Positions 1-64,000 of a stretch of DNA of 64,000 nucleotides are shown piece after piece; within the stretch, counting starts at the first letter, position 1; each line of letters begins with the position of its first letter. The notes below the pieces were generated by a model that did not search any database, was not told where the DNA came from, and saw only the letters and a program-made list of their open reading frames with translations. The stretch is from Aurantiochytrium sp. KH105 (lineage: Eukaryota > Sar > Bigyra > Thraustochytrida > Thraustochytriidae): assembly GCA_003116975.1 (NCBI GenBank), contig BGKB01000102.1, positions 62,001-126,000 on the forward strand, written 5' to 3'. The position numbers and the translations under genes are program-made.

Positions 1-524
1 GCGTCGACGTCAACGTCACGGATGCCGACAGCAAGACCCGCTCGGTCCAGCTCTTCTGTGTTGCCATGGTCTTCCTCTTCCAGGTCGTCTTTGCCTGCAC
101 CCTCGGCCCGCTCGGCTGGGTCGTGCCCTCGGAGGCCTACCCGCTCCGCCTCCGTGGTGTCGGCATGTCCTTCTCCGTCAGCTCCAACATCTTCACCAAC
201 ATCATCCTCGGCGACGTTGGCTACCTTGCCATGTACAGTGCCACCAGCCTCCAGGCCATGATGTTCATTTGCGTTGGCCTCAACCTTGTTGTCACCGTTC
301 CCACGGTCATCTTCCTCCAGCCCGAGACCAAGGGTCTCTCCATGGAGGACCTCCGCAAGGTCTTTGCCTACGAGAAGGGCGGCAACGCCGACAAGGGCCA
401 CGGTACCCTCGGCGAGTTCTACGCGCGCAACTTCAAGCAGACCATGCAGATCTTCACCTGCCGCGCTGCCGACACCTCCATGGGCATGGACCGCTTCAAG
501 AATGCCCCCAACCCTTCCGTCTAA
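1..524 (+). CDS. MFS sugar transporter, C-terminal part (5' end outside window)
   Basis: This is the last 173 codons of a major facilitator superfamily sugar transporter. The frame is open from base 3 and ends with TAA at 522-524. The stretch covers the last transmembrane helices. It includes the segment around FACTLGPLGWVVPSEAYPLRLRG, the usual start of the TM10 region in sugar porters, and the PETKGL signature that follows the last helix. A short cytosolic tail follows. It aligns almost without gaps to the end of the complete transporter at 5620-7359 (shared blocks DLRKVFAYE, KGHGTLG), so the two are tandem paralogues in the same orientation. The expected role is hexose uptake across the plasma membrane by facilitated diffusion or proton symport; the substrate cannot be read from the sequence. 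The N-terminal part lies upstream of the window. Confidence 0.9.
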   Translation, partial: VDVNVTDADSKTRSVQLFCVAMVFLFQVVFACTLGPLGWVVPSEAYPLRLRGVGMSFSVSSNIFTNIILGDVGYLAMYSATSLQAMMFICVGLNLVVTVPTVIFLQPETKGLSMEDLRKVFAYEKGGNADKGHGTLGEFYARNFKQTMQIFTCRAADTSMGMDRFKNAPNPSV

Positions 525-2753
525 GCGTGGAATCAATAAGCGCACTTTCGGAATGGCGAGCCCTCTCCGTTCGCGATGCTTGTCATGGGGAAATGAGACA
601 GCTAGCAAGTCTGCTGTTTCTCCTTTATTGCCTGCTTGCACCTCGTTTGGCCTTCGGGTCGCTCCCTCCCTACGTTGCTTTTTCTGTTCCTAATTTCTGC
701 CCGGTCTGCAGAATACCTCAGCAAGCTGTGTGGCGCCTCGCTTTTTAAGTCCGCACGGCTGTTGGGTTTCTTTGCTCTCTCATGGATCGAACACGTGATG
801 CATGAGAACGCATAGCACGGCCCTCGGCATCTTCAACCCCCTTTCAATTATAACTCTATTTTGCGATACCAAACATTCACCACAAAATACAGTGCCTCCG
901 CTTCTTGCATATGCTGCTTGAAAAACGAAGAAGAAAGGGTTGCGAGCAAATATTGACGGATTGAGAGGGAGATGCCCCTAAGCATTTTGAAGCAGGCTCA
1001 AATCGCTCAATTGAGATGGAGGCGCTTGCGTCGCAAAAAAGCATTCAATAGAAGCGCATGAAGATGAGACACACCGTTTGGAAAAGTATTGCCTCAACAG
1101 ATGTTTTTTTCGAAAGGAGAACGAGATCCTTTCCTGCTGCCTCTGTGACCGCTAACTAGTGAATTTTGCAAAAGCATAGTTCGGGAAAGCCAAAGAAAAT
1201 CAACGCAACTTGCGAAAAGCCAACAATTGCGCAAAACGCAATACGATCGGGGCGTCCGCGCGCGCGAGCTGCGAGATACCGTTTGGCGCCGAGGAAAAAT
1301 ACTAGAACGGAATCTCGCCCGCTTCGGGTCCTGTCAAAGCAGGTATGATTGTTGGCAACATAGCATCGCAAAGAAGCTACCTGCCTCGCTTGCCGAATAC
1401 TTCTCGCTCGATGCCACTTTCATGCACCGGTGGGCAGTCCTCCTCCACGAAGCGGCTACGTCCTCACCGCGAGCCGGCCCAAGTCTTCGCAGCGAGCTGG
1501 TCTGCCCCGTCCTCTGCTTCTGCTCCTTGGCAGCAGACACATACTTGCTGCCGTCGTCGCGACCCGCGCCCGACGTGCCGAAGTTGCAGTTCTGCTTCGG
1601 AAAAGCAGAAATGCTTCGTCTTGACTGTGAGCGCACCTGGGTAACGCATCATCGCGCGCAGGTCTTGGGTGACGCGCCACCGCATCGTCGCAGGGGGGTA
1701 CTTTGCGCAATTTAGATGCATGCATTGCGGGGCGCAAAGGGGTAATACTAGCACGTATCACTCGTATACTTCTAAAGTACCCCGAGGACGCACCAATTTT
1801 TGCTACCCGCGTATGCCACTCAACCTGGGGATGAGTGCTGGCTGCTGCTGGCGCGGACGCGTGAAAGTGGAGAAAAGGAGATGGTCCATGAAAAAAGATG
1901 GGAGAATACGCGGAAAGACGAACAGCGTTGAAGAAGGAAGGACCTCGAAGTGAAGAAAGTCCTCGCGGGAAGATGACTCTGGAGGGGTATAGGCCTCGGC
2001 AGAAACGTCAAAGTCACTTGCAGAAACACAATCAGCGAGTATGAAAGCCATGGGACCTTCAGAAGAAAGAAAAGTAGTACTTGTACCTGGAGAGAGATGA
2101 CGAAAGTAGTGTATGTAATTGCAAATGCATGACACTGGCAAAGACGAAAGTGGATGCCCTCGAGCCCAGTCTTTATGTTGCAAGCACGATTCTGGGTCAT
2201 AGAGACGGAGAAAGGTGCGCCGCGAGCTTTTGACTACGCGGTCGTGGTGGCGTTGCTCCCTCGTTTACAAGCAACATGCACGAATGAGCTGTGTATTGCT
2301 CGCATGACATTGCTTCTGAGAGTTGCTTTGCCTAGCGGCAAGCGAAGCCATGCCTGTTACTACTCTGGCCGATCTGCAAGCTTGAAGGCAACGCAGCATC
2401 GCGTCTGTCCCCACGACGACCGCATCGCACCAAGGCTGGGGTTATGGATCCCGAAAACCTGCCGCGGATCGCGTGGCACGGTAGCCAGAACCCGCCTCAG
2501 CCTCTCGACGCGAGCGCCGAACACTGGTGAAGGATAATCGATCGCCAGTGGCAGGCTTCCTGTTCGGCGGCAGCTGCAGCTGGCGCCGCTAACCCACGGT
2601 CGGAGAGCAAATATCAGATCCGTCTTTCGGCCTGTACCCTCTGCAGCTGCAGCTGCGCTGGCAGCAGGCAAGAGTGAACTGTGTTCTCGCTGCCGACAGT
2701 GACTGCGACGCCAAGTCGTCAAGTCGATCGGCAGCAATCTCTGCGGGCAAGCG

Positions 2754-2790
2754 ACCAACCAACCAACCAACCAACCAACCAACCAACCAA
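2754..2790. repeat. (CCAA)n microsatellite
   Basis: About nine uninterrupted copies of the tetranucleotide CCAA in the intertransporter spacer. No gene overlaps it. Confidence 0.95.
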
Positions 2791-4113
2791 GCGATCGACC
2801 TGCCGTTCGTCAGTCATATTTTTTGCAGATGACGAGTGTAGTCAGGCTCGGAGGCTTGCTCTCTGCCACAGACGCATTCTCGCCAATGGCTCTGCTCTGC
2901 GGCTTTTGAAAGAGCGAAGAAGAAAAGGAAGAACAAACAAACGAATGGACGACTCGAGCTGTCGGCAAGGGACAACTGTCTCCAGGCCGCTCCTGCCGCT
3001 GCCGCTGCCGCTGCCGCTACAGCTTTTGCTGCCAGGCCGACAAGTCTGCGAGCGGATCCATAGCTCGCTCGCTCGCTCGCACGCAAGCTCGCCGCAATCA
3101 GCTGCACCAGCGGTCGAAAATCGATGAAGAGCAAGTTCGTACAGTCCGTTCTCGCTTCCTGCATCCTCGCCGCCTCGTCTCGGCCCTCCCAAGGCTTCTC
3201 GCCGCGCCTTAACCTGCCATGTCTGTCGCAGTCGCCGTCGTCGTTGCCGTGCCACAGGCAAAGCTAAAGGCTGTCTCGATCGTTCGCGCCGCACTGCTGC
3301 CGCTGCAGCTGCCGCTGCGGGTGCGCCCCACAGCCGGACCGCCTCCCTCCATACTACGTCTACGCGGAGGGAGGAGACGCTGGGAAGACTTCGGGCGAGT
3401 CGCCACCACGGCGGCGAGGGCGCTGCTGCTGCTGCTCCTGCTGCTGCTCCTGCTGCTCGTAGCGACGCCGGAGTGGCGGCTGCGACGCGAGCGGCAGCGG
3501 CTTCGAAGGCCGTCGGGGCGCGCGCGGGGGATATTTCTGGCTCCGCCGCGGCCGGCAGCAGCCAGCAGCAGGGCGGTCTGCTCTGAATCGCGGAATTCAG
3601 CCGGCAGCCAAGACCGCCGAGAGCTCTCCCGGAAACTGCCGCGTTCGTGCGCGCGGCGAGGCGCGGCTGGGCTGGGGAACAGAAAGCGTGAAGCTCGCTG
3701 CCGTTGCGTGTCGCTGTGGCCGGCGAGGCGCGAGGCGCCGAGAGGCAGCGAAGCGAAGGCGGCGTGATCCATTTCGCGCGCGGCTGGGGACCCGACCCGG
3801 AGGAAGAGAGAGAAAAGGGGGTATAACTTGCTTTGCAACTGCAACTACCTGACCAGGTCTCGCCGCCGCAGGCTGCACGTTTGTATGTCATGCATGTCTG
3901 TATGTCACAGCGCTTCCACGTTTGACCGACCATGGCAAGTCGCGCAAGGCTTCACAATGTCAAGCCATCGTGCACGGAGCGACTCGAGCTGTCGTCCGCA
4001 AGTCGGCTCGACGCGACGCGACCCGGCCGCTTGCTACTTTCTTCGCGCCCGCCTCGAAATCGAAACTCCGATACTTCGATCAATCGATGACCAGCGGAGC
4101 CGCTCCGCTCCGC

Positions 4114-4137
4114 AGCCCAGCCCAGCCCAGCCCAGCC
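4114..4137. repeat. (CCCAG)n short tandem repeat
   Basis: About five copies of the pentanucleotide CCCAG in non-coding spacer DNA. Confidence 0.9.
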
Positions 4138-4751
4138 GCTGTCGCTTGATGTTGATGTCGCAAATCGTTGCAAATCTCATGGCACTTTCGTTTCAGCCGC
4201 GTCGGCTCGGGCAGTCCAGGACGGCGAGGCCGAGTGCGCCGCGCAGCTTCCCGGTCGCGGGCGCGGGAGCTTTCTCGGGCACATCCATCGGCACCGCGTC
4301 TGAATCGAGCGATCCTGGCCGGCCCTTCTCGCCGTGCGCCCCGCCCGGATGCGCCTTGAAATCGCCGCGCCGGCTGCGGCTGCGCCGTCCGCGGCTGGCT
4401 AACGCCGGCGGGGACCTCGCGCAACTTGCTGGACGCCGCGTATGCGAACGGAGGAGAGCCGTCCGCAGGCCAGCGGCCGCGTACGCGAGGTGCGGTGAGG
4501 ACGTCTGCCGGGTCCGGTCCGGGAGCGGCAGCGGCTTGGCTACACACAGCCGCCATAGGCTTGGCCAAGCGCAAGATCATACTTTTCCTCTCCTCGCGCG
4601 ACCCGAGCTCGGGCTTGGCTTCGCGCGAAACCTGCACCGGGAAGCAGTGGCAGCAGCAGCAGCAGTCCTCGTGACGGACGCGCGCGGGCGCGTGCGCGTG
4701 CGCGAACTTGAGGGTCGGGGTCGGGTTGAGGCCGGTCAAACGTGGCAGCAG

Positions 4752-4772
4752 CAGACAGACAGACAGACAGAC
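4752..4772. repeat. (CAGA)n microsatellite
   Basis: About five copies of CAGA in the spacer upstream of the complete sugar transporter. Confidence 0.9.
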
Positions 4773-5020
4773 CTTGGCCTCGGAAGGGGCACGCCACGAA
4801 GTGCCTCGCGCGACGGCGCGCGGCCGATGCGAAGTCGCAGTCGCTCTTGGTCGTCGCCGCGAACGGTGCGGATGATTGATCGACCATCAAGGTCGATCCG
4901 ATCGAGGCCTCCGTGAGAGAGAGAAACCAACCTCAACATCATGACTTGACATCGCCAGAGCTTCCTGATGCGCGTATTCAGCTGCAGGATCTGATCCGAC
5001 CGGCCGGAGCGGCACGACTC

Positions 5021-5075
5021 GCATCGCAGTGGCATCGCAGTGGCATCGCAGTGGCATCGCATCGCATCGCATCGC
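5021..5075. repeat. GTGGCATCGCA and ATCGC tandem repeats
   Basis: Three to four copies of an 11-base unit run directly into about five copies of its 5-base core ATCGC. This looks like replication slippage on a nested unit. Non-coding. Confidence 0.9.
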
Positions 5076-5380
5076 AATCGCAGTCGATGCCTCGCGCGGC
5101 GGCAAGTAAAGGCTTCGCCGAGGCGGGGATTGGACCAAGGAGGGACGCCTCGCTCGCTGGGCAATGGTCGCTGCTGCTGCGAGAACTGTCATTCACAGTC
5201 AACATTCAACTACCGGCCATCATCCATGGCGACCTGCCTTGAAGAGCTGTGCTGCCAGAACTCGTCGGAAGCACGAGGACAATCAAGTCCATCGTTGACA
5301 GTGGTGGGTGAGGGGAGGGACCTTCCATCTTTGGCTGTTGCTGCGGCTTTGGCTTGCGGGGACCTCTTGGGTCTGTCTGT

Positions 5381-5460
5381 CTAGCTGGCTGGCTGGCTGG
5401 CTGGCTGCTGCCTTGGCTTACTTACTTGCTTTGCTTGCTTTGCTTGCTAGCTAGCTAGTG
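5381..5460. repeat. (GGCT)n and TTGC/GCTA-rich repeat tract
   Basis: About seven copies of GGCT are followed by degenerate CTTGCTT and CTAG units. The tract lies about 160-240 bases upstream of the transporter start codon, so it is in its promoter or 5' leader. Confidence 0.85.
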
Positions 5461-5619
5461 AGGCGACCGCGAATCAGAAAAGTCGATTACCCATCCATCG
5501 ATCCAGCCTTGGCCAGGCAGCGAGCGAAAGCAAAACCTCAACACCAAATCGCAAACGCAAGAAAAACAAAAGGCCTCGATCAAGCGAACAAACGCAAACG
5601 AGGGGAGCATCGCCAAACC

Positions 5620-7359
5620 ATGCTCGACCAACGCGAAGAAGGCAATGACACCAGCCTGACCGATGTGCCGGCTGGCAAGAAGAACAACGCTGTGATCAAC
5701 GACGCCATGCAACCCGCTGACAACGTCGAGAGCAACGAAGACTACAAGCACCGCCCCACCCGCCAGCTCAATGCCTTCACCGTCATCATCCTCATGGTCG
5801 CCATCTTTGGAGGTCTCATCTTCGGCCTCGACGTGGGCACCGCCGCAACCATGTCGAATAGCTACTTTCGCGAGGAAATGGGTATCCCCGTCCTCGTTTC
5901 CGGACAGTCGGACTCCGAGAAGACAACCGCGCAAATCTCCCAGTTCACCTACATTTTCCACCTCGCTTGCCTCATCGGCGCCCCCTTCGGAGGCTTCATC
6001 TCCGACCGCGTGGGCCGCAAGCCCGTCATCAACGCTGCTGCTCTGATCTTCATGGGCGGCTCCATCTGGCAGAGTCTTGCGGGCCTCATCTCCCAGGACT
6101 TCGCTTGGAAGAGCATCATTATTGGCCGCGCCTTTGGCGGCATTGGATTGGGCTTCATCCTCACCATGGCACCCGTGTACACAGCCGAGCTTGCCCCCGC
6201 CGAGTGGCGTGGTAAGTCCATCACCTTTTTCCAGCTCGCCGTCACCATTGGCATCTTCATTATGGCCATTTACAACCAGTTCATGGAGGACGTCAAGTGG
6301 GGCTGGCGTCTTGGCATTGCACTCCAGTGCATCCCCTGCCTCTTGACCATCATCATGACCTTTACCGTGCTTCCCGAGTCCCCGCGTTGGCTCATCAAGG
6401 TCGGCCGCTACGACGAGGCCGAGACGGCGCTGCGCAAGCTGGCCAAGGGCACTCCCAAGGCCAGCGAGGTCGTCAGCTTTGAGATGAACCAAATCAAGGA
6501 AGAGGTCGCCTTTGAGGCCGCCGCAGGCGAGGGACGCTTCAACGAGCTCTTTCAGCGCGAGAACCTTTCCTCGCTCATTTGCGGCGCCTCCATTGCCTTT
6601 TCCCAGAACGTCACCGGTGTCAACTGGCTCATGTCGTACGCCACCACGCTCTTCAACACCCTCGGCTTTGAGCCCTTTACGTACGATCTCGCCCTCAAGT
6701 CGGTCAATGTCGGCGCCACCCTGCTGGCCATCCCACTCATTGACCGCATGGGTCGCAAGTTCCTCACCGTCTGGGGTACCCTCTTTACCATTTTGGCCTT
6801 CTTCCTCATCGCTGTCGTCATTGTGGGCACTGGCGTCGATGTCAGCACGGACAACGGTACCAGCCAGACGCTTTCGGTGCAAATCTTTTGCGTGGTGCTT
6901 ATCTACATTTTCCAGGCTGTTTTTGCCTGCACCATGGGCCCTCTCAGTTGGGTGGTCCCGCCCGAGTCCTTTTCGCTGCGCCTCCGTGGTGTCGGCATGG
7001 CCTTTTGCGTCAGCATGAACTTCCTCACCAACATTGTCCTCGGCGACATTGGATACGTTCGCATGTTCAGCGCCACCAACCTCCAGGTGGTGTGCTGGGT
7101 CCTTGTTGGCCTCAACCTCATCATTACGCTCCCTACCGTGATCATCTTGCAGCCCGAGACCAAGGGCCTCAACCTCGAGGATCTCCGCAAGGTCTTTGCC
7201 TACGAGATTGGCGGCAACGACGAAAAGGGCCATGGCACGCTCGGCCAATTCTTCAAGCGCAACGTTGTGCAGGCCGGCCAGATCGTTACCTGCCGCTCCG
7301 CAAACACCACCATTGGTTTCGAGCGCTTCCGCGGTCGTGCCCCTCCCCCGGTTGTATAA
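5620..7359 (+). CDS. MFS sugar (hexose) transporter, 579 aa
   Basis: A complete, intronless major facilitator superfamily sugar porter with about 12 membrane helices. After a polar N-terminus come GGLIFGLDVG in TM1, the loop motif SDRVGRKP between TM2 and TM3, PESPRWL after TM6, DRMGRKF between TM8 and TM9, and PETKGL after TM12, all in the usual order. The first ATG after the 5' leader is at 5620 in the context CCAAACCATGC. The open frame extends 54 codons further upstream but only to a GTG and through basic low-complexity sequence, so I start at 5620. Length is typical (500-580 aa). It is the tandem paralogue of the truncated gene at 1-524. Predicted plasma-membrane sugar uptake; substrate and coupling ion are not determinable here. 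Confidence 0.93.
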   Translation: MLDQREEGNDTSLTDVPAGKKNNAVINDAMQPADNVESNEDYKHRPTRQLNAFTVIILMVAIFGGLIFGLDVGTAATMSNSYFREEMGIPVLVSGQSDSEKTTAQISQFTYIFHLACLIGAPFGGFISDRVGRKPVINAAALIFMGGSIWQSLAGLISQDFAWKSIIIGRAFGGIGLGFILTMAPVYTAELAPAEWRGKSITFFQLAVTIGIFIMAIYNQFMEDVKWGWRLGIALQCIPCLLTIIMTFTVLPESPRWLIKVGRYDEAETALRKLAKGTPKASEVVSFEMNQIKEEVAFEAAAGEGRFNELFQRENLSSLICGASIAFSQNVTGVNWLMSYATTLFNTLGFEPFTYDLALKSVNVGATLLAIPLIDRMGRKFLTVWGTLFTILAFFLIAVVIVGTGVDVSTDNGTSQTLSVQIFCVVLIYIFQAVFACTMGPLSWVVPPESFSLRLRGVGMAFCVSMNFLTNIVLGDIGYVRMFSATNLQVVCWVLVGLNLIITLPTVIILQPETKGLNLEDLRKVFAYEIGGNDEKGHGTLGQFFKRNVVQAGQIVTCRSANTTIGFERFRGRAPPPVV

Positions 7360-7709
7360 AAGCGAAAAGGAGCTCCCTCACGAGTCGGACGCCCGTTTTT
7401 CCCATCAACTTCTACTTTCTTCTTTTTATGTGCCTATTTGCAATCGTTTTCTTATCTTTTTACTTTTCTCTCTCTCCCTCTCTTATAACAAACTTGAGCC
7501 TACTTTCGACCAGTTCGCATGCTATCCGAGCCCAACCTCGTGCGAGGGGGAAGCACAAGTCGGTCGTTTCCTGTTACCCCATGATGGGAATGCTTCTTTC
7601 TGCTTTGCCTCGCGAACAACACCGAAAAGAGCCAAGCGCAAGAAACAGGATCCCTCCTCTAAATAGTGTTTGCATGCGACACCGTTCCATGTTCTTATGA
7701 AAAGTATCT
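7360..7709. other. Convergent 3' spacer
   Basis: A 350-base spacer between the 3' ends of the transporter and TRAPPC3. It is pyrimidine-rich on the + strand around 7400-7490, as expected of 3' UTR sequence. No gene is visible. Confidence 0.6.
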
Positions 7710-8270
7710 TTAGTCTTCCCGGTAGTCCTCTCCAGCTTCATCCTCAATGACGTGCTTGAGTGACATTCGAATCTCCGTCTTGGGGTCTCCTTTGAGCGCG
7801 TCCGAAACAATCTCGCAGGCGACGGCAAGGTGCACGGACTCGAGCGCACCACGAAGCACTCCACACAACACATTGCTATACTTGAGTCCAGCGCAAGAGC
7901 TCGGAAGTGCCACAAAGTCTTCGAGTGGATTGTCATCAAAAACCAGCGTGCACTCTGTCCCGCGCTCGTTCCAGTTGTCTACATTGGGAACGGTGTTGAG
8001 AAACATCTTGAAGCCAACTTTGGATACCACGTCTGCCGTCTCTCGGAATGAGCCACATCGTGCAATGCCGGACTTGGCCAGCAATTCATCGATCAGCCGC
8101 AAACCAATATTATGACCCATCTCGTCGAGTTTCGCGTTTACTTTGTCGACATCCTCCATGTCGCGAACAAGCTGAGCCACTAGAGCGCCATATGTGAGCG
8201 TAAAGAGCTCCGCGTTGATCTTCTCCAAGTCATTGTAGCACGACTCTCCGAGTCGCTGGTTTCTCGACAT
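7710..8270 (-). CDS. TRAPPC3: TRAPP complex subunit 3 (Bet3 homologue), 186 aa
   Basis: This is the Bet3/TRAPPC3 core subunit of the TRAPP tethering complexes, which act as exchange factor for Rab1/Ypt1 in ER-to-Golgi and Golgi traffic. The whole length matches the family. The N-terminus has LTYGALVAQLVRD, followed by GHNIGLRLIDELLA, FRETADVVSKVGFKMFL, NPLEDFVALP, YSNVLCGVLRGALE and GDPKTEIRMSL near the C-terminus. Cys72, in the context ARCGSF, corresponds to the conserved cysteine that is acylated and sits in the hydrophobic channel of human and yeast Bet3. Length (186) is close to the usual 180-193. Single exon; ATG at 8268-8270 and TAA at 7710-7712. It is divergent from the bZIP gene at 9508. 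Confidence 0.96.
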   Translation of the reverse strand: MSRNQRLGESCYNDLEKINAELFTLTYGALVAQLVRDMEDVDKVNAKLDEMGHNIGLRLIDELLAKSGIARCGSFRETADVVSKVGFKMFLNTVPNVDNWNERGTECTLVFDDNPLEDFVALPSSCAGLKYSNVLCGVLRGALESVHLAVACEIVSDALKGDPKTEIRMSLKHVIEDEAGEDYRED

Positions 8271-8610
8271 GTTTCCCAGCCAGAACCGCGGCGAGCGTCT
8301 TTGTCACGTGTTTCACCCTTTCCCTTCGTCCAGCGCAAGAACTGGAAAGCGACAGAACGCAGGCAGCTTCTGCCAGCCTTGCCTGGCACTCCGCGCTCGC
8401 CTACCGCCCGTCGCGGCGCCCGCGCGGCCCCCAGGCGTGCGCAGCAAGTCTCCCACGAGCCGCTCGCCGGTCGGCGTCGATCCCCTCGCACAGCGCCAGA
8501 ATGCCTCCTCCCTCGCGCTCCTCGACGCCGCCGCAGCGAAAGACGCACACGCGCCCGCGCGCCAGCAGCAGACCTCTCTCTCTCTCTGCGCCAGCTCGCC
8601 CACCGCCCGC

Positions 8611-8617
<7 letters not shown>

Positions 8618-8651
<34 letters not shown>
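8618..8651. repeat. (CGA)n microsatellite
   Basis: About eleven copies of the trinucleotide CGA in the divergent promoter region. Confidence 0.9.
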
Positions 8652-8653
<2 letters not shown>

Positions 8654-8799
8654 CGACGGCTGCGACAATGATGCTAAATAAGATCGATCGATCGATCGAC
8701 CCAGTCTAGATCCACCTCCGGGACCCTCAACCGGGGCCCCCAATTTCCTTTCCCGCGCAAGCGCTTTCTCCTTTTTCCCCCCTATTTGGGGTGCCTGGA

Positions 8800-8811
8800 G
8801 GCCCCCGATTG
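8800..8811 (+). promoter_or_regulatory. GGCCCCCGATYG motif, copy 1
   Basis: A 12-base GGCCCCCGATTG, differing at one position from the copies at 14091 and 18751. It lies about 530 bases upstream of the TRAPPC3 start and about 700 upstream of the bZIP start. Its function is unknown; a transcription-factor site is an inference from recurrence in three divergent promoters. Confidence 0.5.
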
Positions 8812-8873
8812 CAAAGGCCCGAAATGGAGATCGGATCAGATCACCTTGGCCGCGCCAGGTCGCGAGCACGGCG

Positions 8874-8896
8874 CGCACGCACGCACGCACGCACGC
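8874..8896. repeat. (GCAC)n microsatellite
   Basis: About six copies of GCAC/ACGC in the divergent promoter region. Confidence 0.9.
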
Positions 8897-9055
8897 GGGC
8901 GCGCGGGCGGGGCGGGCGCGCGGGAGGGCGGCGGGCGCGCGCGGGGCCGTCGCGGAGGCCCAGCGGACCTCGCTCGGGCGGGCGGGCGCAGCGGACCTCG
9001 CGCGGGCGCGGGCACGCGCGAGAGGCGAGTCCAATCCACTTTCTTCCGAGGCTGC

Positions 9056-9088
<33 letters not shown>
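9056..9088. repeat. (CTG)n microsatellite
   Basis: Ten or so copies of CTG in non-coding DNA upstream of the bZIP gene. Confidence 0.9.
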
Positions 9089-9089
<1 letters not shown>

Positions 9090-9507
9090 GCTGCAAGCGC
9101 TCGGCGCGGCGGACGCTGCGTAATCTCCTGCCGCTGCCGCTGCCGTTACCGTTGCCTGGCGTCTGCTGCCGAGCGCGGCACGGATTGATCGAAGCGCCCG
9201 CGCCGAAATTACCGCGTGCACGAGGAGGGAGGCAGGCAAACGTTGTATCGAGGCCAGAGCCCTTCTTGCGTGGTGCCTTGCCTCTCGCTCCACGGCGCGC
9301 TCGACTCTCGCGGTGGCACACGCCGCTGCCTGAACACTGCTGAAAAGCTAAGAAGCTCTCGAATCGACGAGGACGAGTCTTGGCGCGGGGGGCGCTTGGC
9401 CGAGTGTCGTCGTCTCCATTTTCCCTCAAGTTCGTACGTAGATCATCGCTCCAGCTCTCTGCTATACATACTCCTATCCTCTACACGGACGGATAACATC
9501 AGCGAAA

Positions 9508-11718
9508 ATGAAGCGCCAAGCTCTGTTCGGACAATGGAAGACTCCGCCCCAGGTTCTCTATCCGTCGTCCGGCTCCGGCATGAAAAAATCTACATCTATG
9601 CCAGCATTCAACACCAACAACGGACCAGCACGCATGGACCTCGGCGACGGCTCGAACGAAGGCGCTGGACCTGGCATTGGTGCATCGCACGTATCACCAT
9701 CGTACCCTCTTGATGACGGTCAAGACTTTGGCGACAGCTTCCTGGGTTACGACCTCGATGATGCAGGCGTTGCGTCATCGCAAACTCCGCCCACGCCCGT
9801 TCCGTATCATGCCGCGGGCATGTCCGGTCACGGAGGAGGCATGCCTGGTCACCGCTACCCCGGTGGTCCTAATGGTGCATCCTCTGCCGCTGGAGGGGCC
9901 GCTGGCTTTGCGGGCCCTGGCCTGCCCCCCAACGACATGCGCAAGGTGATGTCTCAGCAGGATCTCCACTCTCAGGCTCCGTGGCCAAACAGCCCAGAGA
10001 GTATGATGGACGTGTCTGCGAACGCAGCAAATGCTGCTGCCCATCAGCGCGGTGGCCAGGTTAGATTGGGCCTCCTCAAGTACGGTTCAGGCCGCCAACA
10101 ACCAGGTGCTTCGGGGCCCTACGGTCTCGCCTCGCCATCTACATCCCTCTCCGGGTCACCCATGCCCGTCTCGCCCAGCTCGCCGCAAGATGCGAGTGAC
10201 GGCTCCGGACACAGATCGCCGCGCGGGTCGCGAGGTACCGGCAAGCGCCGTGGCGAAAGGCTCGACCCTTCTGTCATCAGCGAGTCCTCGTCACATGCCC
10301 CGCCAGCCGCCAGTGGATACACCAACCCGAGGCATTCTCTCTTGTCGCAGAACGGCATGACATTCTCTTCGTCAATGCCGAGTCCCTCGGCAACAAGCCC
10401 CTATGCGGACGATGACTCGATGATGTCCGTGAGCGGCGATAACTCAGACAGGCGCGAAAAACGTCTTGCGCGTAACCGCGCCTCGGCCAAGATGCGCCGG
10501 CTCAAGAAGAAGACTATGACAGACTCGCTCGAGCTCGAAGTCAAGGACCTCTTGCGCAATATCGAATTCCTTCGACTCTTGGACACCAGACGACAGACGG
10601 GCACCGGGAAGGGGGCCACAGGCAGCCGCGCAAGCGCGCAGAGTAGCGGTCTTGGCACAACGGCATGTCCTTTCTCCTCGCAGGACATGCGCGACGCCTA
10701 TGTGGCCTCGCGACAGCCCATGCCCATTTTCGATGAGCCCGGTATGGCCCCCAAGCCTCCCGCGGGTGCAAAGAAAACCCAAGAGGAGGAGGACGCCGCT
10801 GCCGTGCAGCAGCGCATCGAAGAAGAACTGGCCACTATCGACGATTCAGAGTTGTACAGAATGTTCTGGAAGAGCCTCGTGGCCGGCCCCACGCAGGACA
10901 TGAGCGTATCGCGCCCACGTCGAAGGACTGCTACTGAAATGTTCACTGATTGGCAGACCGGCTGGCTTGACTACGTGCGTTCTTCGGGTGCCGAGAACGG
11001 AGCCATGTACCTACTTTTGGCGGACCGTCTTGCCGTTTCCGAAGCGGCCACACGGGCAACCAGTGTCCGTCGCAACACGGGCAAAAATCTATACTACCGC
11101 AAGCCAATGCCTGCTGGCATGCCTGGCGGTGCTGGCGTTGGAGCAGGTCTGGACCTCCACGCAGACGCCGACGAGCTTCCGCCCGCCTCGCTCTCTGCGC
11201 CCGCCAACAACACGACTACCGCCCCGCCCAAACCCAAGGGCGCCAGCGCTCGCCGTGGTGGCTCGGGCGCTTTCACGCAGCCTCGCAAGGTCCCCGGAAT
11301 GGATATGATGCCACGAAGTAACTTGTACTCTGACGGCGGGGCCATTCCCGATGTCGACAAGATCGACCCGCCTCAATCTCCTGCGGATGTCCAGAAGCGC
11401 ATCGAGGCGCTACGCAAGGACCTGCAAAACACCGTACATTTTACCGACGACCAGCGCGCTCAAATTCGCCAGCTTTCAACGGGCATGCAAAAGGAGCAGA
11501 TTTGTCTCCAAGCCTTTGAGCGCATCATCACATCTCTTGCCGCCAATGAATGGCTCATGTTTCCTGCCATTGAGGAAATTCACGAGGGTTTCCGCGGAGT
11601 TCTGCACGCGTCCCAGATGGAAAAGTTCAAGGCATGGTCCATGCGCAATCTTGAGGCGATTCGTTCCCTTGACATTGTTCCGCCGAGGACCACGCAGCAG
11701 TCTTACACAAACCTCTAA
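9508..11718 (+). CDS. bZIP transcription factor, 736 aa
   Basis: A single-exon nuclear DNA-binding protein. The basic region starts near residue 314 and contains the core RNRASAKMRRLKKK around 322-335. It has the invariant Asn (N323) and, eight residues later, the invariant Arg (R331). A short zipper with spaced Leu/Ile follows (about 340-365). The N-terminal 300 residues are Ser/Gly/Pro-rich and disordered, as in many activation regions. The last about 95 residues (FTDDQRAQIRQLSTGM onward) form a predicted helical region rich in Leu and aromatic residues, separate from the bZIP. At the position usually held by Cys or Ser just before the final basic-region Arg, this protein has Arg. ATG at 9508, in the context GCGAAAATGA. 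Target genes are unknown. Confidence 0.88.
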   Translation: MKRQALFGQWKTPPQVLYPSSGSGMKKSTSMPAFNTNNGPARMDLGDGSNEGAGPGIGASHVSPSYPLDDGQDFGDSFLGYDLDDAGVASSQTPPTPVPYHAAGMSGHGGGMPGHRYPGGPNGASSAAGGAAGFAGPGLPPNDMRKVMSQQDLHSQAPWPNSPESMMDVSANAANAAAHQRGGQVRLGLLKYGSGRQQPGASGPYGLASPSTSLSGSPMPVSPSSPQDASDGSGHRSPRGSRGTGKRRGERLDPSVISESSSHAPPAASGYTNPRHSLLSQNGMTFSSSMPSPSATSPYADDDSMMSVSGDNSDRREKRLARNRASAKMRRLKKKTMTDSLELEVKDLLRNIEFLRLLDTRRQTGTGKGATGSRASAQSSGLGTTACPFSSQDMRDAYVASRQPMPIFDEPGMAPKPPAGAKKTQEEEDAAAVQQRIEEELATIDDSELYRMFWKSLVAGPTQDMSVSRPRRRTATEMFTDWQTGWLDYVRSSGAENGAMYLLLADRLAVSEAATRATSVRRNTGKNLYYRKPMPAGMPGGAGVGAGLDLHADADELPPASLSAPANNTTTAPPKPKGASARRGGSGAFTQPRKVPGMDMMPRSNLYSDGGAIPDVDKIDPPQSPADVQKRIEALRKDLQNTVHFTDDQRAQIRQLSTGMQKEQICLQAFERIITSLAANEWLMFPAIEEIHEGFRGVLHASQMEKFKAWSMRNLEAIRSLDIVPPRTTQQSYTNL

Positions 11719-12278
11719 ATCTGCCTTTCTTATTTGACTGAATTGCATCACTTCCTCTGCAGCTTGTTGTTCGTGTTGGCGTAAATGTCGTTTCGGAACG
11801 TAACGACAACTTTGCAAAACTTTGTTCTCTTTCATTTCTTTCGGAGATGCAAGCACAATGCACGCCAGCGTCCAGCACAAATCTCCCGAAAAAAATGAAT
11901 CTCATTGTTCCTTTCGTTGTAGCTTGTTGCAATCGTCAGTTCGAGCTGCACCGGCTGCATCGCAAAAAGATTCTTTTCAATGTTTCTGTCACAAAACGTC
12001 TGGATTGGTAAAATATGTTTTGACTTCAACCCTCATTTTCAAAGTTTGCAGGGCTCTCGATTCAACCAAATTTCATCGCAAAAAAAAATCAAAAGAAAAG
12101 AAAGGGGGGGGGAGATTTTCAATCTGCCATGCACGCTCGCGGTCTGTCTGAGACATGAATCAGGATTTGTTTCTTTGGAAGGTTTGAGATGTCGAAAATA
12201 AGGACTATCTAGCTAGCTAGTCGTTGGGTGCTTTCAGGACAAAATGGGGAAAAGGAGGCTCGCTCATAATACCTTTGT
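11719..12278. other. Convergent 3' spacer
   Basis: A 560-base A/T-richer spacer between the convergent bZIP and opine-dehydrogenase genes. It has a poly-A/purine tract and a short G run near 12080-12112. Probably two 3' UTRs; no gene is visible. Confidence 0.6.
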
Positions 12279-13743
12279 TTAGCGACGACCCTTGTCGAGG
12301 TTCTTCTCGTCAAGACCGTACGCAGAGGGAAGAATGCACTCGCCGGCATCCTTGCCAGTGATCTTGCCATCCTCACTAATGTAGTCCTTGTTCACGAGAG
12401 CCTGGTTCCAACGGCCGATCGCAATCATCGTCGGCACCTCCACGCCGAGCATGTTGGCGATATCGATAAAGGTCGTCACGCCCTATTCATTATTTCCCCC
12501 CAAGACAAATGGGTTGGTTCAAGACACACCAATACCCAATGATCATTAAAACACGTTAGCTGTGCCTGGCTCTCCTCGAACAAAATGTCAAATCATACAA
12601 GCAGAGCTTGCGGTGAGAAAACTTACAAAGCTGAGATCGGTCTCAAAGAATTTGTGCGCGACAATGGGAACAACCTTGCCGTCCTCAAGGGTCTTGTACG
12701 GGATGTTGTGCGAGCCAAAAGCCTTGTTGGTACGCACAGTGGTGGCCGTCGTCGAGGTGTCCTCGACCTGGTCCTTGTAGTTCTCAATGATGCAGCTGCG
12801 CAGACGAAAGTCCTCGTGGAGGTGCTTGTTCTCCGGGTAATGCACCTTGAGCGCATCAACGATGGCCACAAGCTCGTCATCGAACTTGCACAGCGCATCG
12901 GCAGAGGAGTCAGTGAGCTCGGCGTAGATGCGCACGGGAACCGAGTCCTTGTCGTAGCCGGTCTTGCCGTCCCAGTCCTTGAACAGCCCGTAGAGGATGG
13001 GCGGGTGCAGGGAAGACTGCAAAGGCGCGCACAAAAACCAAAAAAAAGAGACAAAGCGGGTACGTCATTGGAAAGGAAAAGGTCAGTCTCAAGTTGCGTA
13101 GCGCACCGAAAACTTGGGGCCAGTGGAATGATGATGGGGAACTTACGTTGTTGGGCCAGAGGGTGGAGGCCAAAAAGTCCGTGTCGCGGACGTCGGGGAT
13201 CTTGAGGATGTCCTGCATGATCTTCTTGACGCCGTGCTCATCCTTGCCATCCTCCGTGGCGATGCGGAGCATGCGCTTAGCGCCAAAGACGACGCCGGTC
13301 TCGCCGTACTTGCGCGTACCGCAGCACCACGGGATGAGCTGGGTGCCGAAGATGACGTAGTTGCCCTTGCCGAGGGCGTCAGCGCACACCCAGTTGAAGC
13401 CACCGTAGGCGCAGATGCTGCCGACGAAGACCTTCTTCTCGCGGTTCAGGTGCGGCGCTACCTTCTCCTTGAGCACCTCCGGGTTGTGGTGGATCGGGAT
13501 GCCCGCGATGAAGATGAGGTCCGACTGCGGGATGCAGGCGGCCGGGTCGCTTGTCACGAGATCCACTTCGGCCTCCATCTTCTCCACGCCCTCGAGGTAC
13601 TCCTTGTCCTCATTGTCGAAGCCGACGGTCTTGGACCATGCCTCCGGCTTGCGGGTCAGGATCGCCACCTCGTGCCCGGCCTTCTTGGCCAGCGTCGCGA
13701 AGATGGGCGTCGAGTTGCCGCCGCCGATCACCGTCACGTACAT
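12279..13743 (-). CDS. NAD(P)-dependent opine (octopine/nopaline) dehydrogenase family, 396 aa, three exons
   Basis: Exons (minus strand) are 13743-13147, 13016-12627 and 12482-12279. Both introns (130 and 144 bases) have GTAAGT donors, end in CAG or TAG, and are in phase 0. The ATG at 13743 begins MYVTVIGGGNSTP, a Rossmann nucleotide-binding loop. The frame upstream of it is SER-rich low complexity, so I reject a longer start. Joining exons 1 and 2 gives WPNNSSLHPPILYG. This is the conserved Asn...His-Pro block at the start of the family's C-terminal domain, and its His is the expected catalytic base. The total of 396 residues matches the usual 350-410. The enzymes reductively join an amino acid and a 2-oxo acid, with NAD(P)H. 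The actual substrates cannot be read here. The gene is divergent from the cyclodeaminase gene. Confidence 0.88.
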
Positions 13744-13885
13744 CTTGCCCTTGGCTTTTGTCTTCCTCCTGCGCTCCCTCTCGCTCGCTCCTTCGCTCGC
13801 TCTCGACTCGCTGCGCTCCGCAATCTGATCTGGTTGATGCCAATCTGGAGCACGCACGCCTTGTGCATCTTCGTCATCAAAAGCA

Positions 13886-13944
13886 GAGACACAGAGAGAC
13901 ACACAGAGAGAGAGAGAGAATGAGAGAGAGAGAGGGAGAGAGAA
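13886..13944. repeat. (AG)n-rich microsatellite
   Basis: Imperfect GA/CACA dinucleotide repeats just upstream of the opine dehydrogenase start codon, on the template side of its 5' UTR. Confidence 0.85.
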
Positions 13945-14090
13945 GTGCGCGCGCACGCGCAGCCGCACATCGCGCCCGCAAGTCAGGAATCGCGCCGCGG
14001 CAAGTGCGCTATCGCCCCATTATCGACTTTGCCCCGCTCGAAGCCCACTTGCGCGCATGCGCTTACTTCCTCAGCCGAATCGCGGATCGA

Positions 14091-14102
14091 GGCCCCCGAT
14101 CG
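14091..14102 (+). promoter_or_regulatory. GGCCCCCGATYG motif, copy 2
   Basis: GGCCCCCGATCG, identical to the copy at 18751-18762. It lies about 350 bases upstream of the opine dehydrogenase ATG and about 290 upstream of the cyclodeaminase ATG, next to GATCGA, which makes it part of a partial inverted repeat. Confidence 0.5.
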
Positions 14103-14387
14103 GCCCGCCGAGGCACTTAAATAGGAGACCCTGATTTGGGCACCCAATTAAGTCGCTGTTCTTTCTTTTATTTCCTTTTCTTTTCTTTCCTTTTCTTTTC
14201 ATTCCTTTTCTTTTCTTTTCTTTCTGCTTTTCTTCTCTTTTCTCTCTTCTTTCTTGGCTTCTTCTTCTTCATCGAAGTCTGGATTTGCGTTGCGACGAAC
14301 GAGCAAAAGAGGATTGATTGACAGGACGCGAGCGCAGCGAGCGAGCGAGAGAGCGAGCGGGAGAGGGCGAGGAAGAAGGACGGAGGG

Positions 14388-15324
14388 ATGATGAAGGCCG
14401 GAGATGCTGTCATTGGCAAGTTCGTGAGCCAGTTGGCCTCGAAGGTACGTTTCGTCGCGGTCGAGGACGGGGAGGAGGAGAGATGGAGTGAAGGTGAAGT
14501 TTCCTTTTCATGGGTGGTGGTCGAGCGAGCGAGCGAGCGAGGTCTGGGACTGACAACGAGCGAAACGATGCTGACTTGCACGGCGATGACGAATTAAATT
14601 GCGGACTTGACTTTGACGTCCGAATCGATCCTGGGCGACGTATATGCATGTCGTAACGTGACGCAACATGCGCGAAGGTGCCGACGCCGGTAAGTGACAA
14701 ACGAACAAGATGAGACAAGATGACATAAAATTGGAATGGAATGAAAACGTTGTTCTTTCACGAATCGAAAATAGCTAACCCAAATGCAAACAAACGTGAT
14801 GTGTACAGGGAGGAGGCGCTGCTGCCGCTGTTGCCGCAAGCCTGGGTGCTGCCAGCGGAAGCATGGCAGCAATCTACACGACTTCAAAGAAGTTCCGTGA
14901 GAATGGCACCGCCGAGCAAGCCGAAAAGCTGGCCACCGAGCTTGAGCAGGCCGCGATGCAATGCCTCACCGTGGCTGACGAGGACGCCGAGGCTTACGCG
15001 AACCTTCAAAAGACCTGGAAGAAGGACTCGGGTCTTTCGAGCGAGGAGGTCGAGAAAATCAAGAGCGATGCTCTTGACGTCCCCGTGCGACTTGTCAACA
15101 CTTGCCACGCTCATGCCAAGGCTGTACATGAGTTTCTCCCCATTTGCAACCCGCAAATCATCTCGGATGCCAAGGTCGCAATCCACCTGCTTGCGGGTGG
15201 AGCGCGTGCCGCCTACCAGACGGCTCTCGTGAACAGCCCCAACGATGAGGTCCGTGCTTCGCTTGAGAAGACCCTCGCGGAAATCTCTATCTTCGAGGCC
15301 GCCTGCCTGCCAAAGCAAGAGTAG
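14388..15324 (+). CDS. Cyclodeaminase-domain protein (FTCD C-terminal domain type), 190 aa, two exons
   Basis: Exon 1 is 14388-14444 (19 codons) and exon 2 is 14809-15324. The 364-base intron has a GTACGT donor and ACAG acceptor and is in phase 0. The join gives ...SQLASKGGGAAAVAASLGA, the glycine/alanine-rich block that opens the formiminotransferase-cyclodeaminase C-terminal domain. This join supports the intron. Further family features are VADEDAEAYANL in the middle, VPVRLVNTCHAHAK, and SDAKVAIHLLAGGARAAYQ towards the end. The family converts 5-formimino-THF to 5,10-methenyl-THF and ammonia, feeding one-carbon units from histidine breakdown; some stand-alone members act as cyclohydrolases. 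The transferase domain present in animal FTCD is absent. An ATG doublet starts the ORF; either could be used. Confidence 0.85.
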
Positions 15325-15612
15325 ATACAGTCTGCCGCGTGCAGCCATAATGAATGGGCAAAATGATTGATTCGATATTGTGAGCTGATGACCATGCGTA
15401 TGTGTGTCAAGGGACAAAAAAAAAGAAAGCGCTGTTCATTTTCTTACTTCAGATCTCGATCGAAGATCTGATTGCAAGCAGATGAAAGATCTTACACAAG
15501 ATCGACCATTAAATTGAGCGAGCGCAATTGAGAAAACGACGAAAAACATAGTAGTTTTGAATGTAGACATACATCTGCGTCTTAATCAGAGATTTGCCAA
15601 CGTAAAGATCGC
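15325..15612. other. Convergent 3' spacer with AGATCT inverted repeat
   Basis: A 288-base spacer between convergent genes. AGATCTCGATCGAAGATCT (15451-15469) is a near-perfect palindrome, and a further AGATCT follows at about 15487. It may be a transcript-end hairpin or chance. No gene is seen. Confidence 0.5.
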
Positions 15613-18372
15613 TCACTCGTCCGCCTCAGCTTCAAGCATGATGCTGGCAATCTTCTGCTCAAGATTAAGCCTTGCGGAACCGCCGCCATTGGAGGCAAAT
15701 TCAGAGGACGGCGAGGACGAGGAAGACGGTGCAACCTCGCGATCAATCGCATTATCTTGCTTCTTTGTCGACTCGCTTGAGATGCCGTCATTCGCGCTCG
15801 CCGCAGAACCATTTGTGTCCGACTTTGAAAGCTCCTTTTCAATGGCGCTGGAACGCACGGCTTCCGAAGTCGTAGAAGACACGTTCTCGCCAGGCTTGAC
15901 ACCATTTGCACTAGACGTTGCTGCATCCTTGACCCCCGTGTTTACGCCGTTTGCTTCTGACGGCTTTACACCATTTGTCTTTGGTGCTGATTCAGCTTTG
16001 ACATTGGCCGCGACAGCCGCCTGATCAGCCTGACGGGATCTTCCCAAGGTTGACTTCTTTGGATCCTCCGCGACGGCGTGCGAGGAAACCTGGTCTCCCT
16101 CTGGCTTCGGTGTTGTCTTGGCTTTGGAAGCGGAGGAGGCTGCAGACTTGCTTTGCGCTGCCACGCGATCCAAATAAGAAAGACCCTTGAATGAAGAGGA
16201 GTTAGACTTGGGCGACGGTTGAGTCGGCTTGGACTGCGATTGCGACGGGGAGACTGCCGAAGAAGCCGGAGGCGAAAGCTGCGGTGCAAAGGTGCACTCA
16301 CGAAGAGCAGCCTCTTCACGCTGACGCTCGAGCGCCTCGTGCTTTTCCGAAAGCGTTTTGGTGTCGGCGAGACGGTCCCAAATGGGTTTGGTATTCTTTG
16401 AAGCGGAAGAAACACTCGACTGCACATTGGACGAGATTTGTGGCTTGAAGGTGCATGCAGCAAGTTCGGCTGCTTCCCGCTGGCGCGCAAGCTCCTCCTC
16501 GCGCGCCTTTGCGAGTTTTGCCTCGCCGTTGAGGCGCTCCCAGATAGGAGCCGACGATGCTTTGCTGCCAGCGTCCGAAGCGGTGGTGGAAGCAGCCTTT
16601 GCCGCCGACCCGGATGACATTCTGCGATTGAGCACGGGTCGGAACGTGCACTCGCTGAGTTCGCGCTGTTTCCGCATTTCTTCGCGAACCTCGCGCACGC
16701 CCTCGTTCTCCTTGGAGAGACGATCCCAAAAGGGCTTTGATGCAGATCCCGAACCCGCGGCCCCAGCAGAGGCTCTCCGTGCAGACCCAGGGCGCGTATT
16801 TGGCGTGAAAGTACATTCCTTGAGCTCCTCGATGGCCACGGTGTCCTCGCGCGAGGTAGCGCTGGCAGGAGGAGCTTTCGGTGTTGCGAGTCTGTCAAAA
16901 ACCCCTGGACTCGGGGCGCGCTTTTTAGTTGCGCTCGATCCGCTGTTCGCGGAAGACGGTTCCTTTTCGCGCTCCTGCTGCCGAGTGGCCTCATTGTATA
17001 AGCGCTCGTGAATTGCACCTTGTGAAGGCGTACGCTGCGGCGTTGAGGGCCGCTTGGCTCCAGGAGCGGCAATGATGTTGGGCTGGAAGGTGAGTTCCTC
17101 CTTTTCCTTTTCGAGGTGCTCCTTGCGCAGCTGCTCGCGCCGACGCTCAGACTCCTTCTGGTAGCGCGACAAACGCTCCTGAACGGCATCTGGCGATGGC
17201 GTCGGCCCCGCTCCCGAAGAGCGTCGTCGAGAATTGATGTTTGGCTGAAAGGTGCAGCCCTCCAGCTCGCGACGAGCCTGCGCCGCGGCAATGCGCGCCT
17301 CCTTCGCTTTTGCCTCCTCGTAGAGTTGAGCCATGCGGGCAGTTGGACCCGGGGAGTTGGCGCGCTTTGCCTTGCCGCGAGCGGTGATTTGGGGCTTAAA
17401 GGAGCACTCCTTGGCTTCCTCACGCAAACGGTTCTCCGCAAGACTTTTACGTTTCGCCTCGAGCGCCTTGGCGTTCGCGTACAGAGTTTCCGATCTGCGC
17501 GCAGGCGAAGGGGCGCTCTTGCGGGCGCCAGACCCGGGTGTCCCGTTGCTCGCGGCAACGTCTCCTGCTTTCGCGGCCTTGCGCGTCCAGTTTGTCTTTG
17601 GCGTGAACGTGCACGCCTCCTCCTCGTTAGCTCGCCGATGCATCTGGGCCTGGCGCGAAGCGGCGTCTGCGTACAGCATGTCGTACCGGGACTTGCCTGG
17701 CGTCGTCGCGCGGTTCTCGCGCTTCTTCTTGCTGCTGATCAGCTTTGGACTAAAGGTGGCTTCCCTCTGGATTGCTTCTTGTCGCTTGCGTTCCTGTTCA
17801 GCGCGCGAGCGAAGGGCCCGCTCGTACAGATGCGCTCCGGGCGAGGCGGGGCGGGCCTTCGTTTGCGACCCAGGTCGCGCCGTTGAAGACCGGGAAGTAG
17901 CTTCGCTTGGCGAGACGGGAGAGCTTGGTGACGCGTCGGCGTCGGCTGACGCTGCTGACGCGGCTGACGCGGGGGAGACTCTTCGCGAGGATGGAGTAGA
18001 ACCAGTCATTGGCGACTGGTCGCGTGGCACGCGCGTGGGCTTTCCAAGCCCTCTCGTCGCCGCTGATATCGGTGTCTTTGTAGCAGCTGCTGGCGGGGCC
18101 TTGACATCCTTCATGGGCGTCACGTTCTCATGCGGGTGTTGCTCCTGATCATGCGCAGGCACGATTGCCTCATGTGGAGTGTGCTTCGCTGCTTCGGGCT
18201 CTGCATTCGCGCCCGGCAATTTTGGGCTTCCCGCAAGACCCTCCCCGCTCGAAGTCTGCGAGCCGTCTCCATAGTCCACGTCCAGGCCGAGGAGATCGAC
18301 CTCCTCCTCCGACATTTGCCGCGTCAACGACCTCGCCGCCGCGTCCTCCATCTTCGCTGCAGTCTCGCTATT

Positions 18373-18422
<50 letters not shown>

Positions 18423-18528
18423 CCTGCTGCTGCCCCTGCCGCCGCCCCTGCCGCCGCTGCCCGTCGCGCGGCGGCGACGCCAGGTCCATCTCCATCACCC
18501 TGCGTATCTTGTCCTCCAGCGACGCCAT
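15613..18528 (-). CDS. CTFxP-repeat, coiled and low-complexity protein, 971 aa
   Basis: No enzymatic domain is recognised. Residues about 31-51 are polyglutamine, encoded by a CTG/CAG tract at 18371-18432. From about residue 255 to 745 the protein repeats a module of 50-70 residues: a basic Ser/Pro linker, a short block such as WDRLS or LYEEA, a charged helix rich in Glu/Arg, and then the core [EA]CTFxPxI. I count about nine cores, including ATFSPKL, CTFTPKT, CSFKPQI, CTFQPNI, LTFQPNI, CTFTPNT, CTFRPVL, CTFKPQI and CTFAPQL. Repeats with TFxP cores occur in uncharacterised, often cytoskeleton-associated, proteins of protists; a cytoskeletal role here is an inference. Both termini carry a similar amphipathic segment (LEDKIRRVMEMD at residue 4; LEQKIASIMLEAE at the end). 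Single exon; ATG at 18526-18528. Confidence 0.75.
18371..18432. repeat. (CTG)n tract encoding polyglutamine
   Basis: An almost pure CTG run on the + strand (CAG on the coding strand). It encodes the N-terminal polyglutamine of the CTFxP-repeat protein and is likely length-variable between strains. Confidence 0.9.
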
Positions 18529-19203
18529 CTCCCCCGCCGCGCCGCGCGGGCCGGAGCTCCGCGCCGAGCACGCGGGCCTCCGCTCCCTCCCCGCCGCCCC
18601 GCCGCCCCAGCTCCGCCGCGGCAGCCGCAGGCAGGGACCGCGCTCTGTGCGCGCCGGCGAGCCCGCTCTGCGCGCCGCGCTCGCGCTCCCTCTCGCAGAC
18701 GTTTCGCGCGCGGTCGGCGATAACGGGGCGGATCGATCGGGGGCCCCCGGGGCCCCCGATCGCGCCCGAAGAAACGTCCCTCCGGCCTCTCTTTACTGTT
18801 AGCTGGGGCGCCTTAGATAGGGCGCGAGGGAGACGGCGATGGAGGAGGGCGAGCATAACCTGCTCGAGGAGGGCGCGGAGAAGGGCGCGGAGAGCGGCGA
18901 GGAGAGCGGCGAGGAGGAGCGGCAGCGGGGGCGGCGGGAGCGGGAGCGGGAGCGAGCGCGAGCGCGAGCGCGGGGCGGCGGCGCGGGAAGGAGGGCTGGC
19001 GGGGAACGGGTGCGGAGGGAGGGGCGCGGGACTGGGGAACTCCGGCTCGAGCTGGAGCCCGCGAGCTTGCAGACCTTGAGCGACGCGACGCGACGCGACG
19101 CGGCGCGACGCGGCGCGCCTGAGCGTGCGAGCGTGCGGGGTGGCTTGCTTGGCCTGGCTGGCGACGCTGCGTGGCGGCAGGAGCGCGGAGGAGAGCAGGG
19201 AAG
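18529..19203. promoter_or_regulatory. Bidirectional promoter region, CTFxP protein / N-BAR protein
   Basis: 675 bases of extremely GC-rich DNA between divergent genes. It contains two opposed copies of the GGCCCCCGATCG motif (18734-18762). From about 18840 to 19110, the + strand is rich in GAG/GCG repeats; it probably includes 5' UTR of the BAR gene. Open frames here are Arg/Ala/Gly low complexity and are rejected as genes. Confidence 0.6.
18734..18762. promoter_or_regulatory. GGCCCCCGATYG motif, copies 3 and 4 as an inverted repeat
   Basis: CGATCGGGGGCC at 18734-18745 is the exact reverse complement of GGCCCCCGATCG at 18751-18762, separated by five bases (CCCGG). The arrangement is a near-perfect palindrome. 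It lies 206-234 bases upstream of the CTFxP-protein start and about 440-470 upstream of the BAR start. Confidence 0.55.
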
Positions 19204-21039
19204 ATGAAGTCCTTCAAGATGATGAAGCGACGCTCGGTACGTTCACGGTGGGGCGGCCCAGCCATGAAAAGGCGAAAGTGCCAGGTGGCCCCAGAGGGGG
19301 GTGGTGGGCTGGACAGATGGATAGAACGAACGAGACTGACGATGACACTTGCAAATGAAAACATGCGTGCGGACGCGGTGATCACGCGATGACTTTGTCT
19401 CTCTCTCTCTCTCTTCCTCTCTTTGCGAACTCAAACGTCTCGCTTGCTCCACGCATGGAACGAACGAACGAACGAACGAACAAATGGAATCGAATTGAAC
19501 TGAATAAACTTGATGACACAGGTCCAAAAGCTGATGGTGACCTCGGGCAAATCAGAGCCGACACTGTACGACGCCTCGTATGAGACGCTTGTGCAAGAAT
19601 TCCTCACGCTGGAACGCCACCTCACGAGCATCCTTGGCAAGCTCAAAAGCTCTCGTCGCGCCACCGAGCGCTCGTGCGCCGTCCATGCGGCGCTCGCCTC
19701 GTACTTTTCGCTGCCCTTTGTCGACACGACAGAGCAGCAATCGCAAATCATCCAGCAACATCGACAGCAGCACGAGCCGGGCAAGGCAGAGGAAGGCGAG
19801 GCTCTCGGGTCGCCAGCGAGCCATCCTTTTACCAACGGCGTGACCCAATCGACCCACCCGCACGATTCACTGTACGTGGCCGATTGCTACTACAAGTTGC
19901 ACACCAATGTGCAGACATCGGCAATGAAAGTCTTGCAGGACCAAGCTATTGATAAATTGGAAACGATTCTCAAAGAAGACTTTCCAGCCCGCAAGCGCCT
20001 CATTGCCCAAGACGCTGGCCTTCGCACTGATGTCGAGTCATACCGTCGACGTGTGCGTGCGCTCACCGACAAGGGCCGTGAAGGCAATGACCCGAGTCTT
20101 CAAAAGTTCACTGCCAAGCTGGAAAGCGCCTCGAACGAGTACCAGCGCAAACACCAGGAACTCACCGATGATCTCACGAGCTTTTGCGCCAATCGCAAGA
20201 CCATGCTCGAGCCCATCTACTCCGCTTTTGTGGCAACGCAGCTCGAGCTCCACGCCTTCATGGCTCACCAACTTCGCGAAATTGTCAACCAGGCGCAAAC
20301 CTTTGACTCTGTCGAGAACGCTCGCGAGAGTGTGCAAGACTACATCATTGCTGGCGGGGTTCCTGCTCTCAAGTCGAAACCCAAGGAACATCTCTTTTCG
20401 CGCATTCAGAACCGCCTCGCGGGCAAACACCACGCCAAGGGCACCCTTGGTCATCCGGTGCATCAGGACTTGAACTCACCCCAGTCATCTTCGATGACAT
20501 CGCCGCAGTCCTACAGCGATATTGGGGATGGGAAAATGTCCAATGGTGGACCTGGCCCTACCTCGCCTGGCTTTGGTCAGAGCTCGCAGAGTGCACACGC
20601 ATTCGCTTCGCCCGGATCCATCTCGCAGACCTCGACAGATATTCCCGGTGACGAGAATGAACAAAAGAACGGCAGCTCGCTCGATGCGACCGCTTCTGCC
20701 CCAATGACGAACGGAAGTGAAAAGAGCGGTGCAGCAAGCCCGCCAACGGCACCAGCATCCGCAATGACACTCGCTTCACAGGCCAGCAGCAGCAGTGGCA
20801 ACAGCAAGAAGGGCATGCCGCCGGCACAACGTTCGCCGCAGCCAGCCATGTCTCCTGACGGCCATGAGCTGTACATTGCTACATTTACATTCGATCCAGT
20901 CGACGATGGCGATCTTGCTTTCAAAAAGAATGATATCATCAAGGTTCTGGAGAAAATTGACGAAGGATGGTGGCGTTGCGAACTCGACGGGCGGGAAGGC
21001 GTGGTACCGACAACCTACATTAAACGCTACGAAACTTGA
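19204..21039 (+). CDS. N-BAR and SH3 domain protein (amphiphysin/endophilin-like), 516 aa, two exons
   Basis: Exon 1 is 19204-19236 (11 codons, MKSFKMMKRRS) and exon 2 is 19522-21039. The 285-base intron has a GTACGT donor and ACAG acceptor, phase 0. The join produces a basic amphipathic N-terminus running into VQKLMVTSGKSEPTLYDASYE, which resembles the start of N-BAR domains (compare QKVLQKLGKADET in amphiphysins). This supports the small exon over the ATG at 19510, which sits in the intron. The helical BAR region spans about residues 12-290. A Ser/Pro/Gly-rich linker follows. The C-terminal SH3 domain (last about 58 residues) starts with LYIATFTFDP and contains EGWWRCELDGREGVVPTTYI. BAR-SH3 proteins sense or bend membranes in endocytosis and recruit proline-rich partners. 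Confidence 0.88.
19397..19422. repeat. (CT)n microsatellite in an intron
   Basis: CT dinucleotide repeat inside the single intron of the N-BAR gene, about 100 bases before the 3' splice site. Confidence 0.9.
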
Positions 21040-21841
21040 CAAATCTGTCATGTCTGCATCAACTAAAGAGGGCACGGGACGACCTGCCTTAGCCTCGATG
21101 GACTCGGGGCGGCCCGATCAAGGTTGCAACAAACTAAATTCTGAATTTCATCTCTTCATGCTGCGAGTTTGCAATCGATTTTGTACGGCACAGACGAAGG
21201 AGAGTAAGAAGATCAATTTTGATTGGTTTTTATCATCTTTTGTCATCATTCAATTTGCATTTTGTTTGCAGTAGGCGCGCTCGTGCTAATGCCGTGAACC
21301 AACAAGGATGAATGCGCTTGCCATGAGTCGAGATTAAAAATCAGCACTGCAAATGAAGTTAATAGTGATGGATTCTTACCAGACAACTACAAGGTCGCTC
21401 TGTCCTTTTCTACCAGAAGGAAGCGTGGATAAAACAATCTCTTTCGGCAAAGCTGGAACGGTCGGTCCACGTCGTTCCTAGTGAGTATTGGCCAAAAGAA
21501 CGGCAAACGAAACGGGACCCCCGAAAAATGTGGATGCAATTGTGCTTGCCGTGCCATCCCGTCAGCCTGATAGATTGATTTGCTTGATGAAACACCAAAA
21601 CACATCGTTGAAACGAGGCTGCGCAAGGCAATCAAGCACTTGCAAAAAAAAAAAGTCATATTCAAGATCGCTGAGCAAACCGCGGCACAACGCTCGCCTC
21701 ACATTCTGCGCACTGACGCAAAGAGTGACCGTATCCTCTTCGAAATGTATGTCCATACGCTTTGAAAATTGATCTCCGCATTGTCGAAAAATCTGGAATG
21801 AGGGAATCGCTTAATAGCGACGCAAATATCGCTGAAAATGA
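21040..21841. other. Convergent 3' spacer
   Basis: 800 bases of A/T-richer DNA between the convergent BAR and PqiA-like genes. It holds short open frames without domain similarity. Probably two 3' UTRs; no gene is supported. Confidence 0.6.
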
Positions 21842-23995
21842 TCACACTTGAAGATCCTGGCCAGAGGATCGTCCGTGGCCATTACCAGACACATGGGCGT
21901 CTTGCGAAGGCGGATTCGCCCGAACAAGGAGCGGCGCGTACTCGGTATCGCGGTCTTCGAGTCCATGGTCAAGTCGAACATCCCGATGAAAGTCAATGAG
22001 CAACGGAGGGCAGCTCTCGCAGCAATATGGGCCGCCGAGATCGCCGTCCATGTATGGATCCAGGCCCTTGAAAGAAAGCTTGATAACAAGACTCGTGGTC
22101 AGCATGAGAAGAGAGCCGCCAACAATGACGAGGGCAAATGTTGCGAGAATATTGTACTCGACTTGAAAACATTGAGGATCAAAGCCTGCATCGTGAAGAA
22201 TGTCACACCAGTCTGTATCTTGAGAGTTGATGATCGTCCCGGTGATGGGAGGCATTTCAGCCTCGACGAGGAAGAGTGCGACGAGGAAGACCTCCCAAGC
22301 GCAAAAGCTGCCAAGAAAACTAATGATGGTCATCAAACGCGTGTGCTGCTCCTTGCTTGCAGGCAAGCAAAGGTCCACAAGACAAACGATGGCCCGAATG
22401 ATGGGTCCGAAGACACAAAAGAAACCAAAGGTGCCCATGAGGAGAAAGTCGGCGCCGCCCGAGGCGCCAGTCACCTCCGTTAGCGACCACAGGGAATAGG
22501 TACGATACCACTCTACGCCGAGAATCTTGTTGGCGATAGCCGGCAGACTTCCTCGAACCTCACGCTCCATGCTATCTTCAAAGACCCCAGCAAAAACGAT
22601 GGCTACCGCAATCGCAGCGCCAAAGGTGAGCCAAATATATTGGCGAAATGTCCACACGCGCTTGGAAACGCGGCGGATGAGAAGCACGGGGCCTGGGCCC
22701 GCCTTGAGCATGGGAGGAAGAAGGTCATGCGAAGAGCCGAAATCACCCGCGCCATTCGTCCCATTCATCATAGATGATTCGTTCGCGTCAAGCACCGCGT
22801 CGCCGAAGAGATTCGCTGGCGACCCTGTGATGCCGAGCGCTCCGACAGGTGGCTCACCACGCCGAGCCTTGGCATTTTTGGCCTTGGCGCGGTGGTCGAG
22901 CGCGTCAATAAAGAAGCTCAGCAGGAGCGAGATGATCACCGCAAAGCAAAAGATATAGATTCCAGGCAGACCTGCAATGCGAAGCGCCAGGTGCCCGCCG
23001 CCGCTCGATTCAATGCCCCCTAGCGCATGCTGCGCGAGAGCCTCGACGGTTCCAGGTTTAGAGTAGATGGCGTCTGCGGTGCGATGACACGCTGCGCATT
23101 TCAAATCATACCAGTGTCCGCAGCTGGAGATGTTAAGTAAATCCTCGCATAATATTTTTTCGAATTGCGTCATGTTGACGGCCTCCTTGGCAATCGTGAC
23201 TGCTTCTGGTATCTCTTCGCGGATACCTGCAAGCACAAGACTTGGGTCAAGGTCGAGGTCAATATTGAGGACGCCAATCATCACGCACACGACAAAGACA
23301 TCCGCAAGCGACCACTTTCCAAAGGTGCTCAACCAGTAGAGGGCCGTTGTGCGCACGAGCTCGCTATGCGGCACGAACCAATACAGGTGCAAAAGAACGA
23401 GTTTGAGATGAGGCCAAAACCCAGAAAACGCAACGAGAACGAAGGCAGCAAGCCGCGGTCCAAGCTTGGATCCCAAGTTGTGCGCGCGCCAAAGCTGCTG
23501 AACAGCGTATCCGTACGTGAACGTCTCGACATCGTGCGTCGTGTGTTTGGTAATGTTAAGCGGGTTCTCCACGCCAAGCTCTCGGAAAAGTGCCTTGCTG
23601 TCCAAGCTCGTCGCGTGAAGCGTCACATCCACATCCATTGTGTAATACAGTCTCCACATTGGTGCCGTCTGGCCATAGATAAAGAATGCGTGACTGAGTA
23701 CCATGAGTGCTGAGACAACAATTCTAGAAGCCCGTGGAGTCGTCTTGTAGAACGCGAGAGAGTAGCTCAGGTCTCCCTTGTACGTGAGAGCTGCACGGGG
23801 GTCGAATTCTCGCGGAGGTGGCGGAGATCCGCCAGCCTCTTCCGGCTCATGCCGCGCCGCTTCGGGGCTGCTGCCGTTTACATGATTCTGATCAATAATG
23901 CGATGGAGGTCCTGATCCTCTACCGCCACCTCGTTGCCATTGCCATCGCCGACGCCGCCGCCGCCGCTGCCGCCGTGCTCGTTGCCGTTGAGCAT
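21842..23995 (-). CDS. PqiA-like polytopic membrane protein, 717 aa
   Basis: An integral membrane protein with about eight hydrophobic segments. One starts at residue 90 (RIVVSALMVLSHAFFIYG), followed by a lumenal or extracellular loop with NIT. The pair at about 180-245 contains FWPHLKLVLLHLYWFVP and then LSTFGKWSLADVFVVCVMIG. The W-S-x-x-D-V-F context after a soluble loop is typical of bacterial paraquat-inducible protein A (PqiA) membrane domains. A second set of helices follows near 440 and from 560 to 690. In bacteria PqiA works with MCE proteins in lipid transport; a lipid role here is speculation. A Cys-containing loop (CEDLLNISSCGHWYDLKCAAC) lies between the halves. The first in-frame ATG is at 23995. 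The open frame continues upstream through basic low-complexity sequence without an ATG, so it is excluded. Confidence 0.7.
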   Translation of the reverse strand: MLNGNEHGGSGGGGVGDGNGNEVAVEDQDLHRIIDQNHVNGSSPEAARHEPEEAGGSPPPPREFDPRAALTYKGDLSYSLAFYKTTPRASRIVVSALMVLSHAFFIYGQTAPMWRLYYTMDVDVTLHATSLDSKALFRELGVENPLNITKHTTHDVETFTYGYAVQQLWRAHNLGSKLGPRLAAFVLVAFSGFWPHLKLVLLHLYWFVPHSELVRTTALYWLSTFGKWSLADVFVVCVMIGVLNIDLDLDPSLVLAGIREEIPEAVTIAKEAVNMTQFEKILCEDLLNISSCGHWYDLKCAACHRTADAIYSKPGTVEALAQHALGGIESSGGGHLALRIAGLPGIYIFCFAVIISLLLSFFIDALDHRAKAKNAKARRGEPPVGALGITGSPANLFGDAVLDANESSMMNGTNGAGDFGSSHDLLPPMLKAGPGPVLLIRRVSKRVWTFRQYIWLTFGAAIAVAIVFAGVFEDSMEREVRGSLPAIANKILGVEWYRTYSLWSLTEVTGASGGADFLLMGTFGFFCVFGPIIRAIVCLVDLCLPASKEQHTRLMTIISFLGSFCAWEVFLVALFLVEAEMPPITGTIINSQDTDWCDILHDAGFDPQCFQVEYNILATFALVIVGGSLLMLTTSLVIKLSFKGLDPYMDGDLGGPYCCESCPPLLIDFHRDVRLDHGLEDRDTEYAPLLVRANPPSQDAHVSGNGHGRSSGQDLQV

Positions 23996-24674
23996 CGTCG
24001 CGCTTCCGAAGCGCTGCAGAAGACCTCGCGGCTGGAGGAGAGTTCCTAATCCTACCAGACCAGCGCCGCTCCCAGTGGCGCGCGCCCGCGCGCTCCGCGC
24101 GGCGTCGCGCCTCGCTCTTCTCGGGTCGACGGCGAGCCCCGGTGCGGCGCCAATCGATCTCCCGTCGCGCCGCGAGCGTCGCGGCGTCGTGGCGCGAGTC
24201 GGGAGGTTGGAGTTTGGAGACTTGTATCTCCTCCCACCCAGGCCGACCCAGGATTTTGTTTTATTTTGTTGTTGTGTCTCAGGCGCGTCCCAACAACAAT
24301 CCACTTTACTTTGGTGTTGTTCTGTGCTGCTTTGGAGGACCGAGCACGGCGACCGTCAAGGTGGCCTTGGACAGAAGACACGTCGCTTGAAATGCTACGC
24401 CCCGACAAGAGTGATCTTGGACTGCCTTTGTCCAGGAGGAATGAGCAAAGCTTGGTGAGCCCCATTCTGGATCACGGTAAAATTCTGCCGTGCTGCTGCT
24501 CTCGGCCTTTGAGCCGTCTGTCTTATTTGAATGATTCACATCTCAGCGAGGTAGACCTTGCCTGGATAAAAACCTTGGAGGGCTTTACTTTGACATCCAG
24601 ATTTCCAGCTTGCACGAGTTGCTCTCTGCTGCAGCTGCCACTGCTGCTAGCGCTGCTGCTTCTGCTAGTGCTGC

Positions 24675-24835
24675 TATGGTAATGCTGCTATGCTAATGTT
24701 GCTATGGTAATGCTGCTATGGTAATGCTGCCATGGTAATGCTGCGAATGCTGATGCTGCTATGGTAATGCTGCGAATGCTGATGCTGCGAATGCTAATGC
24801 TGCGAATGCTAATGCTGCGAATGCTAATGCTGCTC
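24675..24835. repeat. Minisatellite of about 12-15-base units (AATGCTGCTATGGT-type)
   Basis: Tandem, interspersed variants of a short unit built from AATGCTGC plus TATGGT, GAATGCT or TGATGCT. One frame reads as a repeated LMLRM peptide, but there is no sign of a gene. Confidence 0.85.
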
Positions 24836-24860
24836 TTCCTTTCCCAGTCTCTCCGCGGTA

Positions 24861-24892
<32 letters not shown>
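24861..24892. repeat. (CAG)n microsatellite
   Basis: About ten copies of CAG in non-coding spacer. Confidence 0.9.
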
Positions 24893-24894
<2 letters not shown>

Positions 24895-26230
24895 GGGTAG
24901 ACTGGTGCCCCAGACGTTGCACGATTCACTGCAAGTGTCTGCAAGACGATTGTTAAATTCACCAAACTCTCGTTCGACTCCTTTCACGCACCAGCATCCA
25001 TCCTTCATGCCATCCGCAGCACAGCTGCTGCTGCAGCTGCCGCAGCCGCATTCTCTGCTGCAGCTGCTGCCACTTTCCCACCTTGATCATAGCTTTCCTC
25101 AAGCTCACCACCACCAGGCTGCCCAGTCCTCGCTGTCGCCCCCCAAGCTTGCTCTTTCTCCGCTCGCCTCCTCTCCGACAGTGACCTGGCCGGCGACTGT
25201 GACCTGCATCCGCATCGCGCCATGAACCGCAATCGCCGCAACCAACCGTGCATACCATGCAGCCTCGCCCGGCGGCACTCGAGGAGCCGAGCCGAGCCGG
25301 TGCCGCCTTCCGCGAAGGGAGTGCCAGTGCCCGAAGAGCAACATCATGGAGGCTGTGCTGTGCGAGGCGGCCTTGCGGCGCCTCCGGAGCGTCGCGCCAT
25401 CGACCGCCCTCCGACGGAGATGGGCACTCGCGCCGCGCTCGAGACGGTCGCGTTCTTGTTTAACCGTAAAAAATGCCGGCGTTGATGTCTGTGCGTGTGC
25501 TGCGCGAACTTCATTCGAACGACCAGGACAACATCGCGAGCTCGTCTGCCGCAGCCGGCCGCGGGAGCGCGCAGGACGTGCCCGTGTGCCGCACACACGC
25601 ACGTGCCAGCGTTTTGCGTTCTCGCCGGCGCCAATGCTGTGCTCGACCTCGAAGACACGCCACGCAGACGCTGGGCTCGGCACGGCCCGTTTATCGGATA
25701 GAAGCCGGCTCGCAACCTGTTGCTGCTCCACAATCGTCCCCACAGGGCCCGCTCCTGCGCCCTCTCGGACTTCTAAACAAACCGCGAGCTCGCAACCAGC
25801 GCTGCAAGGCACACCACATCCGAGCGCAGCCGAGGCGAGGCAACCTCGACGGCTGCGAGCGATGCGCGCGACTGCGAGGACCGGCTGCGGCAGGCGCCTC
25901 GGAGGCGCGAGCGGTCTCGAGCAAGCGCCAAGAACCAGCTCCCACAGCCGGACCTCGGCGCGCAGGTGGCGCGGCACGCGCTCCGGGGCGGCCATGGAGC
26001 AAGTTTCTCTCCGGCGCATGCACACTCGCCATGGTCGCTGCTCTGCTCTGCTCTGCTCTGCAGCTGCAGCTGCTTTGCACGCAAGCGCAACATGCAATCC
26101 GGGCAAGCGCAGGAAGGGCAACGCAGAACGCGAGGCGAGTTTGCCGGCAGCAGCAGGGCCTGCAAACACGAATCGTCGGGACCGAGAGGCAGCGGGCGGG
26201 CGGGCGGGGCGAAGAGGACAAACAAGCGAG

Positions 26231-28525
26231 ATGAAGGCCTGGGCGGTGATCGCGACCATTGCGTGGGCGGCCATCGGCGCGCGCGGCAGCGGAGCGGAGC
26301 TGGTCGGGGATGATGTGCACCAGCAGTGGTTCGAGACGCTGCTGGAGGTCGAGCATGTGAGCTTCGACGTGCATGAATCTGGGGCCCACGGCACGGTCCG
26401 TGTGGCGTTCTGGGATGAACACGGCAAGAAGGAGGAAATGGAGAAGAAGGTCATCCGTGTCAAGGGCCTGTACGCGCCGGACGCAACCGTCGAGGATAGC
26501 GATGGGGCGCTGGGCATGCATGAGCACAATGATGCCAAGTACACCTTTCACGCAACAGAACATGGACAGACTGTGGTCGTGGGGTGCGACCCGGGCGAAG
26601 ATGGACATTTGAGCGTGAGTCTCTTTCGCCGCGGCGGCGGGAGCGATTCGCTGATCGAGATCAAACACTATTCCGAGGTCGTGCAAGAAATGGGCGAGGA
26701 TCGTTTTCGCAACCTGCGTCAGGCTGACGAGGTCGCCGCGGACGCGTACTTTGGCCTCGTGCACGACTTGCACCAGCCACCGCGTGGCCGCGAAGAACCC
26801 GGTGAGGACGAAGAAATGGGCGACACCGACGCGGACTTCGTCGTTGATGAGGAAACCGATTTCGGGTGGACTTCGAGCAAAGAGCGGGGACCCGCGCGAG
26901 CGCTCGCGGATGTTTTCGAGCTTCGGGACATCAACGTCGACACTTTTCGCGACGAGCTGGCGTACTTTCCCTTTTGCTACCCTTTCGACACGCGACGTCA
27001 AGTCATTGACATTGGGCTTGCAACCAGTCGTGCTACCTGGGAGAACGAAGGAAAGAGTGCAGAGCGTGTCCAGAAAAAGTTTGAGGAGATTGTTGTCAAG
27101 GTCAACGTCATCATGGCGGCGCAGCTGAACTTTTGGCTGCGCATCCGCAAGGTCATGATTGCTGCCAACAAGGTGCCCAGCTCGTGGCACGAGATCTTTC
27201 ACTTTTCCAAGGAAAAGGGAACATGCCCGGACCCTCCCAAGGGCATTCGCGAGGCAATGTTTAAATTCGCGCCAACGATTCCGCTCGAGGACAACGTTGG
27301 TAGCTGGACATACATTCATGGCTGTCCGAGCAACGGAAATGGTTTCGGTCAGAGTGGATCTCTGTGCCGTCTCCCGCACAAGGGAGGCTCGAGCTGTCAA
27401 AGCAAGTCTCTCTCCTTTCGCGTCGTTTCGCACGAGATGGGACATACGATTGCGGGCATGCCGCACACCATGGAGAATGGCGTTCGCAACACAGGAGGTC
27501 TCATGGATTATGGCAGCGGTCGCATTCGAGGCACCAAGCGCTACGCGTACAACCTTCTCGGACGAGAGCGTAGTTGCTATCGCACTAACAACGCCTTTGC
27601 GCGAATTCCTCAGTGTCCGTATTGGCGAAACGCAACTGGAGATCTCGCCTGTGGCGATCGCTTCTTGCTTCCCGAGGAAGAGTGCGAGTGCGAGGACGGA
27701 TCGACCTCTTGCACAGGCTGCGTAATGTGCAGACTCCAGGACACCTCGAGGCAATGTTCAACCAAGACATTCTTTATGCATCCCAAGCATGCAACAGAAC
27801 CAATTGTCGAGGGTGGATCCTTTTCAAGCCCCGAGTGCTGTACTGCCGCAGGGGTGCTCGGTACGGTGTCGGACACGTGCACGATGCCGGACGGAGAAAA
27901 GGGTCGCTGCAGTCTCGGCCGCTGTGTTAATCCTTGCGCCATATTTGGAATGACCCGGTGTGGCGAGCAGAACAATGGCTGCTTGCAGAAATGCAAGCCG
28001 CGTGGTGAAACGTGCGAGGCAAACTACTACAAAAAAAACGCAGACCATTATGCTGGCGAGATTGACAATGGCTCGAAATGCGTTCGCGACAATGGCGCCG
28101 AAGGAAAGTGCAGAAATAGTGAGTGCGTGCCAACGTCTGCACCGCTCGATGTGCCGCGTAGCACCATCACGAATGGAGTGAAGTGGGCACATGCGCCCGT
28201 TCCGCGGCCGACGCCATACCCAACGACACCGCATCCGACGCTGTTTCCTACGGAACCACCCACAGACCCGCCCGTCCCGACACCCCGCCCTACCAAGTCA
28301 CCAACTACGCCAAGACCGACCAGATCGCCACCGACATCAAGGCCAACCAAGGCGCCCACGCCGTATCCCACCAAGGCGCCCACTTCAAAGTGCGATATCG
28401 TTTGTGACGAGCGCGAAGGCAGTGGGTCGTGGCGGAAGCGCAAGAATCGCTGTTTGGACGAGGAAGCGCAGGGCAAGCCGTGCACCTGTGCTTTTGTAAA
28501 GAGACAGTGCGTCGATGCAAAGTAA
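26231..28525 (+). CDS. Secreted ADAM/reprolysin-like metallopeptidase, 764 aa
   Basis: The ATG at 26231 gives a clear signal peptide (MKAWAVIATIAWAAIGARGSG), so the enzyme enters the secretory pathway. A propeptide-like acidic region leads to the catalytic domain. Zinc motif: H401-E402-M-G-H405-T-I-A-G-M-P-H412. The Met-turn candidate is M425 in GGLMDYG. The third His is one residue further from the second than in standard metzincins (HExxHxxGxxH). A Cys-rich, disintegrin-like region follows, starting CGDRFLLPEEECECEDG and containing CTGCVMC and further Cys pairs. Then comes a Pro/Thr-rich stalk (about 650-720) with PTPYPT/RPTKSP repeats, and a short Cys-containing C-terminal module. The domain order resembles secreted ADAMs. 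It probably cleaves extracellular or wall proteins. Intronless. Decayed copies of its 3' end follow the stop. Confidence 0.8.
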   Translation: MKAWAVIATIAWAAIGARGSGAELVGDDVHQQWFETLLEVEHVSFDVHESGAHGTVRVAFWDEHGKKEEMEKKVIRVKGLYAPDATVEDSDGALGMHEHNDAKYTFHATEHGQTVVVGCDPGEDGHLSVSLFRRGGGSDSLIEIKHYSEVVQEMGEDRFRNLRQADEVAADAYFGLVHDLHQPPRGREEPGEDEEMGDTDADFVVDEETDFGWTSSKERGPARALADVFELRDINVDTFRDELAYFPFCYPFDTRRQVIDIGLATSRATWENEGKSAERVQKKFEEIVVKVNVIMAAQLNFWLRIRKVMIAANKVPSSWHEIFHFSKEKGTCPDPPKGIREAMFKFAPTIPLEDNVGSWTYIHGCPSNGNGFGQSGSLCRLPHKGGSSCQSKSLSFRVVSHEMGHTIAGMPHTMENGVRNTGGLMDYGSGRIRGTKRYAYNLLGRERSCYRTNNAFARIPQCPYWRNATGDLACGDRFLLPEEECECEDGSTSCTGCVMCRLQDTSRQCSTKTFFMHPKHATEPIVEGGSFSSPECCTAAGVLGTVSDTCTMPDGEKGRCSLGRCVNPCAIFGMTRCGEQNNGCLQKCKPRGETCEANYYKKNADHYAGEIDNGSKCVRDNGAEGKCRNSECVPTSAPLDVPRSTITNGVKWAHAPVPRPTPYPTTPHPTLFPTEPPTDPPVPTPRPTKSPTTPRPTRSPPTSRPTKAPTPYPTKAPTSKCDIVCDEREGSGSWRKRKNRCLDEEAQGKPCTCAFVKRQCVDAK

Positions 28526-28850
28526 TCCTAGAATTGATTTTGACTCTGATAATCCTAATGTCCACGGGCAGCATCGCTTGCTTCTTTCAAGGGAAGCGTA
28601 AGAAGCGTTGTTTGGATGAGAACGAGCAGAAATAGTTTTTGCGTTTATGCAAGAAGAGAGCATTGATGTAAAGCGAATATTGACTCTGATAATGATAGTG
28701 TCCATGAGCAACATCGTATGCGCCTTGACGGAAGCACAAGAAGCGTTGCCTGGATGTGAACGAGCAGTGCTAGTTTGTGCTTCAATGCAAGAACAAGGCA
28801 TCAATGCAAACTAACTCCAAAATTGATCTTGACTCTAATGCGTCGGGCTG
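28437..28850 (+). repeat. Decayed tandem duplication of the metallopeptidase 3' end
   Basis: The last about 100 coding bases and the start of the 3' UTR recur twice downstream in degenerate form. Landmarks: the AAGAATCGCTGTTTGGA region at 28441, AAGAAGCGTTGTTTGGATGA near 28602 and AAGAAGCGTTGCCTGGATGT near 28738. The phrase TTGACTCTGATAAT recurs near 28540 and 28680, and as TTGACTCTAAT near 28829. Spacing is about 158 and then 138 bases. The copies contain stop codons and lie outside the gene. Confidence 0.8.
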
Positions 28851-28913
28851 ACCGAGCACATCATGAACTACGACAACGACAGACACAAGAATGCTTTTTG
28901 CTGCAAAACAAAT

Positions 28914-29948
28914 TCAAATGCGGTCCAAAATGCCCTGCAGGGTGCGCTGAACATTGTTGGGTCCGCTTGCGCGTACACAAGAGAGTTCCAGCAAATGCGC
29001 CATGACAATCTCTGTCACGCCCGCTGTGTCTGGATTGGGCGCGTCTTCAATTGTCTCTGTCCCACAAGCTGCGCGGAGCGTCTGGAAGGCGGCCGTAGTG
29101 GCAATCTTGTCAACTTCTGTGGCCTGTGGCCCATCATCAAGCGCAAGCGCGTCCACGGGTCCGTACAGTGGCTCGTAGCGCGACTGTAAGAGTCGAGAGA
29201 CAAACGTTGGGCCATCCCATGATGTGCATTCGGCAATAATATCACGAATAAACGCAGCATCCAAGGGGAGCGGACGAGCAAACACTCTACCTGCCACACT
29301 GGCCACAGGACTCATTGAAAAGGCATTGACTGAGACAGAAGAGGTGAGCGACTCAACCTCGTGAAACCAAAAAGCAGGAATGCTTATGCTGTCACCAGGT
29401 TCCAAAATCACATCCAAGGCAGGTGCTGCAAGCTCGGCAAAGAGAGGAAAACGCTGCAAGTCTGGCTGATCGCTGTCAACCTGCGACTTCCGGGCGCGCG
29501 AGTGAGCGTCAGGAAATACATGAAAGGCAAAGTGCTCTGTTGGAGCATGCACGCGGATACGTTTCTGTCCCTTGAGCTGGAAGAACTGGTTGTCAAAGGC
29601 ATCATAGTGCGCTCGCGTACCACTCTTTGCGCTTGAAATCCATGCCGCGGACGCCGTGCCCGCAGGACCCGGAACAGGCCCAGTATAGTATACATATTCA
29701 CCATTTGTCGATGTCTCGACGCCATCCAGAACGTCTTCCCAGCGGAGATCCTGGACGTGGTCGCCAGCGTCGGCGAGCAGGTCGGCGTTGCCCGTCTCGT
29801 TGTACATGAACCATCGATTCTTGCTGCATTTCACAGGCACCTTTTCCTCCTTTTTGCGCGATGCGAGCACATCTTCAAGGGTCCACGCGCACGCTGTTGC
29901 CCCTGCGCGAGCCACCTCAGGTCTTCTCACAGCCAAAGCCGCCGCCAT
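28914..29948 (-). CDS. JmjC / cupin-8 Fe(II)-2-oxoglutarate dioxygenase, 344 aa
   Basis: A small JmjC hydroxylase of the FIH/JMJD7/TYW5 type. The iron-binding triad is visible: H114 and D116 in TRAHYDAFDN, and H196 in PAFWFHEVESL. Between them, K127 in FFQLKGQKRIRV is in the right place to bind 2-oxoglutarate. The block LEPGDSISIPAFWFHEV is the family's typical strand and turn before the distal His. The N-terminal half (WFMYNETGNADLL) is helical, and the C-terminal about 120 residues may form the dimerisation or substrate-side helices. Such enzymes hydroxylate proteins or tRNA bases; the target here is unknown. Single exon; ATG at 29946-29948 and TGA at 28914-28916. It is convergent with the metallopeptidase. 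Confidence 0.85.
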   Translation of the reverse strand: MAAALAVRRPEVARAGATACAWTLEDVLASRKKEEKVPVKCSKNRWFMYNETGNADLLADAGDHVQDLRWEDVLDGVETSTNGEYVYYTGPVPGPAGTASAAWISSAKSGTRAHYDAFDNQFFQLKGQKRIRVHAPTEHFAFHVFPDAHSRARKSQVDSDQPDLQRFPLFAELAAPALDVILEPGDSISIPAFWFHEVESLTSSVSVNAFSMSPVASVAGRVFARPLPLDAAFIRDIIAECTSWDGPTFVSRLLQSRYEPLYGPVDALALDDGPQATEVDKIATTAAFQTLRAACGTETIEDAPNPDTAGVTEIVMAHLLELSCVRASGPNNVQRTLQGILDRI

Positions 29949-31877
29949 TAGTCAGCTACTGCCTGCTTGCCCGGCGCAGACTGCTCCTCGAACGAATTTG
30001 ATACTTTCTTCGTCGGCTCGCTCTAGTTCGCTGTTTCCAATACAAACTCAAGCCCGATGTCAATATCGGGTCGAGGCTCGTCGACGTCGAACACGTCTGT
30101 CTTGGGTATTCTCTCGCCGCCGCGTCCGTCTCCTCCGCTCCACTCGAGTTTTTTAGGCCTATCTTTCCTTTTCTCTTTTTTTTTTTCTTTTTCTACCTTT
30201 TTATTAGAAGCTCGCGGCGTGGTGGACTGCACAACCCGTGATTAGTCTCGCTACTACCCAGTGGTATCCCAGTGGTCTACCTCACTAATTGAGGTCTTAA
30301 TTTTCTAAACTTTTACCTCCTATTGTCACTGTAATAATATTTTTTTCTCCTCACTATAGAAAGGCGATAGTCCAAGGACATTTGTGAGGAGAAAAGAAAT
30401 TCCCTGCCCGAGCAAACAAACGTTCGCTCTCACATGGGAAAATATCGTTCTTCATAAATTTCAAACTTTGTCGTGCTCAACCATCTAGTGGAAGCGCCCT
30501 CCCAGGCGGCGGGGACGAGTTTCGAGAAGTAGAGGGCACGAGATTTGCCAGTGCAGTAGGGGGTCCGGTAACAGCAGTCAGGTGGGAGGGCGGGAGCGGG
30601 GAAAAGGCGCCAGGGGCAAACCGCCAAGGCGGCGTGCTCCATCTTTCGCCCAGACCGCCATTCGCTCGAGAGATCCCCGCTCGGCCAGCCCTGCCCAGCC
30701 TCGCCCCGCCTCGCCCTCCGCGGCAGGCCCGGCGCGGCCCGCTCCCGCTCTCGCCCCCCCGCCCGCGCCCCGCGCTCACCGCTCCGCCCCCGCGCCCCGC
30801 GCGCGCCGCGGCCGCTCCGCGAGGTCCCGGGAAGGCAAGGCGCGGCAATCGCCATCTCCGGCCGGCCGGGCATCGATCTGCGCCGCCCCGCTCCGCCTCG
30901 CGCGAGCTAGCTCGGGCGCAGAAGACCGCCCGCCCGCGCGCGGACAGCCGCAAGGCCGCGGACCTGCTGCGCACGCCGCTCGCTTGCGAAGTGTTCTCGT
31001 CGCGAGGAAGAGCCTCGTCTTGCGCGCTCTCGAAGGGGTCGCGAGGCGTTCCGAGGGGGCTGGCTGCCTCCTCCTTCTTCTTCTTCTTCTTCTCCGTCTC
31101 CGTCGTCGTCGTCGTCGTCATCGTCGTCATCGTCGTTGCTGTCGTCGTTGTTGTCGCTGGTGAACGTCGTCTCCGAAGACGGCTTTTCTCTTCCGCGCCC
31201 TTCGCGCGCGCGCGCTCTTGCTCGCGTCGCTGCGTTCGCGAGGCCCGGAACGAGACTCTCCCTCGTTGGCCAACGAGCTCGCTAGCTTAGCTTAGCTTCT
31301 CCGGCCTTCGGCGCGCTTGGACCTCGTCCTCGTCCTCGTCGCGATTGTCATCGTCATCGCCAAGCTCGAGCCTGAGCGCAAGATCAATCGTTCGTTCGAT
31401 CGTTCAATTCGGTCGTCCATTCTCGCGCGCGGTCCAACAGAAGTAAGTGGCACGCCGCCACGCCACTCTTTTTTTTCTCTTTTCCAGGCACGCAAATCCG
31501 ACAGGTAGGCTACCCCTGAACGCATTCGGCGCCGCGCGCTTGAGCCCGCCAGCGAGCCCAGCCGCAGCGTACCTTACGCGCAGCCCGGCGGGCGAACGAA
31601 CGTTGACGAGCTCGAGCCGGCGACTCCAGCCGATCACAGCGCCGCTTGCTCCTTTTTTTCCCACCCTACCTTTTTTTCCCTTTGGCAGACCTCCCGACAA
31701 AGAGGAAGCAAAGCAGGCAAGGGAGGAAGGAAGCAAGGAGGGAAAGGAGGACACGGACCGCGGGCAGCAAGCCGACAAGGCAAGGCAAACGCCACGCGCG
31801 ACGAGCGAGGTCGAGTCGAGTCGAAACGAGACGAGACGAGAGAGACGTAAACGGAAAAAGGAAAAGACGCAGGAGTC
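29949..31877. promoter_or_regulatory. Divergent promoter region, JmjC dioxygenase / Myb
   Basis: 1.9 kb without a supported gene. It is A/T-rich around 30160-30420, including T runs at 30175-30205. It is very GC-rich at 30640-31000. CTT and CGT repeats run from 31074 to 31140. On the + strand, a possible 45-base 5' UTR intron lies at 31443-31487 (GTAAGT donor, T-rich tract, CCAG acceptor). Open frames on both strands are Arg/Ala/Ser low complexity. Confidence 0.55.
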
Positions 31878-34022
31878 ATGAGCGAGTCCGCGCAAAAGAA
31901 AAACGGGAGCGGCGACCGGCGCGCGTGGAGCCAACGCGAAGATGACGCCATCCGCACGCTCGTCAAGGAGCATGGTACGAAGCGGTGGTCTACGATCGCG
32001 ACGCGCCTAATCTCCGATTACAGAATCGACTGCCGAACTGGAAAACAGTGCCGCGAGCGCTGGCACAATCACCTCGACCCGACCATTCGCAAGGATCCAT
32101 GGACTGCAGAAGAAGAGGCTATCATGGCCAAGGCACATCAACGTCTTGGAAATCGATGGTCAGAAATCTCTAAGCTGCTACCCGGTCGCACGGACAACGC
32201 TATCAAGAACCACTGGTACTCAATGATGCGTCGCAACGTAAGGCGCCTCAACAAGGAAGTCCTGGACGGCATGCCCATGTCCGCGCCCCTGGCCACGCCA
32301 CAGACCAAGCATAAGAGGAAAAAGCCCTTGGCTACAATCAGCCCAGACGACGCACCTACCTCGGGCCTGCCATCGAGCTCGTCCTCGCCGTCAGACAATC
32401 CAACCTCTGGCGCCATGTGTACGCGGAGCGGACTCTCCTTTGGCAAGGAAGACGAACCGCTCACCACGCCGATCGCCAACAACAACAATCTCTCCCGGAA
32501 GCGACCCTCCCCGATTGTTACGAGCACGCCAGCCACGACCACTCCTGCTGGCGAAGCCGGTGCACCGCGAAAGCGCGCCCGCAAGGAAAGACCTCGTCGT
32601 GCCGCCTGTCTGGCCGAGCTCACAGAGTACATTAAGACGACGGCTGAGGCCGCAAATGAAGTCGTTCAGGAACTGCAAAACAGTGCAGACAAGGAGGCGC
32701 CCGACTACATCGAGGGCGTCAAGCTCTTGGCGCGTGCTGGCGACAATGGCGTGGTCGATCCGACGGGACTGGCCACCAAGGTCATCCACGATTCCAAGGA
32801 GTTCCGCGAGAAACTCCGCGCCAAGCTCGCCGAGCGTCACCGCGCCGCTCTTGAAGCCCAAAAGACCAAGGCGGCAGCCGCCGCAGCTGCCGCGGTGGCC
32901 TCCTTGGACGAAATTCCGGCTTCCTCTGGCAGCTCGAGCACAGCGCCTCCTACCGACGTGAGCAGCGGCGGTGGCAACGATAAGGAGAACCAGCGCACTG
33001 GGTCCGCCAGCAAGAACGCAAGTGCGAGCAAGGCTAAACGCCCCGTGGGCCGTCCTAAGAAGCATCACCTTGCAGACGTGACAAATCGCAACAAGAGCGT
33101 GAAACCCAAGCTCAAGCCCAAGCGCGTCCCTCCTGCCAAGCGTACGGGCCCCGCTTCGCGCCCTGCGCCTCCCGTCGTTCGTCGGAATATGCGCAAGCAG
33201 CTCAGTGTCAACACAGACGCAGAGTCGCTGCAGAGACGGACGTCACTCCTGCCTCCCTTCAGCCCCGAGGCCTCCTCGGATGCACTTTCTTCCTCACTCG
33301 GCGGCTTCGGCTCCTCGTCTTTGCTCAACAGTCCGATTCCCTTCTCCTTTTCGCCTCTAGCCTCGCCAGCAACCATGCGCACGCCCCTCAGCCTTTCCAA
33401 GTCGTCAATTCGCGGCGGTGGCGGGTCGATCAACAGCCTCGTACGCTCCGTCTTCCATTCGGTGGCGTCTCCTGTGATCTCCATGATGTCGCCCGCGCGT
33501 CTCTTTGGATCGCCCATGACGACGGCGCGCTCAGGCTCCGGCCTGCGCCGTGACCTTTCTGGCGACCACGATGAGGACGACGAGACAGGCGCCGAGGCCC
33601 AGGCCACCTCCTCGTCTGCGTCCGTGTCTTCTGCCACGGAGGCGAACACATCCATGCAGCATCAAGGCAATGGTCGCGCGGGCAACATGACATCCACTTC
33701 GGCTGTTTCAAATGCCTCGCTGGACTCTGCCACCTCGCTTCTGTCGGATTCGAGCCACCACCTGCTCATGACCCCCAAGGGCCCGGGCGCGGATAAGAGC
33801 CGGACACCGTCGTCGCTGCTGCGCCGTTCTGCGGCCAAGCTGGGCGCCGCCCCCAGCCCACTCCCGGTGTATTCTCCATCTTATATGAATCTGAATTCGG
33901 CGCTCACGCCGATCAAGAGTCCCTCGGGGAACATGCAACGTGTCTTCAACGACCATCTCAACTTTTCGTTTGACGATGACGCCGAGGCTGAACTTGTGGA
34001 GAACTGCCTTGAAGGATTATAG
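31878..34022 (+). CDS. Two-repeat Myb transcription factor, 714 aa
   Basis: The N-terminus carries two Myb DNA-binding repeats. Repeat 1 has Trp at 17, 37 and 62, with the last gap lengthened by an insert (about LISDYRIDC) before the recognition helix [12 protein letters not shown]. Repeat 2 has Trp at 75, 94 and 113 with standard spacing, and its recognition helix is [15 protein letters not shown]. All Trp positions are kept, as in animal c-Myb R2R3 rather than plant R2R3 (where the first Trp of R3 is replaced). The remaining about 590 residues are Ser/Pro/Ala-rich and probably disordered. They include several basic patches ([15 protein letters not shown]) that may act as nuclear localisation signals and an acidic C-terminus ([17 protein letters not shown]). 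Expected role: nuclear regulator, possibly of cell-cycle genes as for animal Myb. Single exon. Confidence 0.9.
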
Positions 34023-34168
34023 AACTATAGAGCGCGTACTACATCATGCCTGGGCTTTGTCGTCCTGTTTCTCGCCCAGCGTTGCCACCACGCCTTCTGT
34101 ACATTTACAATTACATTTTCGCCGGAGTGAAGGCACGTATTTCCATCATCATGGGCTCTCTTGACTTT

Positions 34169-35941
34169 TTAGAACTTCTTCTTCTTCTTCTTGCTCTTCA
34201 TCATCGGTTTTGCAAAGGCTGACTTTGTCTGTTGCGGAGCTTCCACTTCTTGCTGCTTTTGCGCTGCTGATGAGACTGACTTTGAACCGACTTCTTCCTC
34301 TTTCTCCTCGTTAATTTCGCTGTAGCTGTCGGGGGTGTCCTCCTCGACCTCGTCGATGACGACCTCTTCGTCGTTCTTATTGTCTGTCTGGTCTTGAGGG
34401 CGCGAGGAGCTTGTCTCGCTGGCCGGGGCCATGGCCGTGTCGGAAGACTCCTTCGATACACCCGTGAACGTGGACGCAGGCGTGATCGGCTGAGGACTGC
34501 TGGGGGCTTTCACGCTTCCACGGTCGCTAGCAACAACAGCATCGTCTTCGTCCCCCCCCAAAGATCTTGGTACCGCTGCAACAGTTGCTGCTGCCGAAGC
34601 TTTGCTCTGAACAGATGGAGAAGGAGCAGGCGATGCGGCCCGTCGCTCGGTGGGCGCTTGTCCTTCTTCGACGAGGTCGGGCTCGTTGTGCCTAATATAC
34701 GGGTCCGCGCGAGGTCCCGGCGAGCTCGCCGGAGAAAGGACCCCGTCGTCAGTGAGAAACTTGTGCATGTTCGTCGACCAGGGTGCATCACCCACAGGCA
34801 ATGGAGCATCACCCATGGCGAGTTCCCGGAGTCCGCGCTTGAGCTTCTTAATCTGCACAAGCTGGTAGCGCATATCCTTTTCCCGCTGCTCGAGTTCTCC
34901 CCGCATTCCAGAAATTGCGGTCTCGTGTTCGCGCACCTTGATCTCGAGCTGCTTGGCGGCCTGATGCGCTTTCACGCGTTCCTGCTTATTGCTCTTTTCA
35001 AGAATTTGAATAGTGTGTTCCAACTTTTGTCGTTCCGTATCCCATTTTGCTTGTTGTTGCTCGGCGTCGATGGTGTCCCTTGTCTTGGCTTTTCCATTCG
35101 CTGCCTCGTACCGCCGGATCTCGCTCTTGAGATCCTTATTTCGGTCTGTGAGCTTCATGATGTGCTCGCGGTGGCGCTTCGAGTCCTCCTCGGCCGTTCT
35201 GGTCTTGTCGCGGTACTTGCGCAAGGTTTCGCGAGCAACGCGCAATTCTTCCTGAAGGTTTGTGAGCTTGGACGACCACGTTCCACGACTCTCTTGCTGT
35301 TTGGCAATTCGCTTGACGTGCGAACGCTGCAATGCTTGCAGGCCTTTGTTCTCTTCGACAAGCTGATCAATGGTGCGCTGTTTTTCTTCGACCTCGTTTG
35401 TAAGGAGGAGCACGCGGTCCGTCGTGAAGGCCTCTTTCATCTGCCGCTTCAATTGCTGGTTGCTTTTCTTGTAGTTTTCGAGCTTTTTCTGCAACGTTTG
35501 CACTTGCTTTTGCTTGGACTGGACAATCGCGCGAAGAGAGCGCTTCCCATTGTCGCCGCTGCTTCCGCGAAGTCCAGGCGCCCCAGCACCCTTGCTATTC
35601 ATTGTGGCCTCGAAGACCCGAGCGAAATCTTTGAGCTGCTTGCGAAGGACCTCGTTGGCGAGCCGGAGCTTTTCGATGCGCTCTTGCTCGCCCATGCCCA
35701 CGCTTGCCTCATCGTCTTCGGACGAGTCGCCAAGTTCTTCTTCATAGTCGTCAGCGACGTCGTTGTTCATCATGTTGTCGTCGTCGTCATCGTCGTCGTC
35801 GCCAATGTCATCGACGATGTTCTCGCGATCATAGTCCTCGGGTCGAGCTGCTTTGCCAGGTCCGCGCGAGGTGCCGCGCCGTTGTTGTTCTTGGTCATCC
35901 TCAAAGTCTTCCTGGCTGTACTCGCCGGAGTCGTCGTCCAT
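34169..35941 (-). CDS. Coiled-coil protein, lebercilin (LCA5)-like, 590 aa
   Basis: The ATG at 35941 starts MDDDSGEYSQEDFEDDQ, an acidic N-terminus with an Asp run (about residues 48-56) and Asn-Asn. From about residue 85 to 355 it is almost continuous coiled coil. The segment QTLQKKLENYKKSNQQLKRQ, then LVEENKGLQALQRSH and LRKYRDKTRTAEEDSKRHRE, resembles the lebercilin domain of LCA5-type ciliary proteins, but coiled coils are easily over-matched. The C-terminal 230 residues are Ser/Glu/Asp-rich and end in a Lys run. Zoospore flagella of thraustochytrids would make a ciliary protein plausible. The open frame continues upstream to a GTG only. Single exon; its 3' end lies about 150 bases from the Myb gene. 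Confidence 0.6.
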   Translation of the reverse strand: MDDDSGEYSQEDFEDDQEQQRRGTSRGPGKAARPEDYDRENIVDDIGDDDDDDDDNMMNNDVADDYEEELGDSSEDDEASVGMGEQERIEKLRLANEVLRKQLKDFARVFEATMNSKGAGAPGLRGSSGDNGKRSLRAIVQSKQKQVQTLQKKLENYKKSNQQLKRQMKEAFTTDRVLLLTNEVEEKQRTIDQLVEENKGLQALQRSHVKRIAKQQESRGTWSSKLTNLQEELRVARETLRKYRDKTRTAEEDSKRHREHIMKLTDRNKDLKSEIRRYEAANGKAKTRDTIDAEQQQAKWDTERQKLEHTIQILEKSNKQERVKAHQAAKQLEIKVREHETAISGMRGELEQREKDMRYQLVQIKKLKRGLRELAMGDAPLPVGDAPWSTNMHKFLTDDGVLSPASSPGPRADPYIRHNEPDLVEEGQAPTERRAASPAPSPSVQSKASAAATVAAVPRSLGGDEDDAVVASDRGSVKAPSSPQPITPASTFTGVSKESSDTAMAPASETSSSRPQDQTDNKNDEEVVIDEVEEDTPDSYSEINEEKEEEVGSKSVSSAAQKQQEVEAPQQTKSAFAKPMMKSKKKKKKF

Positions 35942-38035
35942 CTTGGCTACAAAGCGGAGTGTAGCCAGCCAGCCAGCCAGCAAGTCGGTCAGCGAGCGAC
36001 CCGTGTCACCGCCGCGCAAAGTCACGAGCCTTTTGCACGCTGCTGCGGACGCTCATGCACAAGTCCGAGGAGAGATGGGAGAGCCAAAGCAGGACAAGAC
36101 AGAGAGGAGAAGGAAGGACAAGACGGAGAGGAAAGGGAAGGAAGGAAAAGCTGAGAGGAAGGGCGCTACTTGTTCTATGGGTAGGCCGAATAGTGAGTGG
36201 CCTTTTGAGCTCGCAAGTGCAGTTTAAGCCTGCGCCTTGTTGTTCTTTCGGGCGAATAGTGATATCCAGATTTCCCGCTCGCTTACACGAGTCACTTTTT
36301 GGTCGTGGCTTCCTCGCTCGCTAGTTTTTTTTGCATTCCCCTCTTTATCACAAGCAACAAGAGTTATGCCTATCGGTGTAGCGAATTTTAGACAGATGGG
36401 TGCGCGCGTCAGATATGTGGCTGGGACAACTCAACGCTTCGGGTGCTTGCTACAACGGTGCGATGCGACGGAGTGCAGCGCGGCACGGTACGGTATGTCG
36501 CGTCGCGTCACCAAAAGGAATAGAATTAGAAAGAAATAGACAATGTGCGAAGCCAAAGGAAAGTTGAAAGAAAAGAGTTCTAACGGATCTCGAATTTTTT
36601 TGATTTTTGGTTTGGAGTAAAAAAAATCCGTTGGGAAAGACCCGTTAGACCCTTTTTCTCTCGAAATTTTCCGGCCTGGTTGCGCGAGTCATGCTTTCAT
36701 CATTTCTATCGAACGCACTGCATGAACATTCTCGCTGCATCGTTTCAAGATTCTTTCGGGCATAATAAATTGTAGCGCTGCATAGAAGTCGGTAAGAATC
36801 CACCCATGAAGCGCCAATGAAACTGCCGCGATAGCTTCTCGAGGGCTCAGTCAAGGCTCAAAGCGGTCTTTTGTTTTGGTTTCCAGTGAAATGATGCGGC
36901 GACGGTGCGGCACGCATGCGAACACTCCGGGTCACACAACGCGGCAAAAGTTACGCTCACGACTGCCCTGCCCCATGGGGCGCAACTTGCCCGCCTGAGG
37001 CGCGTCAGCGAGTGTGGTACGGGTGCTGCAGCACCAAAAGCAGCGCGGCGGAGTGCGGCGCGAACCACCGCGCTGCGCGGCGCGGCGCGACACACGGACG
37101 ACAGAATCGAGTACGAGAAACAAAGAGGGCTCCAGGCCTCGGTCTTAAAGTCGCGAGATAATCCAGCTAGCTCAGGTCCGTGTCGGGTCAATGCTGCACT
37201 TGATTCCCTTAGCTCGACGACACTGTGTGTGGCTAGGGACATCAACGCCTACACAAAGTGTGGGGAGTTGAGGTACAATTGAGCCACTAGCGACCAAGGT
37301 GAGGTGGAGACATGCGGCGAAGCAATTCGATCGTTCCGGTACGCGTGCCTGTTTCAAGCACGAGAACCATGTGATGCACGCAACGTAAACCAGTTTCAAA
37401 CATGTACAGAGTCGCGTCACGGGAGCTTGATTGCGACAGATCCGTTCCGGTGGCCTTTCAGGCAGAGAAAATGGCTCGCGTTGCAGACAACGGTATGAGC
37501 ACGCTTTGGGATTCTGATCAGTAAATTCAGCGAGCTATTCATTTCTCCGATCGCGTCTATAAACACTGTGCAGTACACCGTGGCGTCCGGATGAACGGAT
37601 CGAGGTCTCGCAAAGGGGAAAAGGCGCTTGCACAGACGTCAGAATAATAGTGAGATATCCGTTGTTGTATCCGTTGACCAGCACTGTGTTACACACCTGA
37701 TGCCAAAGAGTTCATGGCGCGGAGGAAGTTGCCAGCGGCGCGCGCTATGCTCCATCTTTCAAGTAACCAAGAGGGACAGCGAGGAGCTTGACGATCTAGC
37801 TTTCCAGGTCGCGAGGCAAACCTGAAACGCTGGCTTCGGGGCAAAAGCTTGCAAGCTTTGCTCCAAAGCAAGCGCGAGCTGCCCAAGCAACAAGCAAAGT
37901 AAAACAAAGAAAGTAAGGAGACGGGCGACGAACACCCAAGTTCGAGTACCTGGCAATTGCGGAGAAGAGGAAAACCCCACTTGAATCTGCCCGTCTTGCT
38001 TTGCTGGTGTCAAGTAAACCTTTTCATCAAGCACC
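35942..38035. promoter_or_regulatory. Divergent spacer, coiled-coil gene / opsin gene
   Basis: 2.1 kb with no supported gene. It contains G/A-rich low complexity near 36070-36170 and an A/T-rich stretch at about 36540-36660. A TATA-like CTATAAAC lies near 37556, roughly 480 bases upstream of the opsin start. No tRNA or repeat family was recognised. The promoter and 5' UTR of the opsin gene should lie in the right-hand part. Confidence 0.5.
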
Positions 38036-40078
38036 ATGATTGAGACAGACCAAGTTATGACGCTCGTCCTGTTCGATGAACTGAGCACCCTCGGAGCCCT
38101 GGTCCGCGGCGTTACCTCGGCAACATCGGTAATGCTTGTCATCTTCTACCTGTATCAGTGGCACTACGGCCGCAGTACGCTTTACTCCATTTACGTGCAG
38201 GTCGTGACCGCCCTTGTGTACGGTCTGGCGGCCGTTGGCAAGGGCGACTGGATGTTTGCGCGCGTTGCCTTTGGCGATGAGATTCGCCAGGTGGCCCTCG
38301 GTCGCTACATTATTTGGATGGTCACCTGCCCCGTGATGCTTTTTGGCTTCTTTGGTCTCATCAGCATGCTCGGTCCCAATGTGGAACCTGTCAAGGTGAA
38401 CTTCATGGTGATGAAGGATCTCTTAGTCATGGCCTTTGGTGTGACGGCAACCTTTCAGGAGAACCAGACTGTGCAGTACATCTTCCTCGCCTGCGCCATC
38501 ACCACCGTACTCGTTTTCATGACGGACGTCTACTACCTGGAGCGCGTCCGCCAGGAATACTTTGCGCAGGGCGATCTCCTGGTCTGGCTGCATGGCATCA
38601 CCGCGCTGCTCTTCATCTCGTGGGGCATCTTCCCTCTCATGTACTTTCTCGGCCCGCCCGTGCTTAACATCATGTCGCACGAGGGTGATGTGATTGGCCA
38701 TGCTATTGGCGATCTCATTGGCAAGAACCTTTTTGGCTTCGGTATGTGGTACATGCGTTACAACAAGCTTCTTCCGTACATTCAGAGCCAGGGTAACGCT
38801 GTCTGCGTGTACACTGGTTACGAGCTTGACCCGGAGAGCCACATGGTTCGCTACTCGACGCACATGGTCGTCCCGACTCCCGAGCACGACGAGGAGGAGG
38901 GCGACAGCGAGAAGGAGAAGAGCCGCGTGTGGAATGCCGAGCAGCGCGTCAAGATCCTCATCATTGAGCCGGCCGTAAGCTTCCAGCGTCTCTTCATGTA
39001 CATGCTCAAGGACGTGAACGTCGATGCGGAGATGGCCCTTGACCTCAACCATGCCAAGTCGATCCTGCGCCGTGGCCGTGTCGACGACTTTGAGACGATC
39101 CTCGTGAACCTGACGACCCACTTTGACCGCCCCAACGCACTCAAGGAGTTCAAGAAGATTGTCAGCGAGGAGCCCTTCCAGGTCCCGGTCCTCGGTTACA
39201 CCTTTGACGACAACTGCCTGGCCATGCTCGAGAAGGAGGACAAGCGCAACGAGCTCACCCATGGCATCGTGCACCACGTTCTCGATGAGGTCTTCCTCGG
39301 TGATCTTGTTCGCCACTGGGCCCAGACCTCGTACCTCTGGCGCGAGACGTCCCGTGCGCGTGAGGTCGAGTCCGAGATTCGTCGCTCTGCCAGCTCGCTC
39401 CACCTGATCCGCTCTTCGGCCGGCAAGACATTGCGTGACATGCCCGAGTTCCCGTCCAGCACCTCTGGCTCTGGCGCAGCAAGCTCGAGTGTCAAGCCCA
39501 TGGACGATGCCGAGTTCAACGCCGCCCTTGTCGCTCGGCAGCAGGCTCTCTTGATGCAGACACCTTCGTTCTACCAGCCGCCCCAGATGTACATGCAGCC
39601 GCCCCAGCCGCAGATGCAGCAGCAGATGCAGCCCCAGATGCAGCAGCAGCCCCAGCCACAGATGGTCGCCATGCCGGCATCGCCGCAGATGCAGCAGCCT
39701 CAGGGCGGCCTTCAGGTTCAGGTCCAGCAGCCAAGTCTTCCTCGCAAGAACAGCATTTCGGTGCCTAACTCGCCTGTGGGAAGCCTCTCGCGCCAGAACT
39801 CCTTCTCGCAGGGCTCCCCCGTGGCAAGTCTTTCGCGCCAGAACTCCTTCTCGCAGGGTTCCCCCAAGGCGGCCGGGCTTTCGCGCCAGAACTCCTTCGT
39901 GCAGGGCGCGCAGCCGATCACCTCGCTCGAGGGCGCAGGTGACTCAACGTGCTCCAATGACGGCTGCAGCAAACGGTCCGAGATGATTTGCGGTGGCTGC
40001 CATCAGGCCACCTACTGCAACCGGGACTGCCAGCTCGCGCACTGGCGTAATGGCCACAAGCAGGCCTGCAAGAAGTAA
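38036..40078 (+). CDS. Channelrhodopsin-family opsin with receiver-like domain and MYND zinc finger, 680 aa
   Basis: Residues about 15-250 form a seven-helix microbial opsin. TM3 has R90-Y-I-I-W94-M-V-T97-C98-P99-V, TM6 has F-I-S-W196-G-I-F-P200, and TM7 has D226-L-I-G-K230-N. K230 is the retinal Schiff-base lysine. These blocks match channelrhodopsins (TCPV, SWGxFP, DLxxKN) better than ion pumps. The position of the pump acceptor Asp (Asp85 of bacteriorhodopsin) is Ile93, and TM2 lacks the glutamates of chlorophyte cation channels. An anion-channel type related to labyrinthulean RubyACRs is therefore likely. Residues about 303-390 form a receiver-like fold (RVKILIIEP...ILVNLTT...VPVLGYTF) with Asn358 at the phospho-Asp position. 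Then come a Gln/Met-rich linker, RxNS repeats (about 570-625) and a MYND finger (C639-C678). Expected role: light sensing in the plasma membrane coupled to cytoplasmic signalling. Single exon. Confidence 0.88.
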   Translation: MIETDQVMTLVLFDELSTLGALVRGVTSATSVMLVIFYLYQWHYGRSTLYSIYVQVVTALVYGLAAVGKGDWMFARVAFGDEIRQVALGRYIIWMVTCPVMLFGFFGLISMLGPNVEPVKVNFMVMKDLLVMAFGVTATFQENQTVQYIFLACAITTVLVFMTDVYYLERVRQEYFAQGDLLVWLHGITALLFISWGIFPLMYFLGPPVLNIMSHEGDVIGHAIGDLIGKNLFGFGMWYMRYNKLLPYIQSQGNAVCVYTGYELDPESHMVRYSTHMVVPTPEHDEEEGDSEKEKSRVWNAEQRVKILIIEPAVSFQRLFMYMLKDVNVDAEMALDLNHAKSILRRGRVDDFETILVNLTTHFDRPNALKEFKKIVSEEPFQVPVLGYTFDDNCLAMLEKEDKRNELTHGIVHHVLDEVFLGDLVRHWAQTSYLWRETSRAREVESEIRRSASSLHLIRSSAGKTLRDMPEFPSSTSGSGAASSSVKPMDDAEFNAALVARQQALLMQTPSFYQPPQMYMQPPQPQMQQQMQPQMQQQPQPQMVAMPASPQMQQPQGGLQVQVQQPSLPRKNSISVPNSPVGSLSRQNSFSQGSPVASLSRQNSFSQGSPKAAGLSRQNSFVQGAQPITSLEGAGDSTCSNDGCSKRSEMICGGCHQATYCNRDCQLAHWRNGHKQACKK

Positions 40079-40090
40079 GAACTCTTTTTT

Positions 40091-40104
40091 GGGGGGGGGG
40101 GGGG
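40091..40104 (+). repeat. Poly-G tract (14 G)
   Basis: An uninterrupted run of 14 G, preceded by six T, starts 12 bases after the opsin stop codon and so lies in its 3' UTR. Length may be unstable or misassembled. Confidence 0.9.
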
Positions 40105-40198
40105 ATAGGAGAGACCCCGGTCGTCCCGAGGTCTTCATTTTGAAACTGAAACCTCCCTATCATATGTTGGCTCGTACCGAGTAAAAACAATCTATATC

Positions 40199-40223
40199 AA
40201 TGAATGAATGAATGAATGAATGA
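40199..40223. repeat. (GAAT)n microsatellite
   Basis: About six copies of AATG/GAAT in the 3' region of the opsin gene. Confidence 0.9.
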
Positions 40224-41920
40224 CTTGGAATGACTGATTAGCTAAATAAGCTACTACGACCATCCACTTGTCTCAAGTCAAGTTGGCGATGGACCAGCCT
40301 TTTAGTATACGTAGTATAGTAATTTTGCGATTCGAAGTTCTCAGCAAACCCAAAAAGTTGAGTAATTGGCAATGGCTTACTACGCGTTTAATCAATTGCC
40401 ACCTTTCAAGCCTAGGCCTGGTGGGATTCGGGAGGACAGGACACTGAGACGTGCTCCAAGCCAACTCTAATGAGAAACTTGTTCGGGAAGAAGCGCATGG
40501 GAGCTCCCTCGTCTCATCTTGGCCTAGATCCACGTCGTTTTTTCTGTCACTAGGGCCGTTTTCTAGCAAGTGCGAACCTAGGTGTGAAAAATGCTCACAC
40601 CCGTGCGACAGTGCGAAGAACAAGAGGAACATGAAGAACGTGGAGACGTTTCCTCCCCGGCACGTCCCTTGCACCGGCTGCGGCTGCTGCGACGCGAATG
40701 GCAGGGCCCAATCTGCACACTTATACTATACGTCCAAGCGGCCATTTCATCATCCGAAGCTGGCTGCCCTCGCCGGTCTTTGAGTTCGTGGCGACGACTC
40801 CCTTTCGATTGATGGCGTCCACAGCCACCCGTTCACTCTCACGACAATCTTTGCTTTCTTCACCCTGCGGACCACACTGACAAGCAAGCAAGCTTCAGCC
40901 CGCAAGCTTGCAGCTTTCCGTCATGGGAGCTTCGCACACCGATGGTCGCTTAGTAGCTTGGCTGTTCCACATCGCTTTTCTGCAGCTGCAGGTCGATTCG
41001 TGGCAGGCAGCCCGCTCCCCGCACAAGAGAGGCGCCTCCCCTCGAGCACAACGAAGAATGAATGAATGCATGCGCAGCGGACAGAGGTCCGCGCCGCTGC
41101 CGGCCGCGAAGCGCTCGATGATCCGCGAGCTCGGCTCCTCCCGTGCCATGTCGAGCCGCGTCGAGCCGCAGCCGCGTCGAGCTCGGTTCCTCTCGTGCCA
41201 TGCCGAGCCGCGTCGAGCCGCGTCGAGCGCGTCTGGGCGCAGATTCGATGTATGGAAAAAGATGCGCACACTAACACAAGTTGAACGTTCACGCGCGTGT
41301 CGAGGTGGGAAGGCGGGAACACATGCGCGGCGCTCGCGACGCGCCCGCCTGCTGCCGCGAGGGCCTCGGCTCGCGCGCGGCGAGGCGAGGCGAGGCGCGG
41401 CGCGGCGCGGCGAGGAAGGAGACGCCGCTGTCGCCGTCGCACTGTGCGCGAGCGCAGCGCGGAGGAGGAGCGGACCCGAGCGCGGAGGAGGGGACGATGG
41501 ACTGGGACGACACTGCCAGCGCGTGCACGACTGCAACAGCGCGTGCACAAGCGACCTCGGGCTGCTGCTGCTGCTGCGGCTGCGAGGCCGCGCCGACGCC
41601 GGAAGCTGAGCTGAGCTGAGCGGAGCTGAGCTGAGCGAGCGGCCGCGCGGCGTCGAGCCGAGCCGAGCTGTTTCGAGCCGTGCCTCGCCATGGCGCGGCT
41701 CATGCGCTGTCAGGCAACTCGTGCCCTGTCAACTCACGCACGCCCTGTCATGCCGTGCCGCGGCGAGGCTTGACGCCAAGCCAAGCCAAGCCGAGGCCCC
41801 GCGCCGAGGCCTCGCGCCGCAGAGCGCGGGTCGCCGCCGCAAAGTGCCCAGGCAGGCCCAGCGCGGCCAATGGCGGCCCCGGCGCGCGCCCGCAACGCAG
41901 CGGTGGGAGCGCGTGCAGGA

Positions 41921-41928
41921 AGAAAGAG

Positions 41929-42022
<94 letters not shown>
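41921..42022. repeat. (AAAG)n microsatellite
   Basis: About 24 copies of AAAG, the longest simple repeat in the window, 200-300 bases upstream of the antiporter ATG. It keeps an open frame on both strands (KERK-type on the +), but the unit of four bases and the lack of conserved sequence argue against coding. Confidence 0.95.
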
Positions 42023-42225
42023 GCGGCAGAGGACGGGGCCGCACGTGCGTCATGGCGTACACAAACACCCTTGGCTTGGCCATAGCTAGCGCCGCCGCGC
42101 AGCAAAGCCGGAACGCGGGGCCTGGCCCGGCTGGTCTGCGAGCCGAGGCCCGCTGCGGACGCGACTGCGAGGCGCGCTCGCAGGCAAGCAGCAGGCAGGC
42201 GGGCAGGCGCGGTCGGGCGAGGAGG

Positions 42226-44385
42226 ATGGAGAGCATGGCGGGCGACATGCTGGCTGGCGGCTGGCGCATGCTGGAGGGGACGGGCGGCGCCGACAGCTAC
42301 ACGTTCCTGGAGCTCTACGAGGCCATGGTCTTCATGGTGGCGCTCTGGGTGGCAGGCAAGCTCGTCACGCTTGTGGGCGCGCCGCCGCTCGTGGGCCAAA
42401 TCCTCACGGGCGTCTTTCTTGGACCGCACCTGGGCCACTTCGTGCCCAAGGTCGGCGCGTGGAAGCTCATCGGCGAGATTGGACTCATGCTCCTGGTCGT
42501 GGAGGCAGGTATTGAAGTCGATCTCGAGATGATCCGCCTCATCGGTCTGCGCGGCGCAGTCGTCGCCGTCGCCGGAAGCATGGTTCCACTGGCGATCGGC
42601 TTCTTCATTGGCCAGCACTTTCTCGGCCTTGACATCAAGGGCAGCTTCGTGGTCGGCGCCTCCGTGTCGCCGACAAGTATGGGCATCGCGCTCTCGGTCT
42701 TGCGCTCTGGAAAACTCCTCAACTCGCCAACGGGACAGCTCATCATCGCAGCTGCCGTTCTCGACGACATTATTGCGCTCATCCTGCTTTCGGAGCTCTC
42801 TGCCCTCGAGGACCCCACGGCCTGGAATGTGTTCAAGCCGATCTTTTCCGCCATCATGCTTCTCTTTGGCTTCGGCTTTATTGCCATCTACATCATCCCT
42901 GTCATTCTCAATCGCTACGTGTACCCGCACGTCCCGGCACGACATGAGGATAACGTTGCTCTCGGCATGCTTTTCCTCCTCACCCTCGGGTTGGCCCCTG
43001 CGGCACGTGCGAGCGGCGGCAGCTACCTTTTGGGCTGCTTTATTGCCGGGCTTTCATTCTGTACATCTCACCAGGTTGAACGCGTCTGGGTGTCCCAGGT
43101 CAAGCGGATCCTTACATGGCTTCTCCGCATCTTCTTCGGCTGCACCATTGCCTTCGAAGTCCCTATTGAATCTTTCACCTCTCTGGAGGTCGTCAAGGAC
43201 GCTTTCATTATCCTCGTTGCGCTCGTGGGAAAATTAGCAACCTTTATTTGGGCTCGCCCCCTGAACAGATTCAATGCTCTGGTGGTGGCCTCGGCCATGA
43301 GCGCTCTCGGCGAGTTCGCCTTTATCGTCGTCGTATACGCCAAACAAGAGGACTACGTAACCGAGGATCTTGCGGCCTCCATCATTATGGCCATTCTCAT
43401 CACCATTATTGTAGCTCCCATTTGCCTGCGTCTGGTTATTCAGTACTTTGCTCGGAAATCGCATCGCGCTGTTGCAAAGGCGCGCGACGATACTGGCGAA
43501 GACGCCAAGGGCAACCCGCCCCTCTATTACTTTATGCAAACGCGGTGCTCCGGCAGCATCGGTTTGCAGGATCGTCTTCTTCGTACGCTCATCGACTCGG
43601 GACTAAAGATTGTCGATATCCGGTCCTTTCACCCCCGCGTCAACGATCTCGATGTCGACATCATTTTCGAAGCCTTTTTGTGCGACGATGGCTTCCGCCT
43701 TCCCGCATCGCGATACCGAGCGCCCCTGCCCGAAGAGGAGGAAAAAATCAAGCTTCGCCTCCGCGCCCTTTACGAGGATCTCAAGAAGGCGATTCGAGAC
43801 CCGCAGAACGGCGCCGTTCGCGTGGGACGCTGGTACGCAGGCATCCGCTCCGAGGAAGACGAACTCGACACCGAAGCAGCCTTTGGTCTCGCCGAGAAAC
43901 TCATGCAAGAGAGAAATCAAGAATTTGACGTAGATGTCAATCGAATGGAACACGATGACGACATGTACGGCCTGCACGGGTTCGTTCATAGATCAATGAG
44001 CGACATCGACTTCCTTCGCAATCCTCGCGGCTCGTCGGTGCGCACGGGAATGAGCGCTTCGCAGCGTCATCGTCATGATATGGTGTCTTCGCCAGGACGC
44101 GCAAGCTCTAAATTTAAGAGTGTTCGCCACAAGGGCCCCAACCGCTACAGCTCACAGTACGGTTCTTGGGCAGTCTCGGAAGGCATGGGCGACAGTCCTC
44201 GCGGATCAGCAACCAGTCGACGCTCTTCTGCTGCTGCAAGCATTGGTCTGCTTCAAGTTTACGAAGATGACAACGTTGACTCTGAAGCGGAGCCCATGGA
44301 AGATGACGATGAAGACACTTCTTCTGATGGTTCGGGATCGTCTGACATTCAGGTGGAGATCTTGGACAGTCGGCGCGATGACTAA
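42226..44385 (+). CDS. CPA2-family cation/proton antiporter, 719 aa
   Basis: A Na+/H+ exchanger-fold membrane protein (monovalent cation:proton antiporter, KefB/CHX-like). About 12 hydrophobic helices span residues 25-420. Marks of the family are PPLVGQILTGVFLGPHLG near the start, GEIGLMLLVVEAGIEVDL, the Asp pair D180-D181 in AAVLDDIIALIL (the ion-binding helix), and SALGEFAFIVVVYA late in the domain. A hydrophilic C-terminal tail of about 290 residues follows, ending in Asp/Glu/Ser-rich sequence; no RCK domain is evident. It would exchange K+ or Na+ for H+ at the plasma membrane or an endomembrane. I start at ATG 42226 (MESMAGDML). The frame is open for another 182 codons upstream, but through Arg-rich sequence and an AAAG microsatellite. 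Single exon. Confidence 0.9.
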   Translation: MESMAGDMLAGGWRMLEGTGGADSYTFLELYEAMVFMVALWVAGKLVTLVGAPPLVGQILTGVFLGPHLGHFVPKVGAWKLIGEIGLMLLVVEAGIEVDLEMIRLIGLRGAVVAVAGSMVPLAIGFFIGQHFLGLDIKGSFVVGASVSPTSMGIALSVLRSGKLLNSPTGQLIIAAAVLDDIIALILLSELSALEDPTAWNVFKPIFSAIMLLFGFGFIAIYIIPVILNRYVYPHVPARHEDNVALGMLFLLTLGLAPAARASGGSYLLGCFIAGLSFCTSHQVERVWVSQVKRILTWLLRIFFGCTIAFEVPIESFTSLEVVKDAFIILVALVGKLATFIWARPLNRFNALVVASAMSALGEFAFIVVVYAKQEDYVTEDLAASIIMAILITIIVAPICLRLVIQYFARKSHRAVAKARDDTGEDAKGNPPLYYFMQTRCSGSIGLQDRLLRTLIDSGLKIVDIRSFHPRVNDLDVDIIFEAFLCDDGFRLPASRYRAPLPEEEEKIKLRLRALYEDLKKAIRDPQNGAVRVGRWYAGIRSEEDELDTEAAFGLAEKLMQERNQEFDVDVNRMEHDDDMYGLHGFVHRSMSDIDFLRNPRGSSVRTGMSASQRHRHDMVSSPGRASSKFKSVRHKGPNRYSSQYGSWAVSEGMGDSPRGSATSRRSSAAASIGLLQVYEDDNVDSEAEPMEDDDEDTSSDGSGSSDIQVEILDSRRDD

Positions 44386-44801
44386 AAAAAACACTGAAAG
44401 ATTACTATTTGAACGTCTTTCTGGTTCGCCAACAAAACATGAGTGCACGTTGGCCCAAAGGTAGTTAGAATGATAAGCATGTGTCTGTGTCTCTGCGTGT
44501 TTGCGTTTGTGTTTGATGGTACGGAACAACATCGTTGCCAACATTTATTACAAGTTTGCGTTAGCTCTGAAAACGGAAGCTCTTTGCACTTGTGAAGACG
44601 AGTTCTACGACGGCTTTCAGAAAATGAAAGGAAAATCAGAAAAAAAGAAACTAGAAAAAGAAGAAGCAAGGAAAGTAGGCCGGGATCTTGTTGCCTTTGC
44701 ACTTTGCACTTTGTCTTGATCATCTTTGTCGCGTTGTTTATTACCAGAAAAATAAAAATAAAAATCTAACTCACATGAGCGACTGAATCAGACTGCGGTG
44801 T
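44386..44801. other. Convergent 3' spacer
   Basis: 416 bases of A/T-rich sequence between the antiporter and the NFACT-R gene, with A-rich stretches consistent with 3' UTRs. No gene is visible. Confidence 0.6.
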
Positions 44802-45896
44802 CTATGCTGGATCTTGATCCACCTCTTCGAGATCTTGCACACGACTAGGTTGGCCAATCATGGTCCCAAGCTCCCCCAAAAGCATTACGGTTCCCACAGG
44901 TGAACGAGGTGCCTTGCGAATCTGTCGAGGATCTGCAAGCGTAATGGGCACTTTGGCCTCTGCCTTGAGTTTGCTATAAAGTGCAGTGAGATCTGCGGCC
45001 CGCTGCAGCGTTTCTTCGCTTGGCTCGCGCAAAGAACCGAGCATGCGCACCAAAACGTGCGAGCCTGGACTTCCACGTGCGTGCATCCATATCTCACCTG
45101 GACGACCAACGCGAAGCGTCAATTCCTCATTTTCCTTGCGGTTTCTGCCAACCCAAATTTGCGCGCCTTCCTCCAAACCTGGATAACGACGAAAAGACTT
45201 GGCCTTTTTACGGCTCGACAAAGGCTGCTGACGCTCGCGAGGTGGCCAATCAAGCGCCTTGTGGTCTGTTGCGGCGCGATCGATGCGAGCAAACGCCGTT
45301 TCATCGCTTGGGTCGCATTGATCGAGATCCTCTGCGATCCGCTCCACAATTTCCTGTTTCTCCATTGACGCGAGCAGCTTTTCTTCGACGACAGCTACGC
45401 CACGCTCCATTCGACGGACCTTCTTGAAGATGCTTCCTACCTGGTCGTTCACGTTCGCAAATTTGGTTGTGTCGAGCTTAATCTCCACGTCTGTCATGCT
45501 CCCGTCGTCCATATATTTGGTGACGCTGACGCTGACGCTGCCGGCTCCTTGAGACCGTGCCCTTGCAAACGCCTCTTTTACGGCATGCATGTTGGCTGTG
45601 ATGAGGTCGCCACTCTCCCGAAGTGACTCGATCTTGCCCAGCTCGGTCGCGCTTCTTTCCAGGGCGGCCTGTTCTCGCCTCAATTTGTCCAGGCCTGCGC
45701 GAACAGCCTCATTCAGAGCCGTGTGGCGCTCGAGCATTTCGAGCTCTTGCGCGGACACCTCAAATTCTTGCGTCTCTCCCTCTCTCTCTCCCTCTCCCTC
45801 TGTTTTGACATTCTCTCCTCCTGTGGACAGCGCGCGCCGCCACACTGTGGTCACGGCAGCGGCAGGACCTGTTTCCAGCCTCATAATCCCCTGCAT
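44802..45896 (-). CDS. NFACT-R (DUF814) domain protein, probably mitochondrial, 364 aa
   Basis: The C-terminal half is an NFACT-R domain as found in NEMF/Rqc2 and bacterial RqcH, which act on peptidyl-tRNA in stalled large ribosomal subunits. The key block is GAQIWVGRNRKENEELTLRV, followed by WMHARGSPGSHVLVR (about residues 240-285). The N-terminal NFACT-N and HhH domains of full-length Rqc2/RqcH are absent. A charged coiled-coil segment (residues about 50-110) precedes the domain. With the ATG at 45896 the protein starts MQGIMRLETG and has an Arg-rich, acid-poor leader with WRRALSTGG near residues 19-27. This resembles a mitochondrial presequence and its cleavage site. The open frame continues upstream through Arg-rich sequence with other ATGs, so the start is uncertain. 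It is divergent from the giant gene at 46723. Confidence 0.75.
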   Translation of the reverse strand: MQGIMRLETGPAAAVTTVWRRALSTGGENVKTEGEGEREGETQEFEVSAQELEMLERHTALNEAVRAGLDKLRREQAALERSATELGKIESLRESGDLITANMHAVKEAFARARSQGAGSVSVSVTKYMDDGSMTDVEIKLDTTKFANVNDQVGSIFKKVRRMERGVAVVEEKLLASMEKQEIVERIAEDLDQCDPSDETAFARIDRAATDHKALDWPPRERQQPLSSRKKAKSFRRYPGLEEGAQIWVGRNRKENEELTLRVGRPGEIWMHARGSPGSHVLVRMLGSLREPSEETLQRAADLTALYSKLKAEAKVPITLADPRQIRKAPRSPVGTVMLLGELGTMIGQPSRVQDLEEVDQDPA

Positions 45897-46722
45897 CCCG
45901 AGCCTCTGAGGACGTGCATAAATCACCACCGTCGCCAGTTCCTTCTCCTCCGTCCTCGCCGTCGCCAGACTCGCCTGCGACCGCGCCCTCGTCCTCCTCC
46001 TTGTCCTCCTCCTCGTCGTCGCCGCGAGCCGCTCCGCCGGCGCCCACCCGTCCTCGCCACATCTCGACCTCGTCATCGCGGCCATCCGCGCCGCGAGGCC
46101 GCCCGCCCCGCGTCGCTGGGGCCCGAGCATCTTCCGCGTCTCCGCTGCCTCCCTCCCTCCCTCCCTCCCTCCGCGCGCCCGCGCTCGCGCGACGCTGCTC
46201 CGCGCCGCGCGATTCTGGTCTGCGCCGCGCGCTCTGCTCTGCCAGGCGCTGCCGCGGCGTGCACTCGCCGCAGAGGTACTATAAGGCAAGGGAGCGAGGG
46301 GAAATGGAAAATATCTGCGGAACCCCAACTCGCCTCGGCTCTTCTTCGCGCAGCCCGGGCAGCGCGACGTCGGCGGGCAGAAACCCAACCCGAGCGACAA
46401 ACAAACGGCGCCCGCGCGCGAGCGGCGGGAGGGGCTCGGGGCCGCGCGAGCGCGGAGAGCGGGAGCGGCGCGGCGGGGCCGCGCGGCGCCCCGCGCAGAG
46501 ACCTCGGCCGAAGGGACAGGCGAGGGCCAGCAGGGGCGGAGAGCGAGAGATCAACGTCAAGCAGGAGCACGACAGCTGACGAGCTGACGCTGACCTTCGG
46601 GGCCTCCAGGTCCTCGTCCTCCTCGCGGTCTCGCTCGGCAAAGCCGAAGACGACGGGGGAGAGGCAAGGCGAGACGGACCGCAGGAGTGGTGGAGGCAAG
46701 TGACAGACAGACAGCAAGCGAA
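45897..46722. promoter_or_regulatory. Divergent promoter region, NFACT-R / giant SH3 protein
   Basis: 826 bases of GC-rich DNA, with a CTCC microsatellite at 46147-46172 and a TATA-like ACTATAAGG near 46278. Either gene could be driven from it. If an upstream ATG of the NFACT-R gene were used, part of this region would code. Confidence 0.5.
46147..46172. repeat. (CTCC)n microsatellite
   Basis: About six copies of CTCC in the divergent promoter. Confidence 0.9.
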
Positions 46723-49700
46723 ATGCGGGCAGAGGCGCTCTACGACTTCGAGGCCCAGAATGACGATGAGGTGAGCCTGGAGACGGGCGATATCGTTGTC
46801 GTCACGGACTCAAGCGATGACGCATCGGGATGGTGGAAAGGAAAACGCGAGAAAGACGGACCCGCGGCCGTGGAGGGTCTCTTTCCCCGTGACTATGTCA
46901 AGATCGTTGAAGAGGCCGAGGCTGCTCCCGCGCCTGCGCCCACCCCTGTTCCTGCTCCAGCGCCAACACCGGCGCCAGCGCCACCGGCGAAAACGACCAC
47001 GCCCAAAACCAGAAATCGCGTTCGCGTTCTCTGGGAATTTGAGCCAAGCGCTGATGACGAATTGTCAGTCAAAGCCGGAGATGTGATTGAAGTCGTCGAT
47101 TCCGAAGACCCAGAGTGGTGGTATGGATCGATCCGCGGCCAGTCCGGCCTCATCCCCAAAAATTATTGCGAAGAGCTACCTGCATCGTCGCAAAGCGGCG
47201 CCACGGCGCTACCGGGATCAGGAAGGTCAGCCTCTACGTCATCTGCCTCTCCTGCCGCCGGGCCTGCATCATCCGCAACGTCGCAAGCAGAAGGAACATC
47301 GACCGTATCTGCCACGCCGACGCTTCGTGTCAATCTCAACAGTCAGAACAGTCTCAGTGGCTCAAGCAACGGAAGCGCCCTACCGGCGAGCGCGGTTCGT
47401 GTCGGAACAAATTCACAGGCAGGGGGCGGAACAGCAGGTCCCGCGACAACCATGAATGCAGCACAAGGCAAAGGCTTCATCATCGGGAGCGAGCCGCTCT
47501 GGAGACATCCAGGCTTCATCGGGATGTGCGCAGATCGCTACATCTCAGGCACGTGGCCTTCGAACCCGACGGACGAGTTTACGTCGCTGCGCATGACCCT
47601 CGAGTTTTTCATGCTTGCAATGGAACGTCTTGTGACAAAACTTGGCGATAAGTGGGGCGTGCGCAGTCTGAAGAACGCTTTTGCAATGGCAGGCTGGGTC
47701 GTCGCAAACCTTCCGCTGAATCCGATGAACCAGGACCAAAATTTTCACCTCTTCTTGCATGGATTCGTCCAGCGGGTGAGGGGAATGCGGAACGGCGACG
47801 TCATCTGCTTTCCCGGCGGCTGGACCTCGGATACGTCCATTGTCGACCTCGGCGAAGATACCGACGACTCATCAGACGATGATACTGAAGATGGCAGCGG
47901 TTCCTCCTCCTCTGGGGCCGGCAACAGTGGCAGCAGGCGGAGCTTCAAGCGCAACAGCATGCGCAAGCGGTCAACTGCAAGCAGTGCCAAGGACGATGGC
48001 AACAACAAACCAGAGGAAAGCAGCTCTCGTCCTACAAAGCCGTCGCGCTCGGCCTCGTCCAATCGCATCAAGGTAGGAGGGAATCGCGGCGTGGTGTCTC
48101 ATCTCGTCATGTACATTTTGACGCGCCATGAAAGCACCTTTTCGCTTTCTGTCTGCAATACAGGGCATCCTGTTGCTGAACAAGAACAGCAAATGCAGCA
48201 AAATAGCGCTGGCGACCCCGCGACGCGCTGGGATGGCTTCGACTACCACGCGGCCCGTCTCGATGAGGAAACGGGCAAGATGAAGCGCAATCTTTGCTAC
48301 ACGCTCACTGATATTCCCTGCGAGCGTCTTTTGGACGCTTCATTTTGGTTCCTTCTTTTCCGGGCCAAAATTTACTACCATTCCAAGAACACCGCCAAAA
48401 TGGTTTACGAGACGCTGCTTCCATACCTTTCGCGCCAGCACCTGTACATGAACCGCGCCTCCTTTGACCTTTCGGTAATGGACATGCGCACACAGCGCGA
48501 CGTGGCCGATGGCTCTTTCTTTCACCTGCTCAAGGCGTGCATGCGCCAGTGCGTGCTCTCCCTGGGACTCACTACCTTCCAGGCCAAGCACGTTTCGCTG
48601 CTCCTGCGCATGGAGGTCTGTGAGATGATGCAAGAAGATCTGTCCCGAGTCTCCAACTTGTACGCCGGAGACGCTATTACAATGCGGGCCGCACTGCAGC
48701 AGCTTGCGGACAATGCGGCAAAGCGGAGTCTCGAGGAAAAGAACTCGCCAACCACCACGGACCATCTCCAGCAGATTGCCGGGCTCATCAACGACATCGA
48801 CGGCCGCATTTCTGGCCTGCTAAAACCGATCGAGGACCGCCACCTGCCTCCCGCCCTGAGCTTTCCGAATAGCGGAAAGATCGCCTGGGCCGCGTGCATG
48901 CCCATGTTTGGCCCTTTTCGTCGCGACTGCAGTGTCGAGCACCTTGCCGGCGGCGCAGCGCCGCCTCCTATTTTGCGACCTGTGCAGCTCACGCTCGTCC
49001 CCGACGCGATCGAGGACTTTGCCGACGTGGCCATTACCCTGCGCCACTGTGTGAACATTTGCACATTGCTCGACAACCAAAAGGATCTCATCCGCAACAC
49101 GTATTGCATCCGCATCGCGCTAATTCAGCACCTCTTTACGCAAGTCATACCGCTTCCCCTCGCCCGGAACGACCCCAAGCGCCCAGACCATTGTTTTTGG
49201 TACGCCAAGCCCATGCGTTACGAGACCCAGGCAGATATTCTGCGCCTCCTCGAGCTCGTGGGTCGCCACTTTGTCAGCGCAGCACTGTCCGTGCGGGTCA
49301 CGCGGAGCTTTGATGCTGCGCGTATCATTACCATGGCCGCGATTGCCACCGTGGCCGATTGCGTGGTGCGCGTTCACGCATGTGATATCCCTTCACAGTT
49401 TTCATTGCACTATGATGGTCAGGCTGCAGGCCCTGTCCATCCTTTTGCCTTTGAAATTGGCTACTTTGTTGAAGAGAGCGGCTTTCTCGCTTTTGCTGAC
49501 CCATATCTCACCACGGCGCGAACGCAGATCCTCGACTATTTTACGGCCCTTCGGGACGCCGTCCGCAGCGATCACGTACTCTTTCGCTTCGAGCACTCGA
49601 TGCTTTTCGGTGATGCGGAGCGTCGTCTCGTGAACCAGCTTTGCGTACAGATGGGCTTTGACCGCTCCAAGGGCATCCCGGGCCTGGCTGCGTACTTTGG

Positions 49701-52700
49701 TGGCCAGGATCCGGCGCTTGTTGATCATTACCCCGAGCTCGCGCTTTTCCGAGACATCGTCTTCCTCTTCAAGTCTCTCTTGGCCCCGACTGCAAATGCA
49801 CTCCCTGAGCTTCGCCATTGGAAAGCCACAGATGCGCGTCTCATTTGGACAGTGGGCAAGCCTGTCGACGATGGCAATGCAGCACCTCCTCCGGACGCGC
49901 CTCAAGGGACTTCGATGCAGCGCGTGGGTCTCGACGTTGCTGGTTTTGGAAAGGAAAGGCTTGCTTGTGCAGCGTACGTTCGCACCTACCGCGCGGATGC
50001 TCAGATCGAAAAGTCGACTTTGCAGTCTTTGTTGGATTTTGTAGGTCTCGGGAGCAACACCATGCCGCGCGCGCCTCCATCGGGCGCCAATCCATCCAAC
50101 CTGGCAGGGAAGAACATCAATACCGAGGATGATGTCCTTCACGTCAAAGACCTTCCCGACTTTGGAAACAAGATTCGTGCCAGCGACTCGGAGCTGCTCC
50201 TGCAGTATCTCACAGCACCATACTTGCGTATCCCTCTCGTACTGCAATTCTTTGCGGACCAGATTCGTATATCTGCGCTCGCAGAGTCCAAGCTGCAAGA
50301 GGTGTTAGATGCTTGCCTGTTTGAACCCGGCATGTGGCAGCGCGATGGCAAGGTTGAGGAGCCACGAACTGTGCCTGCGTCCGATCGCGCTCACCTCGCC
50401 ACACCCGTGGGTCTCCTTTTTAACGAGCTTCAGCACTCGCCTCGTGTCGTCCTTGATGCGATCGAGAACATGCTGTTTTACGCCATGGAGCTTGATGTGG
50501 GTCGCTACTCTCCCGGTTCCTCGCAAGTTATCCTCTACGTGACACGTCTCGTCGTGCGCGTGATCGAGTACATGGGGTTCCTCATTGAGCGCGACGAGCT
50601 CGAGCAGGAGCGTGTGCAGCGCACAGGGGATGCCATCTCGCGCAGCGGTCCGCGTTCCATGGCGCGCGGTCTCCATTTGCCAGGCACGACGGAAGCGTCC
50701 ATTCCGTATCTTCGGGAACTTCGCGACAAGCTGCGCGACAAGCTTGACTCCTCCATTTATCCCATGCTCGAACAATGGTGTCGCGTGGCCACCAAGCAGC
50801 GCAAGATGCAGCTCGCTTGCGTTTTCCACGCCCATATGGCATATCTCTACCTGGGCACAAAGGAGAGCCAGCTTGATCGGCGCATGGTCTCGGCGATTCT
50901 TATTTCCTACATCTTCGTTACGGTGAACTTTCGCTTTCACATGGAGCTTGATCCCGAGAGCGCTTCGCGCGGCGTCAAGCGCGCGGGGAAAAAGGGCGAA
51001 GGCGAGAGCGACGATGCTCTCAATTTGGGCATCTCGCCCAACGAATTCTTTTCGCTCTATCAAAAGCATCGTGGCAAAATCTTGCGCTGGCTCGAAGCAA
51101 ACCCTGCCGATTGCAACAAGACCATGGAGGCGATCGTCAAAGTTATTAGTCTCACGGATGAGCGCCAAACCGGCATGGTCACTGAATCCAAGGGCGACGA
51201 GGACGAGATGCTCATCCGAAGCTGGCAGTCCCCCGAGATTGCCGGCTGTCTCGGTCGGTTCATGCCCGATACCGAAGTCAGCGAGTTGCGGCGCTGTCTC
51301 AGCGCTGCCGAAGAGGTCCGCGACTTTGAAGAGTGGATGCGCGTCGTCACGACGCAGAGTGTCGACACCGAGATTAACGTGCAGCTCGGCGAGTTCACTT
51401 TGAAAAAGCACCCAATGAAGCTTCTCGACGACAAATTTGTCTACATGCCGGATTTTCGTGAGGTTTTTGGCGATATTGACCCATCGCTTGGCCACGGTGT
51501 GCAGTGCGCCGAGGTTAAGGACACCGTGAACCGAAGTTGGAAGCGCCTCGTAGGTCGCCGGCACGATGTGCAGCTATGGGATCCGGACACGCGCACAGAA
51601 ATCGCAAATCCATTTCAGCGGCCATTCCCAAGTGCCCTCGAGCCTGCCGAAGCATGGGTGCAAAAGGCGCTCGAGCCCTATGCGCAGACAGTGTTGAGTC
51701 ATGTTGAGCTCTTTCTCCCACGCGCTTCCGCTGCAAAGCAGAGTTTCGCTGTGCTTTGCGGTCTAGTGCAACCGGCGCGCAATCTCTACCAAGATCCGAA
51801 TACACCTGGCGAGGCGTCTGCAGCAGCGTCACCGCAGGCTCGCATGGCCTCGACGCTGCTCGAAGTGGTTGTCTTTCAGAACCCACGTGTCGTTCACGTC
51901 TATGAGGTCCTCGAGCATGGCCGGCGCTGGTACCGTTCGCTCTGTTACAGTTCGGACCCACGTTTTTGCCTCGGCGACTTTGGCGAGGTCCCGACCATGT
52001 CATGGTCCACGGGACGTCCCGTCTTGAGCATTGGGTCGGTGCCAACGACTGCGCGTCCTCCGTCACCGTCGTTGGTCATCAGTCGTAACCTAACCAAGGA
52101 GATGGGCGTCCAAGAGTACATGCCACGGAGACTGCTGAAAGGTCTTTTGCCAGAGACCCTGCTTGACGAGTATGAATTCTGGCAAGACGTCGAGGACAAG
52201 TCGATTATTGGATATGAAAAGGCGGAAATTCAAGATTCAAGCAAGTCCGGAGAAGGCGGAGAAGCTACGAGCAGGCTCAGCGCACAGGATCGGCTGAGCC
52301 GCGTGATCAAGCCGCGAACGCGATTGCGCGTTGAAATCATTCCTCATGGCCCAGATGACACGAGCGGGTACGGGAATTCCAAGGCATATGCTCTTGTGCG
52401 GCGATTCGTGACAATTGACTCCGGCCCGCGAGCCGGTACGGAGGAATGCCACACGCTCCTCAATCTCTTGCACGCGCCCGCGTCGAGCCCGCTCAAGGAT
52501 TTGTCCAGCATCTTGCTTCGCGTCGATAATCTCAGCCACATTCTCGTTTGGACCTTTGCAGATGTTCAGACGCCCTCTGACGTCTGTCGCATCGACCTTG
52601 TCGAGCTTCCACGCGTGCGTCTCTCATTTCGTCTTCAGGAAGAGGCTTCCCAACCGGGCGGTCCCGTGGACCTCAAGCTTTTCAGCCAGGAACACACGGG

Positions 52701-55700
52701 TCTTTTTATGAGTGCAAATCGTGATCCTCGCATTGTCGATCTCGTTCGGGGCCTACCACACGCAGTTCTTTTGGAGAACTGGAAGGGCGAGCTTTTTATT
52801 CTCGTCGCCGCTACCGCGTACCCCACTCGACCCGTGGTTCCCAACATGATCTTTGCAACGGAGCTTGTGCTGAATCGCACAAGTCCAGAGTGGAATGCAA
52901 ACCTCGGAGATGTGCGACACTATCTGTACTCGGTCCATCTCTCGAAGATGTTTCTCTTTACGCCAACATTGAGCTCGGCACTCTACCTCTTCCTGCTTCG
53001 CTTCATGGCTCGACGCTACGATCTCGCCTTTCGGCTCGCTGACTCCTGCGTGACGGACACGCCGCTGACAGCTGAAGAGGACCAGATTTTGGATCTTTTG
53101 GGTAGTCTCAATTTCGATATGCATCCTGATGCGCATGCTTGTCGTCTCAAGCTCAGTCTGGTGACGCTAGGTGCTCGCAGTATCATGCGTCTCCCCTGGG
53201 ATCTCGTGCAGGAGATGTCCTTGTACGCCATCAAACATCGCCGCGTGGCGGCAAGCTGCCGTCTTTCCGTATCCGAAGAGTTGACCTTGTTGGAGGAGGT
53301 GTCGTTGAATGCGCCCGGACGCAACCTTTTGCGTGCGTCGAAGCGGAACAATGGTCAGATTCTTTTCAACCGTCGCGCCCTGCTCAACGCGATGCAGCTT
53401 ACCGCGCTCGGGCAAACCTCGCAAGCTGGCTCGGATGAACTCATCGTCTTTCACCCTCCCCGGCCGCGACCGAGTGTGTGCTTCGATCAGGTCCGCGACG
53501 ATACGGCCTTGGAGGACCGGAAAAACGCCTCGTCCTGGCGCAAGACCTTGCGGGCATTCTCTTCGCTCAAGCCAATGTCGTACGATCGTCCGACAGACCT
53601 GAGTGGTGTCGAGGGTCTGCGTCTTTTTCACGATATGATCAATCGAGGCGTCTCGATTCGTGGTGGCAAGACCTCCAAGGGGTTTCCCTTTTTATACGAG
53701 CTCATGACTGGTACGCTGTCGGTGCGTGTGTTGGATGACGATAATTGTTTCAACTGGGCAAGCGTTCTCTTGCACATGATGCCGCCACACAAGTTCAAAA
53801 AGACGCAGACCATGACATCGGTGCTACGCATCCTGGCCAACAACCCGGAGCTGATTCGCGATATGCCAAAGTACGAGGACGATCGCAAGCACAAATTCAC
53901 GATTATTTTCAAGGGTCAGAACGTTATTCAGCGTCTCTTGGAAAAGTGCAACTCTACGCTACGCAGCAAAACGGCGAGTATCAAATGGCCGCCTACGACG
54001 ACGCAATTCACGCCGTGGCGCCCCGGAACACACGTTAGTCTACCACTCTCCCCGAACCCGCGCCGCGACCGTGCATGGCTCGCGCCCCGAGTGCTCGACC
54101 TCGGGCTCGAGAGACGCGAATTCGGCCCGCTCGAGGCGACGAGCCCAGGCGGAACCAATGTTGTTGGACTCGATGCACAAGAAGCGCGCGCCTTTGCAAC
54201 AGCTCCGATTGACTCGATTGGCCTTGCGGCACACGTTTCAAAGGAGTCGCGCGGAAGTCTTGGACTTGCGAAAATTGATCTTGTGCCAGGAGGCAACCCC
54301 GAGGCCCTCTTGCAGGTCGACAAGCATGCCGTGGCGCGGTCACACATTGCGCTTGACTTGCTCAAACGCATGCGCGACGACGCGGTCGCCTTTGAGGAAA
54401 TTACGAACGGTGCAACCATTGAGAAGTTGAAAGATCGCGCGAAGGTGCAGGATCTCATTCTCAAACTCGAGCAGCTCTACGAACGGGACACGAAGATTGC
54501 CGAGGCATCCATTACGAGTGTGCTGGATCTTGCCAACTGGGTCGACGTTTCGACCAAGGACGCCTATGGCGAGTACGGCATGCGCAAGCGTCTTGGATTC
54601 TTGCTCAACCAGTACAGTGGCAACGAGCCTCGCATTTGGTTTGAGCTCCTTGTTGGCAATCTCATGTCGAACTTGGGTGACTTCCATCTTTCGCAGCTTA
54701 ATCCCTTTCTCACGCGGGAAACTTTGGCGGAGGTTCACGACATGTGCATTGCTACGCTCATGCGCGTAAACCGGATGGCGCAGACCCTGCGTGCCATTGG
54801 AGCCGCGCACGATCTCTACCGTGCGCTGGCTTCTGCCGATCCGGAGCCCGCACTTCAGCTCAAGAGCGATGCTGTCGTCAAGGAGCTCGCCGCGAAGCGT
54901 CACTACGTCAAACAACCGGGCGCCGGCCAGGGACGCTACGAGCTGGATCCGCGTTTCCTCGTCTTTGAATTTACCTACAGCATTCTTTTGCGCAAATCGC
55001 AGGTTGAACTGGTGTATGACTTTATGGGCGCTCTGCAAAATGGAGATTCGCGGTGTCATCAAATGATCATGGGCGCCGGAAAGACCACGGTAGTGGGCCC
55101 CCTTCTGGCGCTTCTCCTGGGCGATGGCAAGTCGCTGGTTGTCCAAGTCGTCCCCAATGCTCTTCTCGAGTTTTCTCGGGCTGTGATGCGTGACAAGTTC
55201 TCGGCCATCATTCAGAAACCGGTATACACCTTTGTGTTTGATCGTTTTACCAGCGTAGACCGGCAAATGTACCGTAAGCTGCTCATTGCGCGCAAGTCTC
55301 GCGCCGTGGTGTGCACCACGCCCACAGCACTCAAGAGTTTCTTTCTCAAACTCGTCGAGGCTGCGCATCTCTTGGACGCGGCAAAGTACGAATCCGAGGA
55401 CGACATGCGTAGCGCACCGAGCATCATCAAGTCCTTCTTCAAGGAGGCCCTTAGTCTCACGAGCAAGGCACGGGAAATGCTTACCAAGGAGGAGGCCACG
55501 CGTCTTCGCGAGCAAATGCGGTTGTCTAGCCGAATCCTTGATCTCTTTCGCGATGGTGTCCTCATCCTCGATGAAGTCGACCTCATTCTGCACCCGCTCC
55601 GGTCCGAACTGAACTGGCCCATCGGAAACAAGGTGCCCCTTGATTTTACGCGAAGCCACGTGAAGGGTCACGATGGTATGCGCTGGATGATCCCTTTTCA

Positions 55701-58700
55701 CCTGCTTGACGCCTTTTTCGCGCGGACTGCAGGTCAAACGACGCTAGACTACACGAGCTCTCGGTCCGCGGCAACGCTACTCAAGAGCATCAACGAAGCG
55801 ATCACCAAGGGTTGCGAGCTGAACTTGATGCAGCAGCAGCCGCATTTGGTACTGCTTTCGCGATCTTTTTACACGGCCAAGTTACGCAGCCTGCTGGCCG
55901 AATGGATGCTTTTGTTTCTCTCAATGCGCGGCTTGCATGGAATCTCGGACCCGGATGCTCTTGATTACATGACGCGCGGCCCCAAGGGCGCCCCGAAGGC
56001 GGCCGAGGTTGTCAACAGCAACCTGACCGACGAAAACGTGAAAATGATCAATCTCGCGCGCGAGTGGATCGGTACGTTTACACCGTTCGTTCTTGCCAAG
56101 ATTGACCGCGTCAAGTACGGTCTGCTCAACGCGACGGACTTGGCCAAATTCATGGCTCTTGACCCGCTCATGCCCAAGAACCGGAAACTTTTGGCGGTGC
56201 CCTTCACCGGCAAAGATTGCCCGTCGCGGGCATCAGAGTTCTCTCACCCCGACGTTGTTATTGGCCTTACTATCCTTGCCTACCGGTACGAGGGACTTCG
56301 CATGTCGGACTTCATCTGGCTCTTGCGTCATCTCCGCGAACGCCTCGAGGAGGATGTTGGGCCGTACATCAAACGCGAGGCGAGTCGTTTGTACATTCGT
56401 TGGGTCTCGCTCGCGGGCGGCCGCGTGCGGGGCACCAAGGTAGAGTCGCAGAAGCGTCGCTTCAAAGCAGGAGGCGGTGCCAAGACGGATGTCGCCGCCG
56501 AGTCCAAAGTGGTTTCTGCGGATGAGGCGTTGGCTTCAGACGAAGCCAAGGAAGTGGAAAACAGCGATGTAAATGGCGTGCGCGAAATCGAGCTGGATGA
56601 CCTGTGGCCGCTGCAGTTGATCGATTTGTCAGACACCTATCAAGTGGGCGTCTTGTATCGCTTGCTGCGGAAATCACCCCATGCAATCCTCTACTATCTC
56701 ACGACGTACATCTTCCCGGAGACCTTGCAGCACCACGGCCTCAAAATTTCTGCTTGCGGCCAGGAGCTTGGCGGCAGCATCATGTTTAAGCGCCGACTGG
56801 GTTTTAGTGGAACGCCTTCGGACCTCTTGCCTGTGGAGTTCGGAGTATGTCACTATGAGAAGGGATCAGACGGCAAAATGCTTCATTATTTGACGGATCC
56901 AAGCGTGATGTCGATCCGTCTCGTGGAAAGGGGCTGGTCCGTGGAAAGCCTGCTGCGATCGATTGCTACAATGCGACCAGCTTACCAGGCTCTTATTGAC
57001 ACCGGGGCGCTGGTCACCGGATACAGTAACATTGAGGTCGCCGCTTTTCTGCTGCGAAACGGGCTTCCTGAGGATGTGGAGGGTGTTGTTTTTCTAGACA
57101 GCGCGGACCGCAAGATGGTCCTTACTCGATCGGGCAAGATCATTCCACTGGATCGATCGGGTATTGCCCCCGACCGTCGATTCTCCTTTTACGATCAGGT
57201 CCACACAACCGGCATGGATATCAAGCAAGCGATCTCAGCCCGCGCAGCGCTAACCCTCGGCAAGGATATGACCTTTCGGGACTATGCGCAGGGTGCCTTT
57301 CGCATGCGCGGCATCGGCGTTGGGCAAACCATTGAACTCCTGGTGATTCCAGAGGTCGACATGTTGATCAAGTTGCAGGTTGCTGCTGGCCATGGCAAGA
57401 CTGTGAGTCCAAGCGAGCTCTCCCAGCTTGCTGCCGAAAATCTCTCTGCGCAGGAATCGCAGCGAACGCGTGACGAGGCGCAGAGTCTGCAGCGAACACC
57501 TCAACTTGCAGAGCGGCTGCGCGAAGTGACTGAGTGGCTCGTCATCAACTCCATGAGGTCAGAGAAGATCCAATTCAACTTGCTTTGCGAGCAGAGCACG
57601 AGTAATGTGTGGCGCAAGCGTGCTCATCACTTTGTTCTCATGAATTCGGCCAAGGTCGGCGAACGCGGCGATGCAGCTGCCGGGAATCAATTTCTAGAAA
57701 AGTCGATCGATGCCTTTCGTGAGCGTGTCGACTACTCTGTGGCCACTGCTGTACCTCGGGCGCAGCCATTTGCCGAGAAGATTGAGAATCTCGTCAACGA
57801 TCACAGCGATCTCATTGCTTCCGAAGGCGATCGCGAGGTAATCACTAGCATCACACGAAAGGTCAAGGACGCCGAGGAACGCAGTCGCGTCGCGGCACGA
57901 GCTGGCACGCTCGTGCCAACGCTCGCTGGCGTGGAGGGCGTCGGATCGCAAGACGAGGTGGCCAAAGAACAAGTGTTCAACGCGGAACAGGTCCAAGAAC
58001 AGGAGCAGGAACAAGAACAGGAACAAGAACAAGAGCAAGAGCAAGAACAGGAAAAAGTCCAACAGCTCGAGCCAGAAGAGTACGTCAAGAAAAAGTACTC
58101 TCGCAAGGACGAGTCTCCTGTCCCATGGGATGTGGAACTTTTGGGCAAAGCCAACGCCGCGCCGGCCATGAAGTTCTTTCCATGCTCCGAGTTTGCGATG
58201 CACCGCAAGCTTACCGAATCGCCCGTTCCCATTACCTTTCCCCAGTCCATGTACATTAGCCGCAATCACTACGATCCAGGATGGAGTCTGCACACACACC
58301 GTCGCATCAAGAACGTCATTATTCTCATGGAGTGGGTCCCAGACCCGGGCGCTTTGACAAATTCGGCGACACTCTTGGGCGCTTCGCAAACGCATCTTTC
58401 CAAAGACACCTGGAGCCATCTTTCTGGGGCGTTCAACATGTTTGATATTGACAGCGATCAGCGACTCAAGAAAGACGAGCTTTTCGAGCTCATGCTGGCA
58501 TTAGACGTGGCGCCCGATGACCTTTTGCGCCTTGGGAACGAGATTGCCGGCTTTGAAGACGTGACCATTGAAGCCGATGAGTCAAAGTTGGCGCGCTCCG
58601 GCGACCAGGGTGAAGCGAGAACATGGGAAGATCAGCGGAAGCAACTGGAGAACTATTTGGCAAACTCGTTGCAAGAGTCCCTGCAGCGGCTTTTGCAGCG

Positions 58701-61191
58701 AGGCGGTGATATCAACCTCGATGCATTTGAGGGCATTGACATCAACGCCTTCAAGACACTCATTGAGCAGCGGGTGTTTTACCATCTGCAGGAAGGGCGC
58801 CACTTTGCGGCGCTATCCTTGTACGAAGCCGAAGCGCTTCGAGGTCTTATGCACATGCGGCAACGTCAAGGCAAGCCAATGCTCGACGGCAACGGAAATA
58901 CCTTTGTTGGCATGCACTCCCTGTACACCAAGTCTCTTCTTGACTCCACGGTGGGTTATAAATCCGCGAGCGAGTACCATGAGACCTCTTTTTACGAAAC
59001 CTTTCGCTTTATCAACAGCGAAATTTACTACAAGGAGCGGCATTTGAATATGCTTCTTCGCGCCTTGCAAGTAAACAAGCCAGCCGCGCGCGAGCGCTGG
59101 TTCGAGGAAGTTCGCGAGTGTCGACGCCGGTCGCGTCGCTCGGTGCGCGAGACGGCTTTGCATCGTCTCTTCACGGTGGACCACGAGTACAGTTTATTGG
59201 AAGAGCGCGCGACCATTAGTCGCATCCGCGGCCTCATTTATCAGCGTGGCATGTTTATTCTTGACGCTTTCCGCGCTTTCGACTCGGATCGAAATGGTTT
59301 GGTCGGGTGCTCGGAGCTCTACGGCGCGCTCGAGTGGCTTGGTGTGCGCGTGGGGCCCGAGCAGGTCTATGCCATCATGCGAAATTTGGACTCTGACATG
59401 GACGGCCATCTCTCGCTCGAAGAATTCCGCGCGGCATTTTATGATCGACGTCTCGAAGCGTCCATGTCGGAACGTGGTCTCATCAAACAGGAGAACTTTG
59501 CGGACATTGTTATTGAGCCCAAGCGAATCAAAGAGCTCGTAGGCGGTCGTGATGACGGCCAGCAGATTGCCTTGGAGAAGAGGGCTCTTCAAGCCGATGT
59601 TGTGGCACAATTTCGCGTCAAGGTCAAGGAGGTGCACCACTTTAGCCGCGTGTGGAACTCGCAAGGCGCGATGACAAAACTCAAGGCCAGTGTCTGGTCT
59701 CCCGAGCTCGACTCCTCGCTGCTCAAGCAAAACCGTTCCAAGGTTTGCCTTGGCTACTACGCGCACGGCGCTCTCGACAAGCCAGGCAACTCGAAGGGCT
59801 TCTTTTCGAAGAGCTCCCTGACGGACCCCGTGCGTGGCGTCAAATTCACACTTGAGGTGCGCGATAACGAGCGTTGGGGCGTTTCTGGACAGAGCGAGCT
59901 CATGATGCCGCTCATTAACCGGATTCTGCCGCATCCTGTCCGCTTCAATCAAGTATGGAGCCAGCAGCACGGGTCTCCTTTTTTCGCTTGGCGTCCGGTC
60001 CCACCCAATGCTGCCTTCGTGGCGCTCGGTATGGTCGCCACAACTACAGATACACCTCCTGACGTGACATCTGTACGATGCGTGCCAAAGCACTGGTGCG
60101 CGGTATCCTCGCTCAAGCCCGTCAAGATCTGGGAGGATTCGGGTGCTTCAGGTGGCCGTCCAGGCTCGATCTGGGTCGTCAACTCTTTGCGCACCCTATT
60201 CGTTGTCGAGGGACACGAGTTTCCTGCCAAGGAGGTCATATATGATCTTCGGGATCGCGTCTTCAATCTCAGCAAGAGTGACATTGAGGCGATTGGTCAT
60301 GCCAAGTCGCAACAGCAGCACCAGCAGCAACAACAGCAGCAAAGTGCGCAGCAACCCCGGAGTGGTGGTGTACAAGGTCAACAAAGTGCGCATTCAGCCA
60401 ACATTACGCACATGCCGATCCAGCCCCCTATTGCGGTCGCGGGCTCGAATGCACCTGTACCTCGGTCCCCAACAGGCCGGCAGCAACAGCAGCAGCAGCA
60501 ACAGCAACAACAACAACCCAAAGCCCCACCCGTCTTGCCGCGTACGAGCTCGATGACACGTGGCGGGTCCATGCCTAGGGCAGGTTTTGCACCGAAGCCA
60601 GCATTTACACAGCAGCAGACGCAGCAGACGCAATCTTCGCATCCCGTACCCCCGCCAGTCCCTCGGTCTCACGCGACATCGCAACCAGCTTACCAGTCTT
60701 CTTCGCACACTGCTGCCGCACCTTCGCCACAGCCCGTACCAACCCCTATTCCTCGAACCCAGCCGCAGCAGGCTACATCACAACACATTCCGCAGTCATC
60801 GTTCTCCTCGTCAAGTCGAAGTCCGGCAGCACGATCCTCGCCTATAAGTTCAACGTCGGTGCCACCGCCTCAACCTCCTCCGCAACAATATGCGCGACCA
60901 GCTGCTGTACAGCACTCAGTTCCTCCGGTCCCGACAAAGTCTTCGCAAGTTCGCAATCGGATGAGTGCGTCCCAGCCAACAGCAGCAAGCGGACCCAGCC
61001 GTCCCACGAGCTCACAGGTCATGGCACGCATGGACAGCTCCGCACAAAGACCTCCTGCGCCATCGGCTGCGTCGACTAGACCCCCACCTGTGCCAAATGC
61101 GTCGCGTCCTGTTCCACAGCGCCCGCCACACTCGCGCGCAGCAAAGCAGCGCATGAACTCGGACGATAGTGACGGCCATCCGCTTGCGTAA
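46723..61191 (+). CDS. Giant SH3 / DUF3638-DUF3645 ATPase-like / EF-hand / Vps62-like protein, 4822 aa
   Basis: One uninterrupted 14.5-kb frame. The ATG at 46723 starts directly at an SH3 domain (about 3-60, ALYDFE...GWWKG...GLFPRDYV). A Pro/Ala linker and a second SH3 (98-152, WWYGSIRGQSGLIPKNY) follow. A long helical region leads to a DUF3638-like block with a Walker A motif (G2784-A-G-K2787-T) in HQMIMGAGKTTVVGPLLAL and a Walker B-like DEVD (2950-2953) in LILDEVDLILHPLRSELNWP. The DUF3645-like GFSGTPSDLLPVEFG lies further on. After a (EQ)n stretch (about 3759-3780) come an EF-hand (about 3903-3930, FDIDSDQRLKKDEL) and two more (about 4183-4245, FDSDRNGLVGCSEL and LDSDMDGHLSLEEF). A Vps62-like segment (about 4405-4510, VALGMV...SIWVV) and a Gln/Pro-rich tail end the protein. 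Fungal relatives are auto-annotated as ubiquitin hydrolases without clear evidence. Function is unknown; Ca2+- and SH3-dependent regulation is an inference. Confidence 0.85.
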   Translation: MRAEALYDFEAQNDDEVSLETGDIVVVTDSSDDASGWWKGKREKDGPAAVEGLFPRDYVKIVEEAEAAPAPAPTPVPAPAPTPAPAPPAKTTTPKTRNRVRVLWEFEPSADDELSVKAGDVIEVVDSEDPEWWYGSIRGQSGLIPKNYCEELPASSQSGATALPGSGRSASTSSASPAAGPASSATSQAEGTSTVSATPTLRVNLNSQNSLSGSSNGSALPASAVRVGTNSQAGGGTAGPATTMNAAQGKGFIIGSEPLWRHPGFIGMCADRYISGTWPSNPTDEFTSLRMTLEFFMLAMERLVTKLGDKWGVRSLKNAFAMAGWVVANLPLNPMNQDQNFHLFLHGFVQRVRGMRNGDVICFPGGWTSDTSIVDLGEDTDDSSDDDTEDGSGSSSSGAGNSGSRRSFKRNSMRKRSTASSAKDDGNNKPEESSSRPTKPSRSASSNRIKVGGNRGVVSHLVMYILTRHESTFSLSVCNTGHPVAEQEQQMQQNSAGDPATRWDGFDYHAARLDEETGKMKRNLCYTLTDIPCERLLDASFWFLLFRAKIYYHSKNTAKMVYETLLPYLSRQHLYMNRASFDLSVMDMRTQRDVADGSFFHLLKACMRQCVLSLGLTTFQAKHVSLLLRMEVCEMMQEDLSRVSNLYAGDAITMRAALQQLADNAAKRSLEEKNSPTTTDHLQQIAGLINDIDGRISGLLKPIEDRHLPPALSFPNSGKIAWAACMPMFGPFRRDCSVEHLAGGAAPPPILRPVQLTLVPDAIEDFADVAITLRHCVNICTLLDNQKDLIRNTYCIRIALIQHLFTQVIPLPLARNDPKRPDHCFWYAKPMRYETQADILRLLELVGRHFVSAALSVRVTRSFDAARIITMAAIATVADCVVRVHACDIPSQFSLHYDGQAAGPVHPFAFEIGYFVEESGFLAFADPYLTTARTQILDYFTALRDAVRSDHVLFRFEHSMLFGDAERRLVNQLCVQMGFDRSKGIPGLAAYFGGQDPALVDHYPELALFRDIVFLFKSLLAPTANALPELRHWKATDARLIWTVGKPVDDGNAAPPPDAPQGTSMQRVGLDVAGFGKERLACAAYVRTYRADAQIEKSTLQSLLDFVGLGSNTMPRAPPSGANPSNLAGKNINTEDDVLHVKDLPDFGNKIRASDSELLLQYLTAPYLRIPLVLQFFADQIRISALAESKLQEVLDACLFEPGMWQRDGKVEEPRTVPASDRAHLATPVGLLFNELQHSPRVVLDAIENMLFYAMELDVGRYSPGSSQVILYVTRLVVRVIEYMGFLIERDELEQERVQRTGDAISRSGPRSMARGLHLPGTTEASIPYLRELRDKLRDKLDSSIYPMLEQWCRVATKQRKMQLACVFHAHMAYLYLGTKESQLDRRMVSAILISYIFVTVNFRFHMELDPESASRGVKRAGKKGEGESDDALNLGISPNEFFSLYQKHRGKILRWLEANPADCNKTMEAIVKVISLTDERQTGMVTESKGDEDEMLIRSWQSPEIAGCLGRFMPDTEVSELRRCLSAAEEVRDFEEWMRVVTTQSVDTEINVQLGEFTLKKHPMKLLDDKFVYMPDFREVFGDIDPSLGHGVQCAEVKDTVNRSWKRLVGRRHDVQLWDPDTRTEIANPFQRPFPSALEPAEAWVQKALEPYAQTVLSHVELFLPRASAAKQSFAVLCGLVQPARNLYQDPNTPGEASAAASPQARMASTLLEVVVFQNPRVVHVYEVLEHGRRWYRSLCYSSDPRFCLGDFGEVPTMSWSTGRPVLSIGSVPTTARPPSPSLVISRNLTKEMGVQEYMPRRLLKGLLPETLLDEYEFWQDVEDKSIIGYEKAEIQDSSKSGEGGEATSRLSAQDRLSRVIKPRTRLRVEIIPHGPDDTSGYGNSKAYALVRRFVTIDSGPRAGTEECHTLLNLLHAPASSPLKDLSSILLRVDNLSHILVWTFADVQTPSDVCRIDLVELPRVRLSFRLQEEASQPGGPVDLKLFSQEHTGLFMSANRDPRIVDLVRGLPHAVLLENWKGELFILVAATAYPTRPVVPNMIFATELVLNRTSPEWNANLGDVRHYLYSVHLSKMFLFTPTLSSALYLFLLRFMARRYDLAFRLADSCVTDTPLTAEEDQILDLLGSLNFDMHPDAHACRLKLSLVTLGARSIMRLPWDLVQEMSLYAIKHRRVAASCRLSVSEELTLLEEVSLNAPGRNLLRASKRNNGQILFNRRALLNAMQLTALGQTSQAGSDELIVFHPPRPRPSVCFDQVRDDTALEDRKNASSWRKTLRAFSSLKPMSYDRPTDLSGVEGLRLFHDMINRGVSIRGGKTSKGFPFLYELMTGTLSVRVLDDDNCFNWASVLLHMMPPHKFKKTQTMTSVLRILANNPELIRDMPKYEDDRKHKFTIIFKGQNVIQRLLEKCNSTLRSKTASIKWPPTTTQFTPWRPGTHVSLPLSPNPRRDRAWLAPRVLDLGLERREFGPLEATSPGGTNVVGLDAQEARAFATAPIDSIGLAAHVSKESRGSLGLAKIDLVPGGNPEALLQVDKHAVARSHIALDLLKRMRDDAVAFEEITNGATIEKLKDRAKVQDLILKLEQLYERDTKIAEASITSVLDLANWVDVSTKDAYGEYGMRKRLGFLLNQYSGNEPRIWFELLVGNLMSNLGDFHLSQLNPFLTRETLAEVHDMCIATLMRVNRMAQTLRAIGAAHDLYRALASADPEPALQLKSDAVVKELAAKRHYVKQPGAGQGRYELDPRFLVFEFTYSILLRKSQVELVYDFMGALQNGDSRCHQMIMGAGKTTVVGPLLALLLGDGKSLVVQVVPNALLEFSRAVMRDKFSAIIQKPVYTFVFDRFTSVDRQMYRKLLIARKSRAVVCTTPTALKSFFLKLVEAAHLLDAAKYESEDDMRSAPSIIKSFFKEALSLTSKAREMLTKEEATRLREQMRLSSRILDLFRDGVLILDEVDLILHPLRSELNWPIGNKVPLDFTRSHVKGHDGMRWMIPFHLLDAFFARTAGQTTLDYTSSRSAATLLKSINEAITKGCELNLMQQQPHLVLLSRSFYTAKLRSLLAEWMLLFLSMRGLHGISDPDALDYMTRGPKGAPKAAEVVNSNLTDENVKMINLAREWIGTFTPFVLAKIDRVKYGLLNATDLAKFMALDPLMPKNRKLLAVPFTGKDCPSRASEFSHPDVVIGLTILAYRYEGLRMSDFIWLLRHLRERLEEDVGPYIKREASRLYIRWVSLAGGRVRGTKVESQKRRFKAGGGAKTDVAAESKVVSADEALASDEAKEVENSDVNGVREIELDDLWPLQLIDLSDTYQVGVLYRLLRKSPHAILYYLTTYIFPETLQHHGLKISACGQELGGSIMFKRRLGFSGTPSDLLPVEFGVCHYEKGSDGKMLHYLTDPSVMSIRLVERGWSVESLLRSIATMRPAYQALIDTGALVTGYSNIEVAAFLLRNGLPEDVEGVVFLDSADRKMVLTRSGKIIPLDRSGIAPDRRFSFYDQVHTTGMDIKQAISARAALTLGKDMTFRDYAQGAFRMRGIGVGQTIELLVIPEVDMLIKLQVAAGHGKTVSPSELSQLAAENLSAQESQRTRDEAQSLQRTPQLAERLREVTEWLVINSMRSEKIQFNLLCEQSTSNVWRKRAHHFVLMNSAKVGERGDAAAGNQFLEKSIDAFRERVDYSVATAVPRAQPFAEKIENLVNDHSDLIASEGDREVITSITRKVKDAEERSRVAARAGTLVPTLAGVEGVGSQDEVAKEQVFNAEQVQEQEQEQEQEQEQEQEQEQEKVQQLEPEEYVKKKYSRKDESPVPWDVELLGKANAAPAMKFFPCSEFAMHRKLTESPVPITFPQSMYISRNHYDPGWSLHTHRRIKNVIILMEWVPDPGALTNSATLLGASQTHLSKDTWSHLSGAFNMFDIDSDQRLKKDELFELMLALDVAPDDLLRLGNEIAGFEDVTIEADESKLARSGDQGEARTWEDQRKQLENYLANSLQESLQRLLQRGGDINLDAFEGIDINAFKTLIEQRVFYHLQEGRHFAALSLYEAEALRGLMHMRQRQGKPMLDGNGNTFVGMHSLYTKSLLDSTVGYKSASEYHETSFYETFRFINSEIYYKERHLNMLLRALQVNKPAARERWFEEVRECRRRSRRSVRETALHRLFTVDHEYSLLEERATISRIRGLIYQRGMFILDAFRAFDSDRNGLVGCSELYGALEWLGVRVGPEQVYAIMRNLDSDMDGHLSLEEFRAAFYDRRLEASMSERGLIKQENFADIVIEPKRIKELVGGRDDGQQIALEKRALQADVVAQFRVKVKEVHHFSRVWNSQGAMTKLKASVWSPELDSSLLKQNRSKVCLGYYAHGALDKPGNSKGFFSKSSLTDPVRGVKFTLEVRDNERWGVSGQSELMMPLINRILPHPVRFNQVWSQQHGSPFFAWRPVPPNAAFVALGMVATTTDTPPDVTSVRCVPKHWCAVSSLKPVKIWEDSGASGGRPGSIWVVNSLRTLFVVEGHEFPAKEVIYDLRDRVFNLSKSDIEAIGHAKSQQQHQQQQQQQSAQQPRSGGVQGQQSAHSANITHMPIQPPIAVAGSNAPVPRSPTGRQQQQQQQQQQQQPKAPPVLPRTSSMTRGGSMPRAGFAPKPAFTQQQTQQTQSSHPVPPPVPRSHATSQPAYQSSSHTAAAPSPQPVPTPIPRTQPQQATSQHIPQSSFSSSSRSPAARSSPISSTSVPPPQPPPQQYARPAAVQHSVPPVPTKSSQVRNRMSASQPTAASGPSRPTSSQVMARMDSSAQRPPAPSAASTRPPPVPNASRPVPQRPPHSRAAKQRMNSDDSDGHPLA
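57999..58053 (+). repeat. GAACAG/GAGCAA repeat encoding (EQ)n
   Basis: About nine Glu-Gln dipeptides in the giant protein, encoded by mixed GAA/GAG and CAA/CAG codons. It separates the ATPase-like core from the EF-hand region. Confidence 0.85.
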
Positions 61192-61300
61192 GCTGTGTCA
61201 ACTAAAGTAGAGTTTTCGAAGATGAATCGCGAGCACGATAGCATCCCACAATACAAGAATCTTTCTTTATCATTCTCTTTTTGTCCATGCGTCCGTTTCC
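61192..61300. other. Short convergent spacer
   Basis: Only 109 bases separate the stop codons of the giant gene and the WD40-like gene, so their 3' UTRs must be very short or overlap. Confidence 0.7.
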
Positions 61301-64000
61301 TCAAACGTCACACTCGCGCGGCGTATGCTCCATTCGTGGACGATGGTAGCGGTCCATGGGAAGGTCTCCAGAGCCTTGCGCTGGATTATCAATGGCGAAA
61401 AGGTAGACAGTGTCGCTCGCTGGGCCTGTACAAGCAAGATGCTGGTGGTCTCGAAGAAGAACGAGATCCGTAAGTCGCACGCCTGGCTCAACGTTCTTTC
61501 CGAGAGGATTGAGCCGCTGCGTCGCAAAGAGGCCACTTGTGAGCGAAACAACATGCACGCACGAGTTCATCAGAATGTACACATAGTCGGAGCCGACCTC
61601 CTTGAGCAAAGGTGACACCGCGAGACGCGGTCGAATTTTTCCTTCCATGAGTATTTCCACGGCGGTGGGCTCCAAGCCCAGCGTCACGGTGTCATAGACA
61701 AAAATGCGAAGCGTTCCTGGCTTTTCTGCTGTTGCAGGATATCGCACAAGAAAAAGAATCTCGGACCCTGCATGCGACAGCGAGACATCCTCGAGAATTC
61801 CTTCGCTGACCTGAGGCGAAAAGTACGAGATCATGTGCTGCACAAGCGTCCCACCTTTAGAGTGGATGAGCACGTGATGCGGGCTGCTTTTATCGTCAGG
61901 AACATCGTCGGGAGCAAAAACCTGCATGACGCGCTGTTTTTCGCCAGTCTCGCGCACGAGCCAGGGCTTGTCTTGCAGCTCAAGCGTTGCAATGAGCCTC
62001 TCTTCGTCCCTCGCTAGCGTTAAAAAGTTCACATCTTTTTCGAGGGCTTTTTCCTCGTCGAGGGCCTTGCTCTCCGCGCTTCGAGCGCTGCTGAGGGCCA
62101 AAGTCTTTGGGGGCGGGGCTGATGGGATATCCACGCCCTCTGGAGGAAAAACTTTCTCGACGGGAAAGGCACGATCCGCAGTGTACGAGATGGCGCGCAA
62201 GTCGAGTGTGAAGCGCTGCAGCGGAACATACCATCCAAAGCCGGAGAATTGGCTGGGCTCATAGGGCCAGAGACGCATGCGATCTTTTTCATCGACCGTG
62301 TACATAATTTCTGAGCATCTGTTGACAAAGCCAATAAACTTTGGAGAGTGCTTGTGCCCCTGGTAAAACTCACGCCGGATCGTTGACCCGAACAGCTCTC
62401 CTTTGTGACGGGGGTTCCCTGGGAGTACATTTGGATCGCGCGGGTTCTGTGGCTCAACGTGGGCGTGCGAAGGACAGTACACGCTTCGATCACCGTATGA
62501 CTTTTCATGGTCAGTATTCCATTTAACGAGGTCGCCATTTTTCAGGGCAATCATAATGCTGAGCTGAACGCCAAAGAGAGTATGTGCAGTGTGGAATGCC
62601 ACATGCACTGGCTGAAGCTCCTCTTCGCTGGGCTCGACAAGGCGATGACGCCTTTTGCGTTTGCGTTGCTTGGCCCTTATTTTCGCCTTGTACTGCTCAA
62701 TATCGTCGTCGTCATCGTAGAGATTCTCCTGAACGGGACGATCAAAGTCTTGCCACGTGAGCTCGAGAAGTTCTTCGAGCACGACAGGCTTGAGAACTTT
62801 TTGCCAGACATGTGTTTTGCCAGCGTGTTGCGGGGATGGCAAGGTGCTCAGCAGGCGGACGGTCCCCGCTTCGTCAAGAGATAGAAGAAGGGAGCCCTGG
62901 TCCGTGCTCCATACGAGTTGCACAATCGCCGCCGGCATGTTCTTTGGCTGATACTTGCGCAATAACAGCGCCTCTTTCTCGGGTCTCACATCGTAGACGA
63001 GAATGCGACCCGTTCCAGTACCGACGGCCAGATAATCGCCGCCTGCCGACCCAGCGAGTGCCGTTGGAGCCCCCTGGCCGCTACGCACTTTGATGTGCTT
63101 TGATCGAAAGGTGACTCCATTCCAAAAGTCTTTTTCTACACGTCGGAACTCGGGTGTCCGAGCCGTCACCTGTTCAGGTTCGATTGGCTGAACAAGCGCA
63201 AATTGTAGTTTGGTGGCGTCCTCGTCCTCCTCGTCTTCGCTGCTGCTCTCTTCGCCATCGTCTGCGTCTCGGTCTTTCTTGGCTTCGCCGTTTGCCTCTG
63301 CTTCTAATTCCAGTGAAGGGTCCAGTCGTTTTTCGACGAGCTCTTCCTCGTATGCTTGCTCGCGCATGCGCTTTTTTTCGAGCTCTTCGCGAATCCGTTG
63401 CATGGAGGCCTTGCTGTATGCTGCGTTTGTGGAGTTGAAGACGCTTGTTTCTTGCGGGAGTATTGCCTTCTCCAGCTTGAGATGCATTGTTGTCGTTGGT
63501 TTTCTCGAGTGTGAAAGTTGAATAAGATCTCGCGCATCTCTGCGCTGCTGGAGCTCTGTAAATGTGCTTGTAACTTGGTTCTTCATCTCATCCGGTACTT
63601 GGCCGTCGCCTTGCCACAAACTAAAGACAGACCCAAGCACGAGCTTGTCTGCGATCTTGCGTGAGAGCAAACGAGCTGTTTCCACCTCGCCGAATATTCC
63701 TCGCAGGACAGAGTCGAGGGTGCTGTTTGTGATATCGTCTGCAACCATTCGCACAGCATTTTCGCGATCCTCCTCCTGGATGCGGCGTTCGAGCATAGAT
63801 CCGCTCGCGTGCCACTTTTCTACGGCTTGTTCGGCTTCTTGACGAAGCTGAGCCACGTCAAAAGGTTCATACGATTCAAGGAAGTCGTTCACGGCATCCA
63901 TAAGGATGCCACGCACGATCTCAAAGGAAGGTAGCGATGCCTTGGGATACGATGCTGGCCCGAGAGAGCCATCATAGGCCTTTTGCTCGTGTGGGCCAAA
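61301..64000 (-). CDS. WD40-like protein, C-terminal 899 residues (N-terminus outside window)
   Basis: The frame is open from the window edge to TGA at 61301-61303, so the gene is cut at its 5' end. The N-terminal part seen here (about 1-220) is helical and charged (VRGILMDAVNDFLESYEPFD...). Beta-propeller-like repeats follow from about residue 290: VGTGTGRILVYDVRPEKEAL, then VWSTDQGSLLLSLDEAGTVRLL, and, near the C-terminus, VSLSHAGSEILFLVRYP and LRIFVYDTVTLG. An acidic linker (DADDGEESSSEDEEDEDAT) precedes the propeller and a basic patch (KQRKRKRRHR) interrupts it. Such proteins are scaffolds. I cannot assign a named orthologue; a ciliary or trafficking role is possible but unsupported. Confidence 0.7.
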   Translation of the reverse strand, partial: FGPHEQKAYDGSLGPASYPKASLPSFEIVRGILMDAVNDFLESYEPFDVAQLRQEAEQAVEKWHASGSMLERRIQEEDRENAVRMVADDITNSTLDSVLRGIFGEVETARLLSRKIADKLVLGSVFSLWQGDGQVPDEMKNQVTSTFTELQQRRDARDLIQLSHSRKPTTTMHLKLEKAILPQETSVFNSTNAAYSKASMQRIREELEKKRMREQAYEEELVEKRLDPSLELEAEANGEAKKDRDADDGEESSSEDEEDEDATKLQFALVQPIEPEQVTARTPEFRRVEKDFWNGVTFRSKHIKVRSGQGAPTALAGSAGGDYLAVGTGTGRILVYDVRPEKEALLLRKYQPKNMPAAIVQLVWSTDQGSLLLSLDEAGTVRLLSTLPSPQHAGKTHVWQKVLKPVVLEELLELTWQDFDRPVQENLYDDDDDIEQYKAKIRAKQRKRKRRHRLVEPSEEELQPVHVAFHTAHTLFGVQLSIMIALKNGDLVKWNTDHEKSYGDRSVYCPSHAHVEPQNPRDPNVLPGNPRHKGELFGSTIRREFYQGHKHSPKFIGFVNRCSEIMYTVDEKDRMRLWPYEPSQFSGFGWYVPLQRFTLDLRAISYTADRAFPVEKVFPPEGVDIPSAPPPKTLALSSARSAESKALDEEKALEKDVNFLTLARDEERLIATLELQDKPWLVRETGEKQRVMQVFAPDDVPDDKSSPHHVLIHSKGGTLVQHMISYFSPQVSEGILEDVSLSHAGSEILFLVRYPATAEKPGTLRIFVYDTVTLGLEPTAVEILMEGKIRPRLAVSPLLKEVGSDYVYILMNSCVHVVSLTSGLFATQRLNPLGKNVEPGVRLTDLVLLRDHQHLACTGPASDTVYLFAIDNPAQGSGDLPMDRYHRPRMEHTPRECDV

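Follow-up and report, generated by a model that had tools for sequence, protein, structure and literature searches.

A single open reading frame of Aurantiochytrium sp. KH105 encodes a channelrhodopsin-like opsin followed by a receiver fold that has lost its phospho-acceptor, an array of phospho-site-like motifs and a MYND zinc finger (Table 1). Established here are this architecture and its conservation and, for the receiver, both the fold and the loss of active-site residues. We favor, with a probability of about 0.6, the reading that the protein is an anion channel gated by light, a member of the labyrinthulean family, probably used in zoospore light responses, and that its tail serves as a scaffold or tuning device and takes part in no phosphorelay.

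One open frame and its copies

Positions are those of the window, i.e., the whole stretch of 64,000 nucleotides that was analysed. The opsin motifs RYIIWMVTCPV, FISWGIFP and GDLIGKN and the retinal lysine K230 were all found as an earlier note on this DNA had described them, and the three further modules that it placed behind the opsin (receiver-like domain, motif array and MYND finger) do lie with it in one open frame of 680 codons.

Table 1. Features of the opsin gene, in window coordinates
Feature	Position	Strand	Basis
Single ORF: opsin, pseudo-receiver, motif array and MYND finger, 680 aa	38036..40078	+	Open from the first ATG
Microbial (type 1) rhodopsin domain, channelrhodopsin-like, residues 31-241	38126..38758	+	Pfam PF01036 (Bac_rhodopsin), E 6.4e-22, over its cut-off
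Retinal-binding Lys230 (= ChR2 K257), preceded by Gly229 (Ala in HfACR1)	38723..38725	+	
Pseudo-receiver domain, residues about 304-440	38945..39355	+	AlphaFold2 model, Foldseek, VIA-align 2, profile comparison
Asn358, end of strand beta-3, place of the phospho-acceptor Asp	39107..39109	+	
Long predicted helix past the receiver fold, residues 418-459	39287..39412	+	Models; low confidence in the full-length model
Gln/Met/Pro-rich low-complexity linker, ends approximate	39605..39733	+	Sequence; tandem repeats 39575-39664
Four basophilic phospho-site-like motifs: LPRKNS, then LSRQNS three times	39737..39910	+	Tandem repeat 39769-39907
MYND zinc finger, residues 643-678	39962..40069	+	PF01753, above the curated cut-off

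A search of the genome (76 Mb, 367 contigs) recovered a second copy of the gene on another contig (G000:C99), 99% identical and with its frame kept, taken here as the other allele. The two copies differ at 38 synonymous and 6 nonsynonymous sites (pS 0.083, pN 0.0038), the synonymous/nonsynonymous counts for individual modules being small (3/1 for the MYND finger, 2/0 for the receiver). The closest public protein, with 99% identity, comes from another thraustochytrid, Hondaea fermentalgiana (P0002), and the modules opsin, receiver and MYND finger also follow one another in this order in a more distant homologue (P0003), which is 45% identical across the first two. An Aurantiochytrium protein labelled MMETSP0958 (P0004), a label that we take to denote a transcriptome, begins in TM7 behind the retinal lysine and ends with the MYND finger. 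Its label carries the taxon id 87120, which today designates a fungus although the name starts with Auranti-, perhaps a label error.

Could an error of gene model or assembly have joined the opsin to an unrelated MYND gene? The public Hondaea record is named 'Programmed cell death protein 2', a name suiting only its finger, as such an error might produce. Against this stand the uninterrupted single frame, the low pN/pS, and the same order of modules in the second genomic copy, in P0004 (from residue 237 on) and in the 45%-identical homologue. An assembly accident is thus given a negligible probability, because of the near-identical second copy with its mostly synonymous changes, the Hondaea protein, P0004 and P0003. 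No stop or splice was seen between residues 260 and 640, and P0004 spans residues 237-680; only indirect evidence, namely the frame being open in both copies, places residues 1-236 on one transcript with the tail.

Other genes share the window. A frame of the sodium/hydrogen exchanger family (PF00999, E 8.5e-39) lies downstream of the opsin on the same strand (41635-44382, +), and a frame of 4865 aa (46594-61188, +), unbroken over 14.6 kb, carries two SH3 domains, DUF3638, DUF3645 and EF hands, together with a Vps62 match under its cut-off.

A channelrhodopsin-type opsin of the labyrinthulean family

The earlier assignment to the channelrhodopsin type is borne out, and the family is that of the labyrinthulean anion channelrhodopsins (ACRs): the HfACR1 paralog of the same genome aligns with the window's protein (hereafter the query) through opsin and receiver together (residues 28-457, 35% identity, E 1.7e-83). 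Within the opsin domain, the query is 52% identical to P0003, 38% to P0005 and 36% to HfACR1. Rhodopsin matches in the genome amount to six, corresponding to three loci in two copies each, namely the query gene and a divergent pair. The pair, on contigs C105 and C37, consists of HfACR1 (L009:6280-8214, +) and a third opsin paralog (L009:1771-4152, -), whose frame is interrupted, probably by introns, unlike those of HfACR1 and the window's gene, each of which is one frame.

The RubyACR identity that the earlier note had brought up does not hold for the query, HfACR1 being a separate gene. The tuning residues of HfACR1 are F104, M143 and A242 (PMC12448745), and the paralog at L009:6280-8214, which carries exactly these three, was identified on this basis; all three differ in the query, where I93, V131 and G229 occupy the corresponding columns. 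Both proteins have an opsin followed by a pseudo-receiver and a Thr at the place of ChR2 E90, but HfACR1 gave no MYND match. HfACR1 is listed among anion channels (PMC8815786). Since replacement of its Met by Val shifted its absorption to the blue (PMC12448745) and the query has V131, the query opsin would be expected to absorb to the blue of HfACR1.

In the comparison with solved structures, channelrhodopsins take the first places. Among the 55 chains matched by the query, the best eight are channelrhodopsins or their derivatives (best E 3e-15, up to 8.5e-11), followed in ninth place by the rhodopsin Gll0198 (E 7.8e-9), with the anion channel GtACR1 further below (E 3.2e-6). A profile whose opsin columns came from the relatives only gave the same kind of ranking, with channelrhodopsins as its nine best matches (E to 3.1e-19) and the next one at 5.6e-11, among the best 60 of 100 matches. 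GtACR1 and the KCRs fell among pumps in both rankings, that of the query and, within the same best 60 of 100, that of the relatives' profile. Closest of all the solved structures stand the channelrhodopsins of chlorophytes and derivatives of these, neighbors that we take to be mostly cation channels.

At the places equivalent to those of ChR2, taken from the alignment to solved relatives and with ChR2 numbers in part assumed, R120, C128, D156, D253, K257 and N258 are retained (R90, C98, D128, D226, K230 and N231), while E82, E83, E90, E97, E101 and E123 are replaced by Y, S, T, A, K and I, respectively. The replaced glutamates would agree with an anion channel without proving one, and the loss of Glu90 is by itself no proof of anion selectivity. 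The ranking of solved structures, with chlorophyte channelrhodopsins or their derivatives closest and GtACR1 lower, counts against such selectivity.

The change of all three HfACR1 tuning residues, together with a long and conserved tail, would also suit a sensory rhodopsin that signals through this tail to a bound partner and has lost its channel function. We consider this rather improbable, as all six of the ChR2 residues listed first above are kept, and as A. limacinum has three named proteins, AlACR1 to AlACR3 (PMC12221091), against three opsin loci in the genome searched here.

A receiver fold without its phospho-acceptor

The relatives were compared as a set of seven family proteins, the query and six others, P0002 and the second genomic copies being left out of the alignments as near-identical. 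The receiver-like domain reported earlier is present as a fold, recognized by an AlphaFold2 model (mean pLDDT 70.3) for which both Foldseek and VIA-align 2 found receivers, but it has no phospho-acceptor and, being found in all seven family proteins examined, it is not special to the query. None of the Foldseek matches attained an E value of 0.001, and among the matches listed TMq did not exceed 0.51. The family profile was also compared with six of the genome's own receivers, drawn from 36 receiver matches; it scored 53.8, when 100 column shuffles gave at most 18.6. With an E limit of 10, Pfam gave nothing for this region in the query or the six relatives, and none of its receiver models matched any of the seven proteins.

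Active-site residues are missing throughout the family. The position of the phospho-acceptor Asp is held by Asn in six proteins and by Ser in the seventh, with Asp in none. The first acidic residue is Glu311 in the query. Nor does any of the seven have the active-site Lys of strand beta-5, there being no Lys in residues 408-427 or in the corresponding stretches of the relatives; just where it would stand (at an H, Q or F) was judged by eye, the hhalign match ending short of it. Because the phospho-acceptor is replaced and this Lys is absent, the domain is, judged by its residues, a pseudo-receiver, with the fold kept and the usual phosphoryl transfer predicted to be impossible.

The motif array and the MYND finger

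Further along the tail, four motifs of the type hydrophobic-x-R-x-x-S start at residues 568, 584, 599 and 615, with their serines at 573, 589, 604 and 620. Shuffled query tails held 0.27 such motifs on average, and none of 5000 reached four; the four are nevertheless not independent, because three of them sit in one 45-base tandem repeat of three copies (39769-39907). In the corresponding shuffle test across the family, which ignores tandem duplication, p was up to 0.02 for P0001, P0003, P0004, P0007 and P0008, 0.39 for P0006 and 1.0 for P0005. P0004 also has four such motifs, and the LSRQNSF array proper occurs in two of the seven proteins, the query and P0004.

The MYND finger of the query scores 30.7 bits (E 3.3e-7) against a Pfam cut-off of 22.7 and is matched in three of the seven, the others being P0004 (34.4 bits) and P0003 (24.0 bits, barely over the cut-off). 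Its nearest solved relatives are the MYND chains of DEAF1, CBFA2T1 and ZMYND10 (best E 0.0013). As far as these sequences tell, the finger and the LSRQNSF array are all that sets the branch of the query apart within the family. When the genome was searched with the MYND part, one other locus only was matched, in two copies and with 36% identity (L012:1619-3007, +). It encodes a MYND protein starting with MGGCVGKS, possibly, we assume, an N-terminal lipid anchor.

A possible role for the tail

Taken together, these features suggest a channel that may be anchored or regulated through its cytoplasmic tail. In the sequence of events that we propose, light would isomerize the retinal on Lys230 and the seven-transmembrane (7-TM) channel would open. 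The pseudo-receiver would hold a receiver fold that accepts no phosphoryl group by the normal route. A basophilic kinase for Ser/Thr, of the CaMK/AMPK/PKD type, could phosphorylate the LSRQNSF array, and a partner bearing a proline-rich motif may be bound by the MYND finger, so that the tail would determine where the receptor is located and how it responds. The class of kinase and the type of MYND partner are presumptions drawn from motif knowledge, and we infer anion selectivity, use in zoospores and every step of tail action.

Use in zoospores would be consistent with data from A. limacinum, in which vegetative cells are significantly below zoospores in AlACR1, and for AlACR2 and AlACR3 the difference, in the same direction, falls short of significance (PMC12221091). 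The counterpart of the window's gene may be any of these three. A frame with a domain of the ciliary protein Lebercilin (Pfam E 2.7e-10) lies head to head with the opsin at a distance of about 2 kb (window 34172-36052, -). It is possible that both share a promoter region active in flagellated cells.

The tail might instead tune the channel directly, acting on the 7-TM domain and altering its selectivity or kinetics, with the MYND finger as a minor stabilizing piece. Cytoplasmic domains are reported, according to the titles of cited works, to alter the photocurrent kinetics of KnChR and the nitrate preference of GtACR1. We nevertheless hold this to be unlikely, if less so than a purely sensory function. 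The full-length model, which is poor (pLDDT 51.3), leaves residues 460-660 mostly without predicted structure. Moreover, MYND fingers generally serve in binding.

Beyond the favored scaffold or tuning role, a broader scenario can be sketched, quite tentatively and with doubt outweighing belief. Labyrinthulean channelrhodopsins would descend from a rhodopsin linked to two-component signaling, would have lost the phosphorelay and kept the pseudo-receiver, present in each family protein compared, and one non-Ruby channel would then have acquired the array of kinase sites along with the finger. Light would thereby have two outputs, the flow of ions and the recruitment of proteins.

Comparison with known systems

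The earlier note held the MYND finger to be an undescribed part of opsins, and nothing contrary was found: among open-licence papers, which here do not include the RubyACR paper (it may mention these domains), none described by its title an opsin with a MYND finger or a channelrhodopsin with a receiver domain, and the word MYND was absent from three papers on the subject. The 7-TM domain has been described as enough by itself for channel activity, and constructs without the tail would therefore miss whatever it contributes. With parts that can now be identified (pseudo-receiver in 7/7, MYND finger in 3/7), the role of this tail becomes testable, and for optogenetics the query represents a natural channel that may recruit proteins too. 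Inactivation of genes has been reported for A. limacinum (PMC10016063).

Channelrhodopsins joined to further domains are already known, as ChR-FimV, ChR-MED15 and ChR-UL36 (PMC7693036), and resemble the query in this respect. Unlike it, they are algal and carry other domains, neither MYND nor receiver being named in the section of that source on these three (PMC7693036). Closer in their order of modules are the histidine-kinase rhodopsins and 2c-Cyclop, in which a microbial rhodopsin is likewise followed by a receiver, but these have a histidine kinase, a receiver with its Asp (D1092 in Cr2c-Cyclop1) and a cyclase (PMC6284317). In contrast to 2c-Cyclop, the query gave no kinase or cyclase match and has Asn in place of this Asp. 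For the receiver itself, a likeness can be seen to the pseudo-receivers of plant PRRs, CikA and NblR, which, to our knowledge, are not joined to opsins and which, like that of the query, keep the receiver fold without the usual phospho-acceptor.
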